Below are positions 1 through 64,000 of a DNA stretch of 64,000 bases, one piece after another. Origin of the DNA: Hansschlegelia zhihuaiae (GTDB taxonomy: Bacteria; Pseudomonadota; Alphaproteobacteria; Rhizobiales; Methylopilaceae). The translations under genes and the position numbers were made by a program. Each line of letters starts with the position of its first letter. Position 1 is the stretch's first letter. Where the stretch lies: assembly GCF_004103825.1 (NCBI RefSeq), contig NZ_RYFI01000023.1, positions 1 to 64,000 on the forward strand, in the 5' to 3' direction. A model generated the notes under the pieces. The model worked only from the letters and a program-made list of their open reading frames with translations, was not told the DNA's origin and did no database searches.

Positions 1-358
1 CCTCCTCGCGGATCGGCGCCGCCGTCAACGCGGCGACGTCAAACGTCACGCCATCGTCGGCAACGGGCTGCGCACAGATCGCCCGGAACGTTTCGGCGAT
101 GGCCTCCGCGTCGTTATCGCCGTGGCCAAGCAGATCCAGATCGCGCGTGGGCCGGAACGGGTCTGCGACCCAGGTCACGAAGAGCATCGCGCCTTTGAGA
201 ACGAAGCGGTCGCGATGCGGTGAGACGCTCAGCCGGTAGAGGAGACGCTCAAGCGCGTATCGCGTCAGGAGAATTTGGAAATCCGACCGCTCGGCACGTG
301 CCCGATCGACGAGCCGCGCCCGCACTGATGCGCCAATGTTGCGGGGCTCACGCGGCAT
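1..358 (-). CDS. AbiEii-type nucleotidyltransferase toxin (partial)
   Basis: Only the first ~119 residues are present; the gene runs off the left edge. The start is the ATG at 358, inside the end of the upstream AbiEi-like gene (11-base overlap), which is normal coupling for this pair. The translation contains FVLKGAMLFVTW followed by RPTRDLDLLGHGDND. The lysine-glycine stretch and the G...TxDxD-type metal-binding region are typical of AbiEii/AbiGii nucleotidyltransferase toxins. In characterised AbiE systems the toxin modifies tRNA or another nucleotide target and is held in check by AbiEi as a type IV or related toxin-antitoxin pair. The assignment rests on these motifs plus the neighbour; the catalytic C-terminal part cannot be checked here. 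Confidence 0.85.
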   Translation of the reverse strand, partial: MPREPRNIGASVRARLVDRARAERSDFQILLTRYALERLLYRLSVSPHRDRFVLKGAMLFVTWVADPFRPTRDLDLLGHGDNDAEAIAETFRAICAQPVADDGVTFDVAALTAAPIREE

Positions 359-980
359 CGGACACCATTGCTTCGACGTAAGGGCGCATGACCGACCAGA
401 CCCGCGCCTTGCGCGCGTAACGCCAGAGCTGATCCGGCTTGCATCGGCGGCGGCGGAGGCCCTCACGCAGCCCCTCCATCGCAACGTCAAGGCCGATCTT
501 GGTCCGGTAGCGAAAGCAATCGACAATCGTCCTTGCCGGATCTGTGATGGGGACGTCGACATTCTCGATACGGTGACGCTCAACCCCTTCGGTCAGCGCC
601 GATCCGGTGAAGCGCACAAATCGGATAGGTGGATAATCGATCTTGGGTCGCCAGGCAGCGCGATCGATCGCCATCCATACAGCCGACGGCATCTGCAGCG
701 TCAGTTCGTGGTATTGAAGGGCCGAGGTAAGGCAGACAACACCCTTTGGAACCAGAACTGCTGCCTCAGCGAGACTATGGGCAGCGTCAACGTGGGCGTC
801 GGGGAGTTGGTAGAGGCCCCGTGCCGGGCGAACAACCGCCTGCTCTCGAACAAGCCTGGCAAGCGTCTCTGGACCAATGCCTTCGGCGACGAAATCCTTG
901 AGCCGGAGCATACCCCGGGCATTCAGGAGGTCGAGCGCACGAAGCCGCTGGGCGCTAGTGGACGGCATGGAGAGTGACAT
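348..980 (-). CDS. AbiEi-type antitoxin / transcriptional regulator
   Basis: About 210 aa. The N-terminal part (RLRALDLLNARGMLRLKDFVAEG...LVREQAVVRPARGLYQL) is the winged-helix domain with the 'RGxYxL' turn that is typical of AbiEi-like antitoxins. The remainder matches the C-terminal AbiEi antitoxin domain (VCLTSALQYHELT, RFTG, DPARTIVDCFRYR). It would bind its own promoter and neutralise the nucleotidyltransferase encoded directly downstream, whose start it overlaps. I chose ATG 980; ATG 968 is also possible and is better spaced from the AGAGGA purine run. A -10-like TATATT lies on the minus strand at 1003-998. The 200 bases upstream (981-1180) contain no gene I recognise. Confidence 0.85.
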   Translation of the reverse strand: MSLSMPSTSAQRLRALDLLNARGMLRLKDFVAEGIGPETLARLVREQAVVRPARGLYQLPDAHVDAAHSLAEAAVLVPKGVVCLTSALQYHELTLQMPSAVWMAIDRAAWRPKIDYPPIRFVRFTGSALTEGVERHRIENVDVPITDPARTIVDCFRYRTKIGLDVAMEGLREGLRRRRCKPDQLWRYARKARVWSVMRPYVEAMVSDAA

Positions 981-1180
981 TTCCTCTGACTCGGAAAAAT
1001 ATAGCAGAGGTTTTATCACAGGATCGTTGACTTGGGAATCCCCGAACCTTGCCCGTCTCCGTCCTTTCACAAAGCTTGGCCGAGATGGCTGGACGACAAC
1101 CGTACCATCGCCGACCTCATATTTTCTCCGCGCGCCAAAGAGACGAGAGAGAACGGCGAAAGTCTCATGATCGACAGCAG

Positions 1181-1900
1181 CTATCCTTTTAGCACAACCC
1201 GGCCGTCCTTCAGCCGATTCCGACTGGCTTGGGCCAGATTGACTGTATTCCGCACGAAATCGAGCCGCGCGATGCCAGCGTGGTAGGCTCGAAATGCCTC
1301 GCTCAAAGCACTATCCGTAACCTCGGGCGAGACTTGATCGTCCTTGCCTGTCGTCAGCGGCACATCGTCTAGCGACAGACCGCGCCCGCAGAGAAACGTC
1401 GTCACGATAACCTCGAAGGTCATCGGTGGACGGTGATCCATATGCGCCTCATCCCGCGAGATTCTTTCGCCCGTAACGGCGCAGGAAACCAGACCGTCAG
1501 AACCGCCGTGGGTGGCGAAGAAATCATCACGAGCCTTGTAGAGATCGAAGCGCACCGCACGTCGAAAGGCTTGAGCGACCTCCTGCTTACGGCTGGGTGG
1601 TCGCTGGGAGATGCAGTGCGGGTAGGAGAAATCCGTGCCGCTGCCATCGGTGCGGATGATCCGGAAGCATTGCGTCCCATGCTCTGTCATCATGACCTGA
1701 AAATGGCTGACACCGCAGCCCACCTTGGCGACATATTCGGTGTGGCGTTCGAGAAGGGCGGCAACGTCGAGACCATCCTCGTCACTCACTCGCTCACCAG
1801 GACGATAGCGGTTCAGCATAGCCTTGAAGAAAGCCGTTGCGTCGCCTTGCTTCTCGAAGCTGCGCGTCGCCAGCTCTACGGGTTTCGAACGCCCACCCAT
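1181..1900 (-). CDS. DUF3223-type protein with HNH-like nuclease motif
   Basis: 239 aa. Residues ~1-135 resemble the DUF3223 (DCL-like) domain: basic start, SFEKQGDATAFFKAMLNRY, then HFQVMMTEHGTQCFRIIRTDG. Residues ~140-166 read CAVTGERISRDEAHMDHRPP, a Cys-x(n)-His/Asp-His arrangement like an HNH endonuclease core (C140, H153, D155, H156). The predicted activity is metal-dependent DNA cleavage. The ATG directly follows the TGA of the SMC-like ATPase gene (TGAATG), so the two are translated together. By analogy with ATPase-HNH pairs such as Septu it is probably the effector of a defence module. The pairing is seen; the role is inferred. Confidence 0.65.
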   Translation of the reverse strand: MGGRSKPVELATRSFEKQGDATAFFKAMLNRYRPGERVSDEDGLDVAALLERHTEYVAKVGCGVSHFQVMMTEHGTQCFRIIRTDGSGTDFSYPHCISQRPPSRKQEVAQAFRRAVRFDLYKARDDFFATHGGSDGLVSCAVTGERISRDEAHMDHRPPMTFEVIVTTFLCGRGLSLDDVPLTTGKDDQVSPEVTDSALSEAFRAYHAGIARLDFVRNTVNLAQASRNRLKDGRVVLKG

Positions 1901-4384
1901 TCAAGCCATCCCTGCCGGTGCTGCCGCAAACTCGAACTGCGCCTCGCAGCCATCATGCGCACACACCGGCTTTTTGAGAGTAAAGGGCCGCTGGAATTTC
2001 GTTCGACTGCACTTCTTGCAGGCAAACTGGCTGCGGAAAATCTTGAATTCCTCCCAGCGCGCCTTCTCGTCGCCAATCGAACCGTCGCCATATGGCCCGT
2101 CCTGGAAGTGGCTGCCGAAATTCTCGATCTCGCCTTTCACCAAACTATCAAGGAACCGGTTGTTGACGCCCGGCACCAACGCTGGCGCCAGCTTGGCATC
2201 CTTGAGCAATCCGGCGAGCGCAGAGGCCAACTCGCTACGTTCGTAGGAATAGGCTCTCTCCAGCGGTCGGATGCGGACGCTCACCCCGAAATCCCGACAG
2301 ATGCCGAGAAGCCATTCCTCCTCGGCCTGACGCATCTCGTTGGCCGCCGACTGGCCCGCCACCCAACGTGCCTCGATCATCTCATCGCTGACCTTATGAT
2401 CAGCGAAACGCGGCCCATAGGCCGGATCGAGGCCAATGATCCGGGTGAAGTGCCAGGCTTTCGCCTCGAGTTGATCCTTCAAATAATTAAAGAATCGCTC
2501 GTCGTGCGTGGTGATCAGAATCTGGCAGTCGCCGAACATGGTGGCGATAAGTCCGGCAATGGTGCGCCGATGATCGGCATCGTAGGAGGTGACGATGTCA
2601 TCGAGCGCGATGATGGGCGCGCCGGCATTAAATTGCTTGATCGCCGCCATCCGCAACGCCAGCGCCACCGAATGAATCTGTGAGTCGCTCAAATAGCCGC
2701 CAGGCTGCACGCCCGTGCGGTTCTTGGCGAAATCGATCAGGAGGTTGAGCCGCTGCTGGTTCGTGTCGTCTTCCGCCGGCAACTCCAGCCGGATTGGCTT
2801 GGCGCCAGCGCCCTGGATGAGCTTGTAGATATCGTTCATCGGCGTCTGAAGCTTGTCGAGAAGGCTCTGCACCTTCTTGCGGATCTCGGCTGAGATGATC
2901 GTCGCCTGCGCGGTCAAGGCGTTGGAGAGTTTCCCCAGTTCATCTCGCGTCCGCAGCGCAAGGTTCCGATCGGCCTGTAGCTCCAGCAGTCGATCGATCT
3001 TCGCCTTGGCCTTGATATAGGTGTGGTCGCCTTGCTTCGATTCGATGTCCGCGATGGCTTGATCTAGCGTGGCGAGCAGCTTGATGATTGCCGCGACAAC
3101 ATCGGCCGAGGACGGAAGGACGGTCTGCGGCCAGCCGGCGATTCCTGCTTGATAGTCGATAAGATCGGCTTTCAATGCCGCCTCGCCATCTCCGAGGAGA
3201 CCAGTCAGCCCGGGCAGCGCCGCCAACAACTGGGTATGAGCCCTGGTCGCGGCAGTCTTGGCCCCGTCGAGCGTCTTCTTAGCGGCAGCGTAGTCCGCCA
3301 GTTCTTCGAGATGCTTGGCGAGGTGTTCCCGGATCGCCCCAGCGCTGCCCGCCGCCGTGTCTGCGACAGGCGTTGCACAGACCGGGCAAATGTCAGGTGC
3401 CGCCACCCCTTCGGCAAAAAGCGGTTCTGCGGCTTTCCATAAAGCCTGAAACACGGTGCTCGCCGCTTTGCCGCGTTCCTCCGCCTCCTTACTCTCCGCC
3501 ACCAACAGCGTCGCCACAGCCGTTTCAAAGGTCGGAATCGCACCGCTGACGATAATCTCGCCGCTCTCTGCGTCTTTCGTCTCGGCCCGCAAAGCGGCAG
3601 CCGCATTGCGGATCTGGCGCAGGCCCGCAAGCCCGATTTTGTTGTCCTCGGCCTTGGCGCGCGCTTCCAGTTCGAGATAGGCCGGATCGCCGGCGGCCAA
3701 CGCCGCCATCATCAGCGCGGGATCGAGTGGCGCCAAGACCGACGTGTTGGCGTGGGAAAGCACCGCCGCCTCATCCCAGGTCTTCACCGCCTGGGCCGTC
3801 TCCTTGGCAAGCTGGGTATCAACGCGCTGCAGCGCTGCCTCGTCCTCGGCGGCGGCCTTCACTTGCGCGCGCAGCGAACGGATATTCTTCTGTACCTCAA
3901 CCAGTGGGCCAAGTTGCAGCCAATTGGCGACATCCGCGTAGCGCTGTTCGGGCGTATGGATTTCAACAAAAGTGCGCAGCGTATGTCCGCGGATGATCGG
4001 TGGCACAGCGAAGCAGGCGTTCACAGTTGTCGCCACCGCCGGTATCGGTCGCTTCGCCCCCGTCGCCGACCGGCTACCGTTGGCGGCATTCTTGCCCGAG
4101 ACCACGTCGATCGTAACCGTCGACGCAATCTTCGCCTCTTCAGCCAGATTGTGCGCCAGCGCCAGGGGACCAGCCTGGTTGTTGATGGCGCGCTGACCGA
4201 GCCTTTCGAGTGTTCCGTCTTTGGAGAACATGAACTCCAGCGCATCGATGACGCTGGATTTACCGCTTCCGTTCGGCGCGAAGATCGCCAGGCAACGCTT
4301 CTTGCTGAAATCGAAGGTCTTCGGTTGGAGATACGCGCGGAAGCCGGAAAGGGCCAGGGACTGGAGGAAGTAAGGGTCAGCCAT
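1901..4384 (-). CDS. Rad50/SMC-like ABC ATPase with zinc hook
   Basis: 827 aa. Walker A is at residues ~36-43 (APNGSGKSS), right after a RecF-like start (LSGFRAYLQPKTFDFSKK). A long Ala/Glu/Lys-rich helical middle carries a CPVC motif at ~333-336, as in the Rad50 zinc hook. The ABC signature LSDSQ is at ~565, Walker B IIALDDI at ~591-597, and the H-loop TTHDER at ~625. The last ~50 residues hold a second zinc-binding-like cluster (CKKC...CAHDGC). The protein should dimerise on ATP and bind DNA. It is the middle gene of a tight three-gene minus-strand operon (8-base overlap with the small gene upstream, no gap to the HNH gene downstream). This is the architecture of an ATPase sensor plus nuclease defence system. 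Confidence 0.8.
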   Translation of the reverse strand: MADPYFLQSLALSGFRAYLQPKTFDFSKKRCLAIFAPNGSGKSSVIDALEFMFSKDGTLERLGQRAINNQAGPLALAHNLAEEAKIASTVTIDVVSGKNAANGSRSATGAKRPIPAVATTVNACFAVPPIIRGHTLRTFVEIHTPEQRYADVANWLQLGPLVEVQKNIRSLRAQVKAAAEDEAALQRVDTQLAKETAQAVKTWDEAAVLSHANTSVLAPLDPALMMAALAAGDPAYLELEARAKAEDNKIGLAGLRQIRNAAAALRAETKDAESGEIIVSGAIPTFETAVATLLVAESKEAEERGKAASTVFQALWKAAEPLFAEGVAAPDICPVCATPVADTAAGSAGAIREHLAKHLEELADYAAAKKTLDGAKTAATRAHTQLLAALPGLTGLLGDGEAALKADLIDYQAGIAGWPQTVLPSSADVVAAIIKLLATLDQAIADIESKQGDHTYIKAKAKIDRLLELQADRNLALRTRDELGKLSNALTAQATIISAEIRKKVQSLLDKLQTPMNDIYKLIQGAGAKPIRLELPAEDDTNQQRLNLLIDFAKNRTGVQPGGYLSDSQIHSVALALRMAAIKQFNAGAPIIALDDIVTSYDADHRRTIAGLIATMFGDCQILITTHDERFFNYLKDQLEAKAWHFTRIIGLDPAYGPRFADHKVSDEMIEARWVAGQSAANEMRQAEEEWLLGICRDFGVSVRIRPLERAYSYERSELASALAGLLKDAKLAPALVPGVNNRFLDSLVKGEIENFGSHFQDGPYGDGSIGDEKARWEEFKIFRSQFACKKCSRTKFQRPFTLKKPVCAHDGCEAQFEFAAAPAGMA

Positions 4385-4628
4385 TATCCACCTCCGGCTT
4401 CGGAGGATTCGCGCGCTCGGCTGCGAGTTTCAGGATCGCGTCTTTGGCCTGAGCGACGGCGTTCTGCGCCGGCGCCGCTTTCAGGATATGGGCCTCAAGG
4501 ATGTCCGCCATGCCGGCATCGACACCTTCCGTCCCCTTCAGACTTTTCCCCAAGGCCTTAAGAAATTGGTCCGGCGTATCTGCCACGTTTGCTTCATCTT
4601 CCACGCGCATGTCCCCATTTGTTTGCAT
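4377..4628 (-). CDS. Small acidic/alanine-rich protein, first gene of the ATPase-HNH operon
   Basis: Roughly 83 aa from ATG 4628 (a TTG at 4640 and an ATG at 4610 are also in frame; none has a strong ribosome-binding site). The protein is helical-looking and soluble, with no signal peptide or membrane segment. It contains TPDQFLKALGKSLKGTEG and repeated Ala-rich stretches. Its stop overlaps the start of the SMC-like ATPase by 8 bases, so it is almost certainly co-translated and probably a small partner of it, as small third subunits are in some SMC-based defence systems. I do not recognise a family. Confidence 0.55.
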   Translation of the reverse strand: MQTNGDMRVEDEANVADTPDQFLKALGKSLKGTEGVDAGMADILEAHILKAAPAQNAVAQAKDAILKLAAERANPPKPEVDNG

Positions 4629-4712
4629 TGGACAATTCAAGGAGAGCGCCCATGGGAAAGTGGCGCTTCCTTCGAGACTATTTGTGTTTATGCGGAAAGA
4701 CGGAGAAAGACA

Positions 4713-5306
4713 TCAGCCATAGGCCGCCTTTCCGACGCTCTGCGCGAGCCATGTCGGAAGCTGCGGCGCGGCGGCAACCAGTTCGCCGAACACACCAGGC
4801 GGCATCTTCCGCTTCAATGTCGTGAGCGCGGCCTCTGCCTTTTCCGGGCCGAGCCAGGCCAGCGCCCGCACAGCCTCCCCCGCCGGCCGGTTGGCCAGGG
4901 CCAGTTGCCAGCGCGGTGCATGCCGCAATTCCACCACCTGCTTGCCGAGGTGCATCTTTCGGCTGCGCCCGGAGGTCAGATAGACCGAGCGGACGGGCAC
5001 CTGCGTCGTCAAGCCAAGGGCGTTCGCCGCGGCAGCGCCGTTCGAGACGATGACCTCCCCCTTTTGGGTTGCAAGAGCCTCGACAGCCTGCTCGACCGAA
5101 GGCGTGCGCGTGCCGAACCGGCTGGCGATGGGGCGCAGATAGACGCCGCGACCGGCGCGGATGAGCTGCCCGCGCTCCGTCAGGCGCGACAACGCCTGAT
5201 CCACGGCCGCCCGGTTTCCGAGGTGCAGCAGGCTCTTGGCGGACACAGGGGCGCCTTCGGGCAGGCCCGTCGCATGCGACAAAATCTGTTCGGTCAGCCA
5301 TGTCAT
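4713..5306 (-). CDS. DUF6088-like winged-helix regulator (AbiEi-related)
   Basis: About 197 aa. The N-terminus reads LTEQILSHATGLPEGAPVSAKSLLHLGNRAAVDQALSRL..., then RAGRGVYLRPI. This is a winged helix with the same 'RGxY' turn seen in AbiEi-like antitoxins, and the C-terminal half (LTSGRSRKMHLGKQVVELRHAP) fits DUF6088. Start chosen at ATG 5306 because AGGAGA lies 7 bases upstream; an earlier in-frame start at 5363 lacks this. It probably binds DNA, either as an antitoxin whose toxin is elsewhere or lost or as a regulator. No toxin-like gene is adjacent, so it looks solitary. Confidence 0.7.
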   Translation of the reverse strand: MTWLTEQILSHATGLPEGAPVSAKSLLHLGNRAAVDQALSRLTERGQLIRAGRGVYLRPIASRFGTRTPSVEQAVEALATQKGEVIVSNGAAAANALGLTTQVPVRSVYLTSGRSRKMHLGKQVVELRHAPRWQLALANRPAGEAVRALAWLGPEKAEAALTTLKRKMPPGVFGELVAAAPQLPTWLAQSVGKAAYG

Positions 5307-5363
5307 CGTCTTTCTCCTGTTGGAAACATATGCGAGTTTCTGACAGTTTTTAAGGAAGCCCAT

Positions 5364-5458
5364 AAGAACAGGCCGGATAAGGGGGAAGCCTTCCCCTGCG
5401 GCCGAACCAAGGTCTCGGCCTACCCCTTCTGCGGGGAGATCCCCGCAACGCCCCCTAT
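5364..5458. promoter_or_regulatory. Two strong hairpins upstream of ardC
   Basis: Between the divergent DUF6088 and ardC genes are two perfect inverted repeats: GGGGAAG/CTTCCCC with a one-base centre (5382-5396) and GCGGGGA/TCCCCGC with a GA centre (5431-5446). They may be operators for either gene or a transcript-end structure for the region. No clear -35/-10 pair is visible. Confidence 0.4.
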
Positions 5459-5539
5459 AGAGTGAGAGTGGGGACGGGTTTTCCGTGACGGGTTGAGGGC
5501 TGGAGAAGAGGTCTCCGGCGCCCGTCGCGGAGAACCGCG
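5459..5539 (+). promoter_or_regulatory. Structured leader element, copy 1 (upstream of ardC)
   Basis: Begins with GAGTGAGAG and then forms a hairpin: CGTGACGGG (5484-5492) pairs with CCCGTCGCG (5521-5529). Inside it GGAGA (5502-5506) pairs with TCTCC (5512-5516) around the loop AGAGG. The stem ends 10 bases before the ardC ATG and its right flank carries the GGAGA ribosome-binding site. Two further copies of the same layout occur at 6568 and 10171. Confidence 0.65.
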
Positions 5540-6490
5540 ATGTTCAGGAAAGACGCCAGCGCACGCCCCGGCTCCGATCGGGCGAGCCTTTATGACGACA
5601 TCACCGGCAAGATCATCGCCGAGCTGGAGGCAGGCCGCTTCCCCTGGGTCCAGCCTTGGGGATCGGCCTCGGTCAAGGCGCCCCTCGCCATGCCGAGGAA
5701 CGCCGCGACCGGGCGGCATTATTCGGGGATCAATGTGCTGATCCTCTGGGGCGCGGTGATCCAGCACGGCTTTCCCGGCCAGAGCTGGCTCACCTTCCGC
5801 CAGGCCCTGTCGCTCGGCGGCAATGTCCGCCGGGGCGAACGCGGCACCACCGTCGTCTATGCTGACCGTTTCACGCCGGAGGACGAGAAGCGCCGCGCCC
5901 GCGAGGCCGGCGAGGAAGCGGCCGCGATCCCGTTCCTCAAGCGATTCACGGTTTTCAACGCGGCGCAATGCGACGGCCTACCGGAGGATGTCGCCATTGT
6001 GGCTCCACCGCCTCCGCCCGGCCTCATCGAGCCGCAGGTCGAGGCCCTGATCCGGGCCACGGGCATCGACTTCCGCATCGGCGGGGACCGCGCTTTCTAT
6101 GTCCCGGCGCATGACTATGTGCAGGTGCCGCCGCCGCAGGCGTATTTCGAGCCGATCAACTGGCACAGGACGGCCCTGCACGAGCTGGGGCACGCCACGG
6201 GCCACCCCTCACGCCTGAACCGCGATTTCTCGGGTTCCTTCGGCTCAAAAAAATACGCCTTCGAGGAGTTGGTCGCCGAGATCAACGCGGCCTTCTGTTG
6301 CGCCTCGCTCGGCATCACACCCACCGTCCGCCATGCTGACTATATCGGCTCCTGGCTCGAGGTGCTGCGCGAGGACAATCGCGCCATCGTCCGCGCCGCC
6401 TCCCAGGCGAGCAAGGCGGCCGACTGGCTGCTAGGGTTCCAGCCGGGCGCCGATGTCGATGCAGCCGACGACGAGCGGCAGGCGGCGTGA
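5540..6490 (+). CDS. ardC: ArdC-like antirestriction protein (ssDNA-binding, zincin domain)
   Basis: 316 aa. Residues ~10-140 match the ArdC N-terminal domain (DUF1738: YDDITGKIIAELEAGRFPWVQPW, YSGINVLILW, RGERGTTVVYADRF). Residues ~205-250 hold the metallopeptidase core HELGH (214-218) with a downstream glutamate in FEELVAEINAAF. ArdC of plasmid pSa is known to bind single-stranded DNA and to protect incoming DNA from restriction. Start at ATG 5540 with GGAGA 6 bases upstream. It is preceded by the structured leader and followed by a perfect hairpin at 6505-6544, so it is probably a one-gene unit expressed early in the recipient. Confidence 0.9.
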   Translation: MFRKDASARPGSDRASLYDDITGKIIAELEAGRFPWVQPWGSASVKAPLAMPRNAATGRHYSGINVLILWGAVIQHGFPGQSWLTFRQALSLGGNVRRGERGTTVVYADRFTPEDEKRRAREAGEEAAAIPFLKRFTVFNAAQCDGLPEDVAIVAPPPPPGLIEPQVEALIRATGIDFRIGGDRAFYVPAHDYVQVPPPQAYFEPINWHRTALHELGHATGHPSRLNRDFSGSFGSKKYAFEELVAEINAAFCCASLGITPTVRHADYIGSWLEVLREDNRAIVRAASQASKAADWLLGFQPGADVDAADDERQAA

Positions 6491-6504
6491 CGATCCTGAA
6501 AACC

Positions 6505-6544
6505 GGAAAGGCGGAGAAGCGGGCTTCCGGCTTTACGCCTTTCC
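6505..6544 (+). terminator. Hairpin after ardC
   Basis: GGAAAGGCG (6505-6513) pairs perfectly with CGCCTTTCC (6536-6544), with a nested GAAGC/GCTTC pair in the loop. It sits 15 bases after the ardC stop. There is no T-run, so termination would be weak or factor-assisted. Confidence 0.5.
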
Positions 6545-6567
6545 GCCTGTGTGGCGCGGCTCTCCGA

Positions 6568-6650
6568 GAGTGAGAGGGCGGCGCTTCGCTTCGTGACGGG
6601 TTGGAGGTCGAGAGAGAGGCTCCCGGCCGCCCGTCGCGGAGTAAACCCCG
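6568..6650 (+). promoter_or_regulatory. Structured leader element, copy 2 (upstream of the ParB-like gene)
   Basis: GAGAGTGAGAGGG is followed by the stem CGTGACGGG (6592-6600) pairing with CCCGTCGCG (6630-6638). An inner GGAG (6603-6606) pairs with CTCC (6620-6623), and the loop contains GTCGAGAGAGAG. The stem ends 12 bases before the ATG. Same layout as copies 1 and 3. Confidence 0.65.
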
Positions 6651-8795
6651 ATGGCTACAGCCGTTCAGAAGATCACCTTGTCGTCGGCGCGCGACATCCC
6701 CTTCAACAAGCTGGTGCTGAGCCAGTCCAACGTCCGGCGCGTCAAGGCCGGCGTCTCGATCGAGGAGCTGGCCCAGTCCATCGCCCGGCGCGGCCTGATC
6801 CAGAGCCTGCATGTCCGTCCCGTCCTCGACGCCGATGGCGCCGAGACAGGCATATTCGAGGTGCCCGCCGGCGGCCGCCGCTATCGCGCGCTCGAACTGC
6901 TGGCGAAGCAGAAGCGCCTGGCCAAGACCGCGCCGGTGCCCTGCGTCGTCGGCGACGCCAACAGCGACATCCTGGTCGACGAGGTCTCGCTGGTCGAGAA
7001 CATCGAGCGCGCGCCGCTGCATCCGCTCGATCAGTTCCGCGCCTTCTTGGGGCTGCGCGACAAGGGCATGACCGAGGAAGCCATCGCCGCCGCCTTCTTT
7101 GTCGGCGTCAACGTCGTGAAGCAGCGCCTGCGCCTCGCTTCCGTCTCGCCGGCGTTACTGGAGATCTATGCCGACGACGGCATGACGCTCGAACAACTCA
7201 TGGCCTTCACCGTCTCGCAGGACCATGCCCGTCAGGAGCAGGTCTGGGAGGCAGTCAAGGATAGCTGGCAGAAGGAGCCCTATCAGATCCGCCGGATGCT
7301 GACCGAGACCTCGGTCCGCGCCTCCGACAAAAGGGCCGTCTTCATCGGCGTCGAGGCTTATGAGGCGGCCGGCGGCATCGTGCTGCGCGACCTGTTCCAG
7401 TCGGACGATGGTGGCTGGCTGCAAGATCCGGCCCTGCTCGACCGCATGGTGGCCGACAAGCTGAAGACCACCGCCGACGAGATCGCGAGCGAAGGCTGGA
7501 AATGGGTCGAGGCCGCCTTGAGCTTTCCCTACGGCCACCAGCATGGGCTTCGCGAACTGGCTGGCGTCACGGTCGACCTGACCGAAGAGGAGCGCGCCGC
7601 CCGCGAGGCGCTGCGCGACGAATACGACCGGCTCGAAGCCGAATATGCGGAAGCCGATGAGCTGCCGGACGAGATCGACGCACGTCTCGGCGAGATCGAA
7701 CAGGCCCTCGACGCCTTCGAGCAGCGCCCCGCGATCTACGATCCGGCCGACATCGCCGTCGCTGGCGTATTCGTCAGCCTCGACGCCGACGGCTCGCTGT
7801 CGGTGGATCGCGGCTATGTCCGTCCCGAGGATGAGCATCCGGCCGAGCCCGAAGGCAGCGATGCGCCGGAGGCCGACGGTGAAACCAGCCATCCGGCCGC
7901 GCCCGCCGTTCAACGCGCCGTCATCACCATCGGCGGCCAGGCCACGGAACCGGAAGACGACGAGGATGATGGCATCAAGCCGTTGCCCGAGCGCCTCGTC
8001 ATCGAGCTGACCGCGCATCGCACCCTCGCTCTGCGCAACGCGGTCGCCGAACATCCCGACGTCGCCATGACCATGCTGCTGCACAAGCTGGTCAGCGACA
8101 CCTTCCGGCGCACCGCGCCGGCCGGCTGCCTCGAGGCTCGCGTCAATCATATCTTCTTCTCGGCGCAGTCCGAGGAGTTGAAAGACAGCGCACCCGCGCG
8201 CGAGGTCGCCGAGCGGCACGAGCGCTGGGGCGATCATGTTCCCGCCGACGACCAGGCGCTGTGGGACTGGCTCACCCATCTCGACGACGGCACGCGCCTC
8301 GATCTGCTCGCCCATTGCGTCAGCTTCGGCGTGAACGCACTGTTCGAGCGGCCCAATCCCTATAGCGGATCGGGCGTCAGCCAGCATGGTCTGGATGTCC
8401 GCCTCTCGCAGGCCGACCGGCTGGCGCGCGCCACCGGCCTCGACCTGGTGGCGGCAGGTTGGCGGCCGACGGTCGGCAACTATCTCGGCCGCGTCACCAA
8501 GCCCCGCATCCTCGAAGCCGTGCGAGAGGGCGCCGGCGAGCGGGCTGCCCAGCTCATCGACCATCTGAAGAAGGGCGACATGGCCAAGGAGGCCGAGCGC
8601 CTGCTGGCCGACACCGGCTGGCTACCCGAGCCGCTGCGCCTGGTCGATCACGATGATGGGCAGGCCGTCGAACCGGGCGCTGAGGCCAACGCCGCAGACG
8701 AGGTAGCCTTGCCGGACTTCCTCAGCGAGGACGGCGACGACGAGGATGGCGACGGGATCGAGGACGAGGACGCCCTGACGATCGCGGCCGAATGA
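6651..8795 (+). CDS. ParB/RepB-like protein with long C-terminal extension
   Basis: 714 aa, more than twice the usual ParB length. Residues ~20-150 contain the ParB/Srx nuclease-like fold with the boxes PAGGRRYRALELL and VENIERAPLHPLDQFRAF. A helix-turn-helix follows at ~140-200 (MTEEAIAAAFFVGVNVVKQRL). The remaining ~500 residues are acidic (runs of D/E at ~440-460 and at the very C-terminus) and I cannot assign them. No ParA is adjacent; the ParA of the element is ~14 kb away and has its own small partner. A role other than partition is therefore likely, such as DNA protection or regulation in the recipient. The gene has the shared leader but a clearly separate promoter region from ardC. 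Confidence 0.8.
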   Translation: MATAVQKITLSSARDIPFNKLVLSQSNVRRVKAGVSIEELAQSIARRGLIQSLHVRPVLDADGAETGIFEVPAGGRRYRALELLAKQKRLAKTAPVPCVVGDANSDILVDEVSLVENIERAPLHPLDQFRAFLGLRDKGMTEEAIAAAFFVGVNVVKQRLRLASVSPALLEIYADDGMTLEQLMAFTVSQDHARQEQVWEAVKDSWQKEPYQIRRMLTETSVRASDKRAVFIGVEAYEAAGGIVLRDLFQSDDGGWLQDPALLDRMVADKLKTTADEIASEGWKWVEAALSFPYGHQHGLRELAGVTVDLTEEERAAREALRDEYDRLEAEYAEADELPDEIDARLGEIEQALDAFEQRPAIYDPADIAVAGVFVSLDADGSLSVDRGYVRPEDEHPAEPEGSDAPEADGETSHPAAPAVQRAVITIGGQATEPEDDEDDGIKPLPERLVIELTAHRTLALRNAVAEHPDVAMTMLLHKLVSDTFRRTAPAGCLEARVNHIFFSAQSEELKDSAPAREVAERHERWGDHVPADDQALWDWLTHLDDGTRLDLLAHCVSFGVNALFERPNPYSGSGVSQHGLDVRLSQADRLARATGLDLVAAGWRPTVGNYLGRVTKPRILEAVREGAGERAAQLIDHLKKGDMAKEAERLLADTGWLPEPLRLVDHDDGQAVEPGAEANAADEVALPDFLSEDGDDEDGDGIEDEDALTIAAE

Positions 8796-8803
8796 CCCTC
8801 ACC

Positions 8804-8834
8804 GCGGGGGAGCGGCGAGAGGTCGCTTCCCCGC
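8804..8834 (+). promoter_or_regulatory. Strong hairpin between the ParB-like gene and the next small gene
   Basis: GCGGGGGAGCGG (8804-8815) pairs with TCGCTTCCCCGC (8823-8834), allowing two G-T pairs, around the loop CGAGAGG. It ends 21 bases before the next ATG and leaves AAGGAGA free as ribosome-binding site. It could be an attenuator or the 3' end of the ParB-like transcript. Confidence 0.45.
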
Positions 8835-8855
8835 ATCGTCGCAAGGAGACCCTCC

Positions 8856-9077
8856 ATGATCGAACCCGACCCGTCCGCCACGCGCCGCGTCGTCTTTCAG
8901 TATTTCGTGCCCGTTCACGTTGAGGTCGAAGACGGTCTCGTCGTCTGCGTCACCGTCATCGACGAAGCGCCGGTGCGAGACCCATCCTTGGTCGAAGGCG
9001 ATGCCGGCTACCTGCCGGAAGCTGTCGACGCCGCCGACGATGGCCAGCCCTGGCCATCCTGGCGGTTCGGCTACTGA
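8856..9077 (+). CDS. Small acidic conserved ICE protein, function unknown
   Basis: 73 aa, strongly acidic, beta-rich start (TRRVVFQYFVPVHVEVEDGLVVCVTVID) and aromatic end (PWPSWRFGY). Good ribosome-binding site AAGGAGA 9 bases before the ATG. No recognised domain. It stands between a hairpin at 8804-8834 and a terminator at 9104-9127, so it may be its own unit. Acidic small proteins in such blocks are sometimes DNA mimics; that is speculation here. Confidence 0.65.
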   Translation: MIEPDPSATRRVVFQYFVPVHVEVEDGLVVCVTVIDEAPVRDPSLVEGDAGYLPEAVDAADDGQPWPSWRFGY

Positions 9078-9103
9078 CCGCCTTCGATCCTCCCTCAACC
9101 CAG

Positions 9104-9127
9104 AGCCCGGCCATCGCGCCGGGCTTT
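9104..9127 (+). terminator. Rho-independent-type terminator
   Basis: AGCCCGGC (9104-9111) pairs with GCCGGGCT (9118-9125) around a six-base loop and is followed by TTTCTCGTTT. Confidence 0.7.
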
Positions 9128-9146
9128 CTCGTTTCCGGAGCCTGTC

Positions 9147-9563
9147 ATGGCCGACTATTTCACCCATTTCTCGTGCCTGCTCGACGTCGGCACGCCCGAG
9201 AACGCCGCCCGCGCGCTCGATCTCTACAATCGCCTGTCCGAGGAAAGCGCATCGGAGGAACCACCCTCCGCAGGCTTCCTCCTTTCGATCCAACCGGAGC
9301 ATGGCGGCAGCCAACTCTGGATGCGCGACGACGTGACCGGCGACCCCGAACGCCTCATCCACTTCGTGAACCGCTGCGCCGCCGAGTTCGGCCTCAAAGG
9401 CAGATGGGGATTCCAATATGCCAACACCTGCTCGAAGCCCCGGCTCGATGGCTTCGGCGGCGGCGCGCATGTCCTCGACCTCGCCACCCGCGAGACCGTG
9501 AACTGGATCTACACCGATGGCTGGCTCGATCAGACCATCTCCGGCGAGGGAGGACCGCTATGA
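9147..9563 (+). CDS. Conserved hypothetical protein of the ICE block
   Basis: 138 aa, soluble, with no signal or membrane segment. It has alternating strands and tryptophan-rich patches (QPEHGGSQLWMRDD, LKGRWGFQYANTC, ETVNWIYTDGWLDQT). I do not recognise a domain. It is the first of three tightly coupled genes (ATGA overlaps at 9560 and 9820) that end at a strong terminator. The three products probably act together or are needed in fixed ratio. The GGAG before the ATG (TTCCGGAGCCTGTC) supports the start. Confidence 0.7.
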   Translation: MADYFTHFSCLLDVGTPENAARALDLYNRLSEESASEEPPSAGFLLSIQPEHGGSQLWMRDDVTGDPERLIHFVNRCAAEFGLKGRWGFQYANTCSKPRLDGFGGGAHVLDLATRETVNWIYTDGWLDQTISGEGGPL

Positions 9564-9823
9564 GCATCCCCTCCTACGCCCGGACCAATTTCCAGACCCT
9601 GCTGCGCGCGGGGGGCGACGGCAATCTCGCCCTCATGGAGTGCCTCGACGCAGCGACGGCCAGCCCGCGCTACGTCATCTGCACCGTGGGGCGGGACGAT
9701 GGCGATTACGTCTTCACGCCCTTCGGCCATCTCGCCGACGGCAATCCCTACGACGCTTATCTGCCGCCCGATCTCGACGATCCCGAAGGCTTCGTGCGGC
9801 TCGACGCGGGAGAGGCGCCATGA
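9560..9823 (+). CDS. DUF6117-like small protein
   Basis: 87 aa. The sequence pattern ARTNFQTLLRAGGDGNLALMEC...ASPRYVICTVGRDDGDYVFTPFGHL...NPYDAYLPP fits the DUF6117 family, which is found in alphaproteobacterial mobile elements and has no known function. It starts within the stop of the gene before (ATGA) and ends within the start of the gene after. Confidence 0.75.
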   Translation: MSIPSYARTNFQTLLRAGGDGNLALMECLDAATASPRYVICTVGRDDGDYVFTPFGHLADGNPYDAYLPPDLDDPEGFVRLDAGEAP

Positions 9824-10116
9824 CCGACATCGACGCCATCTTCGCGGCGGATCGCCAGCGTCCGCCGCGTGAACGGTCTCTGCCCTGGCTGGAAACCAGG
9901 GACGGCATCACCGTCGTCATCGAGCCCAAGCCGCATTGGGCCAACGACATGCGGGCCTTCCGATCCGAAGCCTGCGAATATTGCGCTTATGATGATTGGA
10001 CCACGAACGGCGCCCGCGCCAGGTTCTTCGGCCACGTCGACACCTGCGGCCAAGACCTGATCCGCAAGGCCCGCGCGCTCGTCGTCGGCGAGATCGCGGA
10101 CGGACATTGGAACTGA
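9820..10116 (+). CDS. Small protein with C-x2-C...H-x3-C zinc-finger-like pattern
   Basis: 98 aa. Residues around 50-72 contain CEYC, then 16 residues, then HVDTC. This spacing (C-x2-C-x16-H-x3-C) could bind one zinc ion, but the family is unknown to me. Last gene of the 9147-10116 unit; ATGA overlap with the DUF6117-like gene; a strong terminator starts 6 bases after its stop. Confidence 0.65.
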   Translation: MTDIDAIFAADRQRPPRERSLPWLETRDGITVVIEPKPHWANDMRAFRSEACEYCAYDDWTTNGARARFFGHVDTCGQDLIRKARALVVGEIADGHWN

Positions 10117-10121
10117 TCCTC

Positions 10122-10157
10122 GGAAAAGCGCCCACCTCTCGGTCGGGCGCTTTTTCC
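10122..10157 (+). terminator. Strong Rho-independent terminator
   Basis: GGAAAAGCGCCC (10122-10133) pairs with GGGCGCTTTTTCC (10145-10157) across an 11-base loop, with a T5 run in the right arm. It closes the small-gene operon. Confidence 0.85.
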
Positions 10158-10170
10158 ATGCCAGCGTCGC

Positions 10171-10265
10171 GAGAGTGAGAGGGCGGCCGGAACGGGTTTG
10201 AGCCGGTGTGGTCGAGAGAGAGCGCCCCGCGGCTCGTCCGTTCCCGCTCTCCCGAGGCTCACATC
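10171..10265 (+). promoter_or_regulatory. Structured leader element, copy 3 (upstream of the methyltransferase-helicase)
   Basis: Starts with GAGAGTGAGAGGGCGG like copy 2. The stem uses different bases but keeps the pairing: GGAACGG (10189-10195) with CCGTTCC (10238-10244), and GAGCCG (10200-10205) with CGGCTC (10230-10235). The loop keeps GGTCGAGAGAGAG. Changed bases with kept pairing are what a selected RNA or ssDNA structure would show. Confidence 0.65.
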
Positions 10266-13200
10266 ATGACCCTGATTTCCGCATCGGCGGCAGCGACTGT
10301 CGCCGCGCCGCTTCCGCTCGCCGCCAATCCCGAACCCTCTGCCGCCATCTTCGCGGCGGCCGGCCTGCTGCTGCCCCATCTCGAACGCGGCGAGCGCGTC
10401 GATACCGCTGCCCTGCGTGCGGCGATGGAGACGGCCTTCGGCGCGTCCGATTCCGCCGGCGCCTGGGACTGGAAGACGGCCTATGACGCCTGCGAGGCCG
10501 CGACCGTACTGTTCCTGCGCAAATACGGACGTGCGCTTTTCCGCAAATCCGTAACTCCGGCTGCACGTCTGTCCGCGCTGACGAAGATCGCCGGCCTGTT
10601 GCCGACGCACACGCGCCGTTCGGCCGAGAGCCAGACCTACCAGCAATTCTCGACGCCGATCCCGCTCGGCCTGGTCGCGGCCCACGCCGCCGCCATCACC
10701 CCGGCGGACCGGGTGCTGGAACCGTCAGCGGGCACCGGCCTGCTGGCTATCCTCGCCGAGATCGCCGGCGGCACGCTCGTCCTCAACGAGCTGGCCGACA
10801 CCCGCGCCAGCCTGCTGTCGCTTCTCTTCCCGGCCATTCCCGTCACCCGCTTCGACGCGGCCCAGATCGACGATCATCTCGATCCCGCCGTCACGCCCAG
10901 CATCGTGCTGATGAATCCGCCGTTCTCCGCAATGGCCAATGTCGAAGGCCGCATAGCCGACACCACATATCGCCATGTCGCCTCGGCGCTGGCGCGTCTG
11001 GCTCCCGGCGGACGCCTGGTGACGATCACCGGCGCCAGCTTCGCGCCCGACAATCTGGCCTGGCGGGACGCATTCACTCGCCTGCAGGAGCGCGGGCGCA
11101 TCGTCTTCTCCGCCGCCATCGACGGCGCGGTCTATGCCAAACACGGCACGACGTTTCCGACGCGGCTGACCGTCATCGACAAGCGGCCCGCCGACGATCC
11201 GGCCGTGTTCCCGGCCGCACCCGGCGTTGCCTCGGACGCCGCCACGCTGCTGGGCTGGCTCGACGATCATCTGCCGACACGGCTCGCCGTCGATCCCTCC
11301 CTCACGGTCCCGACTGTCGCGGCTTCCACCCCTCGCAGCGTGCGCGGCTATATCAACCGCACCGCCAAGGCCGTCCCTGCGGCCGTGCCGATGACCGAGC
11401 CGAAGGGCCTGCCACTCGCCTACGAGACCCAGGACGGCCTAGCAGGCGAAGGCGGCCGTTTGTCCGACGGCATCTATGAAGAATACGGATTGCAGGCGAT
11501 CCGTATTGCCGGTTCTCAGGCGCACCCCACCAGGCTGGTGCAATCGGCGGCGATGGCTTCGGTCGCCCCGCCCAGACCGAGCTATCGGCCGCACCTCCCG
11601 GTCAATATCCACGAGCTGCTGTCCGACGCGCAGCTCGAGACCGTCATTTATGCCGGCGAGGCTCACTCCGATCATCTCGCCGGATCGTGGACGGTGGACG
11701 CCACCTTCGATGTCGTCACCGCCGCGCGCGAGGAAGCGACGAACGCCGCGCGCTTCCGGCGCGGCTTCATGATCGGTGACGGCACCGGCGTCGGCAAAGG
11801 GCGTCAGTCCGCCGCGATCATTCTCGACAACTGGCTCCAGGGCCGCCGCAAGGCGGTGTGGATCAGCAAGTCCGACAAGCTGATCGAGGACGCGCAGCGC
11901 GACTGGTCGGCGCTCGGCATGGAGCGCCTGCTGGTCACGCCGCTGTCGCGCTTCCCGCAGGGGCGGCCGATCACGCTGCCGGAAGGCGTCCTGTTTACGA
12001 CCTATGCCACGCTACGGTCCGACGACCGTGGCGAGAAGGTTTCGCGCGTCCGGCAGATCGTCGAATGGTTGGGCTCCGACTTCGATGGAGTCCTCATTTT
12101 CGACGAGGCGCACGCGATGCAGAATGCCGGTGGCGGCAAGGGAGAACGCGGCGACGTCGCCGCCTCGCAGCAGGGCCGCGCGGGTCTGCGGCTCCAGCAC
12201 GCGCTGCCGAACGCCCGCGTCGTCTATGTCTCGGCGACCGGCGCCACCACGGTCCACAACCTCGCCTACGCCCAGCGGCTCGGCCTGTGGGGCGGCGAGG
12301 ATTTTCCGTTCTCGACCAGGGCGGAGTTCGTGGAAGCCATCGAGGCCGGCGGCGTCGCGGCGATGGAGGTGCTGGCCCGCGACCTGCGCGCGCTCGGCCT
12401 CTACACCGCCCGCTCGCTCTCCTTCGACGGCGTGGAATACGAGCTGGTCGAGCACGCGCTGACCCCCGAGCAAATCCGCATCTACGACGCCTATGCCGGG
12501 GCCTTCGCCATCATCCATAACCACCTGGATGCGGCGATGGAGGTGGCCAATATCACCGGCGCCACCGGCACGCTGAACCGGCAGGCCAAGTCCGCCGCCC
12601 GCTCCGCCTTCGAGAGCGCCAAACAGCGCTTCTTCGGCCATCTGCTGACGTCGATGAAGACGCCGACCCTGATCCGGTCGATCACCGCCGATCTGGAATC
12701 TGGCCATGCCGCCGTCATTCAGATCGTGTCGACGGGCGAAGCCCTGATGGAGCGCCGTCTGGCCGAGTTGCCGACCGAGGAATGGAACGACGTTCGCGTG
12801 GACATCACGCCCCGCGAATATGTTCTCGACTACCTCGCCCATTCCTTCCCGGTGCAGCTCTACGAGCCGTTCACCGACGGTGAGGGCAACCTGTCGTCGC
12901 GGCCGGTCTATCGCGACGGCCAGCCCGTCGAAAGCCGCGAGGCCGTCGCGCGTCGCGACGAGCTGATCGCGCAGCTCGCCTCTCTGCCACCCGTGCCCGG
13001 CGCGCTCGACCAGATCGTCCAGCATTTCGGCACCGAGCTGGTGGCGGAGGTCACGGGCCGATCGCGGCGCATCGTCCGCAAGAACACGGCTTCGGGCGGC
13101 GACCGCCTCGTCGTCGAGAACCGCGCCGCCGCCGCCAATCTCGCCGAAACCCAGGCGTTTATGGATGACAGCAAGCGCATCCTGATCTTTTCGGACGCCG

Positions 13201-14612
13201 GCGGCACTGGTCGCAGCTATCATGCCGAGCTTTCGGCGCGGAACACCCGGTTGCGCGTCCACTATCTGCTCGAACCCGGCTGGAAAGCGGACGCCGCCAT
13301 CCAGGGCCTTGGCCGCACGCACCGGACCAACCAGGCGCAGCCGCCGCTGTTCCGGCCCATCGCCACGGACGTCAAGGCGGAGAAACGCTTCCTCTCCACC
13401 ATCGCCCGCCGCCTCGATACGCTGGGCGCGATCACGCGCGGCCAGCGCCAGACCGGCGGCCAGGGCCTGTTCCGTCCCGAAGATAATCTCGAAAGCGCCT
13501 ATGCCCGCGATGCGCTGCGCCAGCTCTATCTGCTGCTCGTGCGGGGCAAGGTCGAAGGCTGCTCGCTCGAGCGCTTCGAGTCCGCCACCGGCCTGAAGCT
13601 GATGGACGCGAACGGCATCAAGGACGAGCTGCCGCCGATCACCACCTTCCTCAACCGGCTGCTGGCCCTGACCATCGAGCTGCAGGGCATCCTGTTCACC
13701 GCCTTCGAGCAGCTTCTCACCGCCAAGATAGAGGGCGCCATCGCCGCCGGCATCTACGATGTCGGGCTGGAGACGCTGACGGCGGAAGGCTTCACCGTCA
13801 CCGGCCGCCAGACCATCTACACCCATCCCGGCACGGGCGCGGAGACGCGCCTGCTGACCATCGCCCAGAGGACTCGCAACCGCCCGGTCACGCTGGACGA
13901 CGCGCTCGCCTTTCTCGGCGAACCCGGCGCCAGGCTGCTGGTCAACGAACGCTCGGGCCGCGCCGCCCTCCAGATCCCCGCCACCTCGATCATGCTCGAC
14001 GATGGCGAGATCGAACGCCGCGTCCGGCTGATCCGGCCGATGGAATCGCACACCGTCCCGGTGAAGATGATGGGCGAGACCCATTGGATCGAGGCAGAGC
14101 GGAACGACTTCGCCACGACCTGGAACGCCGAGGTCGCGGACGTGCCGGCGTTCTCCGACAGCACGATCCACATCGTCGCCGGCCTGTTGCTGCCGATCTG
14201 GAAGCGGCTGCCGAACGAGTCCACCCGTGTCTATCGGCTCCAGACCGACGGGGGCGAACGGATCGTCGGCCGCAAGGTCTCGCCTGCCTGGGCGGCAAAT
14301 GCGACCACGACCGGCGCAGCCACGCTTGCGCCCGCCGACGCCTTCATGGCGCTGATGGATGGCCGCACCATCCTCGACCTCGCCGAGGGGCTTCAGCTTC
14401 GCCGCGTCCGCGTCATGGGCGCCAACCGCATCGAACTGTCGGGCTTCACCGACACGATGCGCGAGCGGCTCACCGCCTACGGACTGTTCCACGAGATCAT
14501 CTCCTGGAAGCTCAGGATGTTCGTGCCGACCGATAGCGCCGGTCCTGCGGTGCTGGAGCGCGTGCTGGGCCGCTATCCGGTCCAGCGTATCGGCGAGCGC
14601 GAGGCGGCATGA
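10266..14612 (+). CDS. Methyltransferase-helicase fusion (strawberry-notch-like, DarB-like antirestriction candidate)
   Basis: 1448 aa from ATG 10266. Residues ~130-330 form an N6-adenine-type methyltransferase: SAM motif LEPSAGTGLLA at ~151 and catalytic NPPF at ~216. Residues ~470-1100 are a superfamily 2 helicase of the strawberry-notch type: GDGTGVGKGRQ at ~502, DEAH at ~612, SATGATT at ~656, GLGRTHRTNQ at ~1013. The C-terminal ~350 residues are unassigned. Phage P1 DarB has the same methyltransferase-plus-helicase plan and protects incoming DNA from type I restriction. This gene sits in a block with ArdC and shares its leader, so an antirestriction role in the recipient is a reasonable inference. 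It overlaps the Toprim gene by ATGA. Confidence 0.85.
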   Translation: MTLISASAAATVAAPLPLAANPEPSAAIFAAAGLLLPHLERGERVDTAALRAAMETAFGASDSAGAWDWKTAYDACEAATVLFLRKYGRALFRKSVTPAARLSALTKIAGLLPTHTRRSAESQTYQQFSTPIPLGLVAAHAAAITPADRVLEPSAGTGLLAILAEIAGGTLVLNELADTRASLLSLLFPAIPVTRFDAAQIDDHLDPAVTPSIVLMNPPFSAMANVEGRIADTTYRHVASALARLAPGGRLVTITGASFAPDNLAWRDAFTRLQERGRIVFSAAIDGAVYAKHGTTFPTRLTVIDKRPADDPAVFPAAPGVASDAATLLGWLDDHLPTRLAVDPSLTVPTVAASTPRSVRGYINRTAKAVPAAVPMTEPKGLPLAYETQDGLAGEGGRLSDGIYEEYGLQAIRIAGSQAHPTRLVQSAAMASVAPPRPSYRPHLPVNIHELLSDAQLETVIYAGEAHSDHLAGSWTVDATFDVVTAAREEATNAARFRRGFMIGDGTGVGKGRQSAAIILDNWLQGRRKAVWISKSDKLIEDAQRDWSALGMERLLVTPLSRFPQGRPITLPEGVLFTTYATLRSDDRGEKVSRVRQIVEWLGSDFDGVLIFDEAHAMQNAGGGKGERGDVAASQQGRAGLRLQHALPNARVVYVSATGATTVHNLAYAQRLGLWGGEDFPFSTRAEFVEAIEAGGVAAMEVLARDLRALGLYTARSLSFDGVEYELVEHALTPEQIRIYDAYAGAFAIIHNHLDAAMEVANITGATGTLNRQAKSAARSAFESAKQRFFGHLLTSMKTPTLIRSITADLESGHAAVIQIVSTGEALMERRLAELPTEEWNDVRVDITPREYVLDYLAHSFPVQLYEPFTDGEGNLSSRPVYRDGQPVESREAVARRDELIAQLASLPPVPGALDQIVQHFGTELVAEVTGRSRRIVRKNTASGGDRLVVENRAAAANLAETQAFMDDSKRILIFSDAGGTGRSYHAELSARNTRLRVHYLLEPGWKADAAIQGLGRTHRTNQAQPPLFRPIATDVKAEKRFLSTIARRLDTLGAITRGQRQTGGQGLFRPEDNLESAYARDALRQLYLLLVRGKVEGCSLERFESATGLKLMDANGIKDELPPITTFLNRLLALTIELQGILFTAFEQLLTAKIEGAIAAGIYDVGLETLTAEGFTVTGRQTIYTHPGTGAETRLLTIAQRTRNRPVTLDDALAFLGEPGARLLVNERSGRAALQIPATSIMLDDGEIERRVRLIRPMESHTVPVKMMGETHWIEAERNDFATTWNAEVADVPAFSDSTIHIVAGLLLPIWKRLPNESTRVYRLQTDGGERIVGRKVSPAWAANATTTGAATLAPADAFMALMDGRTILDLAEGLQLRRVRVMGANRIELSGFTDTMRERLTAYGLFHEIISWKLRMFVPTDSAGPAVLERVLGRYPVQRIGEREAA

Positions 14613-15652
14613 TGGTCCGACTCGACGCTTCCGATCTGGCGACTCGTCTCGGCCGTGAGGCTGAGGCGGTGTGCCGCCATTATCTCGACGCCGGCCGTCG
14701 CCAGGGCAATTACTGGCAGGTCGGCGACGTCCGCAACACGCCGGGCCGCTCGATGTTCGTGCGGCTGAAAGAGACCGCGAAGGGACCAGCCGGCAAATGG
14801 ACCGACGCACAGAGCGGCGAGCACGGCGATCTTCTCGACGTGATCCGCGAGAGTTGCGGCCTCACCGACTTCGCCGATGTCGTCAAGGAGGCCCGCACCT
14901 TCCTCAGCCTGCCACGTCCCGAACCCGCGCCGGCGACGAAGAAGCGAGCGAGCACACCAGCCCCGTCAGGCTCGGCCGAGGCGGCAAAGCGGCTGTTCGC
15001 CATGTCCCAGCCGATCAGCGGCACACTCGTAGAGACGTATCTCCGCCATCGCGGCATTACGGCTTTGCACGGAACCGGAAACCTCCGCTTCCATCCACGC
15101 TGCTATTATCGGCCCGACGATCATGGCCCGACCGAAACCTGGCCGGCGATGATCGCTGCCGTCACCGATCTTCGGGGCGCGATCACCGGCGCGCATCGGA
15201 CCTGGCTCGCCCCTGACGGCTCTGGCAAGGCGCCAGTCGACACGCAGCGCAAGGCGATGGGCAATCTGCTTGGGGCTGCCGTCCGCTTCGGGATCGCCGG
15301 CGAGGTGATGGCGGCGGGCGAAGGTATCGAGACCATCCTGTCGGCGCGTCAGGCGATACCGCACATGGCGATGGCGGCCGCTTTGTCCGCTGCCCATCTC
15401 GCTGCCATCCTGTTCCCCGGCGATCTGCGCCGGCTCTATGTCGTCCGTGACAACGACCCGGCAGGCAACGGCGCGCGGGACAGCCTGGTCGAACGGGCGA
15501 ACGCAGCCGGGATCGAGGCGATTGTGCTCTCGCCGGTGCTGGAGGACTTCAACGAGGATCTCCGGCGCCTCGGCTTGGCTGCGCTCCGGGCCAATCTCAG
15601 GGTGCAGCTCGCACCGCAGGACGTCGCCCGCTTCTGGCTTGAGGCAGCATAG
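14609..15652 (+). CDS. Toprim-domain primase-like protein (P4-type)
   Basis: 347 aa. The N-terminal ~110 residues (LATRLGREAEAVCRHYLDAGRRQGNYWQVGD...GKWTDAQSGEHGDLLDVIRE) match the zinc-free primase-associated DUF7146 region that replaces a zinc ribbon. The Toprim domain follows, with AGEGIET at ~235 and VVRDNDPAG at ~278, giving the catalytic E and DxD residues. It probably makes primers on the single-stranded DNA that enters the recipient, or for replication of the excised circle. Translationally coupled (ATGA) to the methyltransferase-helicase. Confidence 0.85.
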   Translation: MMVRLDASDLATRLGREAEAVCRHYLDAGRRQGNYWQVGDVRNTPGRSMFVRLKETAKGPAGKWTDAQSGEHGDLLDVIRESCGLTDFADVVKEARTFLSLPRPEPAPATKKRASTPAPSGSAEAAKRLFAMSQPISGTLVETYLRHRGITALHGTGNLRFHPRCYYRPDDHGPTETWPAMIAAVTDLRGAITGAHRTWLAPDGSGKAPVDTQRKAMGNLLGAAVRFGIAGEVMAAGEGIETILSARQAIPHMAMAAALSAAHLAAILFPGDLRRLYVVRDNDPAGNGARDSLVERANAAGIEAIVLSPVLEDFNEDLRRLGLAALRANLRVQLAPQDVARFWLEAA

Positions 15653-15965
15653 TCGCTGGCAATGAGGTGGCGGGGGCGCCGTCACCATGCCCGCAGGATG
15701 CGTCCTTCGACCGGAGAGGACCGCGCCTCGGCCTTCGAGAGGGCGATCGGCCGTCAGCCGGTCCGGATCAGCAATGGCTGCGGCCGACGATTTTCCGGCG
15801 CGGCCCCAAGGGGCCGCTTTCCATCGCGAAACAAAATCGCCGGCCTTCGCCATCCTCCGCTGTGCTTCGGCCCTCTCGCTTCGCTCCGGGTGCAGGTCCG
15901 TCCCGCCTGACGGCTTCGTCGCCATGAAGGCCGCGACGGTCGCGGTCCAACCGATGGAGCATCCC
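15653..15965. other. Intergenic region with repeat copy A
   Basis: 313 bases without a convincing gene. From about 15823 to 15951 it resembles the stretch at 19102-19220: both contain TCGCGAAACAA, then CGCCATCCTCCGCTG, then GCCAT..AGGCCGC. Both lie directly in front of a plus-strand gene (DUF2493 here, DUF736 there). In-frame upstream extension of DUF2493 is possible, but its composition looks non-coding. Confidence 0.55.
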
Positions 15966-16892
15966 ATGAACGGGCATGATGACGACGAACCCGAACACGC
16001 CACATCGCCGACCGACCATATCGTGCAGGAGCTTCAGCTCTACGGCTACCGACCTTCGGAAGACGAAGCCGATCCTCGACCCGTCCCGGAGGACCGCATC
16101 ATCGAAGGCGCCGTCGCCGACATCTTCGACGCCCTGATCGCCACCGTGGCCGATACCAGCCTCGATCCCGACCTCGACGATCTCCTCTGGTCGACCGTCA
16201 ATATGTTCCACCGCGCCGTCGAGCGGGCCGACCGCAAACTCGACGACAACGAGCAGGCGCAGAAGCGCCTCCAGCGGGAACAGGATGGCTCCGAGGTCAA
16301 ATCCGTCCAGCTCGAACGCCTGATCGACCTGGGGCAATCGCTGATCGAACGGCGCGACAGCCTGGAGGTCTTCCGCGACAGCGCCGCCGACCGCTACCTT
16401 CGCGCCACCGGCTCACCCTGGTCCCAGCGCACGGGATCGCGCGTCAACCACCGCCATCTGACCGCTGCGATGATCGACAGCCGCGACTTCATCGCCGCCA
16501 AGCGCCGCGCGGAAACCGAGGTGCTCGTGCCCGCAGGGCCGAAGATCGCCTTCTCCGGCGGCGACACCGCCGACCACAAGCTGATCTGGGCCAAGCTCGA
16601 CCAGGTTCACGCCAAGCACCCCGACATGGTGCTGATGCACGGCGGCTCCCCGAAAGGCGCCGAAAAGATCGCATCGCGCTGGGCGGAAACCCACAAGGTG
16701 CCACAGGTCGCCTTCAAGCCCGACTGGACGAAGCACGCCAAGGCGGCCCCGTTCAAGCGCAACGACGCCATGCTGGCGATCATGCCGATCGGCGTCCTCG
16801 TCTTCCCCGGCACCGGCATCCAGGACAATCTCGCCGACAAGGCCAGAAAGCTTGGCATCCCGGTCTATCGGTTCGGATCGGGCGGCGCATGA
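15966..16892 (+). CDS. DUF2493 (SLOG/YpsA-related) protein
   Basis: 308 aa. The C-terminal ~130 residues (IAFSGGDTADHKLIWAKLDQV...VLMHGGSPKGAEKIASRWAE...FKPDWTKHAKAAPFKRN) are the DUF2493 Rossmann-like SLOG fold, which is thought to bind nucleotide-derived ligands such as ADP-ribose or NAD products. The N-terminal ~170 residues are acidic and helical (DNEQAQKRLQREQDG). Start chosen at ATG 15966 with GGAG 8 bases upstream. SLOG proteins occur both in defence and counter-defence contexts; which applies here cannot be told. Confidence 0.85.
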   Translation: MNGHDDDEPEHATSPTDHIVQELQLYGYRPSEDEADPRPVPEDRIIEGAVADIFDALIATVADTSLDPDLDDLLWSTVNMFHRAVERADRKLDDNEQAQKRLQREQDGSEVKSVQLERLIDLGQSLIERRDSLEVFRDSAADRYLRATGSPWSQRTGSRVNHRHLTAAMIDSRDFIAAKRRAETEVLVPAGPKIAFSGGDTADHKLIWAKLDQVHAKHPDMVLMHGGSPKGAEKIASRWAETHKVPQVAFKPDWTKHAKAAPFKRNDAMLAIMPIGVLVFPGTGIQDNLADKARKLGIPVYRFGSGGA

Positions 16893-16911
16893 GCGCCGTC
16901 CGACCTTCATC

Positions 16912-16977
16912 TTGAAAATTGATAGCATATTCTATATTGTGCTATCACAGCCATCACCATCGGAGGAGGTGCTATCA
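16912..16977 (+). promoter_or_regulatory. fitAB promoter with three TGCTATCA-type operator half-sites
   Basis: TGATAGCA (16920-16927) and TGCTATCA (16940-16947) form a perfect inverted repeat with a 12-base spacer that contains TATATT. A third TGCTATCA (16970-16977) overlaps the A of the fitA ATG. A -35-like TTGAAA is at 16912. As I recall it, the octamer is the same as the gonococcal FitAB operator half-site, which fits autoregulation by the FitAB complex. Confidence 0.75.
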
Positions 16978-17231
16978 TGCCCGCAGTCACGATCCGGAAC
17001 CTGTCCGACGCGACGCATCGCGCCCTCAAGGTGCGGGCGGCGCAGCACGGCCGCAGCGCCGAGGCCGAAATGCGCGATATCCTCGAAACGGCTGTCCGCC
17101 CCGACACGCGCCTGCGGCTTGGCAGCGCGCTCGCGGAACGCAGCCGCCGCCTCGGGCTGACCAATGAGGATGTCGCCGCCCTCGAACAGACCCGGGACAG
17201 GACGCCGGCAAAGCCGATGAGCTTCGAATGA
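16977..17231 (+). CDS. fitA: FitA-like ribbon-helix-helix antitoxin
   Basis: 84 aa. The N-terminus (AVTIRNLSDATHRALKVRAAQHGRS) is a ribbon-helix-helix DNA-binding domain followed by the FitA-type sequence EAEMRDILETAVRP. The C-terminal tail would wrap the PIN toxin. GGAGGAGG 9-10 bases before the ATG is a strong ribosome-binding site. It overlaps fitB by ATGA. Together with the operators just upstream this is a self-regulated toxin-antitoxin pair that would select against loss of the element. Confidence 0.9.
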   Translation: MPAVTIRNLSDATHRALKVRAAQHGRSAEAEMRDILETAVRPDTRLRLGSALAERSRRLGLTNEDVAALEQTRDRTPAKPMSFE

Positions 17232-17650
17232 TCCTCCTCGACACCAACGTCGTTTCCGAGGCGATGAAGCCCGAGCCCGACGAGACGGTGCGGGCATGGC
17301 TCGACGAACAGGCCGCCGAGACGCTCTACCTCTCCAGCGTCACGGTCGCCGAACTGATGTTCGGGATCGGCGCGCTTCCCGATGGCAAGCGAAAGGACAG
17401 GCTCACCGCGGCCCTGGATGGCGTGATGGAGTTGTTCGCAGATCGTATCCTGCCGTTCGATACAGGCGCCGCACGACATTATGCCGAACTCGCCGTCAAA
17501 GCCCGCGCCGCCGGAAAGGGCTTTCCGACACCCGACGGCTACATCGCGGCGATCGCAGCCTCGCGAGGTTTCGTCGTCGCCACGCGCGATGCCAGCGCAT
17601 TCGATGCCGCCGGCCTTGAGGTCATCGATCCCTGGAAGGCGGAGCAATGA
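17228..17650 (+). CDS. fitB: FitB/VapC-like PIN-domain toxin
   Basis: 140 aa. All expected PIN acidic residues are visible: D5 (MILLDTN), E42 region (VTVAELMFGIG), D in TPDGYIAA and D in ATRDASAF. PIN toxins of this group are Mg-dependent ribonucleases. Coupled to fitA by a four-base overlap. Confidence 0.9.
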   Translation: MILLDTNVVSEAMKPEPDETVRAWLDEQAAETLYLSSVTVAELMFGIGALPDGKRKDRLTAALDGVMELFADRILPFDTGAARHYAELAVKARAAGKGFPTPDGYIAAIAASRGFVVATRDASAFDAAGLEVIDPWKAEQ

Positions 17651-17931
17651 CGATCCTCACCGGCCACTCGGGTTGAGCCGGGCAAACCGCCGGAAACGGC
17701 TTCGCGGATAACGGACATCACGGTCTCCCGACCGGACGGCCACCCCCGCTTCAAGACGCTGATCCTTGGTCCAGCCGATGGCCTGACGCCATCAACCCTC
17801 AAGGGGTCGGACTACGCATGCGCGTGCCGCCGCTCCGGCTTCGCCGCACGCGGTGATTGCGGCCAGCGGCCGGACTCTTCGGGCGCCTGTCAGCGGGGGA
17901 TGGACCTCCGCTCGAAACAGGAGCCAGGTCG

Positions 17932-18099
17932 ATGTCCTTCCAAACCGCTCATGCGTTCGCCTTCAGCCTCGCCACCACCCTGATGGCCGTCATCGTCATC
18001 TACCGCGCCGGCGACGGCACGCTCTCGGTGACGCCAGCGGCCGAATATGACGGCGATGAAAGCGCAATCGTCGACGAAATCGACCCCTTCGCCTCGTGA
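17932..18099 (+). CDS. Small protein with one membrane/signal segment
   Basis: 55 aa. Residues ~5-22 (TAHAFAFSLATTLMAVIVIY) are a hydrophobic segment; the rest is acidic (EYDGDESAIVDEIDPF). Ribosome-binding site AGGAG 8 bases before the ATG. Function unknown. It follows a 281-base stretch (17651-17931) in which I see no gene, only a GCGTGC/GCACGC inverted repeat around 17822-17850. Confidence 0.55.
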   Translation: MSFQTAHAFAFSLATTLMAVIVIYRAGDGTLSVTPAAEYDGDESAIVDEIDPFAS

Positions 18100-18231
18100 G
18101 GCGAACAGGGTCGCGCCAACGGCGGGCGCCACGCATCCCGGCTCCCGCAGCGGGCTGACATCTGCTACGTTGCTTGCTGCGCCATGGTGGTGGTGGAGGC
18201 GCATCCGTCTGACATTCACGGAGACACCACC

Positions 18232-18672
18232 ATGATCTTCATCGGCATCCTCCTCAGTATCACCGCCATCGGTTTCCTCTGCTGGCTGCTGTTCACACTC
18301 GCCGTCTTCGCGCTTCCATTCTTCGCGGGCGTGACCGCAGGCACCTGGGCCTACGGCACGGGCGCGGGATGGCTCGGCGCGATCCTTGTCGGCTTCGCGG
18401 CCGCAGGATTGACCTTCGGCATCGGCCAGCTCCTGCTCGCCACCGTCCGGCCGACCTGGGGGCGCCTGCTCATCGCCGCCGCGTTCGTCGCCCCGGCCGT
18501 GGTCGCCGGCTTCCATGCCACCCATGGCATCGTGAAGCACACCATGCCGTCCGAGGGCTGGCAGCTTGCCTTCTCGATTGTGGGGGCCATCGCGGTCGGC
18601 ATCGTCGCCTTCGCCCGCATCACCGGAATGGCGGCGCCCGGCCCTTCGACCGGGAACCTGTCCCGCGCCTGA
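18232..18672 (+). CDS. Membrane protein of unknown function
   Basis: 146 aa with about four hydrophobic segments (residues ~3-32, ~42-65, ~75-98, ~108-130). No recognised domain. The start at ATG 18232 is supported by CGGAGA 9 bases upstream and because it begins exactly at the first membrane segment; a longer in-frame start at 18184 adds a hydrophilic leader. Confidence 0.65.
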   Translation: MIFIGILLSITAIGFLCWLLFTLAVFALPFFAGVTAGTWAYGTGAGWLGAILVGFAAAGLTFGIGQLLLATVRPTWGRLLIAAAFVAPAVVAGFHATHGIVKHTMPSEGWQLAFSIVGAIAVGIVAFARITGMAAPGPSTGNLSRA

Positions 18673-19243
18673 CGCTGCAACGTCCGTCCGGCGAACGAGA
18701 CGGCGATATGCCTCGCCGCCCCGTCATCAGGGGCAGTCCTGTAGGGAGGCGGAGACAGTGACCGGCGGCTGTGCCCCCTGTCGCGGCGGGTTGGAGCGCA
18801 TCAAGGGGCGGCACCGAAGGCGCGGCCGAAAGATGTCGGCGCCGAAGCGCCCCGCCAGGGCTGGTGGGACAGGGACATGCGCCTCACGGCCAGGGCCAGG
18901 GTGAGCCCTCACCTGTGATCTCCGGTCAGGTCTCCGTGCGGAGCCCCTGAGCCGCCACCGTCTCCGCCGTCTATCCGTCCAGGGCCCGCTCCAAAACGGC
19001 CTCTTCAATGGCTTGATCTGGCCGAAGGACGGCTTCGCCTCGAGCGCCTGAGCCACAACGGCTGGTCCCGACTTTCTTCCCCTGCCGGCTGCGCCGTCAT
19101 TCCTCGCGAAACAACAAAGTCGCGCCTGCGCCATCCTCCGCTGCGCTGCGGTCGCAAGCGATGTGTCGTCGCTCGCCTCCGGCCTGTCGATCGCCATCGA
19201 GGCCGCAATGGTGCGGGCTCGAAACGGAAAACGGAGACTTATC
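18673..19243. other. 571-base region without a gene
   Basis: No convincing coding sequence on either strand. Two structures are visible. Around 18755-18866 is a GGCGGGTTGGAGCGC ... GCGCCCCGCC hairpin (18785-18799 with 18847-18856) that resembles the GGGTTGGAG part of the three leader elements but has no gene behind it. From about 19057 to 19220 is repeat copy B, similar to 15772-15951. This may be the scar of a gene lost from the block. Confidence 0.5.
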
Positions 19244-19570
19244 ATGGCGACCATCGGCACCTTCAAGAAGACCGGCTCGAACGAATTCACCGGCGAAATC
19301 GTCACCCTCAGCGTCCAGGCCAAGGGCGTGCGTATCGTCCCCGACCTGCGCGCCAGCGGCGAGAACGCCCCCAGCCACCGGGTTCTGGTCGGCCGCGCCG
19401 AGATCGGCGCCGCCTGGTCCAAGCGCTCCAACGAGGGCCGCGACTATCTGGGCCTCAAGCTCGACGATCCGAGCTTCAACGCTCCGATCTACGCCAACCT
19501 CTTCGATGACGAAGACGGCGAGGGCTACTCGCTGATCTGGTCCCGCCCCAATGGCCGCCGCGGAGACTGA
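19244..19570 (+). CDS. DUF736 protein (first of two in the window)
   Basis: 108 aa. It matches DUF736 over its whole length: IGTFKKTGSNEFTGEIVTLSVQAKGVRIVPD, then GAAWSKRSNEGRDYLGLKLDDPSFNAPIYANLF and SLIWSRP. The family is common on plasmids and ICEs of alphaproteobacteria and has no established function; a single-strand or RNA-binding role has been guessed. A related but clearly diverged copy lies at 24979 inside the tra block. Ribosome-binding site CGGAGA 8 bases before the ATG; a perfect terminator hairpin follows. Confidence 0.85.
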   Translation: MATIGTFKKTGSNEFTGEIVTLSVQAKGVRIVPDLRASGENAPSHRVLVGRAEIGAAWSKRSNEGRDYLGLKLDDPSFNAPIYANLFDDEDGEGYSLIWSRPNGRRGD

Positions 19571-19583
19571 GGCGGCGCCACGA

Positions 19584-19607
19584 GGCCCCGGCCGAAAGGC
19601 CGGGGCC
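19584..19607 (+). terminator. Perfect GC hairpin after DUF736
   Basis: GGCCCCGGCC (19584-19593) pairs fully with GGCCGGGGCC (19598-19607) around a GAAA tetraloop. It is 13 bases after the stop, followed by CGCCTTCATATAG rather than a T-run. About 230 bases to the next gene hold no other gene. Confidence 0.7.
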
Positions 19608-19782
19608 GCCTTCATATAGTCGGATCACACCGAAGACGCACCGTCTGGATTTACTGCGAAAGCCAGTCCGCAGAACCCTCGTTTCATTGGCGACAACGGT
19701 TCGAGTGCGCGAATCAGTAAGTCGGCGCCAACGCAACACGGCCATCCGACCTGGTCTTTAAGCTGGCGGAAATGGGCTAGAG

Positions 19783-19797
19783 CGACTAAATTAGTCG
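19783..19797. promoter_or_regulatory. Palindrome CGACTAA-A-TTAGTCG, candidate XRE operator
   Basis: A perfect 7+1+7 palindrome 44 bases before the XRE gene, in an otherwise GC-rich region. Its position and shape suit a dimeric XRE repressor, and the AT-rich centre could also overlap a -10 or -35. Confidence 0.65.
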
Positions 19798-19829
19798 TAG
19801 TTCTGGAGCGCGCGCCGGTCGCGATGGGA

Positions 19830-19849
19830 GGTGATCATGCATGATCACC
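19830..19849 (+). promoter_or_regulatory. Perfect 20-base palindrome over the XRE start codon
   Basis: GGTGATCATGCATGATCACC is self-complementary along its full length and contains the ATG at 19841 and the 3' half of the ribosome-binding site GGAGGTGA. It could be a second repressor site or, in the mRNA, a hairpin that hides the start codon. Confidence 0.6.
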
Positions 19850-20107
19850 GCCCGACAATCCCGGGCCGCACGCGCGTTGCTGGGTTGGACGCAGGAGACG
19901 CTCGCTGACAAGGCCCGCATATCGCTGACAGCTCTCAAACGCCTCGAATCCGAAAGCGGACTCGATGTGTATGAGACGACACGCGATCAGGCACGCAGGG
20001 CCTTGGAAGCTGCTGGCATCGTCTTTCTGTCGACCGACCGAGGGCAAGGAGTGCTGCTGGTCGATGATCGCGGAAACAAGCCGAACCGATCTACCGGCCT
20101 ACGCTGA
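19841..20107 (+). CDS. XRE-family repressor-like HTH protein
   Basis: 88 aa. Residues ~5-55 (SRAARALLGWTQETLADKARISLTALKRLESES) are an XRE helix-turn-helix; a short beta tail follows (GIVFLSTDRGQGVLLVDDRG). Very strong ribosome-binding site GGAGGTGA six bases before the ATG. Two palindromes just upstream suggest self-regulation. In ICEMlSymR7A an XRE protein (QseC) controls the antiactivator QseM; here the XRE gene is followed on the same strand by a QseM-like gene, so a similar switch is plausible although the gene arrangement differs. Confidence 0.85.
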   Translation: MITARQSRAARALLGWTQETLADKARISLTALKRLESESGLDVYETTRDQARRALEAAGIVFLSTDRGQGVLLVDDRGNKPNRSTGLR

Positions 20108-20203
20108 CCTGCGGGCAGCCAGGCTCCTCGTCATTCGCACTGGCTCCATTTCGGACCAAACTTGGTTAATAGACAGGCGTCGCGTATCCGCCGAGTCTGC
20201 ACC

Positions 20204-20464
20204 ATGATCGAACCATTCCAGGACATCGCGCCGTCGGGGCAATATCTCACCGACTACGACAAGTCGCACGTCAAACTCTACATGCGCTTGCTCGATGCAG
20301 CCGCTGACGGCGCGCATTGGGAGGAAGCCGTGCGGGTGCTGTTCGGCCTCGATCCCGCCCTTGAGCCGGAGCGCTGCCGACGCATCCACGACAGTCATCT
20401 CGATCGCGCCCGCTGGATGACACACACCGGCTATCGGCACCTCCTGCGACCGACCCACGGCTGA
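20204..20464 (+). CDS. Single-domain DUF2285 protein, QseM-like antiactivator candidate
   Basis: 86 aa. Residues ~25-84 follow the DUF2285 pattern seen in the larger protein at 20813: AADGAHWEEAVRVLFGLDP...CRRIHDSHLDRARWMTHTGYRHLL lines up with DGRMNGATYREIAIAIYGA...LRDAVIAFVEGGMTLINGGYLHLL. In ICEMlSymR7A the antiactivator QseM is a small protein of this type that binds the activators FseA and TraR and blocks transfer. Its place between an XRE gene and the FseA-like gene supports that role. No experimental identity is claimed. Confidence 0.7.
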   Translation: MIEPFQDIAPSGQYLTDYDKSHVKLYMRLLDAAADGAHWEEAVRVLFGLDPALEPERCRRIHDSHLDRARWMTHTGYRHLLRPTHG

Positions 20465-20592
20465 CAGGTTCGCTAACCGGCGTGATGCCTTTTCGACATC
20501 GCGCGATGCCCTCCCCCGGGCTTCCAACACCATCTCCGTGTAGCGAACAGTGCACGCTCGACTTGCGCGCACCACGCGGGAGAGTTGATGCG

Positions 20593-20847
20593 ATGAGGCC
20601 CGATACATCAAATTGGCGAGACGACCGCAGCTACGACTTCTTCGATACTCTGCCGATCGAAGGCCTCGCCTGGGAATGCCTTCGTAGATACCAGCCTTAT
20701 CAGGCCGATTACGCCAGCCTGCTCAATGCCCGCGCCGAGACTCAGCCGCTGCCTGACGCCATGCAGCAGCGCTGGGGGTTGCGATTTCCCCGCAAGACCA
20801 GGTCGTTCCGCCATGCAGCAACAGGTGGTGTGGTCGTCGTCGAATGA
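20593..20847 (+). CDS. fseA: DUF6499 protein, N-terminal part of an FseA-like excision activator
   Basis: 84 aa in its own frame. WRDDRSYDFFDTLPIEGLAWECLRRYQPYQADYASL is the DUF6499 signature, ending WGLRF. In ICEMlSymR7A the equivalent (Msi172) is joined to the following DUF2285 protein (Msi171) by programmed +1 frameshifting to make FseA, the activator of the excisionase gene. Here the next frame is also +1, and a TTT-CCC-C slip site lies at 20785-20791. Read through, the product would be about 253 aa. A perfect GTTCGCTA/TAGCGAAC inverted repeat (20468-20475 and 20541-20548) lies upstream. Confidence 0.85.
   Translation: MRPDTSNWRDDRSYDFFDTLPIEGLAWECLRRYQPYQADYASLLNARAETQPLPDAMQQRWGLRFPRKTRSFRHAATGGVVVVE
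20785..20791 (+). other. Candidate programmed +1 frameshift site (TTT CCC C)
   Basis: In the DUF6499 frame the codons are CGA TTT CCC CGC. A proline tRNA slipping from CCC to the overlapping CCC one base on enters the DUF2285 frame (next codon GCA) and gives ...RWGLRFP-ARPGRSAM..., which keeps the usual fused layout 'WGLRF...VVW' of this family. Confidence 0.65.
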
Positions 20848-21355
20848 CCCCGCCGTCCTCTTTCTGACAACTCGGCCGAGCTTTCTGCCTTCTGCTTCAA
20901 ACAGCCTCACCGACCTGTTCGTCGCGGGGCGTGACGGTCCCGAAGGATCATATTCCGGTCTTCCCGACCATAACCTCCAGGTCCTCTTTCTTCCGGGCAC
21001 ATCCCCATACGATCAACTTGCGGCGGTCATCCCCATCGATGACGACATCCTCGATCGTATCGATGCGCTGACACGCCTCTCGCGCGCCTGGCTCCAACGT
21101 CCGCCGCTGCGCGACACGCGCATGACTGTCGAACAGCGCCGCCGCTTTCGCCTCAAACTCCGCGCCGCCGATGGTCGCATGAACGGCGCGACCTATCGCG
21201 AGATCGCCATCGCAATCTATGGCGCGGCGCGTATCGACCCCGAACCTTGGAAGACATCGCCCCTGCGTGATGCCGTGATCGCCTTCGTCGAAGGCGGAAT
21301 GACGCTCATCAATGGCGGCTATCTGCACCTGCTTCGGCATCGCCGTCGCACCTAG
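20813..21355 (+). CDS. fseA: DUF2285 protein, C-terminal part of the FseA-like activator
   Basis: 180 aa if started at ATG 20813, but the frame is open from 20726 or earlier and the ATG has no good ribosome-binding site, as expected if it is normally entered by frameshift. Residues ~100-175 are the DUF2285 helix-turn-helix-like domain (LRDTRMTVEQRRRFRLKLRAADGRMNGATYREIAIAIYG...WKTSPLRDAVIAFVEGGMTLINGGYLHLL). The first half (QVVWSSSNDPAVLFLTTRP) corresponds to the linker region that follows DUF6499 in fused family members. Expected role: activation of the excisionase promoter just downstream. Confidence 0.85.
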   Translation: MQQQVVWSSSNDPAVLFLTTRPSFLPSASNSLTDLFVAGRDGPEGSYSGLPDHNLQVLFLPGTSPYDQLAAVIPIDDDILDRIDALTRLSRAWLQRPPLRDTRMTVEQRRRFRLKLRAADGRMNGATYREIAIAIYGAARIDPEPWKTSPLRDAVIAFVEGGMTLINGGYLHLLRHRRRT

Positions 21356-21370
21356 CCTGTGCGAACGGCA

Positions 21371-21411
21371 GGGGTGGGAAATTTAGCCATCCCAAGTCCC
21401 CCATCCACCCC
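21371..21411. promoter_or_regulatory. Inverted repeat upstream of the excisionase gene
   Basis: GGGGTGG (21371-21377) and CCACCCC (21405-21411) flank AAATTTAGCC and a C-rich stretch, about 80 bases before the RdfS-like ATG. It is a candidate FseA or RdfS binding site; no clear -35 is present, as expected of an activator-dependent promoter. Confidence 0.4.
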
Positions 21412-21491
21412 GCCGACGGTTCTCCGCCACCGTGGTCGCTGCCAGCCGCTGATCGCCAGCGGCCCCCAGCAACCCCACGGAGGCCCGCCCC

Positions 21492-21773
21492 ATGCGACCC
21501 GATACCGCCGCGCTCCCGCCACGCTATTTGCGGACCAAGGAAGCCGCTGAATTTCTCAGCCTGTCCGCGCGCACCCTCGAAAAGCACCGCACCTACGGCA
21601 CTGGCCCGGCCTATCGCAAACTCGGCGGGCGCGTCGTCTATTCCGTCGACGATCTTGAAACCTGGGCCGATCGCGGCGCCGTGACCTCGACGTCCGATCC
21701 GCGCGGTTCCGTGCTTCCAGCAAAACGCCAGACGCTGCCGACCGGCCAGATCGCCGGCCGATACGCACGCTGA
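21492..21773 (+). CDS. rdfS: Excisionase-type HTH protein (RdfS-like recombination directionality factor)
   Basis: 93 aa. Residues ~12-60 (RYLRTKEAAEFLSLSARTLEKHRTYGTGPAYRKLGGRVVYSVDDLETWAD) are a winged MerR/excisionase-type helix-turn-helix. In ICEMlSymR7A rdfS lies directly upstream of the repA-parA-traF-relaxase genes and is driven by FseA; the same order is present here. RdfS makes the integrase excise the element and also stimulates the downstream transfer genes. The integrase itself is outside the window. Ribosome-binding site CGGAGG 11 bases before the ATG. Confidence 0.8.
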   Translation: MRPDTAALPPRYLRTKEAAEFLSLSARTLEKHRTYGTGPAYRKLGGRVVYSVDDLETWADRGAVTSTSDPRGSVLPAKRQTLPTGQIAGRYAR

Positions 21774-21794
21774 TCGTGGCCGGTCCCTTTCACG

Positions 21795-22952
21795 GTGGTG
21801 CGGCGTCGTGACCCTTCGGAGCGTGGGCAGCTCGACCTGTTTCGCGCGCTCCCCGGTGACTTCGCGCCACGAGACGCGCAGGATCTCATGGCCTATCCCT
21901 TCTTCTCCCTTTCCAAGTCGCACCGCATCGCGCCGATCGATTTTTCGGCCGGCGACGTCTCCATCCGGGTCGAGGCCATTCCCGATCATGGCATGGCCAC
22001 GATCTGGGACGCCGACATCCTGATCTGGGCCGCCAGCCAGATCGTCGAGGCCCGCGACGCCGGGCTGCGCACCTCGCGCCTTATGGCGGCGACACCCTAT
22101 GAGATCCTCACCTATGTCGGTCGCGGCACATCCATGCGCGACTATCAACGGCTCAAGGCCGCGCTGGACCGGCTGCAATCGACCACCATCTCAACCTCGA
22201 TCCGTCAGCCAGCCGAAGGCCGCCGTCACCGCTTCTCGTGGATCAACGAGTGGCAAGAGCGCACAGATCGCCAAGGGCGGCCGGACGGCATCGAACTCAT
22301 CGTCCCCGATTGGTTCTACAAGGCCGTCCTCGACGACGCGCTCATCCTCACCATCGACCCGGCCTATTTCCACCTCACCGGCGGCCTCGATCGCTGGCTC
22401 TACCGCATCGTGCGCAAGCACGGCGGCCGCCAGCGCGGCGGTTGGCGCTTCGACCTGCGACACCTCCATCTCAAATCCGGCAGCCTGTCGCCGTTCAAAC
22501 GCTTCGCCTTCGAACTGCGCGACATCGTGCGGCGCCAGCCGCTGCCCGGCTACGTCGTCTCGCTCGAGGTGGAAATCGGCGGCCGCACGCTGCTCGCATT
22601 CGAGCCGGTGGCGACCTGTGGAAAACCTGTGGATGCGGTCGTGCTATCGGGAACCCGCACTATCGTGCCATCGGGAACCCGAGGCTCGTGCCATCAGGAA
22701 CCCAAACCGGCCTCAACCTCTGGAAATCGCAGGCGGATTCGCGCCCTTAACTTAGACTCTAACCAAGAATCTAACTTTGAAGAGCGCGCGCGCGATGTGG
22801 AAAACCTCATCCGCACCGCCGCAACCAACCTCCGCGCCACCGGCAAATCACCGCTCCGGGGCGCTCCTACGGCCCCGATGGGCCGTCAGGAGAGCGAGCC
22901 AGTCGTCACCGATCAGCTTCCGCTCAGTGACCGGCCCGGCGGTGCGCGATGA
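21795..22952 (+). CDS. repA: Replication initiator protein RepA
   Basis: 385 aa from GTG 21795. Residues ~10-280 match alphaproteobacterial RepA (LDLFRALPGDFAPRDAQDLMAYPFFSLSKSHR, RGTSMRDYQRLKAALDRLQSTTI, FHLTGGLDRWLYRIVRKHGG, SLEVEIGGRTLLAFEPV), a winged-helix initiator. The last ~100 residues are low-complexity because the DNA there carries iteron-like repeats, DnaA-box-like sites and an AT-rich stretch. It probably allows limited rolling or theta replication of the excised circle and so protects the element from loss. The stop overlaps parA by ATGA. Confidence 0.85.
   Translation: MVRRRDPSERGQLDLFRALPGDFAPRDAQDLMAYPFFSLSKSHRIAPIDFSAGDVSIRVEAIPDHGMATIWDADILIWAASQIVEARDAGLRTSRLMAATPYEILTYVGRGTSMRDYQRLKAALDRLQSTTISTSIRQPAEGRRHRFSWINEWQERTDRQGRPDGIELIVPDWFYKAVLDDALILTIDPAYFHLTGGLDRWLYRIVRKHGGRQRGGWRFDLRHLHLKSGSLSPFKRFAFELRDIVRRQPLPGYVVSLEVEIGGRTLLAFEPVATCGKPVDAVVLSGTRTIVPSGTRGSCHQEPKPASTSGNRRRIRALNLDSNQESNFEERARDVENLIRTAATNLRATGKSPLRGAPTAPMGRQESEPVVTDQLPLSDRPGGAR
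22617..22804. other. Candidate intragenic replication origin (iterons, DnaA-like boxes, AT-rich stretch)
   Basis: Three direct repeats TCGTGCYATCRGGAACCC at 22639-22656, 22663-22680 and 22686-22703 (spacing 24 and 23 bases). DnaA-box-like TGTGGAAAA at 22617-22625 and 22796-22804 and TGTGGATGC at 22628-22636. An AT-rich run at about 22747-22782 contains the near repeats AGACTCTAAC and AGAATCTAAC. Together these are the usual parts of an iteron origin, here within the 3' part of repA. Confidence 0.7.
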
Positions 22953-23602
22953 TCGTCGCGTTCCTCAATCAGAAAGGTGGCGTCGGCAAGACGACGTTGG
23001 CGCTCAACCTCGCCGGTGAACTCGCCGGGCGCGGCGGGCGCGTCACCCTGATCGATGCCGATCCGCAGGGATCGGCGCTCGACTGGTCTGAGCAACGCAG
23101 CCATGAGGGCCTGCCGCGCCTGTTCGGCGTCGTCGGCCTGGCGCGCGATACGCTCCACCGCGAAGCGCCCGAGCTGGCACGCGATGTCGACCATGTCGTC
23201 ATCGACGGCCCGCCGCGCGTCGCCGGCCTCATGCGCTCCGCGCTCCTCGCCGCCGACCTCGTTCTGATCCCCGTGCAGCCGTCGCCACTCGACGGCTGGG
23301 CCTCCGCCGAGATGCTGGCGCTGCTGCGCGAAGCACGCATCTATCGCCCGCAGCTCGTCGCCCGCTTCCTGCTCAATCGCTGCGCTGCACGCACCATCCT
23401 CGCACGCGAGACGGCCGAGACTCTGGCCGATCACGATCCGCCGCTCCTCGCCACCACCATAGGCCAGCGCATCGCCTTCGCTGCCGCCGCGCAAACTGGC
23501 CGCCTGGTCGCCGAACTCGACGACGCGGCATCGGCCGCGAACGAAATCACGGCGCTCACTGACGAACTCCTCCGTCTTCGCATCGAGCGGAGCGCACCAT
23601 GA
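22949..23602 (+). CDS. parA: ParA-family ATPase
   Basis: 217 aa. Deviant Walker A KGGVGKTT at residues ~9-16, IDADPQGSALDW at ~38-49, and VVIDGPP at ~85-91, all typical of the short plasmid ParA type (ParA Ib) that lacks an N-terminal HTH. It segregates or positions DNA by ATP-driven polymerisation on the nucleoid. Overlaps repA and the next small gene by four bases each, so repA-parA-partner form one unit. Confidence 0.9.
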   Translation: MIVAFLNQKGGVGKTTLALNLAGELAGRGGRVTLIDADPQGSALDWSEQRSHEGLPRLFGVVGLARDTLHREAPELARDVDHVVIDGPPRVAGLMRSALLAADLVLIPVQPSPLDGWASAEMLALLREARIYRPQLVARFLLNRCAARTILARETAETLADHDPPLLATTIGQRIAFAAAAQTGRLVAELDDAASAANEITALTDELLRLRIERSAP

Positions 23603-23850
23603 ACGAGCGATCCACCCGTCGCGGCTTCGCCTCACGTCCCGCCGATCCCGAACAGTGGATCAAAGCGGCCGACAGCGCGCCGCGCGCAGCTGATCTGTCC
23701 GCCTTTACCGCCAGGCTCACCATCGACGTGACGCCGGAAATGCGCGGGCGGATCAAGATCGCCGCGTTCGGGCGCGGCGTCACCGTCGCCGACATGCTGC
23801 GCGAGCTGCTCGCGCGCGAATTCCCACCGACCCAAGGAGACCCTTCATGA
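23599..23850 (+). CDS. Ribbon-helix-helix-like ParA partner protein
   Basis: 83 aa. The C-terminal ~45 residues (FTARLTIDVTPEMRGRIKIAAFGRGVTVADMLRELLAREF) have the strand-helix-helix pattern of ribbon-helix-helix proteins. In short ParA systems the partner gene directly downstream encodes the centromere-binding protein, and this gene is in that place with an ATGA overlap. The N-terminal part is flexible and Arg/Ala/Pro-rich. Confidence 0.75.
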   Translation: MNERSTRRGFASRPADPEQWIKAADSAPRAADLSAFTARLTIDVTPEMRGRIKIAAFGRGVTVADMLRELLAREFPPTQGDPS

Positions 23851-24368
23851 CTCGCATCGCGGCTCCCCGCGTGCGCGGCGGCCCGATGCCGTCGACGCTC
23901 TCCCACGACGACATGACCCATGTCGAGCTGACGTGGATCGAGAAGAAGATCGAATACTGGACCAGGTTCGGCCGCGAGGCGCACGAACAGATCCTCGACC
24001 GCCGCCGGCGTGTCGTCTCCTTCCGCCCGAACACGGTCTTCGCGTTCGTTCGATGGGCGGCCAACGACTTCGGTACGATCATCTCGCGCATCGACATCGT
24101 GCGCGCCATCGAGCCGGGCGAGCTCTACCAGACGCTGCCTTTCGTGCGGCCAGGCGGCGAAATCCTGCTCAAGATCGAGGGCTGGCCCAAGGTCGAGGAC
24201 GTGCTTCGGCACATCGATGCCATCGAGGCCCTCGGCATCGAGGCCGACGCCGTGTCGCCGGATCACTGGCGGCATGTCCACAACCGGATGGCGGCAGGAC
24301 ATCAGCCCCGCGCCTATACGCTGGACCAGCACCGCGCCTTCCTCCTGCGCCGGAGGATGGAGCTGTGA
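23847..24368 (+). CDS. DUF2840 protein
   Basis: 173 aa. Matches DUF2840 through LTWIEKKIEYWTRFGREAHEQILDRRRRVVSFRPNTVFAFVRWAANDFGTIISRIDIVRAI and the end RAYTLDQHRAFLLRRRMEL. The family always lies between parA and traF in ICEs of this type; its function is not known. Coupled on both sides by four-base overlaps (ATGA and GTGA). Confidence 0.9.
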   Translation: MTRIAAPRVRGGPMPSTLSHDDMTHVELTWIEKKIEYWTRFGREAHEQILDRRRRVVSFRPNTVFAFVRWAANDFGTIISRIDIVRAIEPGELYQTLPFVRPGGEILLKIEGWPKVEDVLRHIDAIEALGIEADAVSPDHWRHVHNRMAAGHQPRAYTLDQHRAFLLRRRMEL

Positions 24369-24910
24369 CCCGCGCCGGGCTTTTCCTCGTCATGGCGCTC
24401 GCCACGATGGGCGTCGGCTATCCGGCGCTCACGCCGATGCCGATCAAGCTCCTGTGGAACGCCTCGGCCAGCGCGCCGATCGGATTCTACACGATCGACT
24501 TCGGCAGGCCGTTCGAAGTCACCGATCTCGTCGCCGTCGATGCGCCCGAGCCGCTCGCGACCTTCCTGGCCGACCGCGGCTATCTGCCCAAAGGCGTGCC
24601 TCTGCTGAAACGCATCCTCGGCGTTTCCGGGCAGACCGTTTGCCGCTCGAACCTCACCATCACGGTCGATGGCGTCGAGATGGGCGATGCGCTGGAGCGT
24701 GACCGCGAGGGGCGCGACCTGCCGGACTGGCAGGGCTGTCGCCGCATCCCGACCGGCGAAGTCTTCCTCATGAACTGGCAGGTCCGCGACTCTCTCGACG
24801 GTCGCTACTTCGGCCTGACCTCCACCGACCAGATCATCGGCCGCGCCGTCCCGCTGTGGACCGACGAGGAAGGCAACGGCCGCTTCGAATGGCGCGCGCG
24901 GACGCGGTGA
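24365..24910 (+). CDS. traF: TraF, S26-family conjugative signal peptidase
   Basis: 181 aa from GTG 24365. An N-terminal membrane segment (LFLVMALATMGVGYPAL) is followed by the catalytic serine region NASASAPIGFYTI and the lysine region PLLKRILGVSGQTV, the Ser-Lys dyad of signal-peptidase-I-like enzymes. In RP4, TraF processes and circularises the TrbC pilin; a TrbC gene is present at 31701, so the same substrate is expected. It acts in the inner membrane with its active site on the periplasmic side. Confidence 0.9.
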   Translation: MTRAGLFLVMALATMGVGYPALTPMPIKLLWNASASAPIGFYTIDFGRPFEVTDLVAVDAPEPLATFLADRGYLPKGVPLLKRILGVSGQTVCRSNLTITVDGVEMGDALERDREGRDLPDWQGCRRIPTGEVFLMNWQVRDSLDGRYFGLTSTDQIIGRAVPLWTDEEGNGRFEWRARTR

Positions 24911-24978
24911 GCGCGCGACCAACGGCGTTTGCACCGCCGTCCATCTCATCACCGCAGCACAATCGACAGGAGTTCCGC

Positions 24979-25314
24979 ATGACACAGATCGGAGAGTTCA
25001 CACGGCAGAAGTCCGGCTATTCCGGCCATATCCGCACGCTCAGCCTCGACATCGCGGTCGCCATCGTGACGGCGGGGGCGAACGACACCGAGAACGCGCC
25101 GGACTACCGCGTTCACGCCGAGAGCGACGAAGGCCCGGAGATCGGCGCCGGCTGGAAGCGTTCCAGCGAAAAAGCCGGCGATTACGTCTCGATCCAGCTC
25201 GACGATCCCACGTTCCCGCAGCCGATCCGCGCCAACCTCTTCCAGAACGGCGACGACAAGACGTCCTGGTCGCTGCACTGGTCGCGTCCGCGCGACCGCG
25301 CAGAGAAGGACTGA
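24979..25314 (+). CDS. DUF736 protein (second copy)
   Basis: 111 aa. IGEFTRQKSGYSGHIRTLSLDIAVAIV...GPEIGAGWKRSSEKAGDYVSIQLDDPTFPQPIRANLF...SLHWSRP is DUF736. It shares the family core with the protein at 19244 but differs at many positions and has a longer middle, so it is not a recent duplicate. It is embedded between traF and the lytic transglycosylase, with AGGAG 7 bases before the ATG. Role unknown. Confidence 0.85.
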   Translation: MTQIGEFTRQKSGYSGHIRTLSLDIAVAIVTAGANDTENAPDYRVHAESDEGPEIGAGWKRSSEKAGDYVSIQLDDPTFPQPIRANLFQNGDDKTSWSLHWSRPRDRAEKD

Positions 25315-25317
25315 CCG

Positions 25318-26097
25318 ATGCCCGCTCGCCGTCCATCGACGAGCCATCGGAGTGCGCGCGGGCGGCATCAGTCCGCCCGGCGCATGGCTCTCCTTCTCCT
25401 TTCCGGCCTCGCCCTCGCAACCGATGTCGCCGGCGCTGCTCTCGCGCAATCGGCGCCAGCGCCGCGCACCGCGCCCGGTGATCCGCACGCTGCTTTCGTC
25501 ACCGAGGCCTCGCAGCGCTTCGGCATCCCCGAGCACTGGATCATCGCCGTCAAACGCGCCGAAAGCGCCGGCGATGTGCGCGCCGTATCCTCTGCCGGCG
25601 CGCTGGGGCTGATGCAGGTCATGCCCGACACCTGGGCCGCGCTTCGTCTTCGCTATGGTCTCGGCCGCGATCCCTATGACCCGCGCGACAACATTCTCGC
25701 GGGCGCCGCCTACCTGCGCGAAATGTTCGACCGCTACGGCAATGTCCCGGCGATGCTCGCGGCCTATAATGCAGGCCCGGCGCGCTACGACGATTACCTC
25801 CAAAGGGCGCGCGCGCTGCCCGCCGAAACACGGGCTTACGTCGCGTTGCTGGCTCCACAGCTTGGCGCGACATCGCCTTTGAACGCGCCGTCCGTTGCGC
25901 CGCCACCGCCACCGGATTGGCGTGAAGCGCCGCTCTTCGTCGTGCGTTCCGCCGACGCTCGTTCAGCTGCATCCTCACCGGACAACGCGCATTCGGACGA
26001 TAGCCGCTCTTCCGTCGCGGCGCGTTCGTCCGATGCCGCCGACGGTTCGAATGCCCCCCTTGTCGTCGCTCGCGCCGACGGGAGAGCGCCCCGATGA
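25318..26097 (+). CDS. Lytic transglycosylase (SLT domain)
   Basis: 259 aa. A basic N-terminus and hydrophobic stretch (MALLLLSGLALATDVAGAALAQS) form a signal peptide. Residues ~55-165 are an SLT/lysozyme-like domain with the catalytic glutamate in VKRAESAGDVRAVSS, GALGLMQVMPDTW and MLAAYNAGPARYD. It would open the peptidoglycan for the mating channel, like VirB1/TrbN. The C-terminal ~80 residues are Pro/Ser/Ala-rich and probably unstructured. Four bases after the DUF736 stop; oriT region follows. Confidence 0.9.
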   Translation: MPARRPSTSHRSARGRHQSARRMALLLLSGLALATDVAGAALAQSAPAPRTAPGDPHAAFVTEASQRFGIPEHWIIAVKRAESAGDVRAVSSAGALGLMQVMPDTWAALRLRYGLGRDPYDPRDNILAGAAYLREMFDRYGNVPAMLAAYNAGPARYDDYLQRARALPAETRAYVALLAPQLGATSPLNAPSVAPPPPPDWREAPLFVVRSADARSAASSPDNAHSDDSRSSVAARSSDAADGSNAPLVVARADGRAPR

Positions 26098-26164
26098 GAG
26101 CGGGCAGCACCCTTCGCACTTTATCGTATCCCCGCGTGGCCTGGAGAGCGCGAGGGGCAGAGGC

Positions 26165-26335
26165 AGGCCAAACAACCGAACGATGGCGAGATAAAAAGGC
26201 GCACGGTGCGCTTCGGTCGGACGGTTGTTTTTGCTCAGATTTTTGGGGCGTTCCGCACGGTGCCGCGCTTTCGCGCACCGTGCGGAGTGCTCCCATCTCC
26301 CTGACTTTCCATACTCTTTTGCACCGTGCGAGCCC
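26165..26335. other. Candidate origin of transfer (oriT)
   Basis: The non-coding gap before the relaxase holds a set of inverted repeats. CCGCACGGTGC (26253-26263) and GCACCGTGCGG (26275-26285) form an 11-base perfect stem. The same arm recurs as GCACGGTGC at 26201-26209 and as GCACCGTGCG at 26321-26330. A separate pair, AAACAACCG (26170-26178) and CGGTTGTTT (26222-26230), encloses an AT-rich GAGATAAAAAGG. oriT is expected here because in related ICEs it is just upstream of rlxS. The exact nick site cannot be read. Confidence 0.7.
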
Positions 26336-26340
26336 CCGCC

Positions 26341-28080
26341 GTGGCCGATGACAGCGAATTTCGCGTCCGACCGGGGCGCATCCGCTCGACCCGTGCGCAG
26401 CAAGCCCGCCCCTTCATCGCGCAGGCGCTCGGCGCCGCACAGAAGGCCGGGGGCCGCGTCTCCCGCTCCGGCAAGATCACGCCGGGCAACCGCTCGCGCT
26501 TTGGGCGCGGTCAGCGCGCCAGTATTCAAGCCAACCGCCTGCTCACCGGCCGCTCGCGCATCGTCGTCATCAAGACCCGCGTCGTGCGTCACTCCGCGCG
26601 CGCCGCGCCGCTGACCGCTCACCTGACTTACCTGCGCCGCGACGGCGTGACCCGAGACGGGGAGAAGGCGCGGCTGTTCGGTCCCGAAGGCGACGACATG
26701 GATGCCCGCGATTTCGGAGAACGTTGCGAGGATGACCGGCACCATTTCCGCTTCATCGTCTCGCCCGAGGACGCGGTGGATTTGGCCGACCTCAAAGACC
26801 ACGCCCGCGAGTTGATGGCGCAGATGGAAAAGGATCTGGGCACGAAGCTCGATTGGGTCGGCGTCGATCACTGGAACACCGACAATCCCCATATCCATAT
26901 CATCCTGCGCGGGCGAACCGACGACGGCCAGGACCTCGTAATCTCCCGCGACTACATCAAGGAGGGAATGCGCGCTCGCGCGCAGGATCTCGTGACCCAG
27001 GAACTCGGCCAGCGAACCGATCTGGAGATCAGTCGCAATCTCGAGCGGCAGGTCGAAGCCGAACGCTGGACACAGCTCGACCGGCAGCTTGTCCGCGATG
27101 CCGGGAAGAACGGCATCATCGATCTCGCTCCGCAGCCCGGCCCGCGGCCCGACGAATTCCATGCGCTGAAGGTCGGCAGGTTGCGCGCCCTGGAAGTCCG
27201 TGGCCTGGCCGGACAGATCGGGCTCCAGCAATGGTTCATCAAGCCGGAAGCGGAGACGGTTCTTCGTGAACTCGGCGAGCGCGGCGACATCATCAAGCGG
27301 ATGCACCGCGCGCTCACGGAAAGCGGCATCGAGCGCGGCTCGGGAAACTACGTCCTGGCCGGGGAAAGCCTCGACGTTCCAGTCATCGGCCGTCTGGTCG
27401 AGCGCGGCCTCGACGACGAGTTGAAGGGGACCGCCTATGCCGTGGTCGATGGCGTTGACGGCCGCACCCACCACATCAAGCTGCCGCATCTCGACGCCGC
27501 CGGTGACAGCCCGCCCGGGTCGATCGTCGAGCTACGCGCCTTCGAAGATGCACGGGGCGAACGCCGCGTCGCGCTCGCGGTCCGCTCCGATCTCGATCTC
27601 CAGCATCAGGTGAACGCCTCGGGCGCGACCTGGCTCGACCGACAATCCATCGCCCGCGAGCCGGTCGCCGTGTCGGACGGCGGGTTCGGCGCCGAGGTGC
27701 GGGACGCAATGCGGCAACGTGCCGAGCATCTGGTCCGCGAAGGTCTCGCCGAGCAGCAAGGTCGGCGCATCGTCTTCAGCCGTAACCTGATCGAGACGCT
27801 TCGCCGCCGCGAAGTGGATGCCGTTGCCGACAAGCTGGCGAAAGAGACCGGCCAGCCGTTCAAGCCGGCCGGCAATGGCGAATATGTCGCCGGCACATAT
27901 CGCCAGCGCATGACGCTCGCATCCGGCCGCTTCGCCATGATCGATGACGGCCTGGGCTTCCAGCTCGTGCCCTGGTCGCCGTCCCTCGAAAGCCAGCTCG
28001 GCAAGCACGTCTCGGGAGTCGCCCGCGGCGACGGCGGCGTCGACTGGAGTTTCGGCCGCAAGCGGGGGCTCGGCCTCTGA
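26341..28080 (+). CDS. rlxS: Conjugative relaxase (RlxS type, VirD2-like with DUF3363)
   Basis: About 579 aa from GTG 26341 (an in-frame GTG at 26326 lies within the last oriT repeat; neither has a clear ribosome-binding site). The basic N-terminus is followed by the relaxase domain: tyrosine region AHLTYLRRDG, and the metal-binding HIHIIL in DNPHIHIILRG at ~184. Residues ~250-570 match DUF3363. It nicks oriT, stays covalently on the 5' end and is carried to TraG. Same position as rlxS in ICEMlSymR7A. Translation may be regulated by its own binding to the oriT repeat arms upstream (inference). Confidence 0.88.
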   Translation: MADDSEFRVRPGRIRSTRAQQARPFIAQALGAAQKAGGRVSRSGKITPGNRSRFGRGQRASIQANRLLTGRSRIVVIKTRVVRHSARAAPLTAHLTYLRRDGVTRDGEKARLFGPEGDDMDARDFGERCEDDRHHFRFIVSPEDAVDLADLKDHARELMAQMEKDLGTKLDWVGVDHWNTDNPHIHIILRGRTDDGQDLVISRDYIKEGMRARAQDLVTQELGQRTDLEISRNLERQVEAERWTQLDRQLVRDAGKNGIIDLAPQPGPRPDEFHALKVGRLRALEVRGLAGQIGLQQWFIKPEAETVLRELGERGDIIKRMHRALTESGIERGSGNYVLAGESLDVPVIGRLVERGLDDELKGTAYAVVDGVDGRTHHIKLPHLDAAGDSPPGSIVELRAFEDARGERRVALAVRSDLDLQHQVNASGATWLDRQSIAREPVAVSDGGFGAEVRDAMRQRAEHLVREGLAEQQGRRIVFSRNLIETLRRREVDAVADKLAKETGQPFKPAGNGEYVAGTYRQRMTLASGRFAMIDDGLGFQLVPWSPSLESQLGKHVSGVARGDGGVDWSFGRKRGLGL

Positions 28081-28106
28081 TCACCTAAGAAGAAAGGACC
28101 GCCGCA

Positions 28107-30098
28107 ATGTCCGCGACCAAAATCCTGTGGGGGCAGATCGCCGTTGTCTTCCTGATCGTGCTGCTCACCACCTGGGCGGCAACGCAATATGTGGCATGGA
28201 GCCTCGGCTCTCAGGCGCAGCTCGGCTCGCCCTGGTTCGCCCTGTTCGGTGTGCCGATCTACTATCCACCGGCGTTTTTCTGGTGGTGGTATTTCTACGA
28301 CGCCTATGCGCCGGAGATCTTCGCCAAAGGCGGGATGATCGCGGCATCGGGCGGATTCATCGCCATCGCCGTCGCCATCGGCATGTCGGTCTGGCGCGCC
28401 CGCGAAGCGAAAAGCGCCGCGACCTACGGCTCCGCCCGCTGGGCCGAAAAGGAAGAGGTGAAGGCGGCGGGCCTGCTCAGCCCCGATGGCGTCGTGCTCG
28501 GCCGCTATGAACGCGACTATCTCCGGCATGACGGCCCCGAGCATGTTCTGTGCTTCGCGCCGACCAGATCGGGCAAGGGCGTCGGCCTGGTCGTGCCGTC
28601 CCTGCTGACGTGGCCGGGCTCGGCCATCGTCCACGACATCAAGGGAGAAAACTGGCAGCTCACGGCCGGCTTCCGCGCCCGTCATGGCCGCGTGCTGCTG
28701 TTCGACCCGACCAATCCGAAATCGTCGGCATACAATCCGCTGCTCGAGGTGCGCCGCGGCGAGTGGGAAGTCCGCGACGTCCAGAACATCGCCGACATCC
28801 TCGTCGATCCCGAAGGCTCGCTCGAAAAGCGCAACCACTGGGAAAAGACCAGCCACGCCCTGCTGGTCGGCGCCATCCTGCACGTCCTCTACGCCGAGGA
28901 CGACAAGACGCTCGCCGGTGTCGCAGCCTTCCTCTCCGATCCGAAGCGGCCGATCGAGTCGACGCTCGCCGCAATGATGAAGACCAGCCATCTCGGCGAA
29001 GCCGGACCGCACCCCGTCATCGCCAGCGCCGCGCGCGAGCTGCTCAACAAATCGGACAACGAACGCTCCGGCGTGCTCAGCACCGCCATGTCGTTCCTGG
29101 GGCTCTACCGCGATCCCGTGGTGGCCGAAGTGACACGGCGCTGCGACTGGCGGATCACCGACATGGTGGGCGGCAAGCGCCCCACGACGCTTTACCTCGT
29201 GGTGCCGCCCTCGGACATCAATCGCACCAAGCCGCTGATCCGCCTGATCCTCAATCAGATCGGCCGGCGTCTCACCGAGGATCTGCAAGCCAAGGCTGGG
29301 CGGCATCGCCTGCTGCTCATGCTCGACGAATTTCCCGCGCTCGGTCGCCTCGACTTCTTCGAATCCGCGCTGGCGTTCATGGCAGGCTATGGCCTCAAGA
29401 GCTTCCTGATCGCCCAGTCGCTGAACCAGATCGAGAAGGCATACGGCCCGAACAACTCCATCCTCGACAACTGCCATGTGCGCGTTTCCTTTGCGACGAA
29501 CGACGAAAGGACCGCGAAGAGGGTCAGCGACGCGCTCGGCACCGCGACCGAAATGAAAGCCATGAAAAACTACGCCGGTCATCGGCTTTCGCCCTGGCTC
29601 GGCCATTTGATGGTGTCGCGCTCGGAGACCGCGCGCCAGCTCCTGACGCCTGGGGAGATCATGCAACTCCCGCCGACCGATGAAATCGTCATGGTCGCCG
29701 GCACGCCGCCGATCCGGGCGAAGAAGGCGCGCTACTATGAGGATGCCCGCTTCAAGGAACGCATCATGTCGCCGCCCGAACTGGTCCGGCCTGCAGAAGG
29801 GCGGCCGGACGATTGGAGCAAGCTGCCGATCCCTGCACGCCCGGATATGGCTGACAGCACCGCGCCGACCATCGGCAGCAGCGACGATGAGGACGCCACC
29901 GAGTCCGAACGTCGCCATCAGCCCGAACTCAACCGCGTAGCCCCCATCGAAAAGAAGGCGCCGATCGACAACGAGTTTGAGATCGACATTCCCGATGACA
30001 CGGAAGACGAGGCCGCACGCAATCAGCGCCTGACCCGCGTGATGCGCGGCGTGGCGCGCCAGGTCTCGCTCGATCCCAATGACGGCATGGAGCTCTAA
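28107..30098 (+). CDS. traG: TraG/VirD4 coupling ATPase
   Basis: 663 aa. Two or three N-terminal membrane segments (residues ~8-33, ~48-64, ~76-97). Walker A FAPTRSGKGVGLVVP at ~150-163 and Walker B LLMLDEFPALGR at ~405-416, with the family motif MSFLGLYRDPVVAEVT. It sits in the inner membrane and passes the relaxase-DNA complex to the Trb channel. The last ~80 residues are acidic and variable. Ribosome-binding site AAGAAAGGA before the ATG. First gene of the transfer block after the relaxase. Confidence 0.95.
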   Translation: MSATKILWGQIAVVFLIVLLTTWAATQYVAWSLGSQAQLGSPWFALFGVPIYYPPAFFWWWYFYDAYAPEIFAKGGMIAASGGFIAIAVAIGMSVWRAREAKSAATYGSARWAEKEEVKAAGLLSPDGVVLGRYERDYLRHDGPEHVLCFAPTRSGKGVGLVVPSLLTWPGSAIVHDIKGENWQLTAGFRARHGRVLLFDPTNPKSSAYNPLLEVRRGEWEVRDVQNIADILVDPEGSLEKRNHWEKTSHALLVGAILHVLYAEDDKTLAGVAAFLSDPKRPIESTLAAMMKTSHLGEAGPHPVIASAARELLNKSDNERSGVLSTAMSFLGLYRDPVVAEVTRRCDWRITDMVGGKRPTTLYLVVPPSDINRTKPLIRLILNQIGRRLTEDLQAKAGRHRLLLMLDEFPALGRLDFFESALAFMAGYGLKSFLIAQSLNQIEKAYGPNNSILDNCHVRVSFATNDERTAKRVSDALGTATEMKAMKNYAGHRLSPWLGHLMVSRSETARQLLTPGEIMQLPPTDEIVMVAGTPPIRAKKARYYEDARFKERIMSPPELVRPAEGRPDDWSKLPIPARPDMADSTAPTIGSSDDEDATESERRHQPELNRVAPIEKKAPIDNEFEIDIPDDTEDEAARNQRLTRVMRGVARQVSLDPNDGMEL

Positions 30099-30103
30099 GC
30101 GCC

Positions 30104-30532
30104 ATGACCGGTCACCGGAAAAAATCGAAGTTCACCGTCTATCTGGATCCTGACGTCACGCAGGCGCTCGCCAATTTCGCTGCGCGCCGGGATCAGTCGC
30201 AATCCATGATCGCCGAAGCCGCCATCGCATCGTTCCTGTCGCCGGACGATGCCGAACGCCGCGAGGCGATCGTCGCCAAACGCCTCGATCAACTCGACCG
30301 CCGTATGGCCCGCCTAGAGCGAGACCTGGGCATCGCGGTCGAAACGCTTGCGGTGTTCATCCGCTTCTGGATCACGACCACGCCAGCCCTACCCGAGCCA
30401 GCCGCACAGGCGGCGCGCGCCAAATCGAGCGAGCGATACGAGGCGTTCATCACCGCGCTGGGCCGGCGTCTCGCCAAAGGGCCGAAGCTGCGGCAGGAGA
30501 TCCCGGAGGATGTCTCTGAGTCGGAGACATGA
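30104..30532 (+). CDS. CopG-like ribbon-helix-helix protein
   Basis: 142 aa. The N-terminal ~45 residues (KSKFTVYLDPDVTQALANFAARRDQSQSMIAEAAIASFL) are a ribbon-helix-helix domain. A coiled-coil-like segment follows (DAERREAIVAKRLDQLDRRMARLERDLGIAVETLAVFIRFW) with a hydrophobic end. It is always found between traG and trbB in this family of elements and probably regulates the trb promoter just downstream. Five bases after the traG stop. Confidence 0.85.
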   Translation: MTGHRKKSKFTVYLDPDVTQALANFAARRDQSQSMIAEAAIASFLSPDDAERREAIVAKRLDQLDRRMARLERDLGIAVETLAVFIRFWITTTPALPEPAAQAARAKSSERYEAFITALGRRLAKGPKLRQEIPEDVSESET

Positions 30533-30720
30533 CGATCTCGCGCGTCATCTGGTGAGCATTCCGGCTCCATCAAGATCAGGGCCTCGCCGCCGTTCTCCTG
30601 TATTTGCACGCCACGCTACTACGACGACCGATACTTGTTGAATCAGCCTGATTTCGGGCTCTTTTAATCACCCCGATCCGGGGACCATCTGTTTTTGCCC
30701 CGTCAGGAAGCGGGGCAAGG
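30533..30720 (+). promoter_or_regulatory. Region upstream of trbB with AT-rich stretch and two hairpins
   Basis: No gene in these 188 bases. An AT-rich part near 30633-30668 (TTGTTGAATC ... TTTTAAT) could be the trb promoter. CCCCG/CGGGG (30671-30683) and TGCCCCG/CGGGGCA (30696-30702 with 30711-30717) form hairpins; the second ends 3 bases before the trbB ATG and covers most of the space where the ribosome binds. Confidence 0.45.
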
Positions 30721-31704
30721 ATGACCAGTACCAGCCAGAAGCCGGAGGCGTTCGAGCGCGGTGCGCGCATGCTGCGCACCGCGCTCGGCTCCACCATCAC
30801 CCATCTTCTCGAAGACCCGGCCGTCGTCGAGATCATGCTGAACCCGGACGGCCGTCTCTGGGTGGATCGCCTCTCCGAGGGGTTGGCCGATACGGGCGAG
30901 ATGCTGTCGCCCGCCGATGGCGAACGTATCGTGCGCCTTGTCGCGCACCATGTCGGCGTCGAGGTGCATCCGCGCAGCCCGCGTGTCTCCGCCGAGCTTC
31001 CTGAGACCGGGGAGCGGTTCGAGGGCTTGTTGCCGCCCGTCGTCGCGGCGCCGGCCTTCGCCATCCGCAAGCCCGCCGTCGCGGTCTTCACGCTCGACGA
31101 CTATGTGGCCGCCGGAATCATGTCCACCGACCAGGCCGCGACGCTGCGTGATGCCGTGGCGGCACGCGCCAATATCCTCGTCGCGGGCGGCACCTCCACC
31201 GGCAAGACCACGCTGACCAACGCGCTCCTCGCCGAGGTCGCCAAGACGGCGGATCGCGTTGTCATCATCGAAGACACGCGCGAACTGCAATGCGCGGCAC
31301 GCAACCTCGTCGCCATGCGCACCAAGGATGGGGTTGCCACGCTCTCCGAGCTGGTCCGCTCATCGCTGCGCCTACGCCCCGATCGCATCCCCATCGGCGA
31401 GGTGCGCGGCTCCGAAGCGCTCGACCTCCTGAAAGCGTGGGGAACCGGCCATCCCGGCGGCATCGGCACGATCCACGCCGGTAGCGGCATCGGCGCGCTG
31501 CGCCGCCTCGAACAGCTCATCCAGGAAGCCGTCGTCACGGTCCCGCGCGCCCTAATCGCCGAGACCATCGATCTCGTTGCCGTCCTCTCGGGCCGCGGGT
31601 CCGCGCGCCGGCTCGCTGAACTCGCCCGCGTCGAAGGGCTCGGCCCGGACGGCGACTACCGCATCACCCCCGCAACCCCCGCCAGCACAGGAGTTCCATC
31701 ATGA
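30721..31704 (+). CDS. trbB: TrbB, traffic ATPase of the conjugation system (VirB11-like)
   Basis: 327 aa. Walker [17 protein letters not shown] at ~157-172, Asp box [10 protein letters not shown] at ~180, Walker B-like [15 protein letters not shown] at ~222, His box [13 protein letters not shown] at ~242. Hexameric cytoplasmic ATPase that powers pilus assembly. Overlaps trbC by ATGA. First gene of the trb operon. Confidence 0.95.
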
Positions 31705-32033
31705 TCCGCACCACTATGCGCGTTCGCCGCTATGCCGCGATGGCCGCAGCCTTCACCTACATCAATCTCGTCCTCGTCCCCGCCGCCCATGCTTCCGGCT
31801 CGTCCATGCCGTGGGAAGCGCCGCTCCAGAAAATCCTCGAATCCATCGAGGGGCCGGTCGCCAAGATCGTCGCCGTCATCATCATCATCGCCACCGGCCT
31901 GGCGCTGGCGTTCGGCGATACGTCGGGCGGCTTCCGCAAGCTGATCCAGATTGTGTTCGGCCTGTCGATCGCTTTCGCGGCAAGCTCGTTTTTCCTGAGC
32001 TTTTTCAGCTTCGGCGGCGGGGCGCTCGTCTGA
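31701..32033 (+). CDS. trbC: TrbC, major pilin
   Basis: 110 aa. Signal peptide (MAAAFTYINLVLVPAAHAS, cleavage after AHA) followed by two hydrophobic segments (KIVAVIIIIATGLALAFG and LIQIVFGLSIAFAASSFFLSFF), the usual VirB2/TrbC plan. In RP4, TrbC is trimmed and circularised by TraF, which is encoded at 24365 here. Stop overlaps trbD by one base (TGATG). Confidence 0.93.
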   Translation: MIRTTMRVRRYAAMAAAFTYINLVLVPAAHASGSSMPWEAPLQKILESIEGPVAKIVAVIIIIATGLALAFGDTSGGFRKLIQIVFGLSIAFAASSFFLSFFSFGGGALV

Positions 32034-32314
32034 TGACGACGGGCTTCGAACAGCTCGACGCCGTTCCGGGGTTCACCGTCCCGGTCCACCGGGCACTGAC
32101 CGAACACATCCTGCTCGGCGGCGCACCTCGCTCCATCGCGATCCTCAACGGGACGCTGGCCGGCGCCGTGGGCCTTGGCCTGCGCCTCTGGCTCGTCGGC
32201 CTGCTGATCTGGGCCGTTGGGCATTTCGCTGCGGTGTGGGCCGCCAAGCGCGACCCGCTCTTCGTCGAGGTCGGCCGCCGGCACCTGCGCATCCCCGCTC
32301 ATCTGTCCGTCTGA
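32033..32314 (+). CDS. trbD: TrbD, inner-membrane protein (VirB3-like)
   Basis: 93 aa. VPVHRALTEHILLGGAPRSIAILNGTLAGAVGLGL is the VirB3/TrbD signature; one to two membrane segments at ~38-68. Works with the TrbE ATPase in pilus assembly. One-base overlap with trbC and 14 bases before trbE. Confidence 0.92.
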   Translation: MTTGFEQLDAVPGFTVPVHRALTEHILLGGAPRSIAILNGTLAGAVGLGLRLWLVGLLIWAVGHFAAVWAAKRDPLFVEVGRRHLRIPAHLSV

Positions 32315-32328
32315 GGAGGCGCGTCGCC

Positions 32329-34788
32329 ATGATGAACCTTGCCGAATATCGCCGTACCGCCGCCCGCCTCGCTGACTATCTGCCCTGGGTCGCGCTCGTG
32401 GCCGAGGGGGTCGTCGTCAACAAGGACGGCTCCTTCCAGCGCACCGCGCGCTTCCGCGGTCCCGATCTGGATTCCGCCGTGGCGGCCGAGCTGGTCGCCG
32501 TCGCCGGCCGGCTCAACAACGCCTTCCGCCGCCTCGGGTCGGGTTGGGCGATCTTCGTCGAGGCTCAACGGCAGGAGGCGTCCACCTATCCGTCCAGCCA
32601 ATTTCCCGACGCCGCCGCTGCGCTCCTCGATGCCGAGCGCAAGGCCGATTTCGAGGAAGCCGGCGCGCATTACGTCTCCAGCTATTTCCTCACCATCACC
32701 TATCTGCCGCCGGCCGAGGACGCCGCGCGCACCGAAGCCTGGCTCTATGAGGGCCGCGAGCACAGCAGAGTCGCCCCGAAAGAAATTCTCGGCGCATTCG
32801 TCGATCGGACCGATCGCGTGCTGGCGTTGCTCGACGGCTTCATGCCCGAATGCGCCTGGCTCGATAGCAGCGAGACGCTGACCTACCTCCACTCGACGGT
32901 TTCGACAAAGCGGCACCGCGTCCGCGTGCCGGAGACACCGATCTATCTCGACGCGCTATTGGCGGACCAGCCGCTCACCGGCGGCCTGGAGCCTCGCCTC
33001 GGCGGGGCGCACCTGCGCATCCTCACGATCGTCGGCTTCCCGACCGCGACGACGCCCGGCATTCTCGACGATCTCAATCGCCTGGCCTTTCCCTATCGCT
33101 GGTCGACACGCGCGATCCTTCTCGACAAGACCGCCGCGACGAGGCTCCTCACCAAAATCCGCCGCCAGTGGTTCGCCAAGCGGAAGAGCATCGCCGCGAT
33201 TCTGAAAGAGGTGATGACCAACGAGGCATCCGCGCTCGTGGACACCGACGCCTCGAACAAGGCGGCGGACGCGGACCTCGCCCTTCAGGAGCTCGGCGCC
33301 GACTATGCCGGCCAGACCTATGTGACCGCGACGATCACCGTCTGGGACAACGATCCGCGCATCGCCAACGAGAAGCTGCGGCTTGTCGAGAAGGTCATCC
33401 AGGGCCGCGACTTCACCTGCATGGCCGAGACCATCAACGCCGTCGACGCATGGCTGGGGTCATTGCCGGGGCATGTTTACGCCAACGTGCGCCAGCCCCC
33501 CATCTCGACGCTGAATCTCGCCCACATCATTCCCCTGAGCGCGCTGTGGGCGGGGCCGGAACGGGACGAGCATTTCGGTGCGCCCCCCTTGCTGTTCGGC
33601 AAGACCGAGGGCTCGACCCCGTTCCGGTTTTCGCTCCACGTCGGCGATGTCGGTCACACGCTCGTTGTCGGCCCGACGGGCGCGGGCAAGTCCGTGCTGC
33701 TCGCCGTCATGGCCCTGCAGTTTCGGCGCTATCCCGGCAGCCAGGTCTTCGCCTTCGACTTCGGCGGTTCGATCCGTGCCGCCGCGCTCGCCATGGGCGG
33801 TGACTGGCACGATCTCGGCGGCGATCTCACCGAGGGTGTGGCATCCTCGGTCTCGTTGCAACCACTCGCGCGTATTCACGACACGCCCGAGCGCGCCTGG
33901 GCCGCCGACTGGATCGTCGCCATCCTGATCCGCGAGGGCATCGCCATCACGCCCGAGGTGAAAGAACACCTCTGGTCGGCGCTCACCTCGCTCGCGTCCG
34001 CGCCGGTCGAGGAACGCACGATCACTGGCCTGACCGTCCTGCTGCAATCCAACGACCTGAAGCAGGCGCTGCGACCTTACTGCGTCGGCGGTCCCTACGG
34101 GCGGCTACTCGACGCGGAGGCCGAGCATCTGGGTTCTGCCTCGGTCCAGGCCTTCGAAATCGAAGGATTGGTCGGGACCGGCGCGGCGCCCGCCGTCCTC
34201 TCCTATCTGTTCCACCGCGTCGGTGATCGCCTCGACGGCTCCCCGACATTGCTCATCATCGACGAAGGCTGGCTTGCCCTGGATGATGAGGCTTTCGCCG
34301 GGCAATTGCGTGAGTGGCTGAAGACGCTGCGCAAGAAGAACGCCAGCGTCATCTTCGCCACGCAGTCGCTCTCCGACATAGACAACAGCAACATCGCGCC
34401 GGCCATCATCGAGAGCTGCCCGACGCGGCTGCTCCTGCCGAACGAGCGCGCGATCGAGCCGCAGATCACGGCCATCTATCGCCGCTTCGGCCTGAACGAT
34501 CGCCAGATCGAGATCCTCGCGCGGGCGACACCCAAGCGGGATTATTACTGCCAGAGCCGGCGGGGCAATCGTCTCTTCGAGCTCGGCCTCTCTGAGGTCG
34601 GCCTCGCACTCTCTGCCGCTTCATCCAAATCGGACCAATCCGAAATCGCCCGCACCTTCGCAGAGCATGGCCGCGAGGGGTTCCTCGCCGCGTGGCTGCG
34701 CCTGCGCGGCGCCGAGTGGGCCGCCGACCTCATCCCCGATCTCACCAACCTCGTCCCCCAGCAGCCTGACAAGGAGGCACAATCATGA
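32329..34788 (+). CDS. trbE: TrbE, VirB4-like ATPase
   Basis: 819 aa from the first of two adjacent ATGs at 32329, with GAGGAGG 9 bases upstream. The N-terminal CagE/TrbE/VirB domain spans ~1-420. Walker A VGPTGAGKSVLLAV is at ~446-459 and Walker B LLIIDEGWLAL at ~640. A DNA-transfer and pilus-assembly ATPase attached to the inner membrane through TrbD. Overlaps trbJ by ATGA. Confidence 0.95.
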   Translation: MMNLAEYRRTAARLADYLPWVALVAEGVVVNKDGSFQRTARFRGPDLDSAVAAELVAVAGRLNNAFRRLGSGWAIFVEAQRQEASTYPSSQFPDAAAALLDAERKADFEEAGAHYVSSYFLTITYLPPAEDAARTEAWLYEGREHSRVAPKEILGAFVDRTDRVLALLDGFMPECAWLDSSETLTYLHSTVSTKRHRVRVPETPIYLDALLADQPLTGGLEPRLGGAHLRILTIVGFPTATTPGILDDLNRLAFPYRWSTRAILLDKTAATRLLTKIRRQWFAKRKSIAAILKEVMTNEASALVDTDASNKAADADLALQELGADYAGQTYVTATITVWDNDPRIANEKLRLVEKVIQGRDFTCMAETINAVDAWLGSLPGHVYANVRQPPISTLNLAHIIPLSALWAGPERDEHFGAPPLLFGKTEGSTPFRFSLHVGDVGHTLVVGPTGAGKSVLLAVMALQFRRYPGSQVFAFDFGGSIRAAALAMGGDWHDLGGDLTEGVASSVSLQPLARIHDTPERAWAADWIVAILIREGIAITPEVKEHLWSALTSLASAPVEERTITGLTVLLQSNDLKQALRPYCVGGPYGRLLDAEAEHLGSASVQAFEIEGLVGTGAAPAVLSYLFHRVGDRLDGSPTLLIIDEGWLALDDEAFAGQLREWLKTLRKKNASVIFATQSLSDIDNSNIAPAIIESCPTRLLLPNERAIEPQITAIYRRFGLNDRQIEILARATPKRDYYCQSRRGNRLFELGLSEVGLALSAASSKSDQSEIARTFAEHGREGFLAAWLRLRGAEWAADLIPDLTNLVPQQPDKEAQS

Positions 34789-35552
34789 ATACGCTTCGTT
34801 CCCGTCCGCGCGCGCTGTCGCTCGCGGCGTTCATCCTGGCGATGCCGTTGGCGGCGTCGCCCATGCTGACGACGCCCGCCGCCGCACAGTGGATCGTCTA
34901 TGATCCGACGAACTACGCGCAAAATGTTCTGACGGCGGCGCGCTCGCTCGAGCAGATCAACAACCAGATCCGCTCGCTCCAGAACGAGGCGCAGGGCCTC
35001 ATCAATCAGGCCAGGAATCTAGCGAACCTGCCCTATTCGGCGCTCCAGCAGATTCAGCAGAACGTCCAGCGCACCCAGCAGCTCCTTCAGCAGGCCCAGA
35101 ACATCGCCTTTGACGTCCAGAGCGTCGACCGGATGTTCCAGCAGCAATATGGCAGTGTCTCGCTCTCGGCGACCGACGCCAAGCTCGTCTCCGATGCCCG
35201 CACACGCTGGCAGAACACCGTCGGCGGCTTGCAGGACGCCATGCGGGTGCAGGCCGGTGTCGTCGGCAACATCGACACGAATCGCGCACAGATGTCCGCG
35301 CTGGTCAGCCAGAGCCAGGGCGCCCAAGGCGCGTTGCAGGCGACCCAGGCTGGTAATCAGCTTCTCGCTCTTCAGTCGCAGCAGCTCTCCGACCTGATCG
35401 CGCTGATGTCGGCCAACGGCCGCGCCACCGCGCTGACGGAAGCCGAACGTGCGACGGCCGCCGCCCAAGGCCGCGAGCAGCGCCGCCGCTTCCTCACGCC
35501 GGGGACAAGCTATCAACCCGGCAACGCGCAGATGTTCGGCAACGGCAACTGA
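34785..35552 (+). CDS. trbJ: TrbJ, periplasmic coiled-coil channel protein (VirB5-like)
   Basis: 255 aa. Signal peptide to about residue 36 (LAAFILAMPLAASPMLTTPAAAQ). The mature protein begins WIVYDPTNYAQNVLTAARSLEQINNQIRSLQNEA and is Gln/Asn-rich coiled coil to ~115, then helical. Minor pilus component or adhesion tip. Asn/Gly-rich C-terminus. Confidence 0.93.
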   Translation: MNTLRSRPRALSLAAFILAMPLAASPMLTTPAAAQWIVYDPTNYAQNVLTAARSLEQINNQIRSLQNEAQGLINQARNLANLPYSALQQIQQNVQRTQQLLQQAQNIAFDVQSVDRMFQQQYGSVSLSATDAKLVSDARTRWQNTVGGLQDAMRVQAGVVGNIDTNRAQMSALVSQSQGAQGALQATQAGNQLLALQSQQLSDLIALMSANGRATALTEAERATAAAQGREQRRRFLTPGTSYQPGNAQMFGNGN

Positions 35553-35575
35553 GGGCCCAGGAGGGGAGCAACGCC

Positions 35576-35860
35576 ATGGATGGCAAGATGCTGGCCCGGT
35601 TGGGCGCCGTCGTTTTCGTATCGCTCGCGATCACGGCGACGGCGATCGAGATGGCCCGGAAGGAAACGGTTCCGGACACGGAGCACGCCCGTGCTGTCGA
35701 ACCCGCGCGAGATCCGCTCCGCGACGGGCAGCGCCGGTGCCAGCAGCTTGGCCAGGCCGCCGCGAGCGATGCGGCTTGCCTCCGCGTCTGGGCCGAGAGC
35801 CGCGATCGCTTCCTCGGCCGCGCCCCGGCGCCCGCCATCCCGCCGACGAAAGGACAGTGA
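35576..35860 (+). CDS. trbK: TrbK-like putative entry-exclusion protein
   Basis: 94 aa. N-terminal hydrophobic segment (LARLGAVVFVSLAITATAIEM), then a short periplasmic part with two cysteines (RRCQQLGQAAASDAACLRVW) and the family ending AESRDRF. This alternative TrbK type lies between trbJ and trbL in alphaproteobacterial elements. By analogy with RP4 TrbK it would block entry of a second copy. The sequence is short and this function is inferred from position. GGAGGGGAG precedes the ATG. Confidence 0.8.
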   Translation: MDGKMLARLGAVVFVSLAITATAIEMARKETVPDTEHARAVEPARDPLRDGQRRCQQLGQAAASDAACLRVWAESRDRFLGRAPAPAIPPTKGQ

Positions 35861-35863
35861 CCG

Positions 35864-37222
35864 ATGGGCGGCGCAGGCGTCATCGACAATTTTCTGGGGG
35901 TTTTCACCTCCTACATCAACAGCGGCTTCGGCCTGCTCGGCGGCGAGGTCGCCTTCATCGCCACGACGCTGATCGTCATCGACGTGACGCTCGCCGCCCT
36001 GTTCTGGTCATGGGGCGCGGAAGACGACATCATCGCCCGCCTGGTGAAGAAAACGCTTTTCGTCGGCGTCTTTGCCTATCTGATCGGCAACTGGAACAAT
36101 CTCGCCCGGATCGTCTTCGACTCCTTCGCAGGCCTCGGCCTCAAAGCCTCCGGCACGAGCTTTACCGCACAGGATCTGATGCGCCCCGGCAAGGTTGCGC
36201 AAACCGGGCTCGACGCCGCGCGGCCGCTGCTCGAATCCATCTCCGATCTGATGGGATGGGTCGCCTTCTTCGAGAACTTCATCCAGATCGCCTGCCTGCT
36301 CTTCGCCTGGGCGCTGGTGCTGCTCGCCTTCTTCATCCTGGCGATCCAGCTCTTCGTCACCCTGATCGAATTCAAGCTGACGACGCTCGCCGGCTTCGTG
36401 CTCATCCCGTTCGGGCTCTTCGGCAAGACCGCCTTCATGGCCGAGCGTGTCCTCGGCAATGTCGTCTCGTCGGGCATCAAGGTGCTGGTGCTCGCCGTCA
36501 TCATCGGCATCGGCTCAACCTTGTTCAGCCAGTTCACCGCCGGTTTTGGCGGCGTCACGCCCTCCATCGACGACGCCATGGCGATCGTCCTTGCGGCGCT
36601 GTCGCTGCTGGGGCTCGGCATCTTCGGCCCCGGTATCGCCGCCGGTCTCGTCAGCGGCGGGCCCCAACTCGGCGCCGGGGCGGCCGTCGGCACCGGCCTT
36701 GCCGTCGGCGGAGCCGCACTCGCCGCCGGTGGCGCGGCGGGCCTCGCCCTGAAAGGAGGAGCTGCAGCGATGTCGGGCGGTGCGGCCGCCGTGCGCGGCG
36801 GCGCGGCCGCGGCTGGCGGAGCCGCCGCCGCTTATAGTGTCGGCTCTTTCGGCCAGTCCGGCGCCGAAGGCGTCGCCTCCGGCCTTGGCGGTGTCGCCCG
36901 CGCGGCCGGCGCGGCGACCGTCTCGCCACTGAAACGGGCAACGGCGCGCGCGGCCGAAAGCGTCAGGTCCAACTTCACGGAAGGGGCGAAGGCCGGCTTC
37001 GGCGCGACCGGGGGCTCCTCGACCATGGGCAGCATTCCCGATTCGCAGACCGCGAGCGAAGCCGCAGCAGCGCCCCGCAACGGCCCGCCCGACTGGGCCA
37101 GGCGCATGAAGCGCCACCAATCCCTCAGCCACGGCGTCACCCTTGCCGCGCATGCCGTCCGTTCCGGCGACGGCCATGGCGGTGGCTCCTCCGTCAACAT
37201 CTCTGAAAGCGACCGCATATGA
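35864..37222 (+). CDS. trbL: TrbL, polytopic inner-membrane channel protein (VirB6-like)
   Basis: 452 aa. About six hydrophobic segments between residues ~25 and ~270, then an Ala/Gly-rich stretch (~260-330) with many GGAA repeats and a hydrophilic tail. This is the usual TrbL plan. It forms part of the inner-membrane channel for DNA. The stop overlaps trbF by ATGA. Confidence 0.93.
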   Translation: MGGAGVIDNFLGVFTSYINSGFGLLGGEVAFIATTLIVIDVTLAALFWSWGAEDDIIARLVKKTLFVGVFAYLIGNWNNLARIVFDSFAGLGLKASGTSFTAQDLMRPGKVAQTGLDAARPLLESISDLMGWVAFFENFIQIACLLFAWALVLLAFFILAIQLFVTLIEFKLTTLAGFVLIPFGLFGKTAFMAERVLGNVVSSGIKVLVLAVIIGIGSTLFSQFTAGFGGVTPSIDDAMAIVLAALSLLGLGIFGPGIAAGLVSGGPQLGAGAAVGTGLAVGGAALAAGGAAGLALKGGAAAMSGGAAAVRGGAAAAGGAAAAYSVGSFGQSGAEGVASGLGGVARAAGAATVSPLKRATARAAESVRSNFTEGAKAGFGATGGSSTMGSIPDSQTASEAAAAPRNGPPDWARRMKRHQSLSHGVTLAAHAVRSGDGHGGGSSVNISESDRI

Positions 37223-37908
37223 ACCTCTTCAAACGACCCTCCGCCCACTATGGGAAATCACCCGAGCCCGAGACGCCCTATCAGCGCGCAGCGCAGATCT
37301 GGGACGACCGCATCGGCTCTGCCCGCGTCCAGGCCAGAAACTGGCGCATCATGGCCTTCGGCTCACTGTTCCTGTCGGCGGGCTTCGCCGCCGCGCTGAT
37401 CTGGCAATCGGCACGCGGCACCGTCGTCCCCTGGGTCGTGCAGGTCGATCGTCTCGGCCAAGCCCAAACGGTTGCCGCCGCGACCGCCGACTATCGCCCG
37501 ACCGATCCGCAGGTGGCCTGGCACCTCGCCCGCTTCATCGAGCAGGTCAGAAGCATCCCGGCCGATCCGATCATCGTGCGCCAGAACTGGCTACGCGCCT
37601 ATGAATGGACGACGGATCGCGGCGCTTCGGCGCTCAACGACTACGCCCGCACCAATGATCCCTTTACCAAGGTCGGCAAGCAGCAGATCGCCGTCGAGGT
37701 ATCCAGCGTCATCCGAGCCTCTGCGGATTCCTTCCGCGTGGCCTGGACCGAGAAGCGCTATGAGGGCGGTCAGCTCGCTGGCTCCGAGCGCTGGACCGCA
37801 ATCCTCACCGTCGTCGTCCAGACGCCGCGCGACGCCGAACGTCTGCGTGCCAATCCACTGGGGATCTATGTCAACGCCATCTCCTGGTCGCGGGAGATGG
37901 CCCAATGA
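37219..37908 (+). CDS. trbF: TrbF, bitopic inner-membrane protein (VirB8-like)
   Basis: 229 aa. One membrane segment at ~50-70 (IMAFGSLFLSAGFAAALIW) preceded by PYQRAAQIWDDRIGSARVQARNWR. The periplasmic NTF2-like VirB8 domain follows (WVVQVDRLGQAQTV...SVIRASADSFRVAWTEKRYEGG). Scaffold of the mating channel. Overlaps trbG by ATGA. Confidence 0.93.
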   Translation: MNLFKRPSAHYGKSPEPETPYQRAAQIWDDRIGSARVQARNWRIMAFGSLFLSAGFAAALIWQSARGTVVPWVVQVDRLGQAQTVAAATADYRPTDPQVAWHLARFIEQVRSIPADPIIVRQNWLRAYEWTTDRGASALNDYARTNDPFTKVGKQQIAVEVSSVIRASADSFRVAWTEKRYEGGQLAGSERWTAILTVVVQTPRDAERLRANPLGIYVNAISWSREMAQ

Positions 37909-38885
37909 GCGCGTCCGTCCGCAGAACCAGCTCACTGGCTTTCCGTAAACCCGCTTTGGCGATGGCGCTGCTTTGCGCGACGATGCTGGCGGGCTGCGCC
38001 ACGTTCAAACCGCCCACCATCAGCTACGACAGTAACGTGCCGCCTCTGCCGGCAGTCCCGGCGCCGGTCACCGAGCAGCCGCCACGTCCACTGCACACAC
38101 CACCGGCCTGGACGCCCGCTCGTGGCGGCGTCTCAGCCAGCTCGCCGACCGGCCGCGTCGAAAACGCCAACGCCGCCGCCCGTGTCGAACCGCGACGCGA
38201 GGGCTACTACAACGCCATCCAGATCTATCCGTGGAGCGAAGGCGCGCTCTATCAGGTCTATGCCGCGCCCGGCCAGATCACCAACATCGCACTCGAGCCG
38301 GGCGAAAGCCTGACCGGCGCGGGGCCGATCGCCGCCGGCGACACCGCCCGCTGGATCATCGGCGATACCGAAAGCGGGTCCGGCCTCTCGCGCCGCGTCC
38401 ACATCCTCGTCAAGCCGACGCGCCCCGACATCACCACGAACCTGGTCATCACGACCGACCGCCGCATCTACATGCTCGAACTGAGGGCGGAAGCAAAACC
38501 CTATATGCCGGCCGTCGCATGGGCGTATCCGGCGCCGCCGCCATCGCAGCGCGCCAGCATCCCGGCGACACCCGCCATTCCAGCCGCCGCGGCCCGTCAC
38601 TACCGATACGGCATCACCGGCGACACGCCGCCCTGGCGGCCCGTCTCCGTCTATGACGACGGCAGGCGTGTGTATGTCGAATTTCCTCGGGGCATCGCCC
38701 AGGGTGAAATGCCGCCGATCTTCGTTCTCGGCACTGACGGCGAGCCGCAACTCGTTAACAGCCGCATCTACCAGAACATCCTGATCGTGGACCGCATCTT
38801 CGGCGCCGCCGAACTGCGCCTCGGCAGCGGCAAGCAGCAGCAGGCCGTCAGGATCGTGCGAACCGATGGGAAACCTGCATCATGA
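37905..38885 (+). CDS. trbG: TrbG, outer-membrane core protein (VirB9-like), predicted lipoprotein
   Basis: 326 aa. Lipoprotein signal with lipobox LAGC at ~29-32 (ALLCATMLAGCATF). A Pro-rich linker is followed by the VirB9 domain (YNAIQIYPWSEGALYQVYAAPGQITNIALEPGESL...HILVKPTRPDITTNLVITTDRRIYMLEL). In the canonical T4SS the lipoprotein is VirB7; here the lipobox is on the VirB9 homologue, which is common in trb systems. Overlaps trbI by ATGA. Confidence 0.93.
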   Translation: MSASVRRTSSLAFRKPALAMALLCATMLAGCATFKPPTISYDSNVPPLPAVPAPVTEQPPRPLHTPPAWTPARGGVSASSPTGRVENANAAARVEPRREGYYNAIQIYPWSEGALYQVYAAPGQITNIALEPGESLTGAGPIAAGDTARWIIGDTESGSGLSRRVHILVKPTRPDITTNLVITTDRRIYMLELRAEAKPYMPAVAWAYPAPPPSQRASIPATPAIPAAAARHYRYGITGDTPPWRPVSVYDDGRRVYVEFPRGIAQGEMPPIFVLGTDGEPQLVNSRIYQNILIVDRIFGAAELRLGSGKQQQAVRIVRTDGKPAS

Positions 38886-40066
38886 GCGACACCGACCACG
38901 ACAACGCCGAACCGCTGGATCAATCGACGCCCGCCGTCGATTCACCTTCCTCCATGCGCCTGCGGGCAGAGCCTCCGCGTGTCACCCGGCTGTCGCGCAG
39001 GGTGCTCGCCGGCGCGGCCGCCGTTGCTCTCGTCGGCATCGGCGGCTCTCTCATCTACGCGCTTCAAACCCGAGCCCCCGGCAAGAGCGGCGATGAACTC
39101 TATTCGACCGACAACCGCGCCACGGCCGACGGCCTGGCCGGTCTGCCACGCGACTACACCGGCCCAGTCCTTGGCCCGGCGCTGCCGGGAGACCTCGGCC
39201 GCCCGATCGTCAGCGCACAGAATCAAGGAAAGCCTGTCGTGCCGCCCGCCATGGCAGCGCCAGGGCCTGATCCCGAGGAGCAACGTCGTCTCGCCGAGTT
39301 GGAGGCCGCCCGCACCAGTCGCGTGTTTTTCCAATCCGGTCCAGCCTCGACCTCGGCACCCGCAGGCGCAAACCTCCCCGGACTTGCCGGCATGGGAGCC
39401 GGCACGCAACCGGGCGGCCAGACCGCGCAGGATCGCCAGCTTGCGTTCCTCAACGCTCCCGTCGACCGCCGCACGATTGCAGCCGATCGGATCATGGCGC
39501 CGGCGTCACCCTATGTGCTCCAGGCGGGCGCGGTCATCTCGGCCGCCCTCATCACCGGCATCCGCTCCGACCTTCCGGGGCAAATCACCGCACAGGTGAC
39601 GGAGAACATCTACGACAGCCCGACCGGCCGCATCCTCGTGATCCCGCAGGGCACCCGCATCATCGGCCAGTATGACAACAGCGTCCAATACGGGCAGAGC
39701 CGCGTGCTTCTCGTCTGGAACAGGCTCATCCTCCCGAACGGCCGGTCCATCGTGCTCGAACGCCAGCCCGGAGCCGATGCCCAAGGCTATGCCGGCCTCG
39801 AGGATGGCGTCGATTATCATTGGTGGGATCTCGCCAAGGCGGCGGGCCTCTCAACGCTTCTTTCGGTCGGGTCCGAACTTGCCATCGACGATCAGGACCG
39901 GCTCCTGCGCGCCATTCGCAACGGGGGGCAGGACACGATCAATGACGCTGGTCAGCAGATCGTTCGTCGCCAGCTAAACGTCCCGCCGACGCTGACGATC
40001 CGGCCGGGCTTTCCCGTCCACGTGATCGTCACCCGCGATCTCGTCCTCGAACCCTACGGAGGCTGA
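38882..40066 (+). CDS. trbI: TrbI, VirB10-like energy-sensing channel protein
   Basis: 394 aa. Membrane segment at ~40-60 (RVLAGAAAVALVGIGGSLIYAL), a Pro-rich periplasmic spacer, then the VirB10 beta-barrel domain (SPYVLQAGAVISAALITGIRSDLPGQITAQVTENIYDSPTGRILVIPQGTRIIGQYDNSVQYGQSRVLLVWNRLILPNGRSI). It links the inner- and outer-membrane parts of the channel. Confidence 0.95.
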   Translation: MSDTDHDNAEPLDQSTPAVDSPSSMRLRAEPPRVTRLSRRVLAGAAAVALVGIGGSLIYALQTRAPGKSGDELYSTDNRATADGLAGLPRDYTGPVLGPALPGDLGRPIVSAQNQGKPVVPPAMAAPGPDPEEQRRLAELEAARTSRVFFQSGPASTSAPAGANLPGLAGMGAGTQPGGQTAQDRQLAFLNAPVDRRTIAADRIMAPASPYVLQAGAVISAALITGIRSDLPGQITAQVTENIYDSPTGRILVIPQGTRIIGQYDNSVQYGQSRVLLVWNRLILPNGRSIVLERQPGADAQGYAGLEDGVDYHWWDLAKAAGLSTLLSVGSELAIDDQDRLLRAIRNGGQDTINDAGQQIVRRQLNVPPTLTIRPGFPVHVIVTRDLVLEPYGG

Positions 40067-40067
40067 C

Positions 40068-40307
40068 ATGACGAAATTGAAGCTCGGCCCGATCATGGAG
40101 GAAAAGCCGATGAAGGCGACGCTCGAATTGCCCGCGTCGCTTCACCGAGATCTCACGGCATATGCCGAGCTGCTCGGACGCCAGACCGGACAGCCGGTGC
40201 GCGATCCCGTGCAGTTGATCGTGCCGATGCTCGAGCGCTTTATTGCGACTGATCGCGGGTTCGCAAAAGCCCGCCGGGCGAAACCCATGGGTGATGCCAG
40301 CTCATAA
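40068..40307 (+). CDS. DUF2274 protein
   Basis: 79 aa. TKLKLGPIMEEKPMKATLELPASLHRDLTAYAELLGRQTGQPVRDPVQLIVPMLERFIATDRGFAKAR is DUF2274, almost always the last gene of trb operons in these elements. The strand-helix-helix character suggests a ribbon-helix-helix-like DNA-binding protein. One base after the trbI stop; its end overlaps the end of the convergent LysR gene by six bases. Confidence 0.88.
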   Translation: MTKLKLGPIMEEKPMKATLELPASLHRDLTAYAELLGRQTGQPVRDPVQLIVPMLERFIATDRGFAKARRAKPMGDASS

Positions 40308-41195
40308 TTCTACGCCCTGGCGGCGCGCCATAATCTTGGCCATGCTGATGAAGCGCCTGAGCGCCGGATTGTCGTTCTTCGGCGACCACACGCCGCTGAA
40401 GGGCAGAACCTCGCCGGTGATCGGCCTGTAACAGATGCCCGGTATCTGGGCCGCCGTCGTCGCCTCGCTCGTGACCGTGAGCCCGCTGCCGATAGCGACA
40501 AGCGTCAACAGATTGTCGCGCCCGACAAACTGCGACTGGATTTTCGGATGGTGGCCGAGATCCGCGACCCGCTGCACCAGATAATCATGGACTTCCTGCC
40601 CAGGGGGCACGTCGCTGACAATGAAGGTCTCGTGCGCAAGCTCATGCCACGCCACTTCCTCCCGTTGAGCAAGCGCGTGCGATTCAGGCAGCACCACGAA
40701 AACACGTTCTGACCAGAAACAGGCTGTGTCGCATCGCGGCCATTCCAGGGTTCCTGTCAGAAAGGCGATGTCCATCCGGAACTGCTGGATCGCTGCGACA
40801 TGCTCTGCCGGGTTGCCGTCGGCAAGCTCGATGAGAACGCTAGGATGCTCCTCGGCGAAGCGCCGCAGCAGGTTGGGGAGAAAACCGGATGCCAGCGACG
40901 AGAAGATCCCGATACGCAGATGACCTTCCTTGGCGCGACCGACCGCGTCCACGATCTCGGCGCCTTCATTGACGTAGCGAAGAACCTTTCGTGCCCTCGA
41001 CAGGAGCCGCTGCCCTGCGACCGTCAGGCACACGCCGCCGCTATGGCGGTGAAACAACGCTGACCCGAGCCCGTCTTCCATGTCGCGAACCCGGCGACTG
41101 ATGGTGGACTCCTGCACGCCGAGCGCCGCACTCGCCTTTCGAAAGCTTCCATGCTCGGAAGCCGCAATGAAATAACGCAGATGTCGAAAGTTCAT
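40302..41195 (-). CDS. LysR-family transcriptional regulator
   Basis: 297 aa. N-terminal winged HTH (MNFRHLRYFIAASEHGSFRKASAALGVQESTISRRVRDMEDGLGSALFHR) and a standard periplasmic-binding-like effector domain (~90-290). The target is not clear. Such LysR genes frequently close the trb cluster in this ICE family and could regulate it or neighbouring cargo. No divergent gene is present: its upstream side faces the end of the restriction operon, with 130 bases (41196-41325) in which I see nothing else. Confidence 0.9.
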   Translation of the reverse strand: MNFRHLRYFIAASEHGSFRKASAALGVQESTISRRVRDMEDGLGSALFHRHSGGVCLTVAGQRLLSRARKVLRYVNEGAEIVDAVGRAKEGHLRIGIFSSLASGFLPNLLRRFAEEHPSVLIELADGNPAEHVAAIQQFRMDIAFLTGTLEWPRCDTACFWSERVFVVLPESHALAQREEVAWHELAHETFIVSDVPPGQEVHDYLVQRVADLGHHPKIQSQFVGRDNLLTLVAIGSGLTVTSEATTAAQIPGICYRPITGEVLPFSGVWSPKNDNPALRRFISMAKIMARRQGVEL

Positions 41196-41325
41196 ACTTG
41201 CACCTGAAGATCGTCCGGATAGACCCCTTTTCTGGTTGCATATGACGAGTGGCGGCCAGGCCGGGCGGCCCAGTGCAGCTACAAGCGCTCAGGTTTCGTG
41301 CTCCCGCGCAGTGTGGACCGGTATG

Positions 41326-44300
41326 TCAGGCAACGGCACCGCTCACGATGTCCATGAGCTTCGCATAATCCGTCACCACGTCATACCTCACCCGATCCTG
41401 AGTGATTTTCTGGCTGATCTCCCCAAAGAATTTCCGGGCACACTCGATCTTTGTTTTTTCGATCTCTCGCAGCTTCATAGACGACATTGTGCCCTTTGTT
41501 TCCGCCACGAAGTAGATGTGCTTCACGCGTCCAGCTTTGAAGGAGATCGCCCAGTCAGGGTTATAGTCTCCCACCGGGGTCGGAATCAGGAAACCGCGAG
41601 GCAGCTTAGCGTAGACGACAACCTCACCGCTGCTATCCAGCTGCTTGACGAAATCGCGCTCCACATCGGAGTCTATGATTGCATAGTCATAGACGTGGTT
41701 TTTGAGCTTGGCACTCGCGCGTGAGAAATCCTGTCCGGTCTGCGCGGCGGTGAAGATGTCCACGTCATAACGCTCATCCACTTCGTCATAGGCCAGCCGT
41801 TCGATCACCATCGCCGCCTTCTGCTCGGCGATGATCCGGGACGCCTCCGCGATGAAGTGCTCGGGGTTCTCTCTGAACTGACTGAACACACTGGCCTGGA
41901 TCCCCGTGAGGATGTCGGCCACGGTCTTGCGCGTCAGCTCGGTGTTTTCGGCGACCTTTCCGAGAAGGTCGTATTTCACGAGAGAATGCACCGAGCCACC
42001 ACGCTCAGTCGTCGAGCCGGTGAGCGAGAAACCGTCGCCGGCCTTCAGTTGCTCATCGGTCAACCCTTCGCCCTGGACACCGGTCTGCACAGTGTACTGA
42101 AGCGGCGTGACCCAGAGCTGGCTGTCGAGCGCGCTCACGCATTTGCGGACCAGTTCGTCGGAATCGAACTCTACGCGATAGACGGCCTTCTGGTTGATGC
42201 GTTGCCAGAGTTCTTGGAACTCCTTCTTCTCGAAATTGTCGTTCAGTGGATTGCTCTTGGGCTTCCGGCCATCGTCTACCTTCGGCAACTGAGCATCGCT
42301 GAACACGCTGTCAATGATCTGGAAAATCTGGTCCGCGTGAGGCGTCAGTTCGTCCGGCAACGCCGCCAGCGTCCCGGCCTCCTTGGCCTCGTGGTACGCC
42401 GAGGTAATCTGGTCCGCGTCATCCGAATAGTCGTTCTTCATCAGATAGCGATATATCTGCTTCGCCATCGCCGGCGTGATCTCGATCGGCCCGGCATCGG
42501 TCGTGATGGTCTTCCCGGTGAAGTATGCCTCGGTCGCCTTACGGGGACGGGAAGTCAGCGTGTCGGCGATCTCCTTCTGGAGGCCGCTGACGAAAGCCGT
42601 GTAGCTCTCGCTGGCTACGACGGTCAGGATGTTGATATCGTGGACCACGGCGGGTTTGTCCATGCGGTCGCCGTTCTGATCGACCGACAGGCGCAGCCCG
42701 CGGCCGACTTCCTGGCGGCGCGAGATCGTGTTGTCGCTGTGCTTGAGCATGCACATGACGAACACGTTGGGATTGTCCCATCCTTCCCGGAGCGCCGAGT
42801 GCGAGAAGATGAAGCGGGTCGGTTCGCCGAAGGACAGTAGCCGCTCCTTGTCCTTCAGGATCAGATCGTAGGCGTCCACGTCGTCGGAATCGACTGCGCG
42901 TGCCCCGACCACGGGGTCCTTTAGCCGGTTCGTTTTCTTGTCGATCGAGAAGTAGCCATTATGGGTCGCCGCCGCGTCGATTCCGGCCAAGTGCTTGCGA
43001 TAGGCCTCGCCGTCAATCGCCAGCTCGGACAGGTATTCCTCTTTGAGAAGCTCGTATTCCTCCTCAAAAACGCGAGCGTATTCGCCCTTTTCGTCCGATT
43101 GGGCATAGTCTCGGTATTTCACAACCTCGTCGATGAAGAAGAGAGACAGCACCTTAATGCCCTGGGCGAAGAGCTGCTTCTCCTTGTCGAGGTGCGCCTT
43201 GATCGTTTCCCGGATCTGGATGCGCCTTATGTCGCGCTCGGACACATCGCCAGTCGCCTCGCCGGCATGGAGCACCACGCCGTTGGTGAACTCCACCGTA
43301 TCGTTGCGGGCGTCGATCTGCGCGATGGTGAAGCCGTTGCGATACTGGTCCAGCTCCCCAGACTCGGCGAACAGGTCGTCACGGAACTCCAGACGCTTGA
43401 GCTGGCGCTTGATCTCGCCGGACTTCAGCCTGACCTCGATCTCGAGCCGCGCCACCGGCGCCTTCTTCGAGATGTCGATGCCCTCGAGATAGAGATAGGC
43501 GTTCGTACCGGCGAGACCGCGGGTCTGGATACCTCGCACAGCGATCTTCTTCACCAGCTTCTGGTTATAGGCGTCGAGCGCGTCGAGCCGGTGGATGCGG
43601 TTATGCTCAGTCCGGTGCGTCGCCGAGTAGCGAAGGATCATCAGCGGCTTGAATTTCGGCAGCGCCTCCATCGTGGCGGCGCCTTCCATCTTCTGCGGCT
43701 CGTCGAGGATCAGGATCGGCCGGTTGCTGGCGATAACATCGATGGGCTTGCGCGACTGGAAATCATCCAGCTCGTCATAGATGCGGCGGTTGTCGGCTCC
43801 CCGGGCGTTGAACGCCTGGATGTTGATCACCATGACGTTGATGCCCGCGTCCGATGAAAAGCTCTCCAGCTCGTGCAGCCGCCTGGAGTTGTAGATGAAA
43901 AAGCGCGCCTTCTTGCCGTAGCTTTCGGTGAAGTGGTCAGCAGTGATCTGGAGCGATTTGTAGACACCCTCGCGGATGGCGATGCTGGGCACCATGATGA
44001 TGAACTTCGACCAGCCGTAACGCTTGTTCATCTCGAACATGGTCTTGATGTAGCAATAGGTCTTGCCGGTGCCCGTCTCCATTTCGATGTCGAGGTTGAG
44101 CCTGCACCCGGCGCTGGAGACCAGCTTGTCCGAGATCGGCAGGTTCTGCCGCCGCTGGACGTCCTTGATGTTCGCCAGCACCTGAAGGTCGGTCAGGGCA
44201 AGATCGGCGTTTTTGAAGCCCTCCTCGAAGGCGCTCACCTGCGCCTTTCGGCCTGGGTCGATCCGATAGGTGATGCCGTTCACCAGCGGCTGACCGGCGA

Positions 44301-44364
44301 AGCAGTCCACCACCGAATCCACGGCCTGGGTCTGATAGGGCTGGACCTTGAACTTCAGCTTCAT
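41326..44364 (-). CDS. res: Type III restriction enzyme subunit (Res)
   Basis: 1012 aa. SF2 translocase: Walker [11 protein letters not shown] at ~95-104, motif [10 protein letters not shown] at ~215, and motif VI region [16 protein letters not shown] and EVGRGLRL. The C-terminal nuclease shows the PD-(D/E)xK pattern [13 protein letters not shown]...YFVAETKG at ~932-956. It forms a complex with Mod, translocates or slides from two head-to-head sites and cuts ~25 bases away in known type III systems. Last gene of the minus-strand operon, 10 bases after mod. Confidence 0.92.
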
Positions 44365-44374
44365 GCTCGCCCCC

Positions 44375-46279
44375 TCAGATCGACCGAACGTCGGTGCTGG
44401 GGGAGAGCTGGCGGAAGACCTGCTCGACGTTGATCTTCACGGCGTCCGATACGAACCCGTTATCGCGGAAGACGACGCGCAGCGGTTCGCGGCTGGCAAG
44501 CTCCTTCACCAGTTCCTCGGTCACACCCACATCGAAGCAAGCGACGAGGGCGTTTTCATCCACGAAGAAGACATTCTTGCCCTGCACCACCTCGCGCCGG
44601 ATCGGCAGGGCTAGGTCCACGCCCCAATCGACCAGAACCTGGAACAGCAAATCCTCTGGGGTGCGGTCCGGCTTTATGTTGTCGACCGCCTGAAGCAGGT
44701 CCTTTTGATCGACCTGGTCCGGGCGATAGTACACATCCTGCATGTTCGACGTGTCAATCTTGAGAGTCCTGAACCCGACGTCACCATTCCAGTCGGCGTG
44801 ACGGGGCCCCGTTGCAATCGCACGACCGGAGCGACGAATTCTCTCTTTGGTAATTTCCGCAATGTTGGAGAAGCCGGCCTTCCGGGCTTCGGTTCCGTCG
44901 CCCACCTCTTCAGGGAACTGAACCAGGATAAATTGCCGGTTGCCTCCGTCCTCGGCATTTTGCTCCAATACGGCGACACCAGTGGTCCCTGAACCAGCGA
45001 AGAAGTCCATTACGATATCTGACGATTTCGCCTCGGTGCCGATCTGAATAATGCGACGAAGGAGATCGACGGGCTTTGGGTGATCAAACACCTTGATCCT
45101 GTCGAATAGCGCGCTGAGTTCCTTGGTTGCTTTTTTGTTTCCGGCGCCGTCATTCCATAGATCAGAAACCTCCTTACGACCGCCTTTTAGATAGTGCTTC
45201 TGATATACTTGCCATTTGGATACGCCACCCCGAGTAACTTTCTTCCACTCAATCATACCTTCTCGGACGAGCTTCTTATACGTGTCCTTGCTGCAAACCC
45301 ATCTGCTTTCGTATCCCTCTGGCGCGATCGGGTACACGTCTCCGCCATCAGGGTCCTGTACAGCAAAAAACATGGTTGGCCGATCTTCTCGGCGGTTCTC
45401 TCCACCAGTACGCCGCAGCGAGCGCGTCAGATATCGCCCCTTTTCATCCTCCTGGTCGTATAGCGCCATCTCCTCCTCAGACATCGGCAGTCCAAGTAGA
45501 CTGCTCTCCGCGTTCTTTGAGAAAACAACGATGTAATCGAGCTCGCGGGCAATCCCCCTGCTACCGCTTCCCATCCGCGTCCCGGTAGCCCTGGAAATAA
45601 CGCCTATACAGCAGTCGTTTCCGAACACCTCCTTACCAACAGATATAAGATTTGCGAGCTCAAGAACGTCAATCGAAACAAAAATAAATCCTGATTCATG
45701 AAGAAGTGACCGCGCAATACGGAGGCGAGAGTAAATCATCGAAAGCCAATCTGAATGAAATCGGCCATTTGACTCCGGGTTCGCAACCATACGATCCCGA
45801 CTAGGCTCTGCTTGGCCGGATTTTATGAGGTAGGTTGCGAAATCGTCTTCGAAGTCATCGTCGTAAACAAAATCATTTCCGGTATTATACGGCGGATCTA
45901 TGTAAATGAGTTTTACGAGGCCAAGATAGTTTTCAAGTAAGAGCTTTAGCGCCTCGAGATTGTCACCTTCGACGAAAAGGTTCTTAGTGCGATCAAAGTC
46001 CACGCTTTCCTCCCGCGCCGGACGAAGTGTTTTCGCAATCGGCGCGTTGGCCGCAAGAAGAGCCTCTCTCTTCCCAGGCCAGTTGAGGTGATAGCGTTCC
46101 TGAGGACCTTCGAGGGCATGATCGCTCAACTCCTGCCGAAGCTGATCGAAATCCACCGTCAGACGCGGTTGCCCGGTCTCCTCGTCGTGCGCTTCAGTCA
46201 CACAGCCAGGGAACAGTTCGCGGACCTTCGCGATGTTCTCCATGGTCAGATCGGAGCTGTGCATCTTCAGCTTTTCCAT
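44375..46279 (-). CDS. mod: Type III DNA methyltransferase subunit (Mod)
   Basis: 634 aa from ATG 46279, chosen for the AAAGGG six bases upstream; a GTG at 46297 overlapping the DUF4391 stop is the alternative. Motif [10 protein letters not shown] at ~128-135 comes before motif [13 protein letters not shown] at ~424-435, the order of beta-class N6-adenine methyltransferases. The middle part, which includes the target recognition region between these motifs (DNA about 45000-45990), is visibly richer in A and T than the flanking genes, pointing to exchange of the recognition domain. It gives the system its sequence specificity. Confidence 0.92.
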
Positions 46280-46289
46280 ACGTATCCCT

Positions 46290-46985
46290 TTACTCACTCG
46301 TAGCGGCGCCGACAGGATCGCCCGCGGTTAGACGCTCCAGCTCTTGTTTGGCCGTGCGCAGCTCGGCATTGATGACGACGCGCTTGTTAAATTGCTTCTC
46401 GCGGGCGAGGCGGGTCTTGATCCGATCCACCTCGCGCGTCTTGGCCCGGATCGCTTCCATGCGCGCCACGCGCGTCTGAATGTCTTCGTCCGCCGCCTTC
46501 GCCACCGGCATCATAGCTGTGAGAATGGCGTCGTAGAGCCCGCCGAGATTGAGCGCGACGGGCAGGGGCTGGCGCGGCGCATCGTCCGGCGCCCAGTCGG
46601 TCGCGAAATACTCGCTGACCACCCACTTGGCCGCATCCGCATCGCTCGGCCGCTTGAAGGCAGCAACTGCTCTCCGCTTGCCCGACCAGGTGAGCTCGAA
46701 GATCAACGGAAAGGGAATGGCGCGATCAATGGCGCGCAGCACCTCGTCGTCCAGCTTGTTGGTCCGCAGGCTGACGCCGAACACCTGAATCTCGCTCACC
46801 GCTCGCGTAGCGGCGAGGTTGATGGTCTCGGGCGCCAGCTTGAATTTCCAGGCGATCTGATCGACCTGGGTGACGAACAGGTCCTTCAGCGCCGTATTCG
46901 CGCCAGCGTGCTCATAGATTCTCGTCTTGGGCACCACGCGGCCGAAGGCGGCCGCCTTGGGATAGTCGAAGAAGACGGCGGTCAT
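46290..46985 (-). CDS. DUF4391 protein
   Basis: 231 aa. FFDYPKAAAFGRVVPKTRIYEHA...LFVTQVDQIAWKFKLAPETINLAATRAVSEIQVFGVSLR is typical of DUF4391. A C-terminal coiled coil (EDIQTRVARMEAIRAKTREVDRIKTRLAREKQFNKRVVINAELR) probably mediates binding to another subunit. The family is known from type III restriction operons; its task is not established. Coupled to the helicase gene upstream by ATGA, and its stop lies between the two possible mod starts. Confidence 0.85.
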   Translation of the reverse strand: MTAVFFDYPKAAAFGRVVPKTRIYEHAGANTALKDLFVTQVDQIAWKFKLAPETINLAATRAVSEIQVFGVSLRTNKLDDEVLRAIDRAIPFPLIFELTWSGKRRAVAAFKRPSDADAAKWVVSEYFATDWAPDDAPRQPLPVALNLGGLYDAILTAMMPVAKAADEDIQTRVARMEAIRAKTREVDRIKTRLAREKQFNKRVVINAELRTAKQELERLTAGDPVGAATSE

Positions 46986-49900
46986 GCAGGCGCCTCCTCC
47001 ACCACGAGGAAGGCGATCAGCTCAAAATCGTCGAGCCCCGCGATGGTGTGGACCAGCGCCGTGGTCCGCCCGGCACTGAACAGGCTGTCGAGGTCCTTCT
47101 CCTCCTTTACCTCGATCATCGAACGGATCGCCGCGCTCAGAAGCTCGGAGCATTGCTCCATCTTCCGGCCGTCCTGCGTCCGCTCGTTGAACAGGCGGCA
47201 AACCGCCTGGATCGGCTCAGCTCGGCCCCGGCAACTCGTGCGGATCAGATCGAGCAGTCGTTTCACCTCGGTATGGTCGACGACGACATCCCCGTCGCTG
47301 CCGACATAGACCAGGTAATAGGGGTGAAGGCGGTTCTGCTGGTTAATGTTCACGCTGTCGTAGATGTTCTTCAGCGCAAAGATCACGCCCGGCAGGAGCC
47401 CGAGCGCCGGCTGCGCCGGCACGACCGCGTGCATGCCGTTGGGCAGATGCTCAAGGTCGCCATTCTCCTTGATGTGGTTCAGGAGATCCATGCGGAAATC
47501 GTTGAGGCCAAGATCGGTGATCGATATCCCTGTCCGCACGTCCTCAAGCTCAATTACCTCTTCCTGTAGGCGCTTGAGCTGCTCCTTCCGATAGGCGATG
47601 TCGCTACTCTTGGCGGTGAGCACATTGTCGTCGCCGGTAGCCGTGACGTCGGCGATCACCATGCGATTTTCGACGCGCTCCTTGAGGTTGATGTACTCGT
47701 CAAGCGAGATGTCCGGCCAATAATTGACGAGCTGGATTTGCGTGTTCGGCGACCCGATACGGTCAATGCGCCCAAAGCGCTGGATGATCCGCACGGGGTT
47801 CCAGTGGATGTCGTAATTGACCAGGTAGTCGCAGTCCTGAAGGTTCTGGCCTTCGGAGATGCAGTCCGTACCTATCAGGATGTCGATCTCGCCAGCCTCA
47901 TGCGGCAGGACCAGGTGCTTCTCCTTCGAGCGCGGGGAGAACAGCGTCAGGACGGACTGAAAATCGTAGCTTTTCTTCAGCGTGGTCTTCGGCGCGTCGG
48001 ATCCCGTCACCAGGCCGGAATTGAGTCCGTGAGATTGCAGGAAGGCCGGCGTCAGGTTGGCATAGAGGTACTTCGCCGTGTCGGCGAAGGCGGTGAAGAT
48101 GAGAACCTTGCGATTGCCGGGGTTCAGCGGCTCGCCAACCTTACGGGTAATAACGTCCTTGAGGTGCTGAAGTTTGGCGTCATCATCGGGACCGACCTTG
48201 TCCATCGAGGCGATCAGGTCCCGGATCAGGGCGAGGTCAGCCTCCAGATCGTGCTTCCAGGACGGCAGGTCCATGTCCGCGAGGCTGATCTGGATCTTCC
48301 TGCCGACCGTAAACTCGTCGAGCCCGACCAGGTCCTCGTCGTCGTCGAAGCCAGGATCACCGAGATGATCGGTGACACTCGCCGAGCCGCCGGTCCGTTC
48401 GAAGGTCGAGATCGCATCGAGCGTCTGCGCGATGTTCCCACTCAGCGCGCGCAAGGTAAGCCGGAAGGCTTCGACCGAACTTTCCAGCCGTTTGAGCAGG
48501 TTGGTGGTCATGAGAGCCTGAAGGCTCCGCTCGCGATCCGCTTGGCGCAGCTTGCCGCGCCCGCCCTCGACCTGGGTGTCGTAGATCTCTTCGTATTTGC
48601 GCAGCCGGCTCGACAGGATGTAGCTGATCGGGGCGTAGACAGCGAGTTTGAGCACCGACAAGTGGCTGAAGATGTCGTTGAGCCCGAGCACGTCGGGCCG
48701 GTGGGTTATCGGGCACTGATGAGACAGCGGCTTTCGGCGCTGCGGGAACTTTCCGATATCCTTCGTGTCGTAGAAGGTCTCGATATGCTTGCGTGACCGG
48801 GCGATCGTCACCGCGTCGAGCAGCTCGAAAAAATCGAACTCGAGCGCCTTGAGGATGGCGGCCGCCGTCCGCTCCGGTGGCGGAAGCTCCGACCAGGCAT
48901 TGAAGGCCTTCTGGGCGCGCCGAAATATCTCCTCGACCCCTGTTTTAGTCTTGAGGTGCCGGCTGAGGTTTTCGGACTCCCCTTCGTAGGCGAGGGCAAG
49001 CTGATTGCGCAGATCGTTGAACCGATTGTTTACCGGCGTCGCCGAGAGCATCAGAACCTTGGTCTTCACGCCAGAGCGGATGACCTTGTTCATCAGCTTC
49101 TGGTAGCGTGTCTCCCGGTCCTTGAAGACGTCGTTGTTCCGGAAATTGTGCGACTCGTCGATGACGACGAGATCGTAGTTGCCCCAATTCACGCGGTTAA
49201 GCGGGATGCCGAACGACTCTCCCGAAGTGCGGGAGAGATCGGTGTGGCACAAGACGTCGTAGTTGAAGCGGTCCTTGGCAAAGATGTTGGTCGTCAGGTT
49301 GGTGTTGTAGTTCCGCCAGTTGTCGGCAAGCTTCTTCGGGCAGAGCACCAGAACCGACCGATTGCGCAGCTCGTAGTATTTTATCACCGCGAGCGCGGTG
49401 AAGGTTTTGCCGAGGCCAACGCTGTCCGCCAGGATGCAGCCATTGTGCATCTCCAGCTTGTTGATGATGCCAGTCGCCGCGTCTCGCTGGTAGTTGAACA
49501 GCTTGTTCCAGACGAGACTGTCCTTATAGCCGGTCAGATCGTTCGGCAGCGCATCCTGATCGACCTCTTCGAGGAAATCCTGGAAGATGTTGTAGAGGAT
49601 GTGGAAATACATCCGCTCGGGGGAATTTTCCTGGTAGACGGACTCGATGTGGTCGCAGATTGCGGCCGTTACATCGCTGACCTTCTCCTCATCGTTCCAT
49701 ATCTGGCCGAAGAGCTGAAGGTAGACCTGCGTATGAGCGGCATCGTCGATGCGGGTCACGAGGTTGGAGACCGCGTCACCTTTCTGGTAGCCTAGGTCGA
49801 CGGCCGTGAAACCGCTGATCGGCATATACGCGACGTCGCCAGCTTCCGAACCCGCATGGATGAACTGCTGCATCGGCGCCCTGGTCGTGTTCGACCTGAA

Positions 49901-50251
49901 GCGCGCCTTCTTTCGAATCCACTCGGCGCATTCGCGAGCGACAGCTCGTTGCGTCAGCTTGTTGCGAAGCTGTATCTCGAATTCGGTTCCGTACACCCCC
50001 CGCTCGCGCGTCGTCTTCGGAATGAAGAACTCTCGCCGCTCCTTGCGCAGACGGTCGGTCACTTCCATCGGTACGAAGGTCGGGGCGGTGAAGATGAACT
50101 CGAGGCTCTCGACCTTCGACAACTCCGATTTGAGCGCCTCGAAGGCGTAGATCGAGAAGCACGACGCCGCGATCTTCAGCCGCGTACCGCGTCTTACCGT
50201 CGCCTTCAGATCGTCGCCGAGAAGCAGGGAGGTGTTATCGATGATTTTCAT
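46982..50251 (-). CDS. SNF2-like helicase with N-terminal PLD-like region, restriction-associated
   Basis: 1089 aa from ATG 50251. Residues ~10-150 (TRLKIAASCFSIYAFEALKSELSKVESLEFIFTAPTF) resemble the phospholipase-D-like domain found at the front of such helicases, though I cannot see complete HxK motifs. Helicase motifs: DSVGLGKTFTALAVI at ~275, DESHNFRN at ~365, LSATPVNNR at ~393, and DCISEGQNLQDCDYLVNYDIHWNP...QRFGRIDRIGS near ~800. It sits between the WYL regulator and DUF4391 in the type III operon and probably adds a second DNA translocase to the defence complex. It overlaps the WYL gene by 17 bases. Confidence 0.88.
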   Translation of the reverse strand: MKIIDNTSLLLGDDLKATVRRGTRLKIAASCFSIYAFEALKSELSKVESLEFIFTAPTFVPMEVTDRLRKERREFFIPKTTRERGVYGTEFEIQLRNKLTQRAVARECAEWIRKKARFRSNTTRAPMQQFIHAGSEAGDVAYMPISGFTAVDLGYQKGDAVSNLVTRIDDAAHTQVYLQLFGQIWNDEEKVSDVTAAICDHIESVYQENSPERMYFHILYNIFQDFLEEVDQDALPNDLTGYKDSLVWNKLFNYQRDAATGIINKLEMHNGCILADSVGLGKTFTALAVIKYYELRNRSVLVLCPKKLADNWRNYNTNLTTNIFAKDRFNYDVLCHTDLSRTSGESFGIPLNRVNWGNYDLVVIDESHNFRNNDVFKDRETRYQKLMNKVIRSGVKTKVLMLSATPVNNRFNDLRNQLALAYEGESENLSRHLKTKTGVEEIFRRAQKAFNAWSELPPPERTAAAILKALEFDFFELLDAVTIARSRKHIETFYDTKDIGKFPQRRKPLSHQCPITHRPDVLGLNDIFSHLSVLKLAVYAPISYILSSRLRKYEEIYDTQVEGGRGKLRQADRERSLQALMTTNLLKRLESSVEAFRLTLRALSGNIAQTLDAISTFERTGGSASVTDHLGDPGFDDDEDLVGLDEFTVGRKIQISLADMDLPSWKHDLEADLALIRDLIASMDKVGPDDDAKLQHLKDVITRKVGEPLNPGNRKVLIFTAFADTAKYLYANLTPAFLQSHGLNSGLVTGSDAPKTTLKKSYDFQSVLTLFSPRSKEKHLVLPHEAGEIDILIGTDCISEGQNLQDCDYLVNYDIHWNPVRIIQRFGRIDRIGSPNTQIQLVNYWPDISLDEYINLKERVENRMVIADVTATGDDNVLTAKSSDIAYRKEQLKRLQEEVIELEDVRTGISITDLGLNDFRMDLLNHIKENGDLEHLPNGMHAVVPAQPALGLLPGVIFALKNIYDSVNINQQNRLHPYYLVYVGSDGDVVVDHTEVKRLLDLIRTSCRGRAEPIQAVCRLFNERTQDGRKMEQCSELLSAAIRSMIEVKEEKDLDSLFSAGRTTALVHTIAGLDDFELIAFLVVEEAPA

Positions 50252-51095
50252 CGACAGCCCCCTCACGCAGAAGCACGATTTGCTGATCTTGCGGGCGCCG
50301 AGCCTCCGGCGGCGTATCGAGCCCCAACCGTCTCAGCGCATAGTAGCGCAGCGCCTTTCGAACCTGAATCTGAGCACGTCCCCCTCGCATGCCGTAGTCG
50401 AGGGCAATGATCCGTTTTTGGCTTTCGGAAAGTTGCGGATGCGGCCCTATTTCCAGCGTGACGAGTTCGTTCCAATCGGCATCATCCTCCGGCGACACTC
50501 CACTCGACCGAATCGACCTGACCTCTATGATCCGTGAGAGCAAAAAGTCCTTGAACGACTTGCTGACCTCACAAAAGGCGCGGGTGTGCCACCGGAACCC
50601 GTCAAAGCCGATTGCATGCGGCGCGATCCATCGCCAACGTGGATCATCGCTGGAGAGCGATTGATATTTGATCTCGACTGCCTGGTTTTGGCGGATCGCC
50701 GCAAGCACTGTTCGCAACGTATCGTTGTTGACCCCACGGGCCGGCACAGGCGGTCCGGCATAAGGGGGGGAATGAGCAATCCAGGATTCGGATGAGGCCA
50801 AAATGCCTTCAGCGACGGAGCGAAGCTGGTTGAGGTACTGTCCAGCATCTGGCTTTAGAAAGCAGGGCTGAAACTCATTGCTCGCGATGTAGCGCTTGGC
50901 ACTCTTATCGTAGATGGCGTTGCGAGGCGCGCGCTCCTGGTACAGCGTCAAATCTTTCGACGCCTGTGGCACGGACACGTCGAACGCTTCGATGATGTCC
51001 GAACGATTCACGCCACCTTCCCAGTAAAGACGGAACTCGATGAATTCGAGCCGGCGCTCCACACCCCATTTCAATGCCGCAGCGGCCTCTGGCAT
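50235..51095 (-). CDS. WYL-domain regulator (BrxR/CapW-like)
   Basis: 286 aa. Winged HTH at ~12-65 (ERRLEFIEFRLYWEGGVNRSDIIEAFDVSVPQASKDLTLYQ), WYL domain at ~125-200 (NDTLRTVLAAIRQNQAVEIKYQSLSS...WIAPHAIGFDGFRWHTRAFCE), and a C-terminal extension (WCX) to 286. Proteins with this layout are autorepressors of BREX, CBASS and other defence operons and are thought to release DNA when a nucleic-acid ligand binds. It is the first gene of the operon, and palindromes lie in its promoter. GGAAAG before the ATG. Confidence 0.9.
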   Translation of the reverse strand: MPEAAAALKWGVERRLEFIEFRLYWEGGVNRSDIIEAFDVSVPQASKDLTLYQERAPRNAIYDKSAKRYIASNEFQPCFLKPDAGQYLNQLRSVAEGILASSESWIAHSPPYAGPPVPARGVNNDTLRTVLAAIRQNQAVEIKYQSLSSDDPRWRWIAPHAIGFDGFRWHTRAFCEVSKSFKDFLLSRIIEVRSIRSSGVSPEDDADWNELVTLEIGPHPQLSESQKRIIALDYGMRGGRAQIQVRKALRYYALRRLGLDTPPEARRPQDQQIVLLREGAVDENHR

Positions 51096-51130
51096 TGCTT
51101 TCCTGCCTCCGCGCGCCGATTAGGATAAAA

Positions 51131-51192
51131 ACTATATGGACGCATCGACGCGATCCATGTAATTATTATTCCCATATGGGGCGATCCGTCAA
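51131..51192 (-). promoter_or_regulatory. Promoter and operators of the WYL-restriction operon
   Basis: On the minus strand TTGACG (51192-51187) is followed after 17-18 bases by ATAATAA. The spacer contains the perfect palindrome CCCATATGGG (51171-51180). A second inverted repeat, ATGGA (51136-51140) with TCCAT (51154-51158) and inner CGC/GCG, lies between the -10 and the gene. Both suit repression by the WYL protein. The plus-strand defence operon starts just to the right, so both may be affected. Confidence 0.6.
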
Positions 51193-51229
51193 TGGTGATT
51201 GACTGGATGGTTTTGGGGTGGGGCGCGAC

Positions 51230-51373
51230 ATGCGGAAACGCGGTTCAGGGATTGAAATCACCAACAAGCGGACCGCCGGCGGCGCGGCCAAGGCGTTGCG
51301 CAACCCCAACAGCAGCACGCTCGCAAAGACGGCAGCCGCATCGACGCCGGCCCAGCGGCTCAACAGCAAGTAA
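51230..51373 (+). CDS. 47-aa basic small protein at the head of the second defence operon
   Basis: MRKRGSGIEITNKRTAGGAA... to ...AQRLNSK, 47 residues, with many K, R, S, T and A; no hydrophobic segment and probably unstructured alone. No strong ribosome-binding site, but GGGGTGGGG lies upstream. The stop is followed at once by an in-frame-shifted start (TAATG) and then by the nuclease gene, so it is probably translated as a leader to it. It may be a real small subunit, a decoy or a translational coupler. I do not know a family. Confidence 0.45.
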   Translation: MRKRGSGIEITNKRTAGGAAKALRNPNSSTLAKTAAASTPAQRLNSK

Positions 51374-51393
51374 TGCCCGGAAGGAGAGCGGCC

Positions 51394-54048
51394 ATGACCA
51401 TCGCACATCGATCCACACTGGTCGTTCACGGCCGCCTCGCCATGCGGGAGGGCCGCCTGGCGGCGGGCCGTGACGGTCGCCATGGCCTCCAGATCATGTC
51501 CTTCGAGCAGGCGGCCGTCCGGCTGGCCGGAGGCTTCGTCCGCCCTATCGACGACGAGAGCCTGCGCGCGGCCATCCAGGCGGCCCTGCCCACAACGCCG
51601 ATGGGCGAGTTGGAGAGCATCAAGGCTCTTCCCGGCATGATCGACGCGGCGGCTGACACGCTCCACAAAGCCTGGCGCGCGGGCATCGATCTGGCCGCAC
51701 ACGCGGCGGATCATCCCCGTCTCGCCGCCATCGCGCGCCTGGAAGCGGCCGTTCTCGACCAGCTTCCGCCCGGCATGATGCGACCTCTCGATATCGTCTC
51801 CGCCGCGACCGCCCGCATCAGTCATGCACCGGCGGTCCTCGGCCCGATGGAGATCGTCGGCCTTACCGAACTCTCGCCCTGCTGGCGGCCGCTGCTCCAG
51901 GCCCTCACCGCCCATATTCCCGTGCGGTGGTCGGCCGGCCCGAGGAGCGTTCCCGCATGGCTGGACGGCACCGGCGTCACGGTCGCGCGCGCACCGGCGC
52001 AAGCGCCGGGGATCAGCGCCGTCAGCGCCGCGACGGCCTATCATGAGGCCATCGAGGCGATGCGCTGGGCGCGCAGCCTGCTTGCCTCGGGCGTCTCGCC
52101 TTCGGAGATCGCCATCGCGACCGCCTCGCCCGCCGACTATGACGATCATTTCCTGGCCCTGCGCGCCGACGCCAACATCGACCTGCACTTCGTCCATGGC
52201 GTCCGCACCATCACCACCCGCGAGGGCCAGGCGGCTGCGGCGCTGGCCGACATCGTGGTCCGCGGCCTGTCGCAGTCGCGGCTTCGCCGCCTCGCGGCGC
52301 TCTGCCGGGACAACGGGCCTTTCGAGACCCTGCCCGAAGGCTGGCTGCGCGTTCTGCCGACCGATGCGCCGCTTTCGACGCCGAGCGCCTGGAACCGCCT
52401 TCTGGCCCGGTTGACGCCGGAAGACTGGCCCGACGGCGCCGACCATGTTCCCGCACTCCGCACAGCGGTCGACACTCTGGCGAAAGGATCGGACGCCGCC
52501 AGCGAGATCGGAGATGCCTTCCTCAAGGGCCGCGCGCTCGCGATCTGGCGCAAGGCGCTGCTCGCCGGCCCTGCCGCCTCGATCGACGCGACGCTCGAAA
52601 CCCTGAAGCAGGACGACGGACTGGAAGCGTGCGTCTGCGTCGCCTGGATGCCGGCCAGCGCACTCGCCGCGTCGCCTCGCCGCTTCGTGCGGCTCCTCGG
52701 GCTCAATTCCTCGCGCTGGCCGCGCGGGATCGCCGAGGACCGGCTGATCCCGGACCATATCATCCCGACCCCAGTGCTCGATCCGCTGCCGGTCAATCTC
52801 GCCGACCGCCGAGATTTCGAGACGATCATCGCCACGACGGCAGATACCGTCGTTCTCTCGCGCGCCCGACGCGACAGCGACGGGCGTCTATTGGGACGCA
52901 GCCCCCTGCTCGCCGGTCGGAGCGACGAAACCTATCTGCGCCGCAACGCGACGCCGGCGCACGCTTTCAGCGAGACCGACCGCCTCATGGCCCGGCCCCA
53001 GGAGTTCGCGGCCGATCCGCAAGCGGTCGGCGCGCAGGGCTGCTGGCGCGACTGGCGGCGGGCCGAGATCACTCCCCATGACGGGCTCGTGCGGGCGGAT
53101 CACCCGCTCGTGCTCGCCATCCTCGGCGGCACCCAGTCGGCCAGCTCGCTGCGCCGCCTGCTGCGCAATCCGCTCAGCTTCGTGTGGGTCTATGCGTTCG
53201 GATGGCGTGAACCGCAGAGTAGCGCCGAACCGCTCGTCCTCGACGCGCTCGGGATCGGCGACCTCGTCCACATGGTTCTCGACCGCGCCTTGCGCGACCT
53301 CGAAGCCGGCGGCGGCCTTGCTTCAGCCGACACGGAGACCATCGAAGCGGCGGTGGCCCAGGCCGCGCAGGCCGTCGCCGCCGATTGGGAGAGCGAGCGC
53401 CCGGTTCCTCCGTCCGTCATCTGGGGGCGCACCCTCGACGATGCCCGCGTGATGGCGGGGCGCGCCCTTTCCTATGGCGATGAGATCCTGCCCGGAGCGC
53501 GCGCCTTTGGCGAAGTGCCGTTCGGCGGCTTGGAGCCGAAATCCGACGCCGAGACGCCTTGGGATGCGAGCACGCCGGTCACGATTCCCGACACGGACTT
53601 CCGCATCGCCGGCTATATCGACCGGCTCGACATCTCGGGCGACGGCAAGCGCGCGCTCGTGCGCGACTACAAGACCGGCCGACCGCCGCGGGGCGAGATC
53701 CGGCTGAACGGCGGACGCGAGCTTCAACGCTGCCTCTATGCCTTCGCGGTGAAGGCGCTCCTCGGGGACGACGTCGCCATCAGCGCCTCGCTGCTCTACC
53801 CGCGCGAGCCCGTCGATCTTCAGCTCGACGATCCCGAGGCCGTGCTGGCAGAGATCACCGGCTATCTGCGCGCGGCACGGTCGAGTCTCGCCGGAGGCGC
53901 GGCCCTGCCTGGCCCGGATACCGGCGGCGACTATGACGACCTCGCCTTCGCCCTGCCGGCCAACGCCAGCGCCACCTATTGCAAACGCAAAATGCCGGCC
54001 GCCACGGAGCGGCTTGGCGATGTCGCTCAGGTCTGGGAGGCGGAATGA
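51394..54048 (+). CDS. AddB-like PD-(D/E)XK nuclease
   Basis: 884 aa from ATG 51394, chosen for AGGAGA 7 bases upstream (a start at 51373 is in frame). The N-terminal ~550 residues look like the inactivated helicase fold of AddB (no Walker A seen). The C-terminal ~200 residues form a RecB-family nuclease: IAGYIDRLDISGDGKRALVRDYKTG at ~735-765 gives the D...DYK active site, followed by RELQRCLYAFAV (QxxxY). Together with the next gene it makes an AddAB-like helicase-nuclease pair. Host AddAB differs in having these two genes alone; here they open a defence-like operon. Overlaps the next gene by four bases. Confidence 0.82.
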   Translation: MTIAHRSTLVVHGRLAMREGRLAAGRDGRHGLQIMSFEQAAVRLAGGFVRPIDDESLRAAIQAALPTTPMGELESIKALPGMIDAAADTLHKAWRAGIDLAAHAADHPRLAAIARLEAAVLDQLPPGMMRPLDIVSAATARISHAPAVLGPMEIVGLTELSPCWRPLLQALTAHIPVRWSAGPRSVPAWLDGTGVTVARAPAQAPGISAVSAATAYHEAIEAMRWARSLLASGVSPSEIAIATASPADYDDHFLALRADANIDLHFVHGVRTITTREGQAAAALADIVVRGLSQSRLRRLAALCRDNGPFETLPEGWLRVLPTDAPLSTPSAWNRLLARLTPEDWPDGADHVPALRTAVDTLAKGSDAASEIGDAFLKGRALAIWRKALLAGPAASIDATLETLKQDDGLEACVCVAWMPASALAASPRRFVRLLGLNSSRWPRGIAEDRLIPDHIIPTPVLDPLPVNLADRRDFETIIATTADTVVLSRARRDSDGRLLGRSPLLAGRSDETYLRRNATPAHAFSETDRLMARPQEFAADPQAVGAQGCWRDWRRAEITPHDGLVRADHPLVLAILGGTQSASSLRRLLRNPLSFVWVYAFGWREPQSSAEPLVLDALGIGDLVHMVLDRALRDLEAGGGLASADTETIEAAVAQAAQAVAADWESERPVPPSVIWGRTLDDARVMAGRALSYGDEILPGARAFGEVPFGGLEPKSDAETPWDASTPVTIPDTDFRIAGYIDRLDISGDGKRALVRDYKTGRPPRGEIRLNGGRELQRCLYAFAVKALLGDDVAISASLLYPREPVDLQLDDPEAVLAEITGYLRAARSSLAGGAALPGPDTGGDYDDLAFALPANASATYCKRKMPAATERLGDVAQVWEAE

Positions 54049-57000
54049 TGAGCAGTGTGTCCAAGGTGCTGAAGGACGACGGCGCGCGCCGCGATGCGAT
54101 CAGCCTCCATGATCGCTCGATCCTGGTCGAGGCCGGCGCGGGCTCAGGCAAGACCGCCGTCATGGCTGGCCGCATCGCCGCCATGCTGGCCGAAGGCGTC
54201 GCGCCGCGCTCCATCGCCGCCGTCACCTTCACCGAACTCGCCGCGAGCGAGCTGCTGTCGCGTGTCCGCGAGTTCGTCGCCGATCTCTCGGCCGGCACGA
54301 TCGCGACCGAGCTGCGCGTGGCGCTGCCCGATGGGCTGTCCCAGGCCCATCGCGACAACCTCGCCGCCGCCAGCGCCGCGATCGACGAAATCACCTGCTC
54401 GACCATCCACGGCTTCTGCCAGCGCCTGATCAAGCCTTATCCGGCGGAAGCCGACATCGATCCCGGCGCCGGCGTCATGGACCGCAACCACGCCGATCTC
54501 ACTTTCCTTGAGATTGTCGATGGCTGGCTGCGCGAACGCCTGTCCGGCGGCCAGGGCGGCATCCTGGCCGAGATGGTGCTGCACAGCCCCAGCGAGACCG
54601 TGGCGCTCATCCATAAGATCGCCGAGAATCTGCGCCGCCGCCCCACGCTCGCGGCCCCGCCCATCTCTCCGCTCGACGGGTGCCTGACGGCGTACCGGCA
54701 GGCCGCCGCGGATTTCGCGGGCTTCATGGATGGCGCGGCTGCGGCCGAACCCGAAACGGTGACGATCGTCGAGCGCCTGGCCGAAATGGCGACCGCCGTG
54801 GCGAACGGTCCCGACCCCGCGACGCCGGCGGGCCTCGTTCGCCTACTGACCGCGCGTCCTCACCCGGACCTTTGCACCAAGGCCGGCGCCTTCGCCTCCT
54901 ACCGCAAGAAGGGCAAATGGGCCGCCGCGGCCAAGGAAGCTGGTCTTCCCAAGGCCGACGGCGATCGGCTGAACGACGCCGCCGAAACCCACTACACCGC
55001 CTGCTGCGACGCCTGGGTCGCGCTCGTGCAAGCGGCCGCCGGCCATGCCCTGGCGGCGATGATCGACGAAGCGCGACCGATCCTGCAACGCTATCGCGAC
55101 CACAAGCGCGCCAGCGCCCAGCTCGATTTCGACGATCTGATTTTCGCGGCGCGCGACTTGCTGCGCGACCACGATGCCGTGCGCCGGGCACTGGGGCAGC
55201 GTTTCGCCCATGTCCTCGTCGACGAGTTCCAGGACACCGATCCCCTGCAAACCGAAATCTTCTGGCGACTGTGCGGCGAGCCGGTCGATGGCAATGACGA
55301 CTGGACCCGGTTCCAAATCCGGCCGGGCGCGCTCTTCCTGGTCGGCGACCCCAAGCAGGCGATCTATCGCTTCCGGGGCGCCGATGTCGGCGCCTATGTG
55401 CAGGCGCGCGACGCCTTCCGCGCCCAGGACCCCGGCAGCCTCTTGTCGATCTCTACCAATTTCCGCTCCTGCGCCTCGATCCTCACCTTCGTCAACGAGC
55501 GCTTCGAGGCCGTGCTCTCGGCCGATGGGCAGCCGGGCTTCACTGCTCTCGACCCGTTTCATGATGACCGGGGCGGCCTGTGCGTGGCGGCCCTCGACAT
55601 CGCCGTGGCCGACGAAAACGGCAAGGCCAGCGCCGAGCGGCAGCGTGACGCCGAAGCCGACGCCATCGCCGAGCTGTGCGCCCGGCTGATCGAAAGTCAC
55701 CCCGTCGTCGACCGTCGCAGCGGCTCGGAACGTCCCTGCCAGCCGGGCGACATTGCCTTGCTGGCGCCGACCGGCGCGGAGCTGTGGCGCTACGAGGAGG
55801 CCCTGGAGCGCCGCGGCATCCCCGTGGCGACCCAGGCCGGCAAGGGGCTGTTCCGCCGCCAGGAAATCCAGGATCTCATCGCCCTGACCCGCGTCCTGGC
55901 CGATCGCCGCGACACGCTGGCGCTCGGTGCGTTGCTGCGCGGGCCTCTGGTCGGCCTCACCGAGGAAAACCTGCTGGACATCATCTGGGCGCTTCCGCGC
56001 TCGGAGGAACAGCCGGATCGGATTCCGCGCCTGGATCTCAGCATCGACCCCGCCCTCATCACGCACCCGCTCGCGCGCGAGGTCATCGAACGACTGCAAT
56101 CTCTCTCCCGGCGCGGTAACAGCACGACCCCGCACGAGCTGCTCTCGCAGGCCGTGGACGTGATGCGCGTTCGCCCGCTCCTCCTCGAGCGCCATCGCGG
56201 TCAGGCCGAGCGCGCGCTCGCCAATGTCGATCTCTATCTCAGCCTGTCGACCAGCTACGCCGTGCGCGGCCTGCGCGCCTTCGCCGAGGCGATGACAACG
56301 GCGTGGTCCGACGAGGCGCGTGCTGTCGAGGGCCGGCCCGACGCGCAGGAAGAAGCCGTTGCGCTCTTCACCATGCACGCGGCCAAGGGGCTGGAATGGC
56401 CGATCGTCATTCCGGTGAACACCATGACCGGCGTCATGGCGCCCGAGAACGCGGTCATCGACCGCCAGACGGAAACCTTCTTCTGCCCGGTCCTGGGCGT
56501 CCCGCCCGAGGGATACGAGACGGCGCGTGAGGCGGAAAAGGACGAACTGGATCGCGAACGCATCCGCCTCTGGTACGTCGCGGCCACTCGCGCCCGCGAA
56601 CTCCTCGTCCTTCCCCGACTCGACACCACACCGTCGAAGTCCGCCTGGATCGGTCTCGTCGACCTGTCCCTCGCCGAGTTGCCCGGTCTGGACATCTCCC
56701 ACCTGCCCGACAGCATCACGGCGGCAGGGGCTGGAGCGGCCAATGCCCAGACACGCGCGAGCTTCGCCGCCGAAGCCGAAGCCATCGCCGCCGCGCAGAT
56801 GCGGCTGACCTGGCTTGCGCCCAGCCGCGACGAAAACACCGCCGGGACCGTGCTGCGGGAAGAAGAAGCCGCGCTCTGGACGGGATCAACCGACGACCAG
56901 CCTCCCGCGCTGGAAGCCGTCGCTCTCGTGCAGGGCGGCCGGGAACGCGGGCTGATCCTCCACAAACTGATGGAAGAAGTGCTGACCGGCGAAACCCAAG

Positions 57001-57446
57001 AGGCGGAAGCCGCGCTGACCGAACGGGCGGCGGACCTCATCCGCGCCCTCGGCCGGTCTTCGGTCGCCGACCCGGCGACGGGGCTGTCGGCTCAGGAACT
57101 GGCGGCCTGTGTCGCCCGGACCCTGGCCCTGCCCGACATCGCAGCCCTGCGGCCGGGTCTTCTGGCCGAATTTCCCGTCTATGCCGCACAGGCGGCCGAC
57201 GGCGTGGAAACCGCAACGGCCGGGATCGCCGACGCCCTGACCCTTACGACCGAGGGCCGCCCCGCCGTCGTTGTGGACTGGAAGAGCGATGTGACGCCGG
57301 CGCCGGGGACGCTCGATCACTATCGCGCGCAGGTGCGAGCCTATCTCGACATGACCGGCGCCGAGCGCGGACTGATCGTGCTGATGACCTCCGGCTCCGT
57401 CATTCCCGTCCTGCCGACGAAGCCGACCGAGAGCGAGGCAGCCTGA
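54045..57446 (+). CDS. AddA/UvrD-like helicase with C-terminal nuclease
   Basis: 1133 aa (two adjacent ATGs at 54045 and 54048; GGAGG lies just upstream). SF1A motifs: Walker A EAGAGSGKTAVMAGR at ~28-40, FTELAASELLSRVR (Ia), DEFQDTDPLQTEIF (II), GDPKQAIYRFRGAD (III), TMHAAKGLEWPIVI (V), and WYVAATRARELLVL (VI). The C-terminus has the RecB-type nuclease motif AVVVDWKSDV followed by HYRAQVRAYL at ~1075-1105. Should unwind and cut linear double-stranded DNA ends as a heterodimer with the AddB-like product. Four bases separate its stop from the DUF6361 gene. Confidence 0.88.
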   Translation: MMSSVSKVLKDDGARRDAISLHDRSILVEAGAGSGKTAVMAGRIAAMLAEGVAPRSIAAVTFTELAASELLSRVREFVADLSAGTIATELRVALPDGLSQAHRDNLAAASAAIDEITCSTIHGFCQRLIKPYPAEADIDPGAGVMDRNHADLTFLEIVDGWLRERLSGGQGGILAEMVLHSPSETVALIHKIAENLRRRPTLAAPPISPLDGCLTAYRQAAADFAGFMDGAAAAEPETVTIVERLAEMATAVANGPDPATPAGLVRLLTARPHPDLCTKAGAFASYRKKGKWAAAAKEAGLPKADGDRLNDAAETHYTACCDAWVALVQAAAGHALAAMIDEARPILQRYRDHKRASAQLDFDDLIFAARDLLRDHDAVRRALGQRFAHVLVDEFQDTDPLQTEIFWRLCGEPVDGNDDWTRFQIRPGALFLVGDPKQAIYRFRGADVGAYVQARDAFRAQDPGSLLSISTNFRSCASILTFVNERFEAVLSADGQPGFTALDPFHDDRGGLCVAALDIAVADENGKASAERQRDAEADAIAELCARLIESHPVVDRRSGSERPCQPGDIALLAPTGAELWRYEEALERRGIPVATQAGKGLFRRQEIQDLIALTRVLADRRDTLALGALLRGPLVGLTEENLLDIIWALPRSEEQPDRIPRLDLSIDPALITHPLAREVIERLQSLSRRGNSTTPHELLSQAVDVMRVRPLLLERHRGQAERALANVDLYLSLSTSYAVRGLRAFAEAMTTAWSDEARAVEGRPDAQEEAVALFTMHAAKGLEWPIVIPVNTMTGVMAPENAVIDRQTETFFCPVLGVPPEGYETAREAEKDELDRERIRLWYVAATRARELLVLPRLDTTPSKSAWIGLVDLSLAELPGLDISHLPDSITAAGAGAANAQTRASFAAEAEAIAAAQMRLTWLAPSRDENTAGTVLREEEAALWTGSTDDQPPALEAVALVQGGRERGLILHKLMEEVLTGETQEAEAALTERAADLIRALGRSSVADPATGLSAQELAACVARTLALPDIAALRPGLLAEFPVYAAQAADGVETATAGIADALTLTTEGRPAVVVDWKSDVTPAPGTLDHYRAQVRAYLDMTGAERGLIVLMTSGSVIPVLPTKPTESEAA

Positions 57447-57450
57447 GCCC

Positions 57451-58629
57451 ATGTCGTCTCTTGCCTGGATCGATTTCGATGAAGCTGAGCGGCAGCGTGC
57501 GCAACGCATCATGGCGCTCTTTCAGGAGCGCGAAACCCGTGACGAACTGGGGCTTGGGGCGATCCGCGATTCCATCGCCGATCACCTCTTTCCAGGCACG
57601 AGCACGATCCAGACGCGCCTGCGATACATGCTGTTCATTCCCTGGCTCTATCGGACGCTGGAAAAGCGCGAAGTCCCCGAGGCGCAGCTCCGCGCCGAGG
57701 CGCGCGACACCGAGATCCGGCTTGCCGACGCCTTGAAAGCCGGTGGCGAGTCCAACGGCATTATCGGCCGCGATGCGGGACCGCGGCTCCAGCGGCTGCC
57801 GAGTTCCGTCTATTGGGCCGGGCTCGGCGCGTGGGGCATCCGGGTCTTTCCCGGCTCGCTCGACAGCTTGTTCGTCACCTTACGGGGCCGCGGCCGTTCG
57901 CGCGGCGCATCCGGCGGCGAAGACGCCCTGGCCGGCGCGCAGGCGCCCGCCGTCTGGAATCCGGCCTTGCCGCAGATGCCCGGCGACCTGCTCGAACGCG
58001 CCATCTTCCGCCTGACCACGGACGAGGCGCAATTCCTGATCGACCGCCTGGTCGCCAGCCAGCCCACCGCGCTGCTCACGATGCTCGCGCGCGAAGGCAT
58101 CGACGCGGACTGCGACTATATCTGGACGCATCCCCATTTGTCGGCGTTTCCACCTGCCGCGCGCCGCCTCGTCCAGCATGGGGAAATCTTCTCCCATGTG
58201 ATGCACGGCGCAGCGCTGCTCTACAACCTCGCGCTCAGTGAACTGCGCCAGCGCGACGACTGGATCGACGACTATCGCGGTCGGCTTGATGCCTGGAGCG
58301 ACGAACTCGATGCCGGCGCCGTCCGCGCGTGGTCGCTCGATGATTTCTGGAGCGTCGTGGAGCACCCGGCGCACGCCGTCCGACCGGCCGCCAAGCGCTT
58401 CGTGACCGAGTGGCGTGAGCTGGTTCTTGCCGGGACGGAGCAGGTGCTCTCAGCGCCCACGGCGCGGCAGCTCGTCGAGGAGCGAGAACGCCGGCTCAAG
58501 ACCAGCCAGTCCCGCTACGCCAATCACGCTGTCCGCGACCGCTGGACCGGCGCATCGGGCGCCGACCGCCTCAGCTTTCGCTGGGCGCAAGCCAAATCCC
58601 ACCTGCGGGACCTCGCCCATGTTGAATAG
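57451..58629 (+). CDS. DUF6361 protein
   Basis: 392 aa. WIDFDEAERQRAQRIMALFQERETRDELGLGAIRDSIADHLFPGTSTIQTRLRYMLFIPWLYR is the characteristic start of DUF6361, a family without a known function that I associate with phospholipase-D-like and helicase genes in defence-like loci. The rest is helical with several Trp and Arg (HAGAALLYNLALSELRQRDDWIDDYRGRLD-type region near ~250). No nuclease or ATPase motif is visible. The gene overlaps the PLD gene by 11 bases. Confidence 0.85.
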   Translation: MSSLAWIDFDEAERQRAQRIMALFQERETRDELGLGAIRDSIADHLFPGTSTIQTRLRYMLFIPWLYRTLEKREVPEAQLRAEARDTEIRLADALKAGGESNGIIGRDAGPRLQRLPSSVYWAGLGAWGIRVFPGSLDSLFVTLRGRGRSRGASGGEDALAGAQAPAVWNPALPQMPGDLLERAIFRLTTDEAQFLIDRLVASQPTALLTMLAREGIDADCDYIWTHPHLSAFPPAARRLVQHGEIFSHVMHGAALLYNLALSELRQRDDWIDDYRGRLDAWSDELDAGAVRAWSLDDFWSVVEHPAHAVRPAAKRFVTEWRELVLAGTEQVLSAPTARQLVEERERRLKTSQSRYANHAVRDRWTGASGADRLSFRWAQAKSHLRDLAHVE

Positions 58630-60475
58630 GCGCAGCCTTGATCCCGAACAGCGAACGCTCTACGGTGCCAATCTTCAGCCACCGGCGGGCTACGTCTTCG
58701 ACGCGGCGGTCGCTACGACCTTCTCGCTCGACTTCGAGACCACGCTCGCCGTGCCGGTCAGTCTGGCGCTCTTCGCCGCAGAGAACCGCGACGACATTCT
58801 CTCTCACCCTCTGGCGCTGCTGGAGGGAGCCGAGCGCATCGCCGGCCGCCTCGTCGTCTTTACCGACGCCGGCCATATCCAGGCGAGCGCGAGGCCGCAT
58901 TCCCGCCTTTGCTCGTTGCTCGAACGGATCATCGTCGAGGTCGCCGCCCCTCAAGGCGGGGCCTTCCATCCCAAGATGTGGGCGCTGCGCTTCACGCCGC
59001 TGCGGCCCGAAGCCCCGGCGCGCTTGCGCCTACTCATCCTCTCCCGAAACCTGACGCACGACCGCTCCTGGGATATTGCCGCCACCCTCGACGGCGTGAT
59101 CACCAAGCAGCCCAAAGCCATCAACCGCCCGGTCGCCGACTTCCTTCGCCAGCTCCCCGACCTCGCGACCGTCGGCGCTCCCGATGGAACGAAGACCCTC
59201 GTCGATGAACTAGCCGAAGACATGCGGCGCGGCGAATGGAGCCTGCCCGAGCCGTTCCAGAGCGTCTCCTTCGCGGTCAACGGCCTCGGCGGCAAGCCAT
59301 GGCGCCCGGAACCCTGCGCTCGGCTGGGCGTGGTGTCACCGTTCTGCGACGATCAGACCCTGTCGATGCTCGCTGGCCTAGCCAGCGCCGAAAAGCCCAT
59401 TTTCATCGGGCGATCCGACGAACTCGCCCAGGTGCCCGGCGCCACGCTGGATGGCTTTGCCCGCGTCGCCGTGCTCGACGAGATGGCTGCCACGGAAGAT
59501 GGCGAGGAGGAGGACGCGGCGGCCCTGCAAGGGCTCCACGCCAAGGCATTCATCGCCGAGCGCGGCTGGGACACCGCGATCACGGTCGGCTCAGGAAACG
59601 CCACCCGGCCGGCGCTGCTGACCGGCAGCAATGTCGAGATCTTCACGACCCTGACCGGCAAGCGGTCGCGGGTCGGAAGCGTCGAGGAAATCCTTGGCGA
59701 CAAAGGATTCGGCCGGCTGACGCGGCCGTTCGTCCGCGACGAGACGAGCGCCGCCGATGCCGCGCAACGAGCCGCCGAGGCGCGTTTGGACCAGGCCCGG
59801 CGCGAGATTTGTCGCAGCGGCCTCAAGCTCTGTTGCGAGCGTGGCGAGCCCGCCGCCGATGGCTCGCCAGTCTGGCGGGTCTGGCTGGTCCCTTCCGAAC
59901 CGCTTTCGCTTGCCGGAGTCGGCGTCTTGCGTGTTTGGCCGATCACGCGGGGCGAAGGCCATGCACGCGATGTGCTGGAGCCGCTTCGGCAAGGACAGCC
60001 CGCCGACCTTGGCACGATGCCGTTGGTCGATCTCACGCGCTTCCTCGCTTGTCATCTGACGGACGAGACGGAAGACGTCTCGATCCTGTTCAGCACCGGG
60101 CTCATGATGGAGGGACTGCCCGCCGAGCGTCACGCCGCCATCCTGCGCTGGGTGATCGACAGCAAGGACGCCTTCTTTCGCTATCTCCGGCTGCTCCTGT
60201 CCGAATTGGGCGACCCCTTCGCCGCCGCCCTCGCGGCCCAGGATGGGTCAGGACAGGGCGCCTGGCGCGCGGCAAGCGACGACGCGCCAATCCTTGAGGA
60301 GATGGTTCGGGCCTTCTGCCGGGGCGGCGACCAGCTCCGCGCCATCGAACGACTGATCGCGCGCCTGGAAGCCGGCGACGGCGCCGATACCGATCCAATT
60401 CCAACCGAGTTCCGCGCGCTCTGGGACACCTTCCGAATTGCGCTCGCCACCCAGGATGCCGCGCATGCCGAATGA
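58619..60475 (+). CDS. Phospholipase-D-like nuclease, defence operon subunit
   Basis: 618 aa from ATG 58619. Two HKD-like halves: FHPKMWALRF at ~115 with LLILSRNLTHDRSWD about 25 residues on, and LHAKAFIAERGW at ~305 with GSGNATRPAL shortly after. The HxK residues and the downstream N/S are those used by PLD-superfamily nucleases. The C-terminal ~200 residues are unassigned. Between DUF6361 and the SNF2-type helicase; 11-base overlaps on both sides mean tight co-translation. It could be the cutting subunit of the complex. Confidence 0.82.
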   Translation: MLNRRSLDPEQRTLYGANLQPPAGYVFDAAVATTFSLDFETTLAVPVSLALFAAENRDDILSHPLALLEGAERIAGRLVVFTDAGHIQASARPHSRLCSLLERIIVEVAAPQGGAFHPKMWALRFTPLRPEAPARLRLLILSRNLTHDRSWDIAATLDGVITKQPKAINRPVADFLRQLPDLATVGAPDGTKTLVDELAEDMRRGEWSLPEPFQSVSFAVNGLGGKPWRPEPCARLGVVSPFCDDQTLSMLAGLASAEKPIFIGRSDELAQVPGATLDGFARVAVLDEMAATEDGEEEDAAALQGLHAKAFIAERGWDTAITVGSGNATRPALLTGSNVEIFTTLTGKRSRVGSVEEILGDKGFGRLTRPFVRDETSAADAAQRAAEARLDQARREICRSGLKLCCERGEPAADGSPVWRVWLVPSEPLSLAGVGVLRVWPITRGEGHARDVLEPLRQGQPADLGTMPLVDLTRFLACHLTDETEDVSILFSTGLMMEGLPAERHAAILRWVIDSKDAFFRYLRLLLSELGDPFAAALAAQDGSGQGAWRAASDDAPILEEMVRAFCRGGDQLRAIERLIARLEAGDGADTDPIPTEFRALWDTFRIALATQDAAHAE

Positions 60476-63400
60476 ACGGTTCCGCGCCGATACGGCGCTC
60501 GCTCCTCTCAAGGCATTTCAGCGGCGCACCGTCGATTATGTCTTCGATCGGCTCTACGGCCAGGACGATCCAGTCCGCCAGTTCCTGGTTGCCGACGAAG
60601 TCGGCCTCGGTAAGACGATGGTGGCGCGCGGGGTCATCGCCCGCATGATCGAGCACCTGTGGGACACCACCAAACGGATCGACATCCTCTACATCTGCTC
60701 GAACCAGGCGATCGCCGCCCAGAACCTCAACCGCTTGAACGTCCTTGGGCGGCGCGAGCTGGCCCTGCCAACCCGCATGACCCTCGTTCCCCTGCAACTG
60801 CGCGACCAGGTGGGCCTAGACGCCAACAAGGTGAACTTCATCAGCCTGACGCCGGGCACGACCTTCGATCTGCGCTCCGCGACGGGCGTGACCCAGGAAC
60901 GCGCTCTGCTGTGCCATCTCCTGCGCGATCTCGTGACGCGCCCGCGGGGCCTGCACAACCTGTTGCAGGTCACAGCCGGCATCGACGGCTGGAACCGCGC
61001 CGTGGACAATCTCACCCTCGAAGGCGTCGACAAGCGCATCATCGAGCGCTTCCGCCGCGACGTGCAGGCGGATCGCGACCTCTTCGAGGAACTCGAACGG
61101 GTTTGCGAACTCTTCCCGCGCCGCCGGGACGCCTATCCCCCGGAGATGACGCAGCCCCGCAACAGCCTGGTCGCCCGACTCCGCGCCAAACTGTCCCATG
61201 CCTGCGTGGACGCGCTGCAGCCCGACCTCATCATCATGGACGAGTTCCAGCGGTTTCGGGATCTGCTGCACGGCGACAGCGACGCGGCAATCCTCGCGCG
61301 CGAACTGTTCGACTATTCAGGAGGCGACGGGCACGCCGCCCGCACCCTGCTGCTCTCCGCCACGCCCTATCGGATGCTCACGCTCGCCGGCGACGAGCCG
61401 GACGAAGGCGATCACTATCAGGACTTCCTGGAGACACTGAGCTTCCTCTACGGCCGGGAAAAAGGGCCGGAGGTGACGGCCACGCTGGCGCGAGAAATGC
61501 GCGCCTTCCGCGGTCTCCTGCATGCCCTGCCGCGGTCACACGCCTCAGCGGTCGAGACCCGCCAGACCATCGAACGGCGCCTGCGCCGGGTGATCGCGCG
61601 AACCGAACGGGTCGCGTCCACGGTCGAGCGCGACTCCATGATGAGCGAGCCCGCCGTCACAGTCTCGGTCGCGCCCGCCGACCTCGCGCAGGCATCGGCC
61701 GTTTCCCAGGTGGCGCGCACGCTCGATGCCCCCGAGATCATCGAATACTGGAAATCCTCGCCCTACCTGCTCAACTTCATGCGCCACTACAGCCTGAAAC
61801 GGCTGCTGGAAGACCAGGCCAACGCTCCTTCGGCCGCGCTCCGCACCGCAATCCATGCGGCTCGACCGGCCATGCTCGATCACGACGCCATCGACGCCTA
61901 CGCGCCGCTGGACCCGGCCAATGGCCGCATGCGCGCGATCATGGACGACATCTTCGGCCAGCACCTCGAACAAAATCTCTGGCTGCCTGCCGCCATGCCC
62001 TATTACGGCGACCCGGGATCCGGGGCGCCGCTGACCAAGGCGCTGATATTTTCGTCCTGGTCCATGGTGCCCGACGCTGTCGCAGCCCTCCTCTCCTACG
62101 AAGCCGAACGGCGCATGGGCGTCGGCGAATCCGGCCGGCGCTATTTCGAGCAGCATCGCCTGCGCCCCTTGCAGTTTCGGCAGGATCACGGTCGGCTCGC
62201 GGGTCTGCGCGCGCTGCTGCTGATCTATCCTTCGCCGGCTCTGGCCGAACTGGCCGATCCGCTGGCGGTGTTCAGCGAAAACGAGTCCGCGTTGTCGCTG
62301 GAGGGAATGCGCTCCGCTGTCGGCGACCGCCTCAAGCCCGCCATCGGTGCTTTGCAGGAGGGAGCGGTATCGCATCAGGACGCGAACAGCGCCGAGTGGG
62401 CCGCCCCCGCCGTGATCGATGATCTGCTGGGCGCGCGGTCCCGCGCCTGGCTGGAGACGCCCCACGGCATGCGCGCCCTAGCGAGCGAAGACGCCTACCA
62501 GGATCATGTCGCCGAACTGGCGGCAGCGGTGAAGACGCGCGACATTGGCGCTACGTCCGCTGATCTATCGGACCTGCTGGTTGACGTCGCGCTCGGCAGT
62601 CCGGCCATCTGTGCGCTTCGCGCGCTCAAGCGGATCGCGCCCGAGCTGGCTTGGGACGACCCGCGCATGCTCAGCGCCGCCGCCGAAGTCGCCTGGTCGT
62701 TCCGCACGCTGTTCAATCAGCACGACGCGGTCGCCCTGCTGCGGCGGGATACCGACGATCACTACTGGCGCCGCGTGCTGGTCTATTGCGCTCAGCACAA
62801 TCTTCAGGCCGTCCTGGACGAATACGCCCACTACCTCGTCGATGCCGAAGGTCTCGGCGCCCGTCCGGCCGAGGAACGTGCCATCGGCGTCGCTCGCGTC
62901 ATGGCTCAGGCCCTGGCCATCCGCCCGTCGCAGATCGACGTCGATGACGTGCATGTCAACGGCGAGTCTCTCGCCATCAGCAAATTCCAGATGCGCGGTC
63001 GCTTCGCGATGCGGCTCGCCGACTACAAGGACGAGGACGGCGCCGTCGCGCGGCTCGGAGGCGTGCGTGATGCGTTCAACTCACCGTTCCGACCGTTCGT
63101 TCTCGCCACCACGTCGGTGGGCCAGGAGGGGCTGGATTTCCATCCCTATTGCTATCGCGTCTATCATTGGAACCTGCCGGGCAACCCGGTGGACCTCGAA
63201 CAGCGCGAAGGTCGCGTCCATCGCTTCAAGGGCCATGCCGTGCGCCTCAACCTAGCCGAGCGCCAAGCAACTGTCGTCAGGGGCCGTGGGCAGGCTCCTG
63301 ACGATCCGTGGAAGCTGATGTTCGAGCGTGCGCGATCCGAGGCTGCGGTCGACACCGACCTTATCCCCTACTGGATCTACGAAGGTTCGGTGCGCGTCGA

Positions 63401-63617
63401 ACGGCGCGTGCCGATGCTACCGTTCAGTCGAGAAGTGACGCGACTCGCCTGGCTCAAACGCAGCCTCACGGTCTATCGCCTGGCCTTCGGGCAACCACGG
63501 CAGGACGATCTGCTCGACTACCTGCAAACTCTGGCCGGCGATGGTATGGACACCAGCCTGCTTGGCGACCTGCAAATTAGGCTCGAACCCGAGGCTCTCG
63601 ACGAGTCAGAACGATAG
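60465..63617 (+). CDS. SNF2-type helicase, defence operon subunit
   Basis: 1050 aa from ATG 60465. Motif I ADEVGLGKTMVARGV at ~43-57, motif II IIMDEFQRF at ~251-259, motif III LLLSATPYRML at ~298, and motifs V-VI TSVGQEGLDFHPYCYRVYHWNLPGNPVDLEQREGRVHRF at ~880-925. Same general type as the helicase of the neighbouring type III operon but clearly a different family. A DNA translocase or remodeller that could feed DNA to the PLD protein. Last gene of the operon; no terminator hairpin is obvious after it. Confidence 0.88.
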   Translation: MPNERFRADTALAPLKAFQRRTVDYVFDRLYGQDDPVRQFLVADEVGLGKTMVARGVIARMIEHLWDTTKRIDILYICSNQAIAAQNLNRLNVLGRRELALPTRMTLVPLQLRDQVGLDANKVNFISLTPGTTFDLRSATGVTQERALLCHLLRDLVTRPRGLHNLLQVTAGIDGWNRAVDNLTLEGVDKRIIERFRRDVQADRDLFEELERVCELFPRRRDAYPPEMTQPRNSLVARLRAKLSHACVDALQPDLIIMDEFQRFRDLLHGDSDAAILARELFDYSGGDGHAARTLLLSATPYRMLTLAGDEPDEGDHYQDFLETLSFLYGREKGPEVTATLAREMRAFRGLLHALPRSHASAVETRQTIERRLRRVIARTERVASTVERDSMMSEPAVTVSVAPADLAQASAVSQVARTLDAPEIIEYWKSSPYLLNFMRHYSLKRLLEDQANAPSAALRTAIHAARPAMLDHDAIDAYAPLDPANGRMRAIMDDIFGQHLEQNLWLPAAMPYYGDPGSGAPLTKALIFSSWSMVPDAVAALLSYEAERRMGVGESGRRYFEQHRLRPLQFRQDHGRLAGLRALLLIYPSPALAELADPLAVFSENESALSLEGMRSAVGDRLKPAIGALQEGAVSHQDANSAEWAAPAVIDDLLGARSRAWLETPHGMRALASEDAYQDHVAELAAAVKTRDIGATSADLSDLLVDVALGSPAICALRALKRIAPELAWDDPRMLSAAAEVAWSFRTLFNQHDAVALLRRDTDDHYWRRVLVYCAQHNLQAVLDEYAHYLVDAEGLGARPAEERAIGVARVMAQALAIRPSQIDVDDVHVNGESLAISKFQMRGRFAMRLADYKDEDGAVARLGGVRDAFNSPFRPFVLATTSVGQEGLDFHPYCYRVYHWNLPGNPVDLEQREGRVHRFKGHAVRLNLAERQATVVRGRGQAPDDPWKLMFERARSEAAVDTDLIPYWIYEGSVRVERRVPMLPFSREVTRLAWLKRSLTVYRLAFGQPRQDDLLDYLQTLAGDGMDTSLLGDLQIRLEPEALDESER

Positions 63618-63744
63618 CGGCGGCACGCCTGCCGACAATCGCGCGTCCTCCGCCGATTTGCACGCCAGAGCCCGATGCGCTTCTACGCCCGTCAATTCGA
63701 GCTTTCATTCCGCGTCGTCTATCGCCTTCTATCCATCCAAGAAG

Positions 63745-64000
63745 ATGAAGGAAGGATTTTTTCAGGTGAAGCCACAAGCGCAAGCTGCCGTGACGCGGAC
63801 CATCCGGCGGCATGAACTTAGGGAAATGGTCCCTCTCGCCGATACCACGATCTATGACATGGAACAGCGCGGTGAATTTCCCCAGCGCTTCTATCTCACG
63901 TCCCGCTGCGTGGTCTGGGATTTATCCGAGGTCGAGGCCTGGCTGGAAGATCGGCGACGTGCATCACGCGCCAAGGCAGTGAAGCGCGCGCCCATTCCGG
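63745..64000 (+). CDS. AlpA-family HTH regulator / excisionase-like protein (partial)
   Basis: The gene runs off the right edge; at least 85 residues are visible. TRTIRRHELREMVPLADTTIYDMEQRGEFPQRFYLTSRCVVWDLSEVEAWLEDRR is a typical AlpA winged-helix domain (first helix, 'S/T-TIY-xxExxGxFP', 'V-x-W', 'Vx-WL'). A GTG at 63766 with GAAGGA 8 bases upstream may be the real start. AlpA proteins of phages and ICEs act on integrase expression or excision. This could mark the approach to an integrase or another inserted element, but no integrase is in view. Confidence 0.82.
   Translation, partial: MKEGFFQVKPQAQAAVTRTIRRHELREMVPLADTTIYDMEQRGEFPQRFYLTSRCVVWDLSEVEAWLEDRRRASRAKAVKRAPIP

Follow-up and report, generated by a model that had tools for sequence, protein, structure and literature searches.

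For conjugative elements that are not of the F type, it is an open question how the anti-defence genes are timed, and a repeated leader in this Hansschlegelia zhihuaiae DNA bears on it. In the window (the whole 64,000-nt stretch that was analysed), the ardC, parB-like and strawberry-notch helicase genes all lie on the + strand, each behind a copy of the leader, and genes for RepA-like, ParA-like, VirD2-like relaxase, type IV secretion system (T4SS) coupling and VirB-type proteins follow downstream. From these downstream genes we conclude that the window contains an integrative or plasmid-borne conjugative element. The original prediction saw one structured leader in front of three genes and offered three readings of it: an RNA regulator, a binding site for a common regulator, or a hairpin promoter active on single-stranded DNA (ssDNA). 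Which of these fits the leader, and what might it do for the genes behind it?

Three leader copies of two structural classes

The copies, their parts and the genes behind them are listed by position in the window.

5459..5539, + strand: leader copy 1 (class I), before ardC; class I model 80.7 bits, training sequence
5459..5468, + strand: purine box AGAGTGAGAG of copy 1, seen in the sequence and conserved in relatives
5481..5532, + strand: copy 1 hairpin (single-sequence fold and consensus)
5481-5492 with 5521-5532, + strand: copy 1 outer stem
5507-5511, + strand: pentaloop AGAGG closed by the copy 1 inner stem
5529-5532, + strand: copy 1 Shine-Dalgarno sequence GGAG, within the 3′ arm of the hairpin
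5540..6490, + strand: ardC (ArdcN and MPTase-PolyVal; PF08401, PF18818)
6566..6650, + strand: leader copy 2 (class I), before the parB-like gene; class I model 95.7 bits, training sequence
6589..6641, + strand: copy 2 hairpin (single-sequence fold and consensus)
6589-6600 with 6630-6641, + strand: copy 2 outer stem
6606-6614 with 6620-6628, + strand: copy 2 inner stem, pentaloop AGAGG at 6615-6619
6638-6641, + strand: copy 2 Shine-Dalgarno sequence GGAG, within the 3′ arm
6651..8795, + strand: parB-like gene (ParB_N; PF02195)
10171..10265, + strand: leader copy 3 (class II), before the helicase gene; class II model 108 bits, training sequence
10189..10244, + strand: copy 3 hairpin (seen in the sequence, fold and class II consensus)
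10189-10195 with 10238-10244, + strand: copy 3 arms GGAACGG/CCGTTCC
10200-10205 with 10230-10235, + strand: copy 3 arms GAGCCG/CGGCTC
10211-10222, + strand: copy 3 loop GTCGAGAGAGAG
10245-10251, + strand: copy 3 CGCTCTC, which can pair with GAGAGTG of the purine box
10254-10257, + strand: copy 3 Shine-Dalgarno-like GAGG, 3′ of CGCTCTC
10266..14612, + strand: strawberry-notch-type helicase gene (PF13872, PF13871; relatives annotated methyltransferase/helicase)

Copies 1 and 3 lie exactly where they had been placed before (5459-5539 and 10171-10265), and copy 2 is present and ends at 6650, with its start at 6566 instead of 6568. The described arms were all found, CGTGACGGG/CCCGTCGCG in copies 1 and 2 and GGAACGG/CCGTTCC plus GAGCCG/CGGCTC in copy 3, as was GTCGAGAGAGAG in copies 2 and 3. 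The common start word holds except in copy 1, which begins TAGAGTGAGAG, one base off GAGAGTGAGAG. All three copies precede the genes named for them, but they fall into two related structural classes and not one: copies 1 and 2 make up class I, and copy 3 belongs to class II.

The class I covariance model, whose E-values are rough by the tool's own statement, recovered copy 2 (E = 1e-24) and copy 1 (E = 1.5e-20), both training sequences, when run on the 64-kb window, and it matched copy 3, which lies outside its training set, with E = 0.0025. With at most one mismatch, GAGAGTGAGAG occurs five times in the window; shuffles average 1.7 occurrences, and 2 of 100 reached five. By itself the start word is weak evidence. 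In single-sequence folding, copy 1 went well beyond its shuffles (z = −6.9), and copies 2 (z = −1.1) and 3 (z = −1.5) were not better than theirs. Because only copy 1 folds well beyond shuffles on its own, the evidence for a structure is comparative and not thermodynamic.

Several other features of the window were noted. The next class I model match after the three copies (58736-58827, − strand, 13.4 bits, E = 0.064) is probably due to chance. A terminator-like hairpin with a T run, read by eye and absent from the list of the terminator scan, lies at 10124-10154, between the stop of the frame at 9517-10116 and copy 3. Genes for a Type III restriction enzyme and methyltransferase lie at 41326-46297 on the − strand (PADLOC; the enzyme also by Pfam), on the same contig as ardC. 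Helicase/nuclease-like genes at 46982-50266 (−) and 53979-63617 (+) possibly form a defence island, and 57451-58629 matches PADLOC ZacA (DUF6361). The tRNA-Phe that ARAGORN places at 36721-36813, amid T4SS genes, is probably a false positive.

Covarying pairs and the strand that folds

Each copy starts with the purine box AGAG(N)2A(R)AG, which a linker separates from a long hairpin whose loop is GA-rich. The outer stem of class I has 12–13 pairs and holds the Shine-Dalgarno sequence within its 3′ arm, and the inner stem carries a pentaloop, which among 139 distinct leaders is AGAGG in 84 and AGAGT in 15, the other 40 falling outside the search pattern. Among 52 distinct class I leaders, 95.3% of cells were paired, against 38–49% when the structure was slid along the alignment, and two-sided change occurred at 12 of 22 pairs, against 2.3 in shuffles. 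For 128 distinct leaders, in an alignment that was fitted to the structure, 93.5% of cells were paired, two-sided change reached 19 of 21 pairs (shuffles, 11.9; slid controls, 7–11), and the two-sided cells numbered 222 (shuffles, 60).

As a phylogeny-aware null, substitutions were re-placed along a FastTree tree. With E counted over the structure pairs, and the end (start-codon) columns dropped from both alignments, E fell below 0.05 for 4 of 21 structure pairs in the model alignment and, in a MAFFT alignment made without regard to structure, for 3 of 20; slid structures gave no significant pair, or one in a single case. On the MAFFT alignment, structure pairs took ranks 1, 2, 3, 5 and 7 of 3403 column pairs. 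With all column pairs as the basis of E, the structure pairs below 0.05 fell to 2 of 21, and the three other pairs below that value were start-codon columns shifted by the alignment. The lower-stem pairs that hold the Shine-Dalgarno sequence mostly covary weakly, several of them being near-constant T.G. In class II, 95.2% of cells were paired across 41 sequences and the covariation score was 0.306 against 0.230 in shuffles; two-sided change, at 5 of 19 pairs, was not above shuffles (191 of 500 reached this count). The alternative pairing of purine box with CTCTC showed no covariation but may still form, as both of its sides hardly vary.

The original prediction had argued from changing bases and kept pairing to a selected structure, and had proposed covariation in homologues and a fixed position before the gene as checks. 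On the comparative evidence, the pairing is selected in class I: two-sided change touches nearly every pair of the 128 leaders, structure pairs head the covariation ranking even where the alignment was blind to structure, and the similarity extends far beyond recent duplicates with the pairing kept. The position is also nearly fixed, at 83.0 ± 1.3 nt from purine box to ATG in class I (138 leaders) and 94.2 ± 1.4 nt in class II (41 leaders).

Where the coding strand has a G.T pair, the template strand has an A.C mismatch. The consensus-pair cells of 104 distinct stems comprised 1677 Watson-Crick pairs, 424 G.T, 33 A.C (24 of them at one pair) and 49 others. Part of the G.T excess may reflect sequence conservation, as some T.G pairs are nearly constant. 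The reverse complement folded worse in 103 of the 104, by a mean difference of 11.9 kcal/mol with RNA parameters, and in 98% with DNA parameters. Because G.T far outnumbers A.C, the complement folds worse and the distance to the start codon is nearly fixed, it is the coding strand, most likely as mRNA, that folds. The leader combines what is generally expected of a cis-regulatory mRNA leader, namely a covarying structure that forms on the coding strand and keeps a nearly constant distance from the start codon, and of the three readings offered at the outset the RNA regulator is the one favoured.

These observations bear directly on the hairpin promoter, in which the incoming single strand, as in Frpo/ssi elements, would fold into a promoter and give early transcription. 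The antirestriction, ParB-like and helicase genes would fit a leading region; all leader genes lie on one strand upstream of the relaxase gene, and we infer the strand of transfer in this element from that gene order. In F, as far as the available text of the sources goes, Frpo promoters precede leading-region genes (PMC9849209, PMC11541004). Such a promoter needs the template strand to fold, however, and G.T cells outnumber A.C cells on the coding strand (424 to 33) while the complement folds worse in almost every stem. A start in or after the hairpin would moreover leave almost no leader. A strict, linear scan with the Escherichia coli consensus, a weak test in this class of bacteria, found no −35/−10 pair, with 0 sigma-70-type sites on either strand of 5300-10400 (shuffles, 0.2). 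On strand asymmetry, reverse-complement folding and the promoter scan we rejected the ssDNA promoter as the main reading, and we regard it as highly improbable.

Upstream of the purine box, 38 non-redundant regions showed no strong conservation and no conserved promoter. The leader could instead be a two-part element, in which the purine box would serve as a DNA promoter or operator with a dedicated factor, transcription would start between box and hairpin, and the hairpin would form a 5′ end that serves stability or translation. Conservation sets in sharply with the box, the box–ATG distance is nearly constant and no other promoter is in sight; a run of at least five T lies within 50 nt upstream of 26 of 41 class II leaders, as after a terminator, although T runs lie there in only 3 of 139 class I leaders. 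Against a promoter role, the box resembles no promoter element known to us, and in class II it is complementary to the CTCTC before the Shine-Dalgarno sequence, which an RNA role would explain equally well. We consider the two-part arrangement unlikely. As for the binding site of the original prediction, a plain operator leaves the compensatory stem changes unexplained, but the AGAG(N)2A(R)AG box alone could act at the DNA level.

Element lineage and downstream genes

The source set comprised 80 loci fetched by ParB alignment, in which the leader played no part, together with four plasmid loci and the window (85 in all). The leader precedes parB in 85 of 85 sources; 83 of these parB leaders are among the 150 best model matches, and those of the remaining two, L003 and L005, are among the 253 matches that the class I model gave over the sources at E up to 1, 252 of them on the parB strand. 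The model itself was built from 52 leaders, of which 51 are parB leaders. Four further plasmids also carry the leader before parB. Besides the window itself, 93 loci were fetched via ParB, and 88 of them have class I before parB. At five distant ParB homologues (two beta-, one gamma- and two alphaproteobacterial), class I and II models gave E = 0.28 at best; one of the five, L186, has only 19 nt upstream of the gene and is uninformative. Because these distant homologues are without the leader, we rejected it as a property of the gene family: it is a trait of this element lineage. Judging by their names, nearly all of the 80 fetched loci are presumably alphaproteobacterial, L085 being titled just Proteobacteria; L056, titled as an actinobacterium (Enemella), is probably contamination.

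Run on whole genomes, the class I model found the leader in 20 of 289 from the window's class, which the relatives suggest to be Alphaproteobacteria, and in 34 of 398 from its phylum, every one of the 34 belonging to that class. The two samples overlap in part, and the number of out-of-class genomes among the 398 is not fully listed. Most of these genomes were outside model building. Given the class I model matches and these whole-genome finds, the copies are more than chance resemblances. The class II model found its leader in 8 of 200 phylum genomes. BLASTN with copy 2 gave matches in 135 plasmids, of which the 60 listed carry names that we take to be alphaproteobacterial, and none in phages. 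On pCHQ1, a complete conjugative plasmid from Sphingobium indicum UT26S, the genes as far as the relaxase follow a closely similar order, and the class I and II models place leaders at its ardC-type, parB and helicase genes (positions 14581, 17542 and 23570). The same plasmid carries ssb, toprim, strawberry-notch, parB-like and ArdC-like genes a second time (592-9075), and there neither model has a match.

The genes behind the leader were surveyed at 102 matches chosen by hand from the 253, with most parB leaders and near-duplicates omitted, so that class sizes are not frequencies; clusters of downstream frames were named from Pfam domains and record annotation, and one match had no open frame. 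The helicase cluster accounted for 45 matches, one of them inside the gene. Many helicase matches had weak class I scores; the class II model found helicase leaders strongly (52 of the 85 sources searched). The ArdC cluster accounted for 28, a small protein for 10 (no Pfam match; one plasmid record calls it RadC), DUF932 (named from record annotation, its Pfam match being weak) for 9, the RadC JAB domain (PF04002) for 5 and antirestriction PF03230 for 2; one parB-like and one PAPS-reductase gene were single cases. Among 89 distinct leaders from the genome scans, read at true match ends after 11 duplicates had been dropped, 75 frames were assigned (ParB 43, ArdC 16, DUF932 13, small protein 3), 8 matched no cluster and 6 leaders had no frame. 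Class II leaders also precede a DUF6878 gene (in L005) and an unnamed pCHQ1 gene.

Two families without domain names were seen behind the leader. One, of about 182 aa (L044 11325-11873; L059 10988-11545) and with no Pfam or NCBIfam match, is a candidate new establishment protein. The other consists of 128-aa proteins behind weak leader matches (28.5–29.2 bits; L122 1033 and L107 1971), and its scanned member, L162, from the same place as L122, had no Pfam or NCBIfam match.

That the same leader is kept before unrelated genes also bears on a simpler role, in which the hairpin would be an mRNA stability or processing element between cistrons, such as a site for RNase III or RNase E, without regulation. 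The upstream stop codon can be close to the purine box (17 nt in L004, about 60 nt in L184), as such an element would have it. The conserved loop, the box and the tie to the Shine-Dalgarno sequence would, however, exceed the needs of a barrier hairpin, as would its retention across such different genes, and we think this role very unlikely.

A candidate translation gate and related systems

We favour, with a probability of roughly 0.7, a cis-acting RNA that gates the translation of establishment genes. Each copy would act as a structured RNA 5′ of its own gene, and the folded class I leader would hide the ribosome-binding site of genes such as ardC and parB. In folding predictions, the class I Shine-Dalgarno sequence had a mean unpaired probability of 0.10 (139 leaders), against 0.30 for control Shine-Dalgarno-like words at 84 other genes, these being the genes with such a word among 115 examined in six plasmid loci (L005 19337, itself behind a class II leader, was left out, with the mean unchanged). 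Sequestration of the Shine-Dalgarno sequence by the lower stem is a prediction for class I. The inner loop is predicted to be open (unpaired probability 0.93, n = 104); the purine box, at 0.51 (n = 138), would be half open. A translation gate read via box and loop would be the simplest interpretation. Opening may be set by ribosome loading at the purine sites or by a shared factor recognising purine box and loop, and one signal could switch several early genes of the element together. Against a gate, the search for a promoter of the leader gave none, and the stem is very stable, so that its opening requires an agent, and none was found.

We infer the switch, its factor and its timing after conjugative entry. 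One tentative and rather doubtful version is that a factor keeps the leader shut in cells that carry the element, and that new recipients, which have no factor, allow a burst of translation of all leader-bearing genes before the leader closes again. If true, such a factor-repressed switch would do at the RNA level what Frpo promoters and the p576 repressor do. The leader makes RNA-level control of establishment directly testable, gives a sequence by which such a regulon can be traced throughout Alphaproteobacteria, and marks candidate establishment genes, including those without a domain name.

The original prediction had found no named motif that fits, and this agrees with our searches: at gathering score no Rfam 15 family matched in the window or in eight relatives (143,361 bases), relaxed thresholds gave nothing relevant, and no published name was found. 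Judged by titles and abstract openings, mostly of literature outside subscription journals, we recognised no description of this leader. The radC motif (RF01754) is, in the available text of its source, a candidate structured RNA of Proteobacteria rated probably cis-regulatory (PMC2864571), a description that would suit our leader too. It had no match at gathering score in the window, the eight relatives or 58 class genomes, and matched 4 of 299 phylum genomes, all of one genus; we rejected it as the leader's identity, as no model match was found and the letters are unrelated by eye. STAXI (RF01728), from what is available of the same source, consists of tandem pseudoknots and is listed for Enterobacteriales (PMC2864571). 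Like our leader, it appears there as a structured element near antirestriction and other DNA-processing genes; unlike STAXI, the window leaders have no Rfam match.

Like our leader, Frpo/ssi elements of F-type plasmids are, in the text available to us, repeated stem-loops before leading-region genes; each carries a −35 and a −10 box, and the strand on which they act is the transferred one (PMC9849209, PMC11541004). In our leader, by contrast, the coding strand folds, selected folding of the template strand is not seen, and a consensus scan tuned to E. coli gave no boxes.

The nearest concept appears to be EGeRS1 of the Bacillus conjugative plasmid pLS20, by analogy of description. In the accessible part of its report, EGeRS1 is a conserved foldable region of 420–750 bp whose copies directly precede the ribosome-binding sites of several establishment operons, that of ardC being one. 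No constitutive promoter was found in it, its mechanism is given as unknown, and it blocks readthrough in reporter assays; there its authors give no evidence for action as RNA or ssDNA and judge an ssDNA promoter highly unlikely (PMC8708921). The two share a conserved sequence placed before several putative establishment genes, ardC among them, and differ in length, the conserved part here spanning only about 83–94 nt from purine box to ATG. The strand-asymmetry test used here, G.T against A.C, may help to separate RNA from ssDNA in other structured leaders such as EGeRS1.
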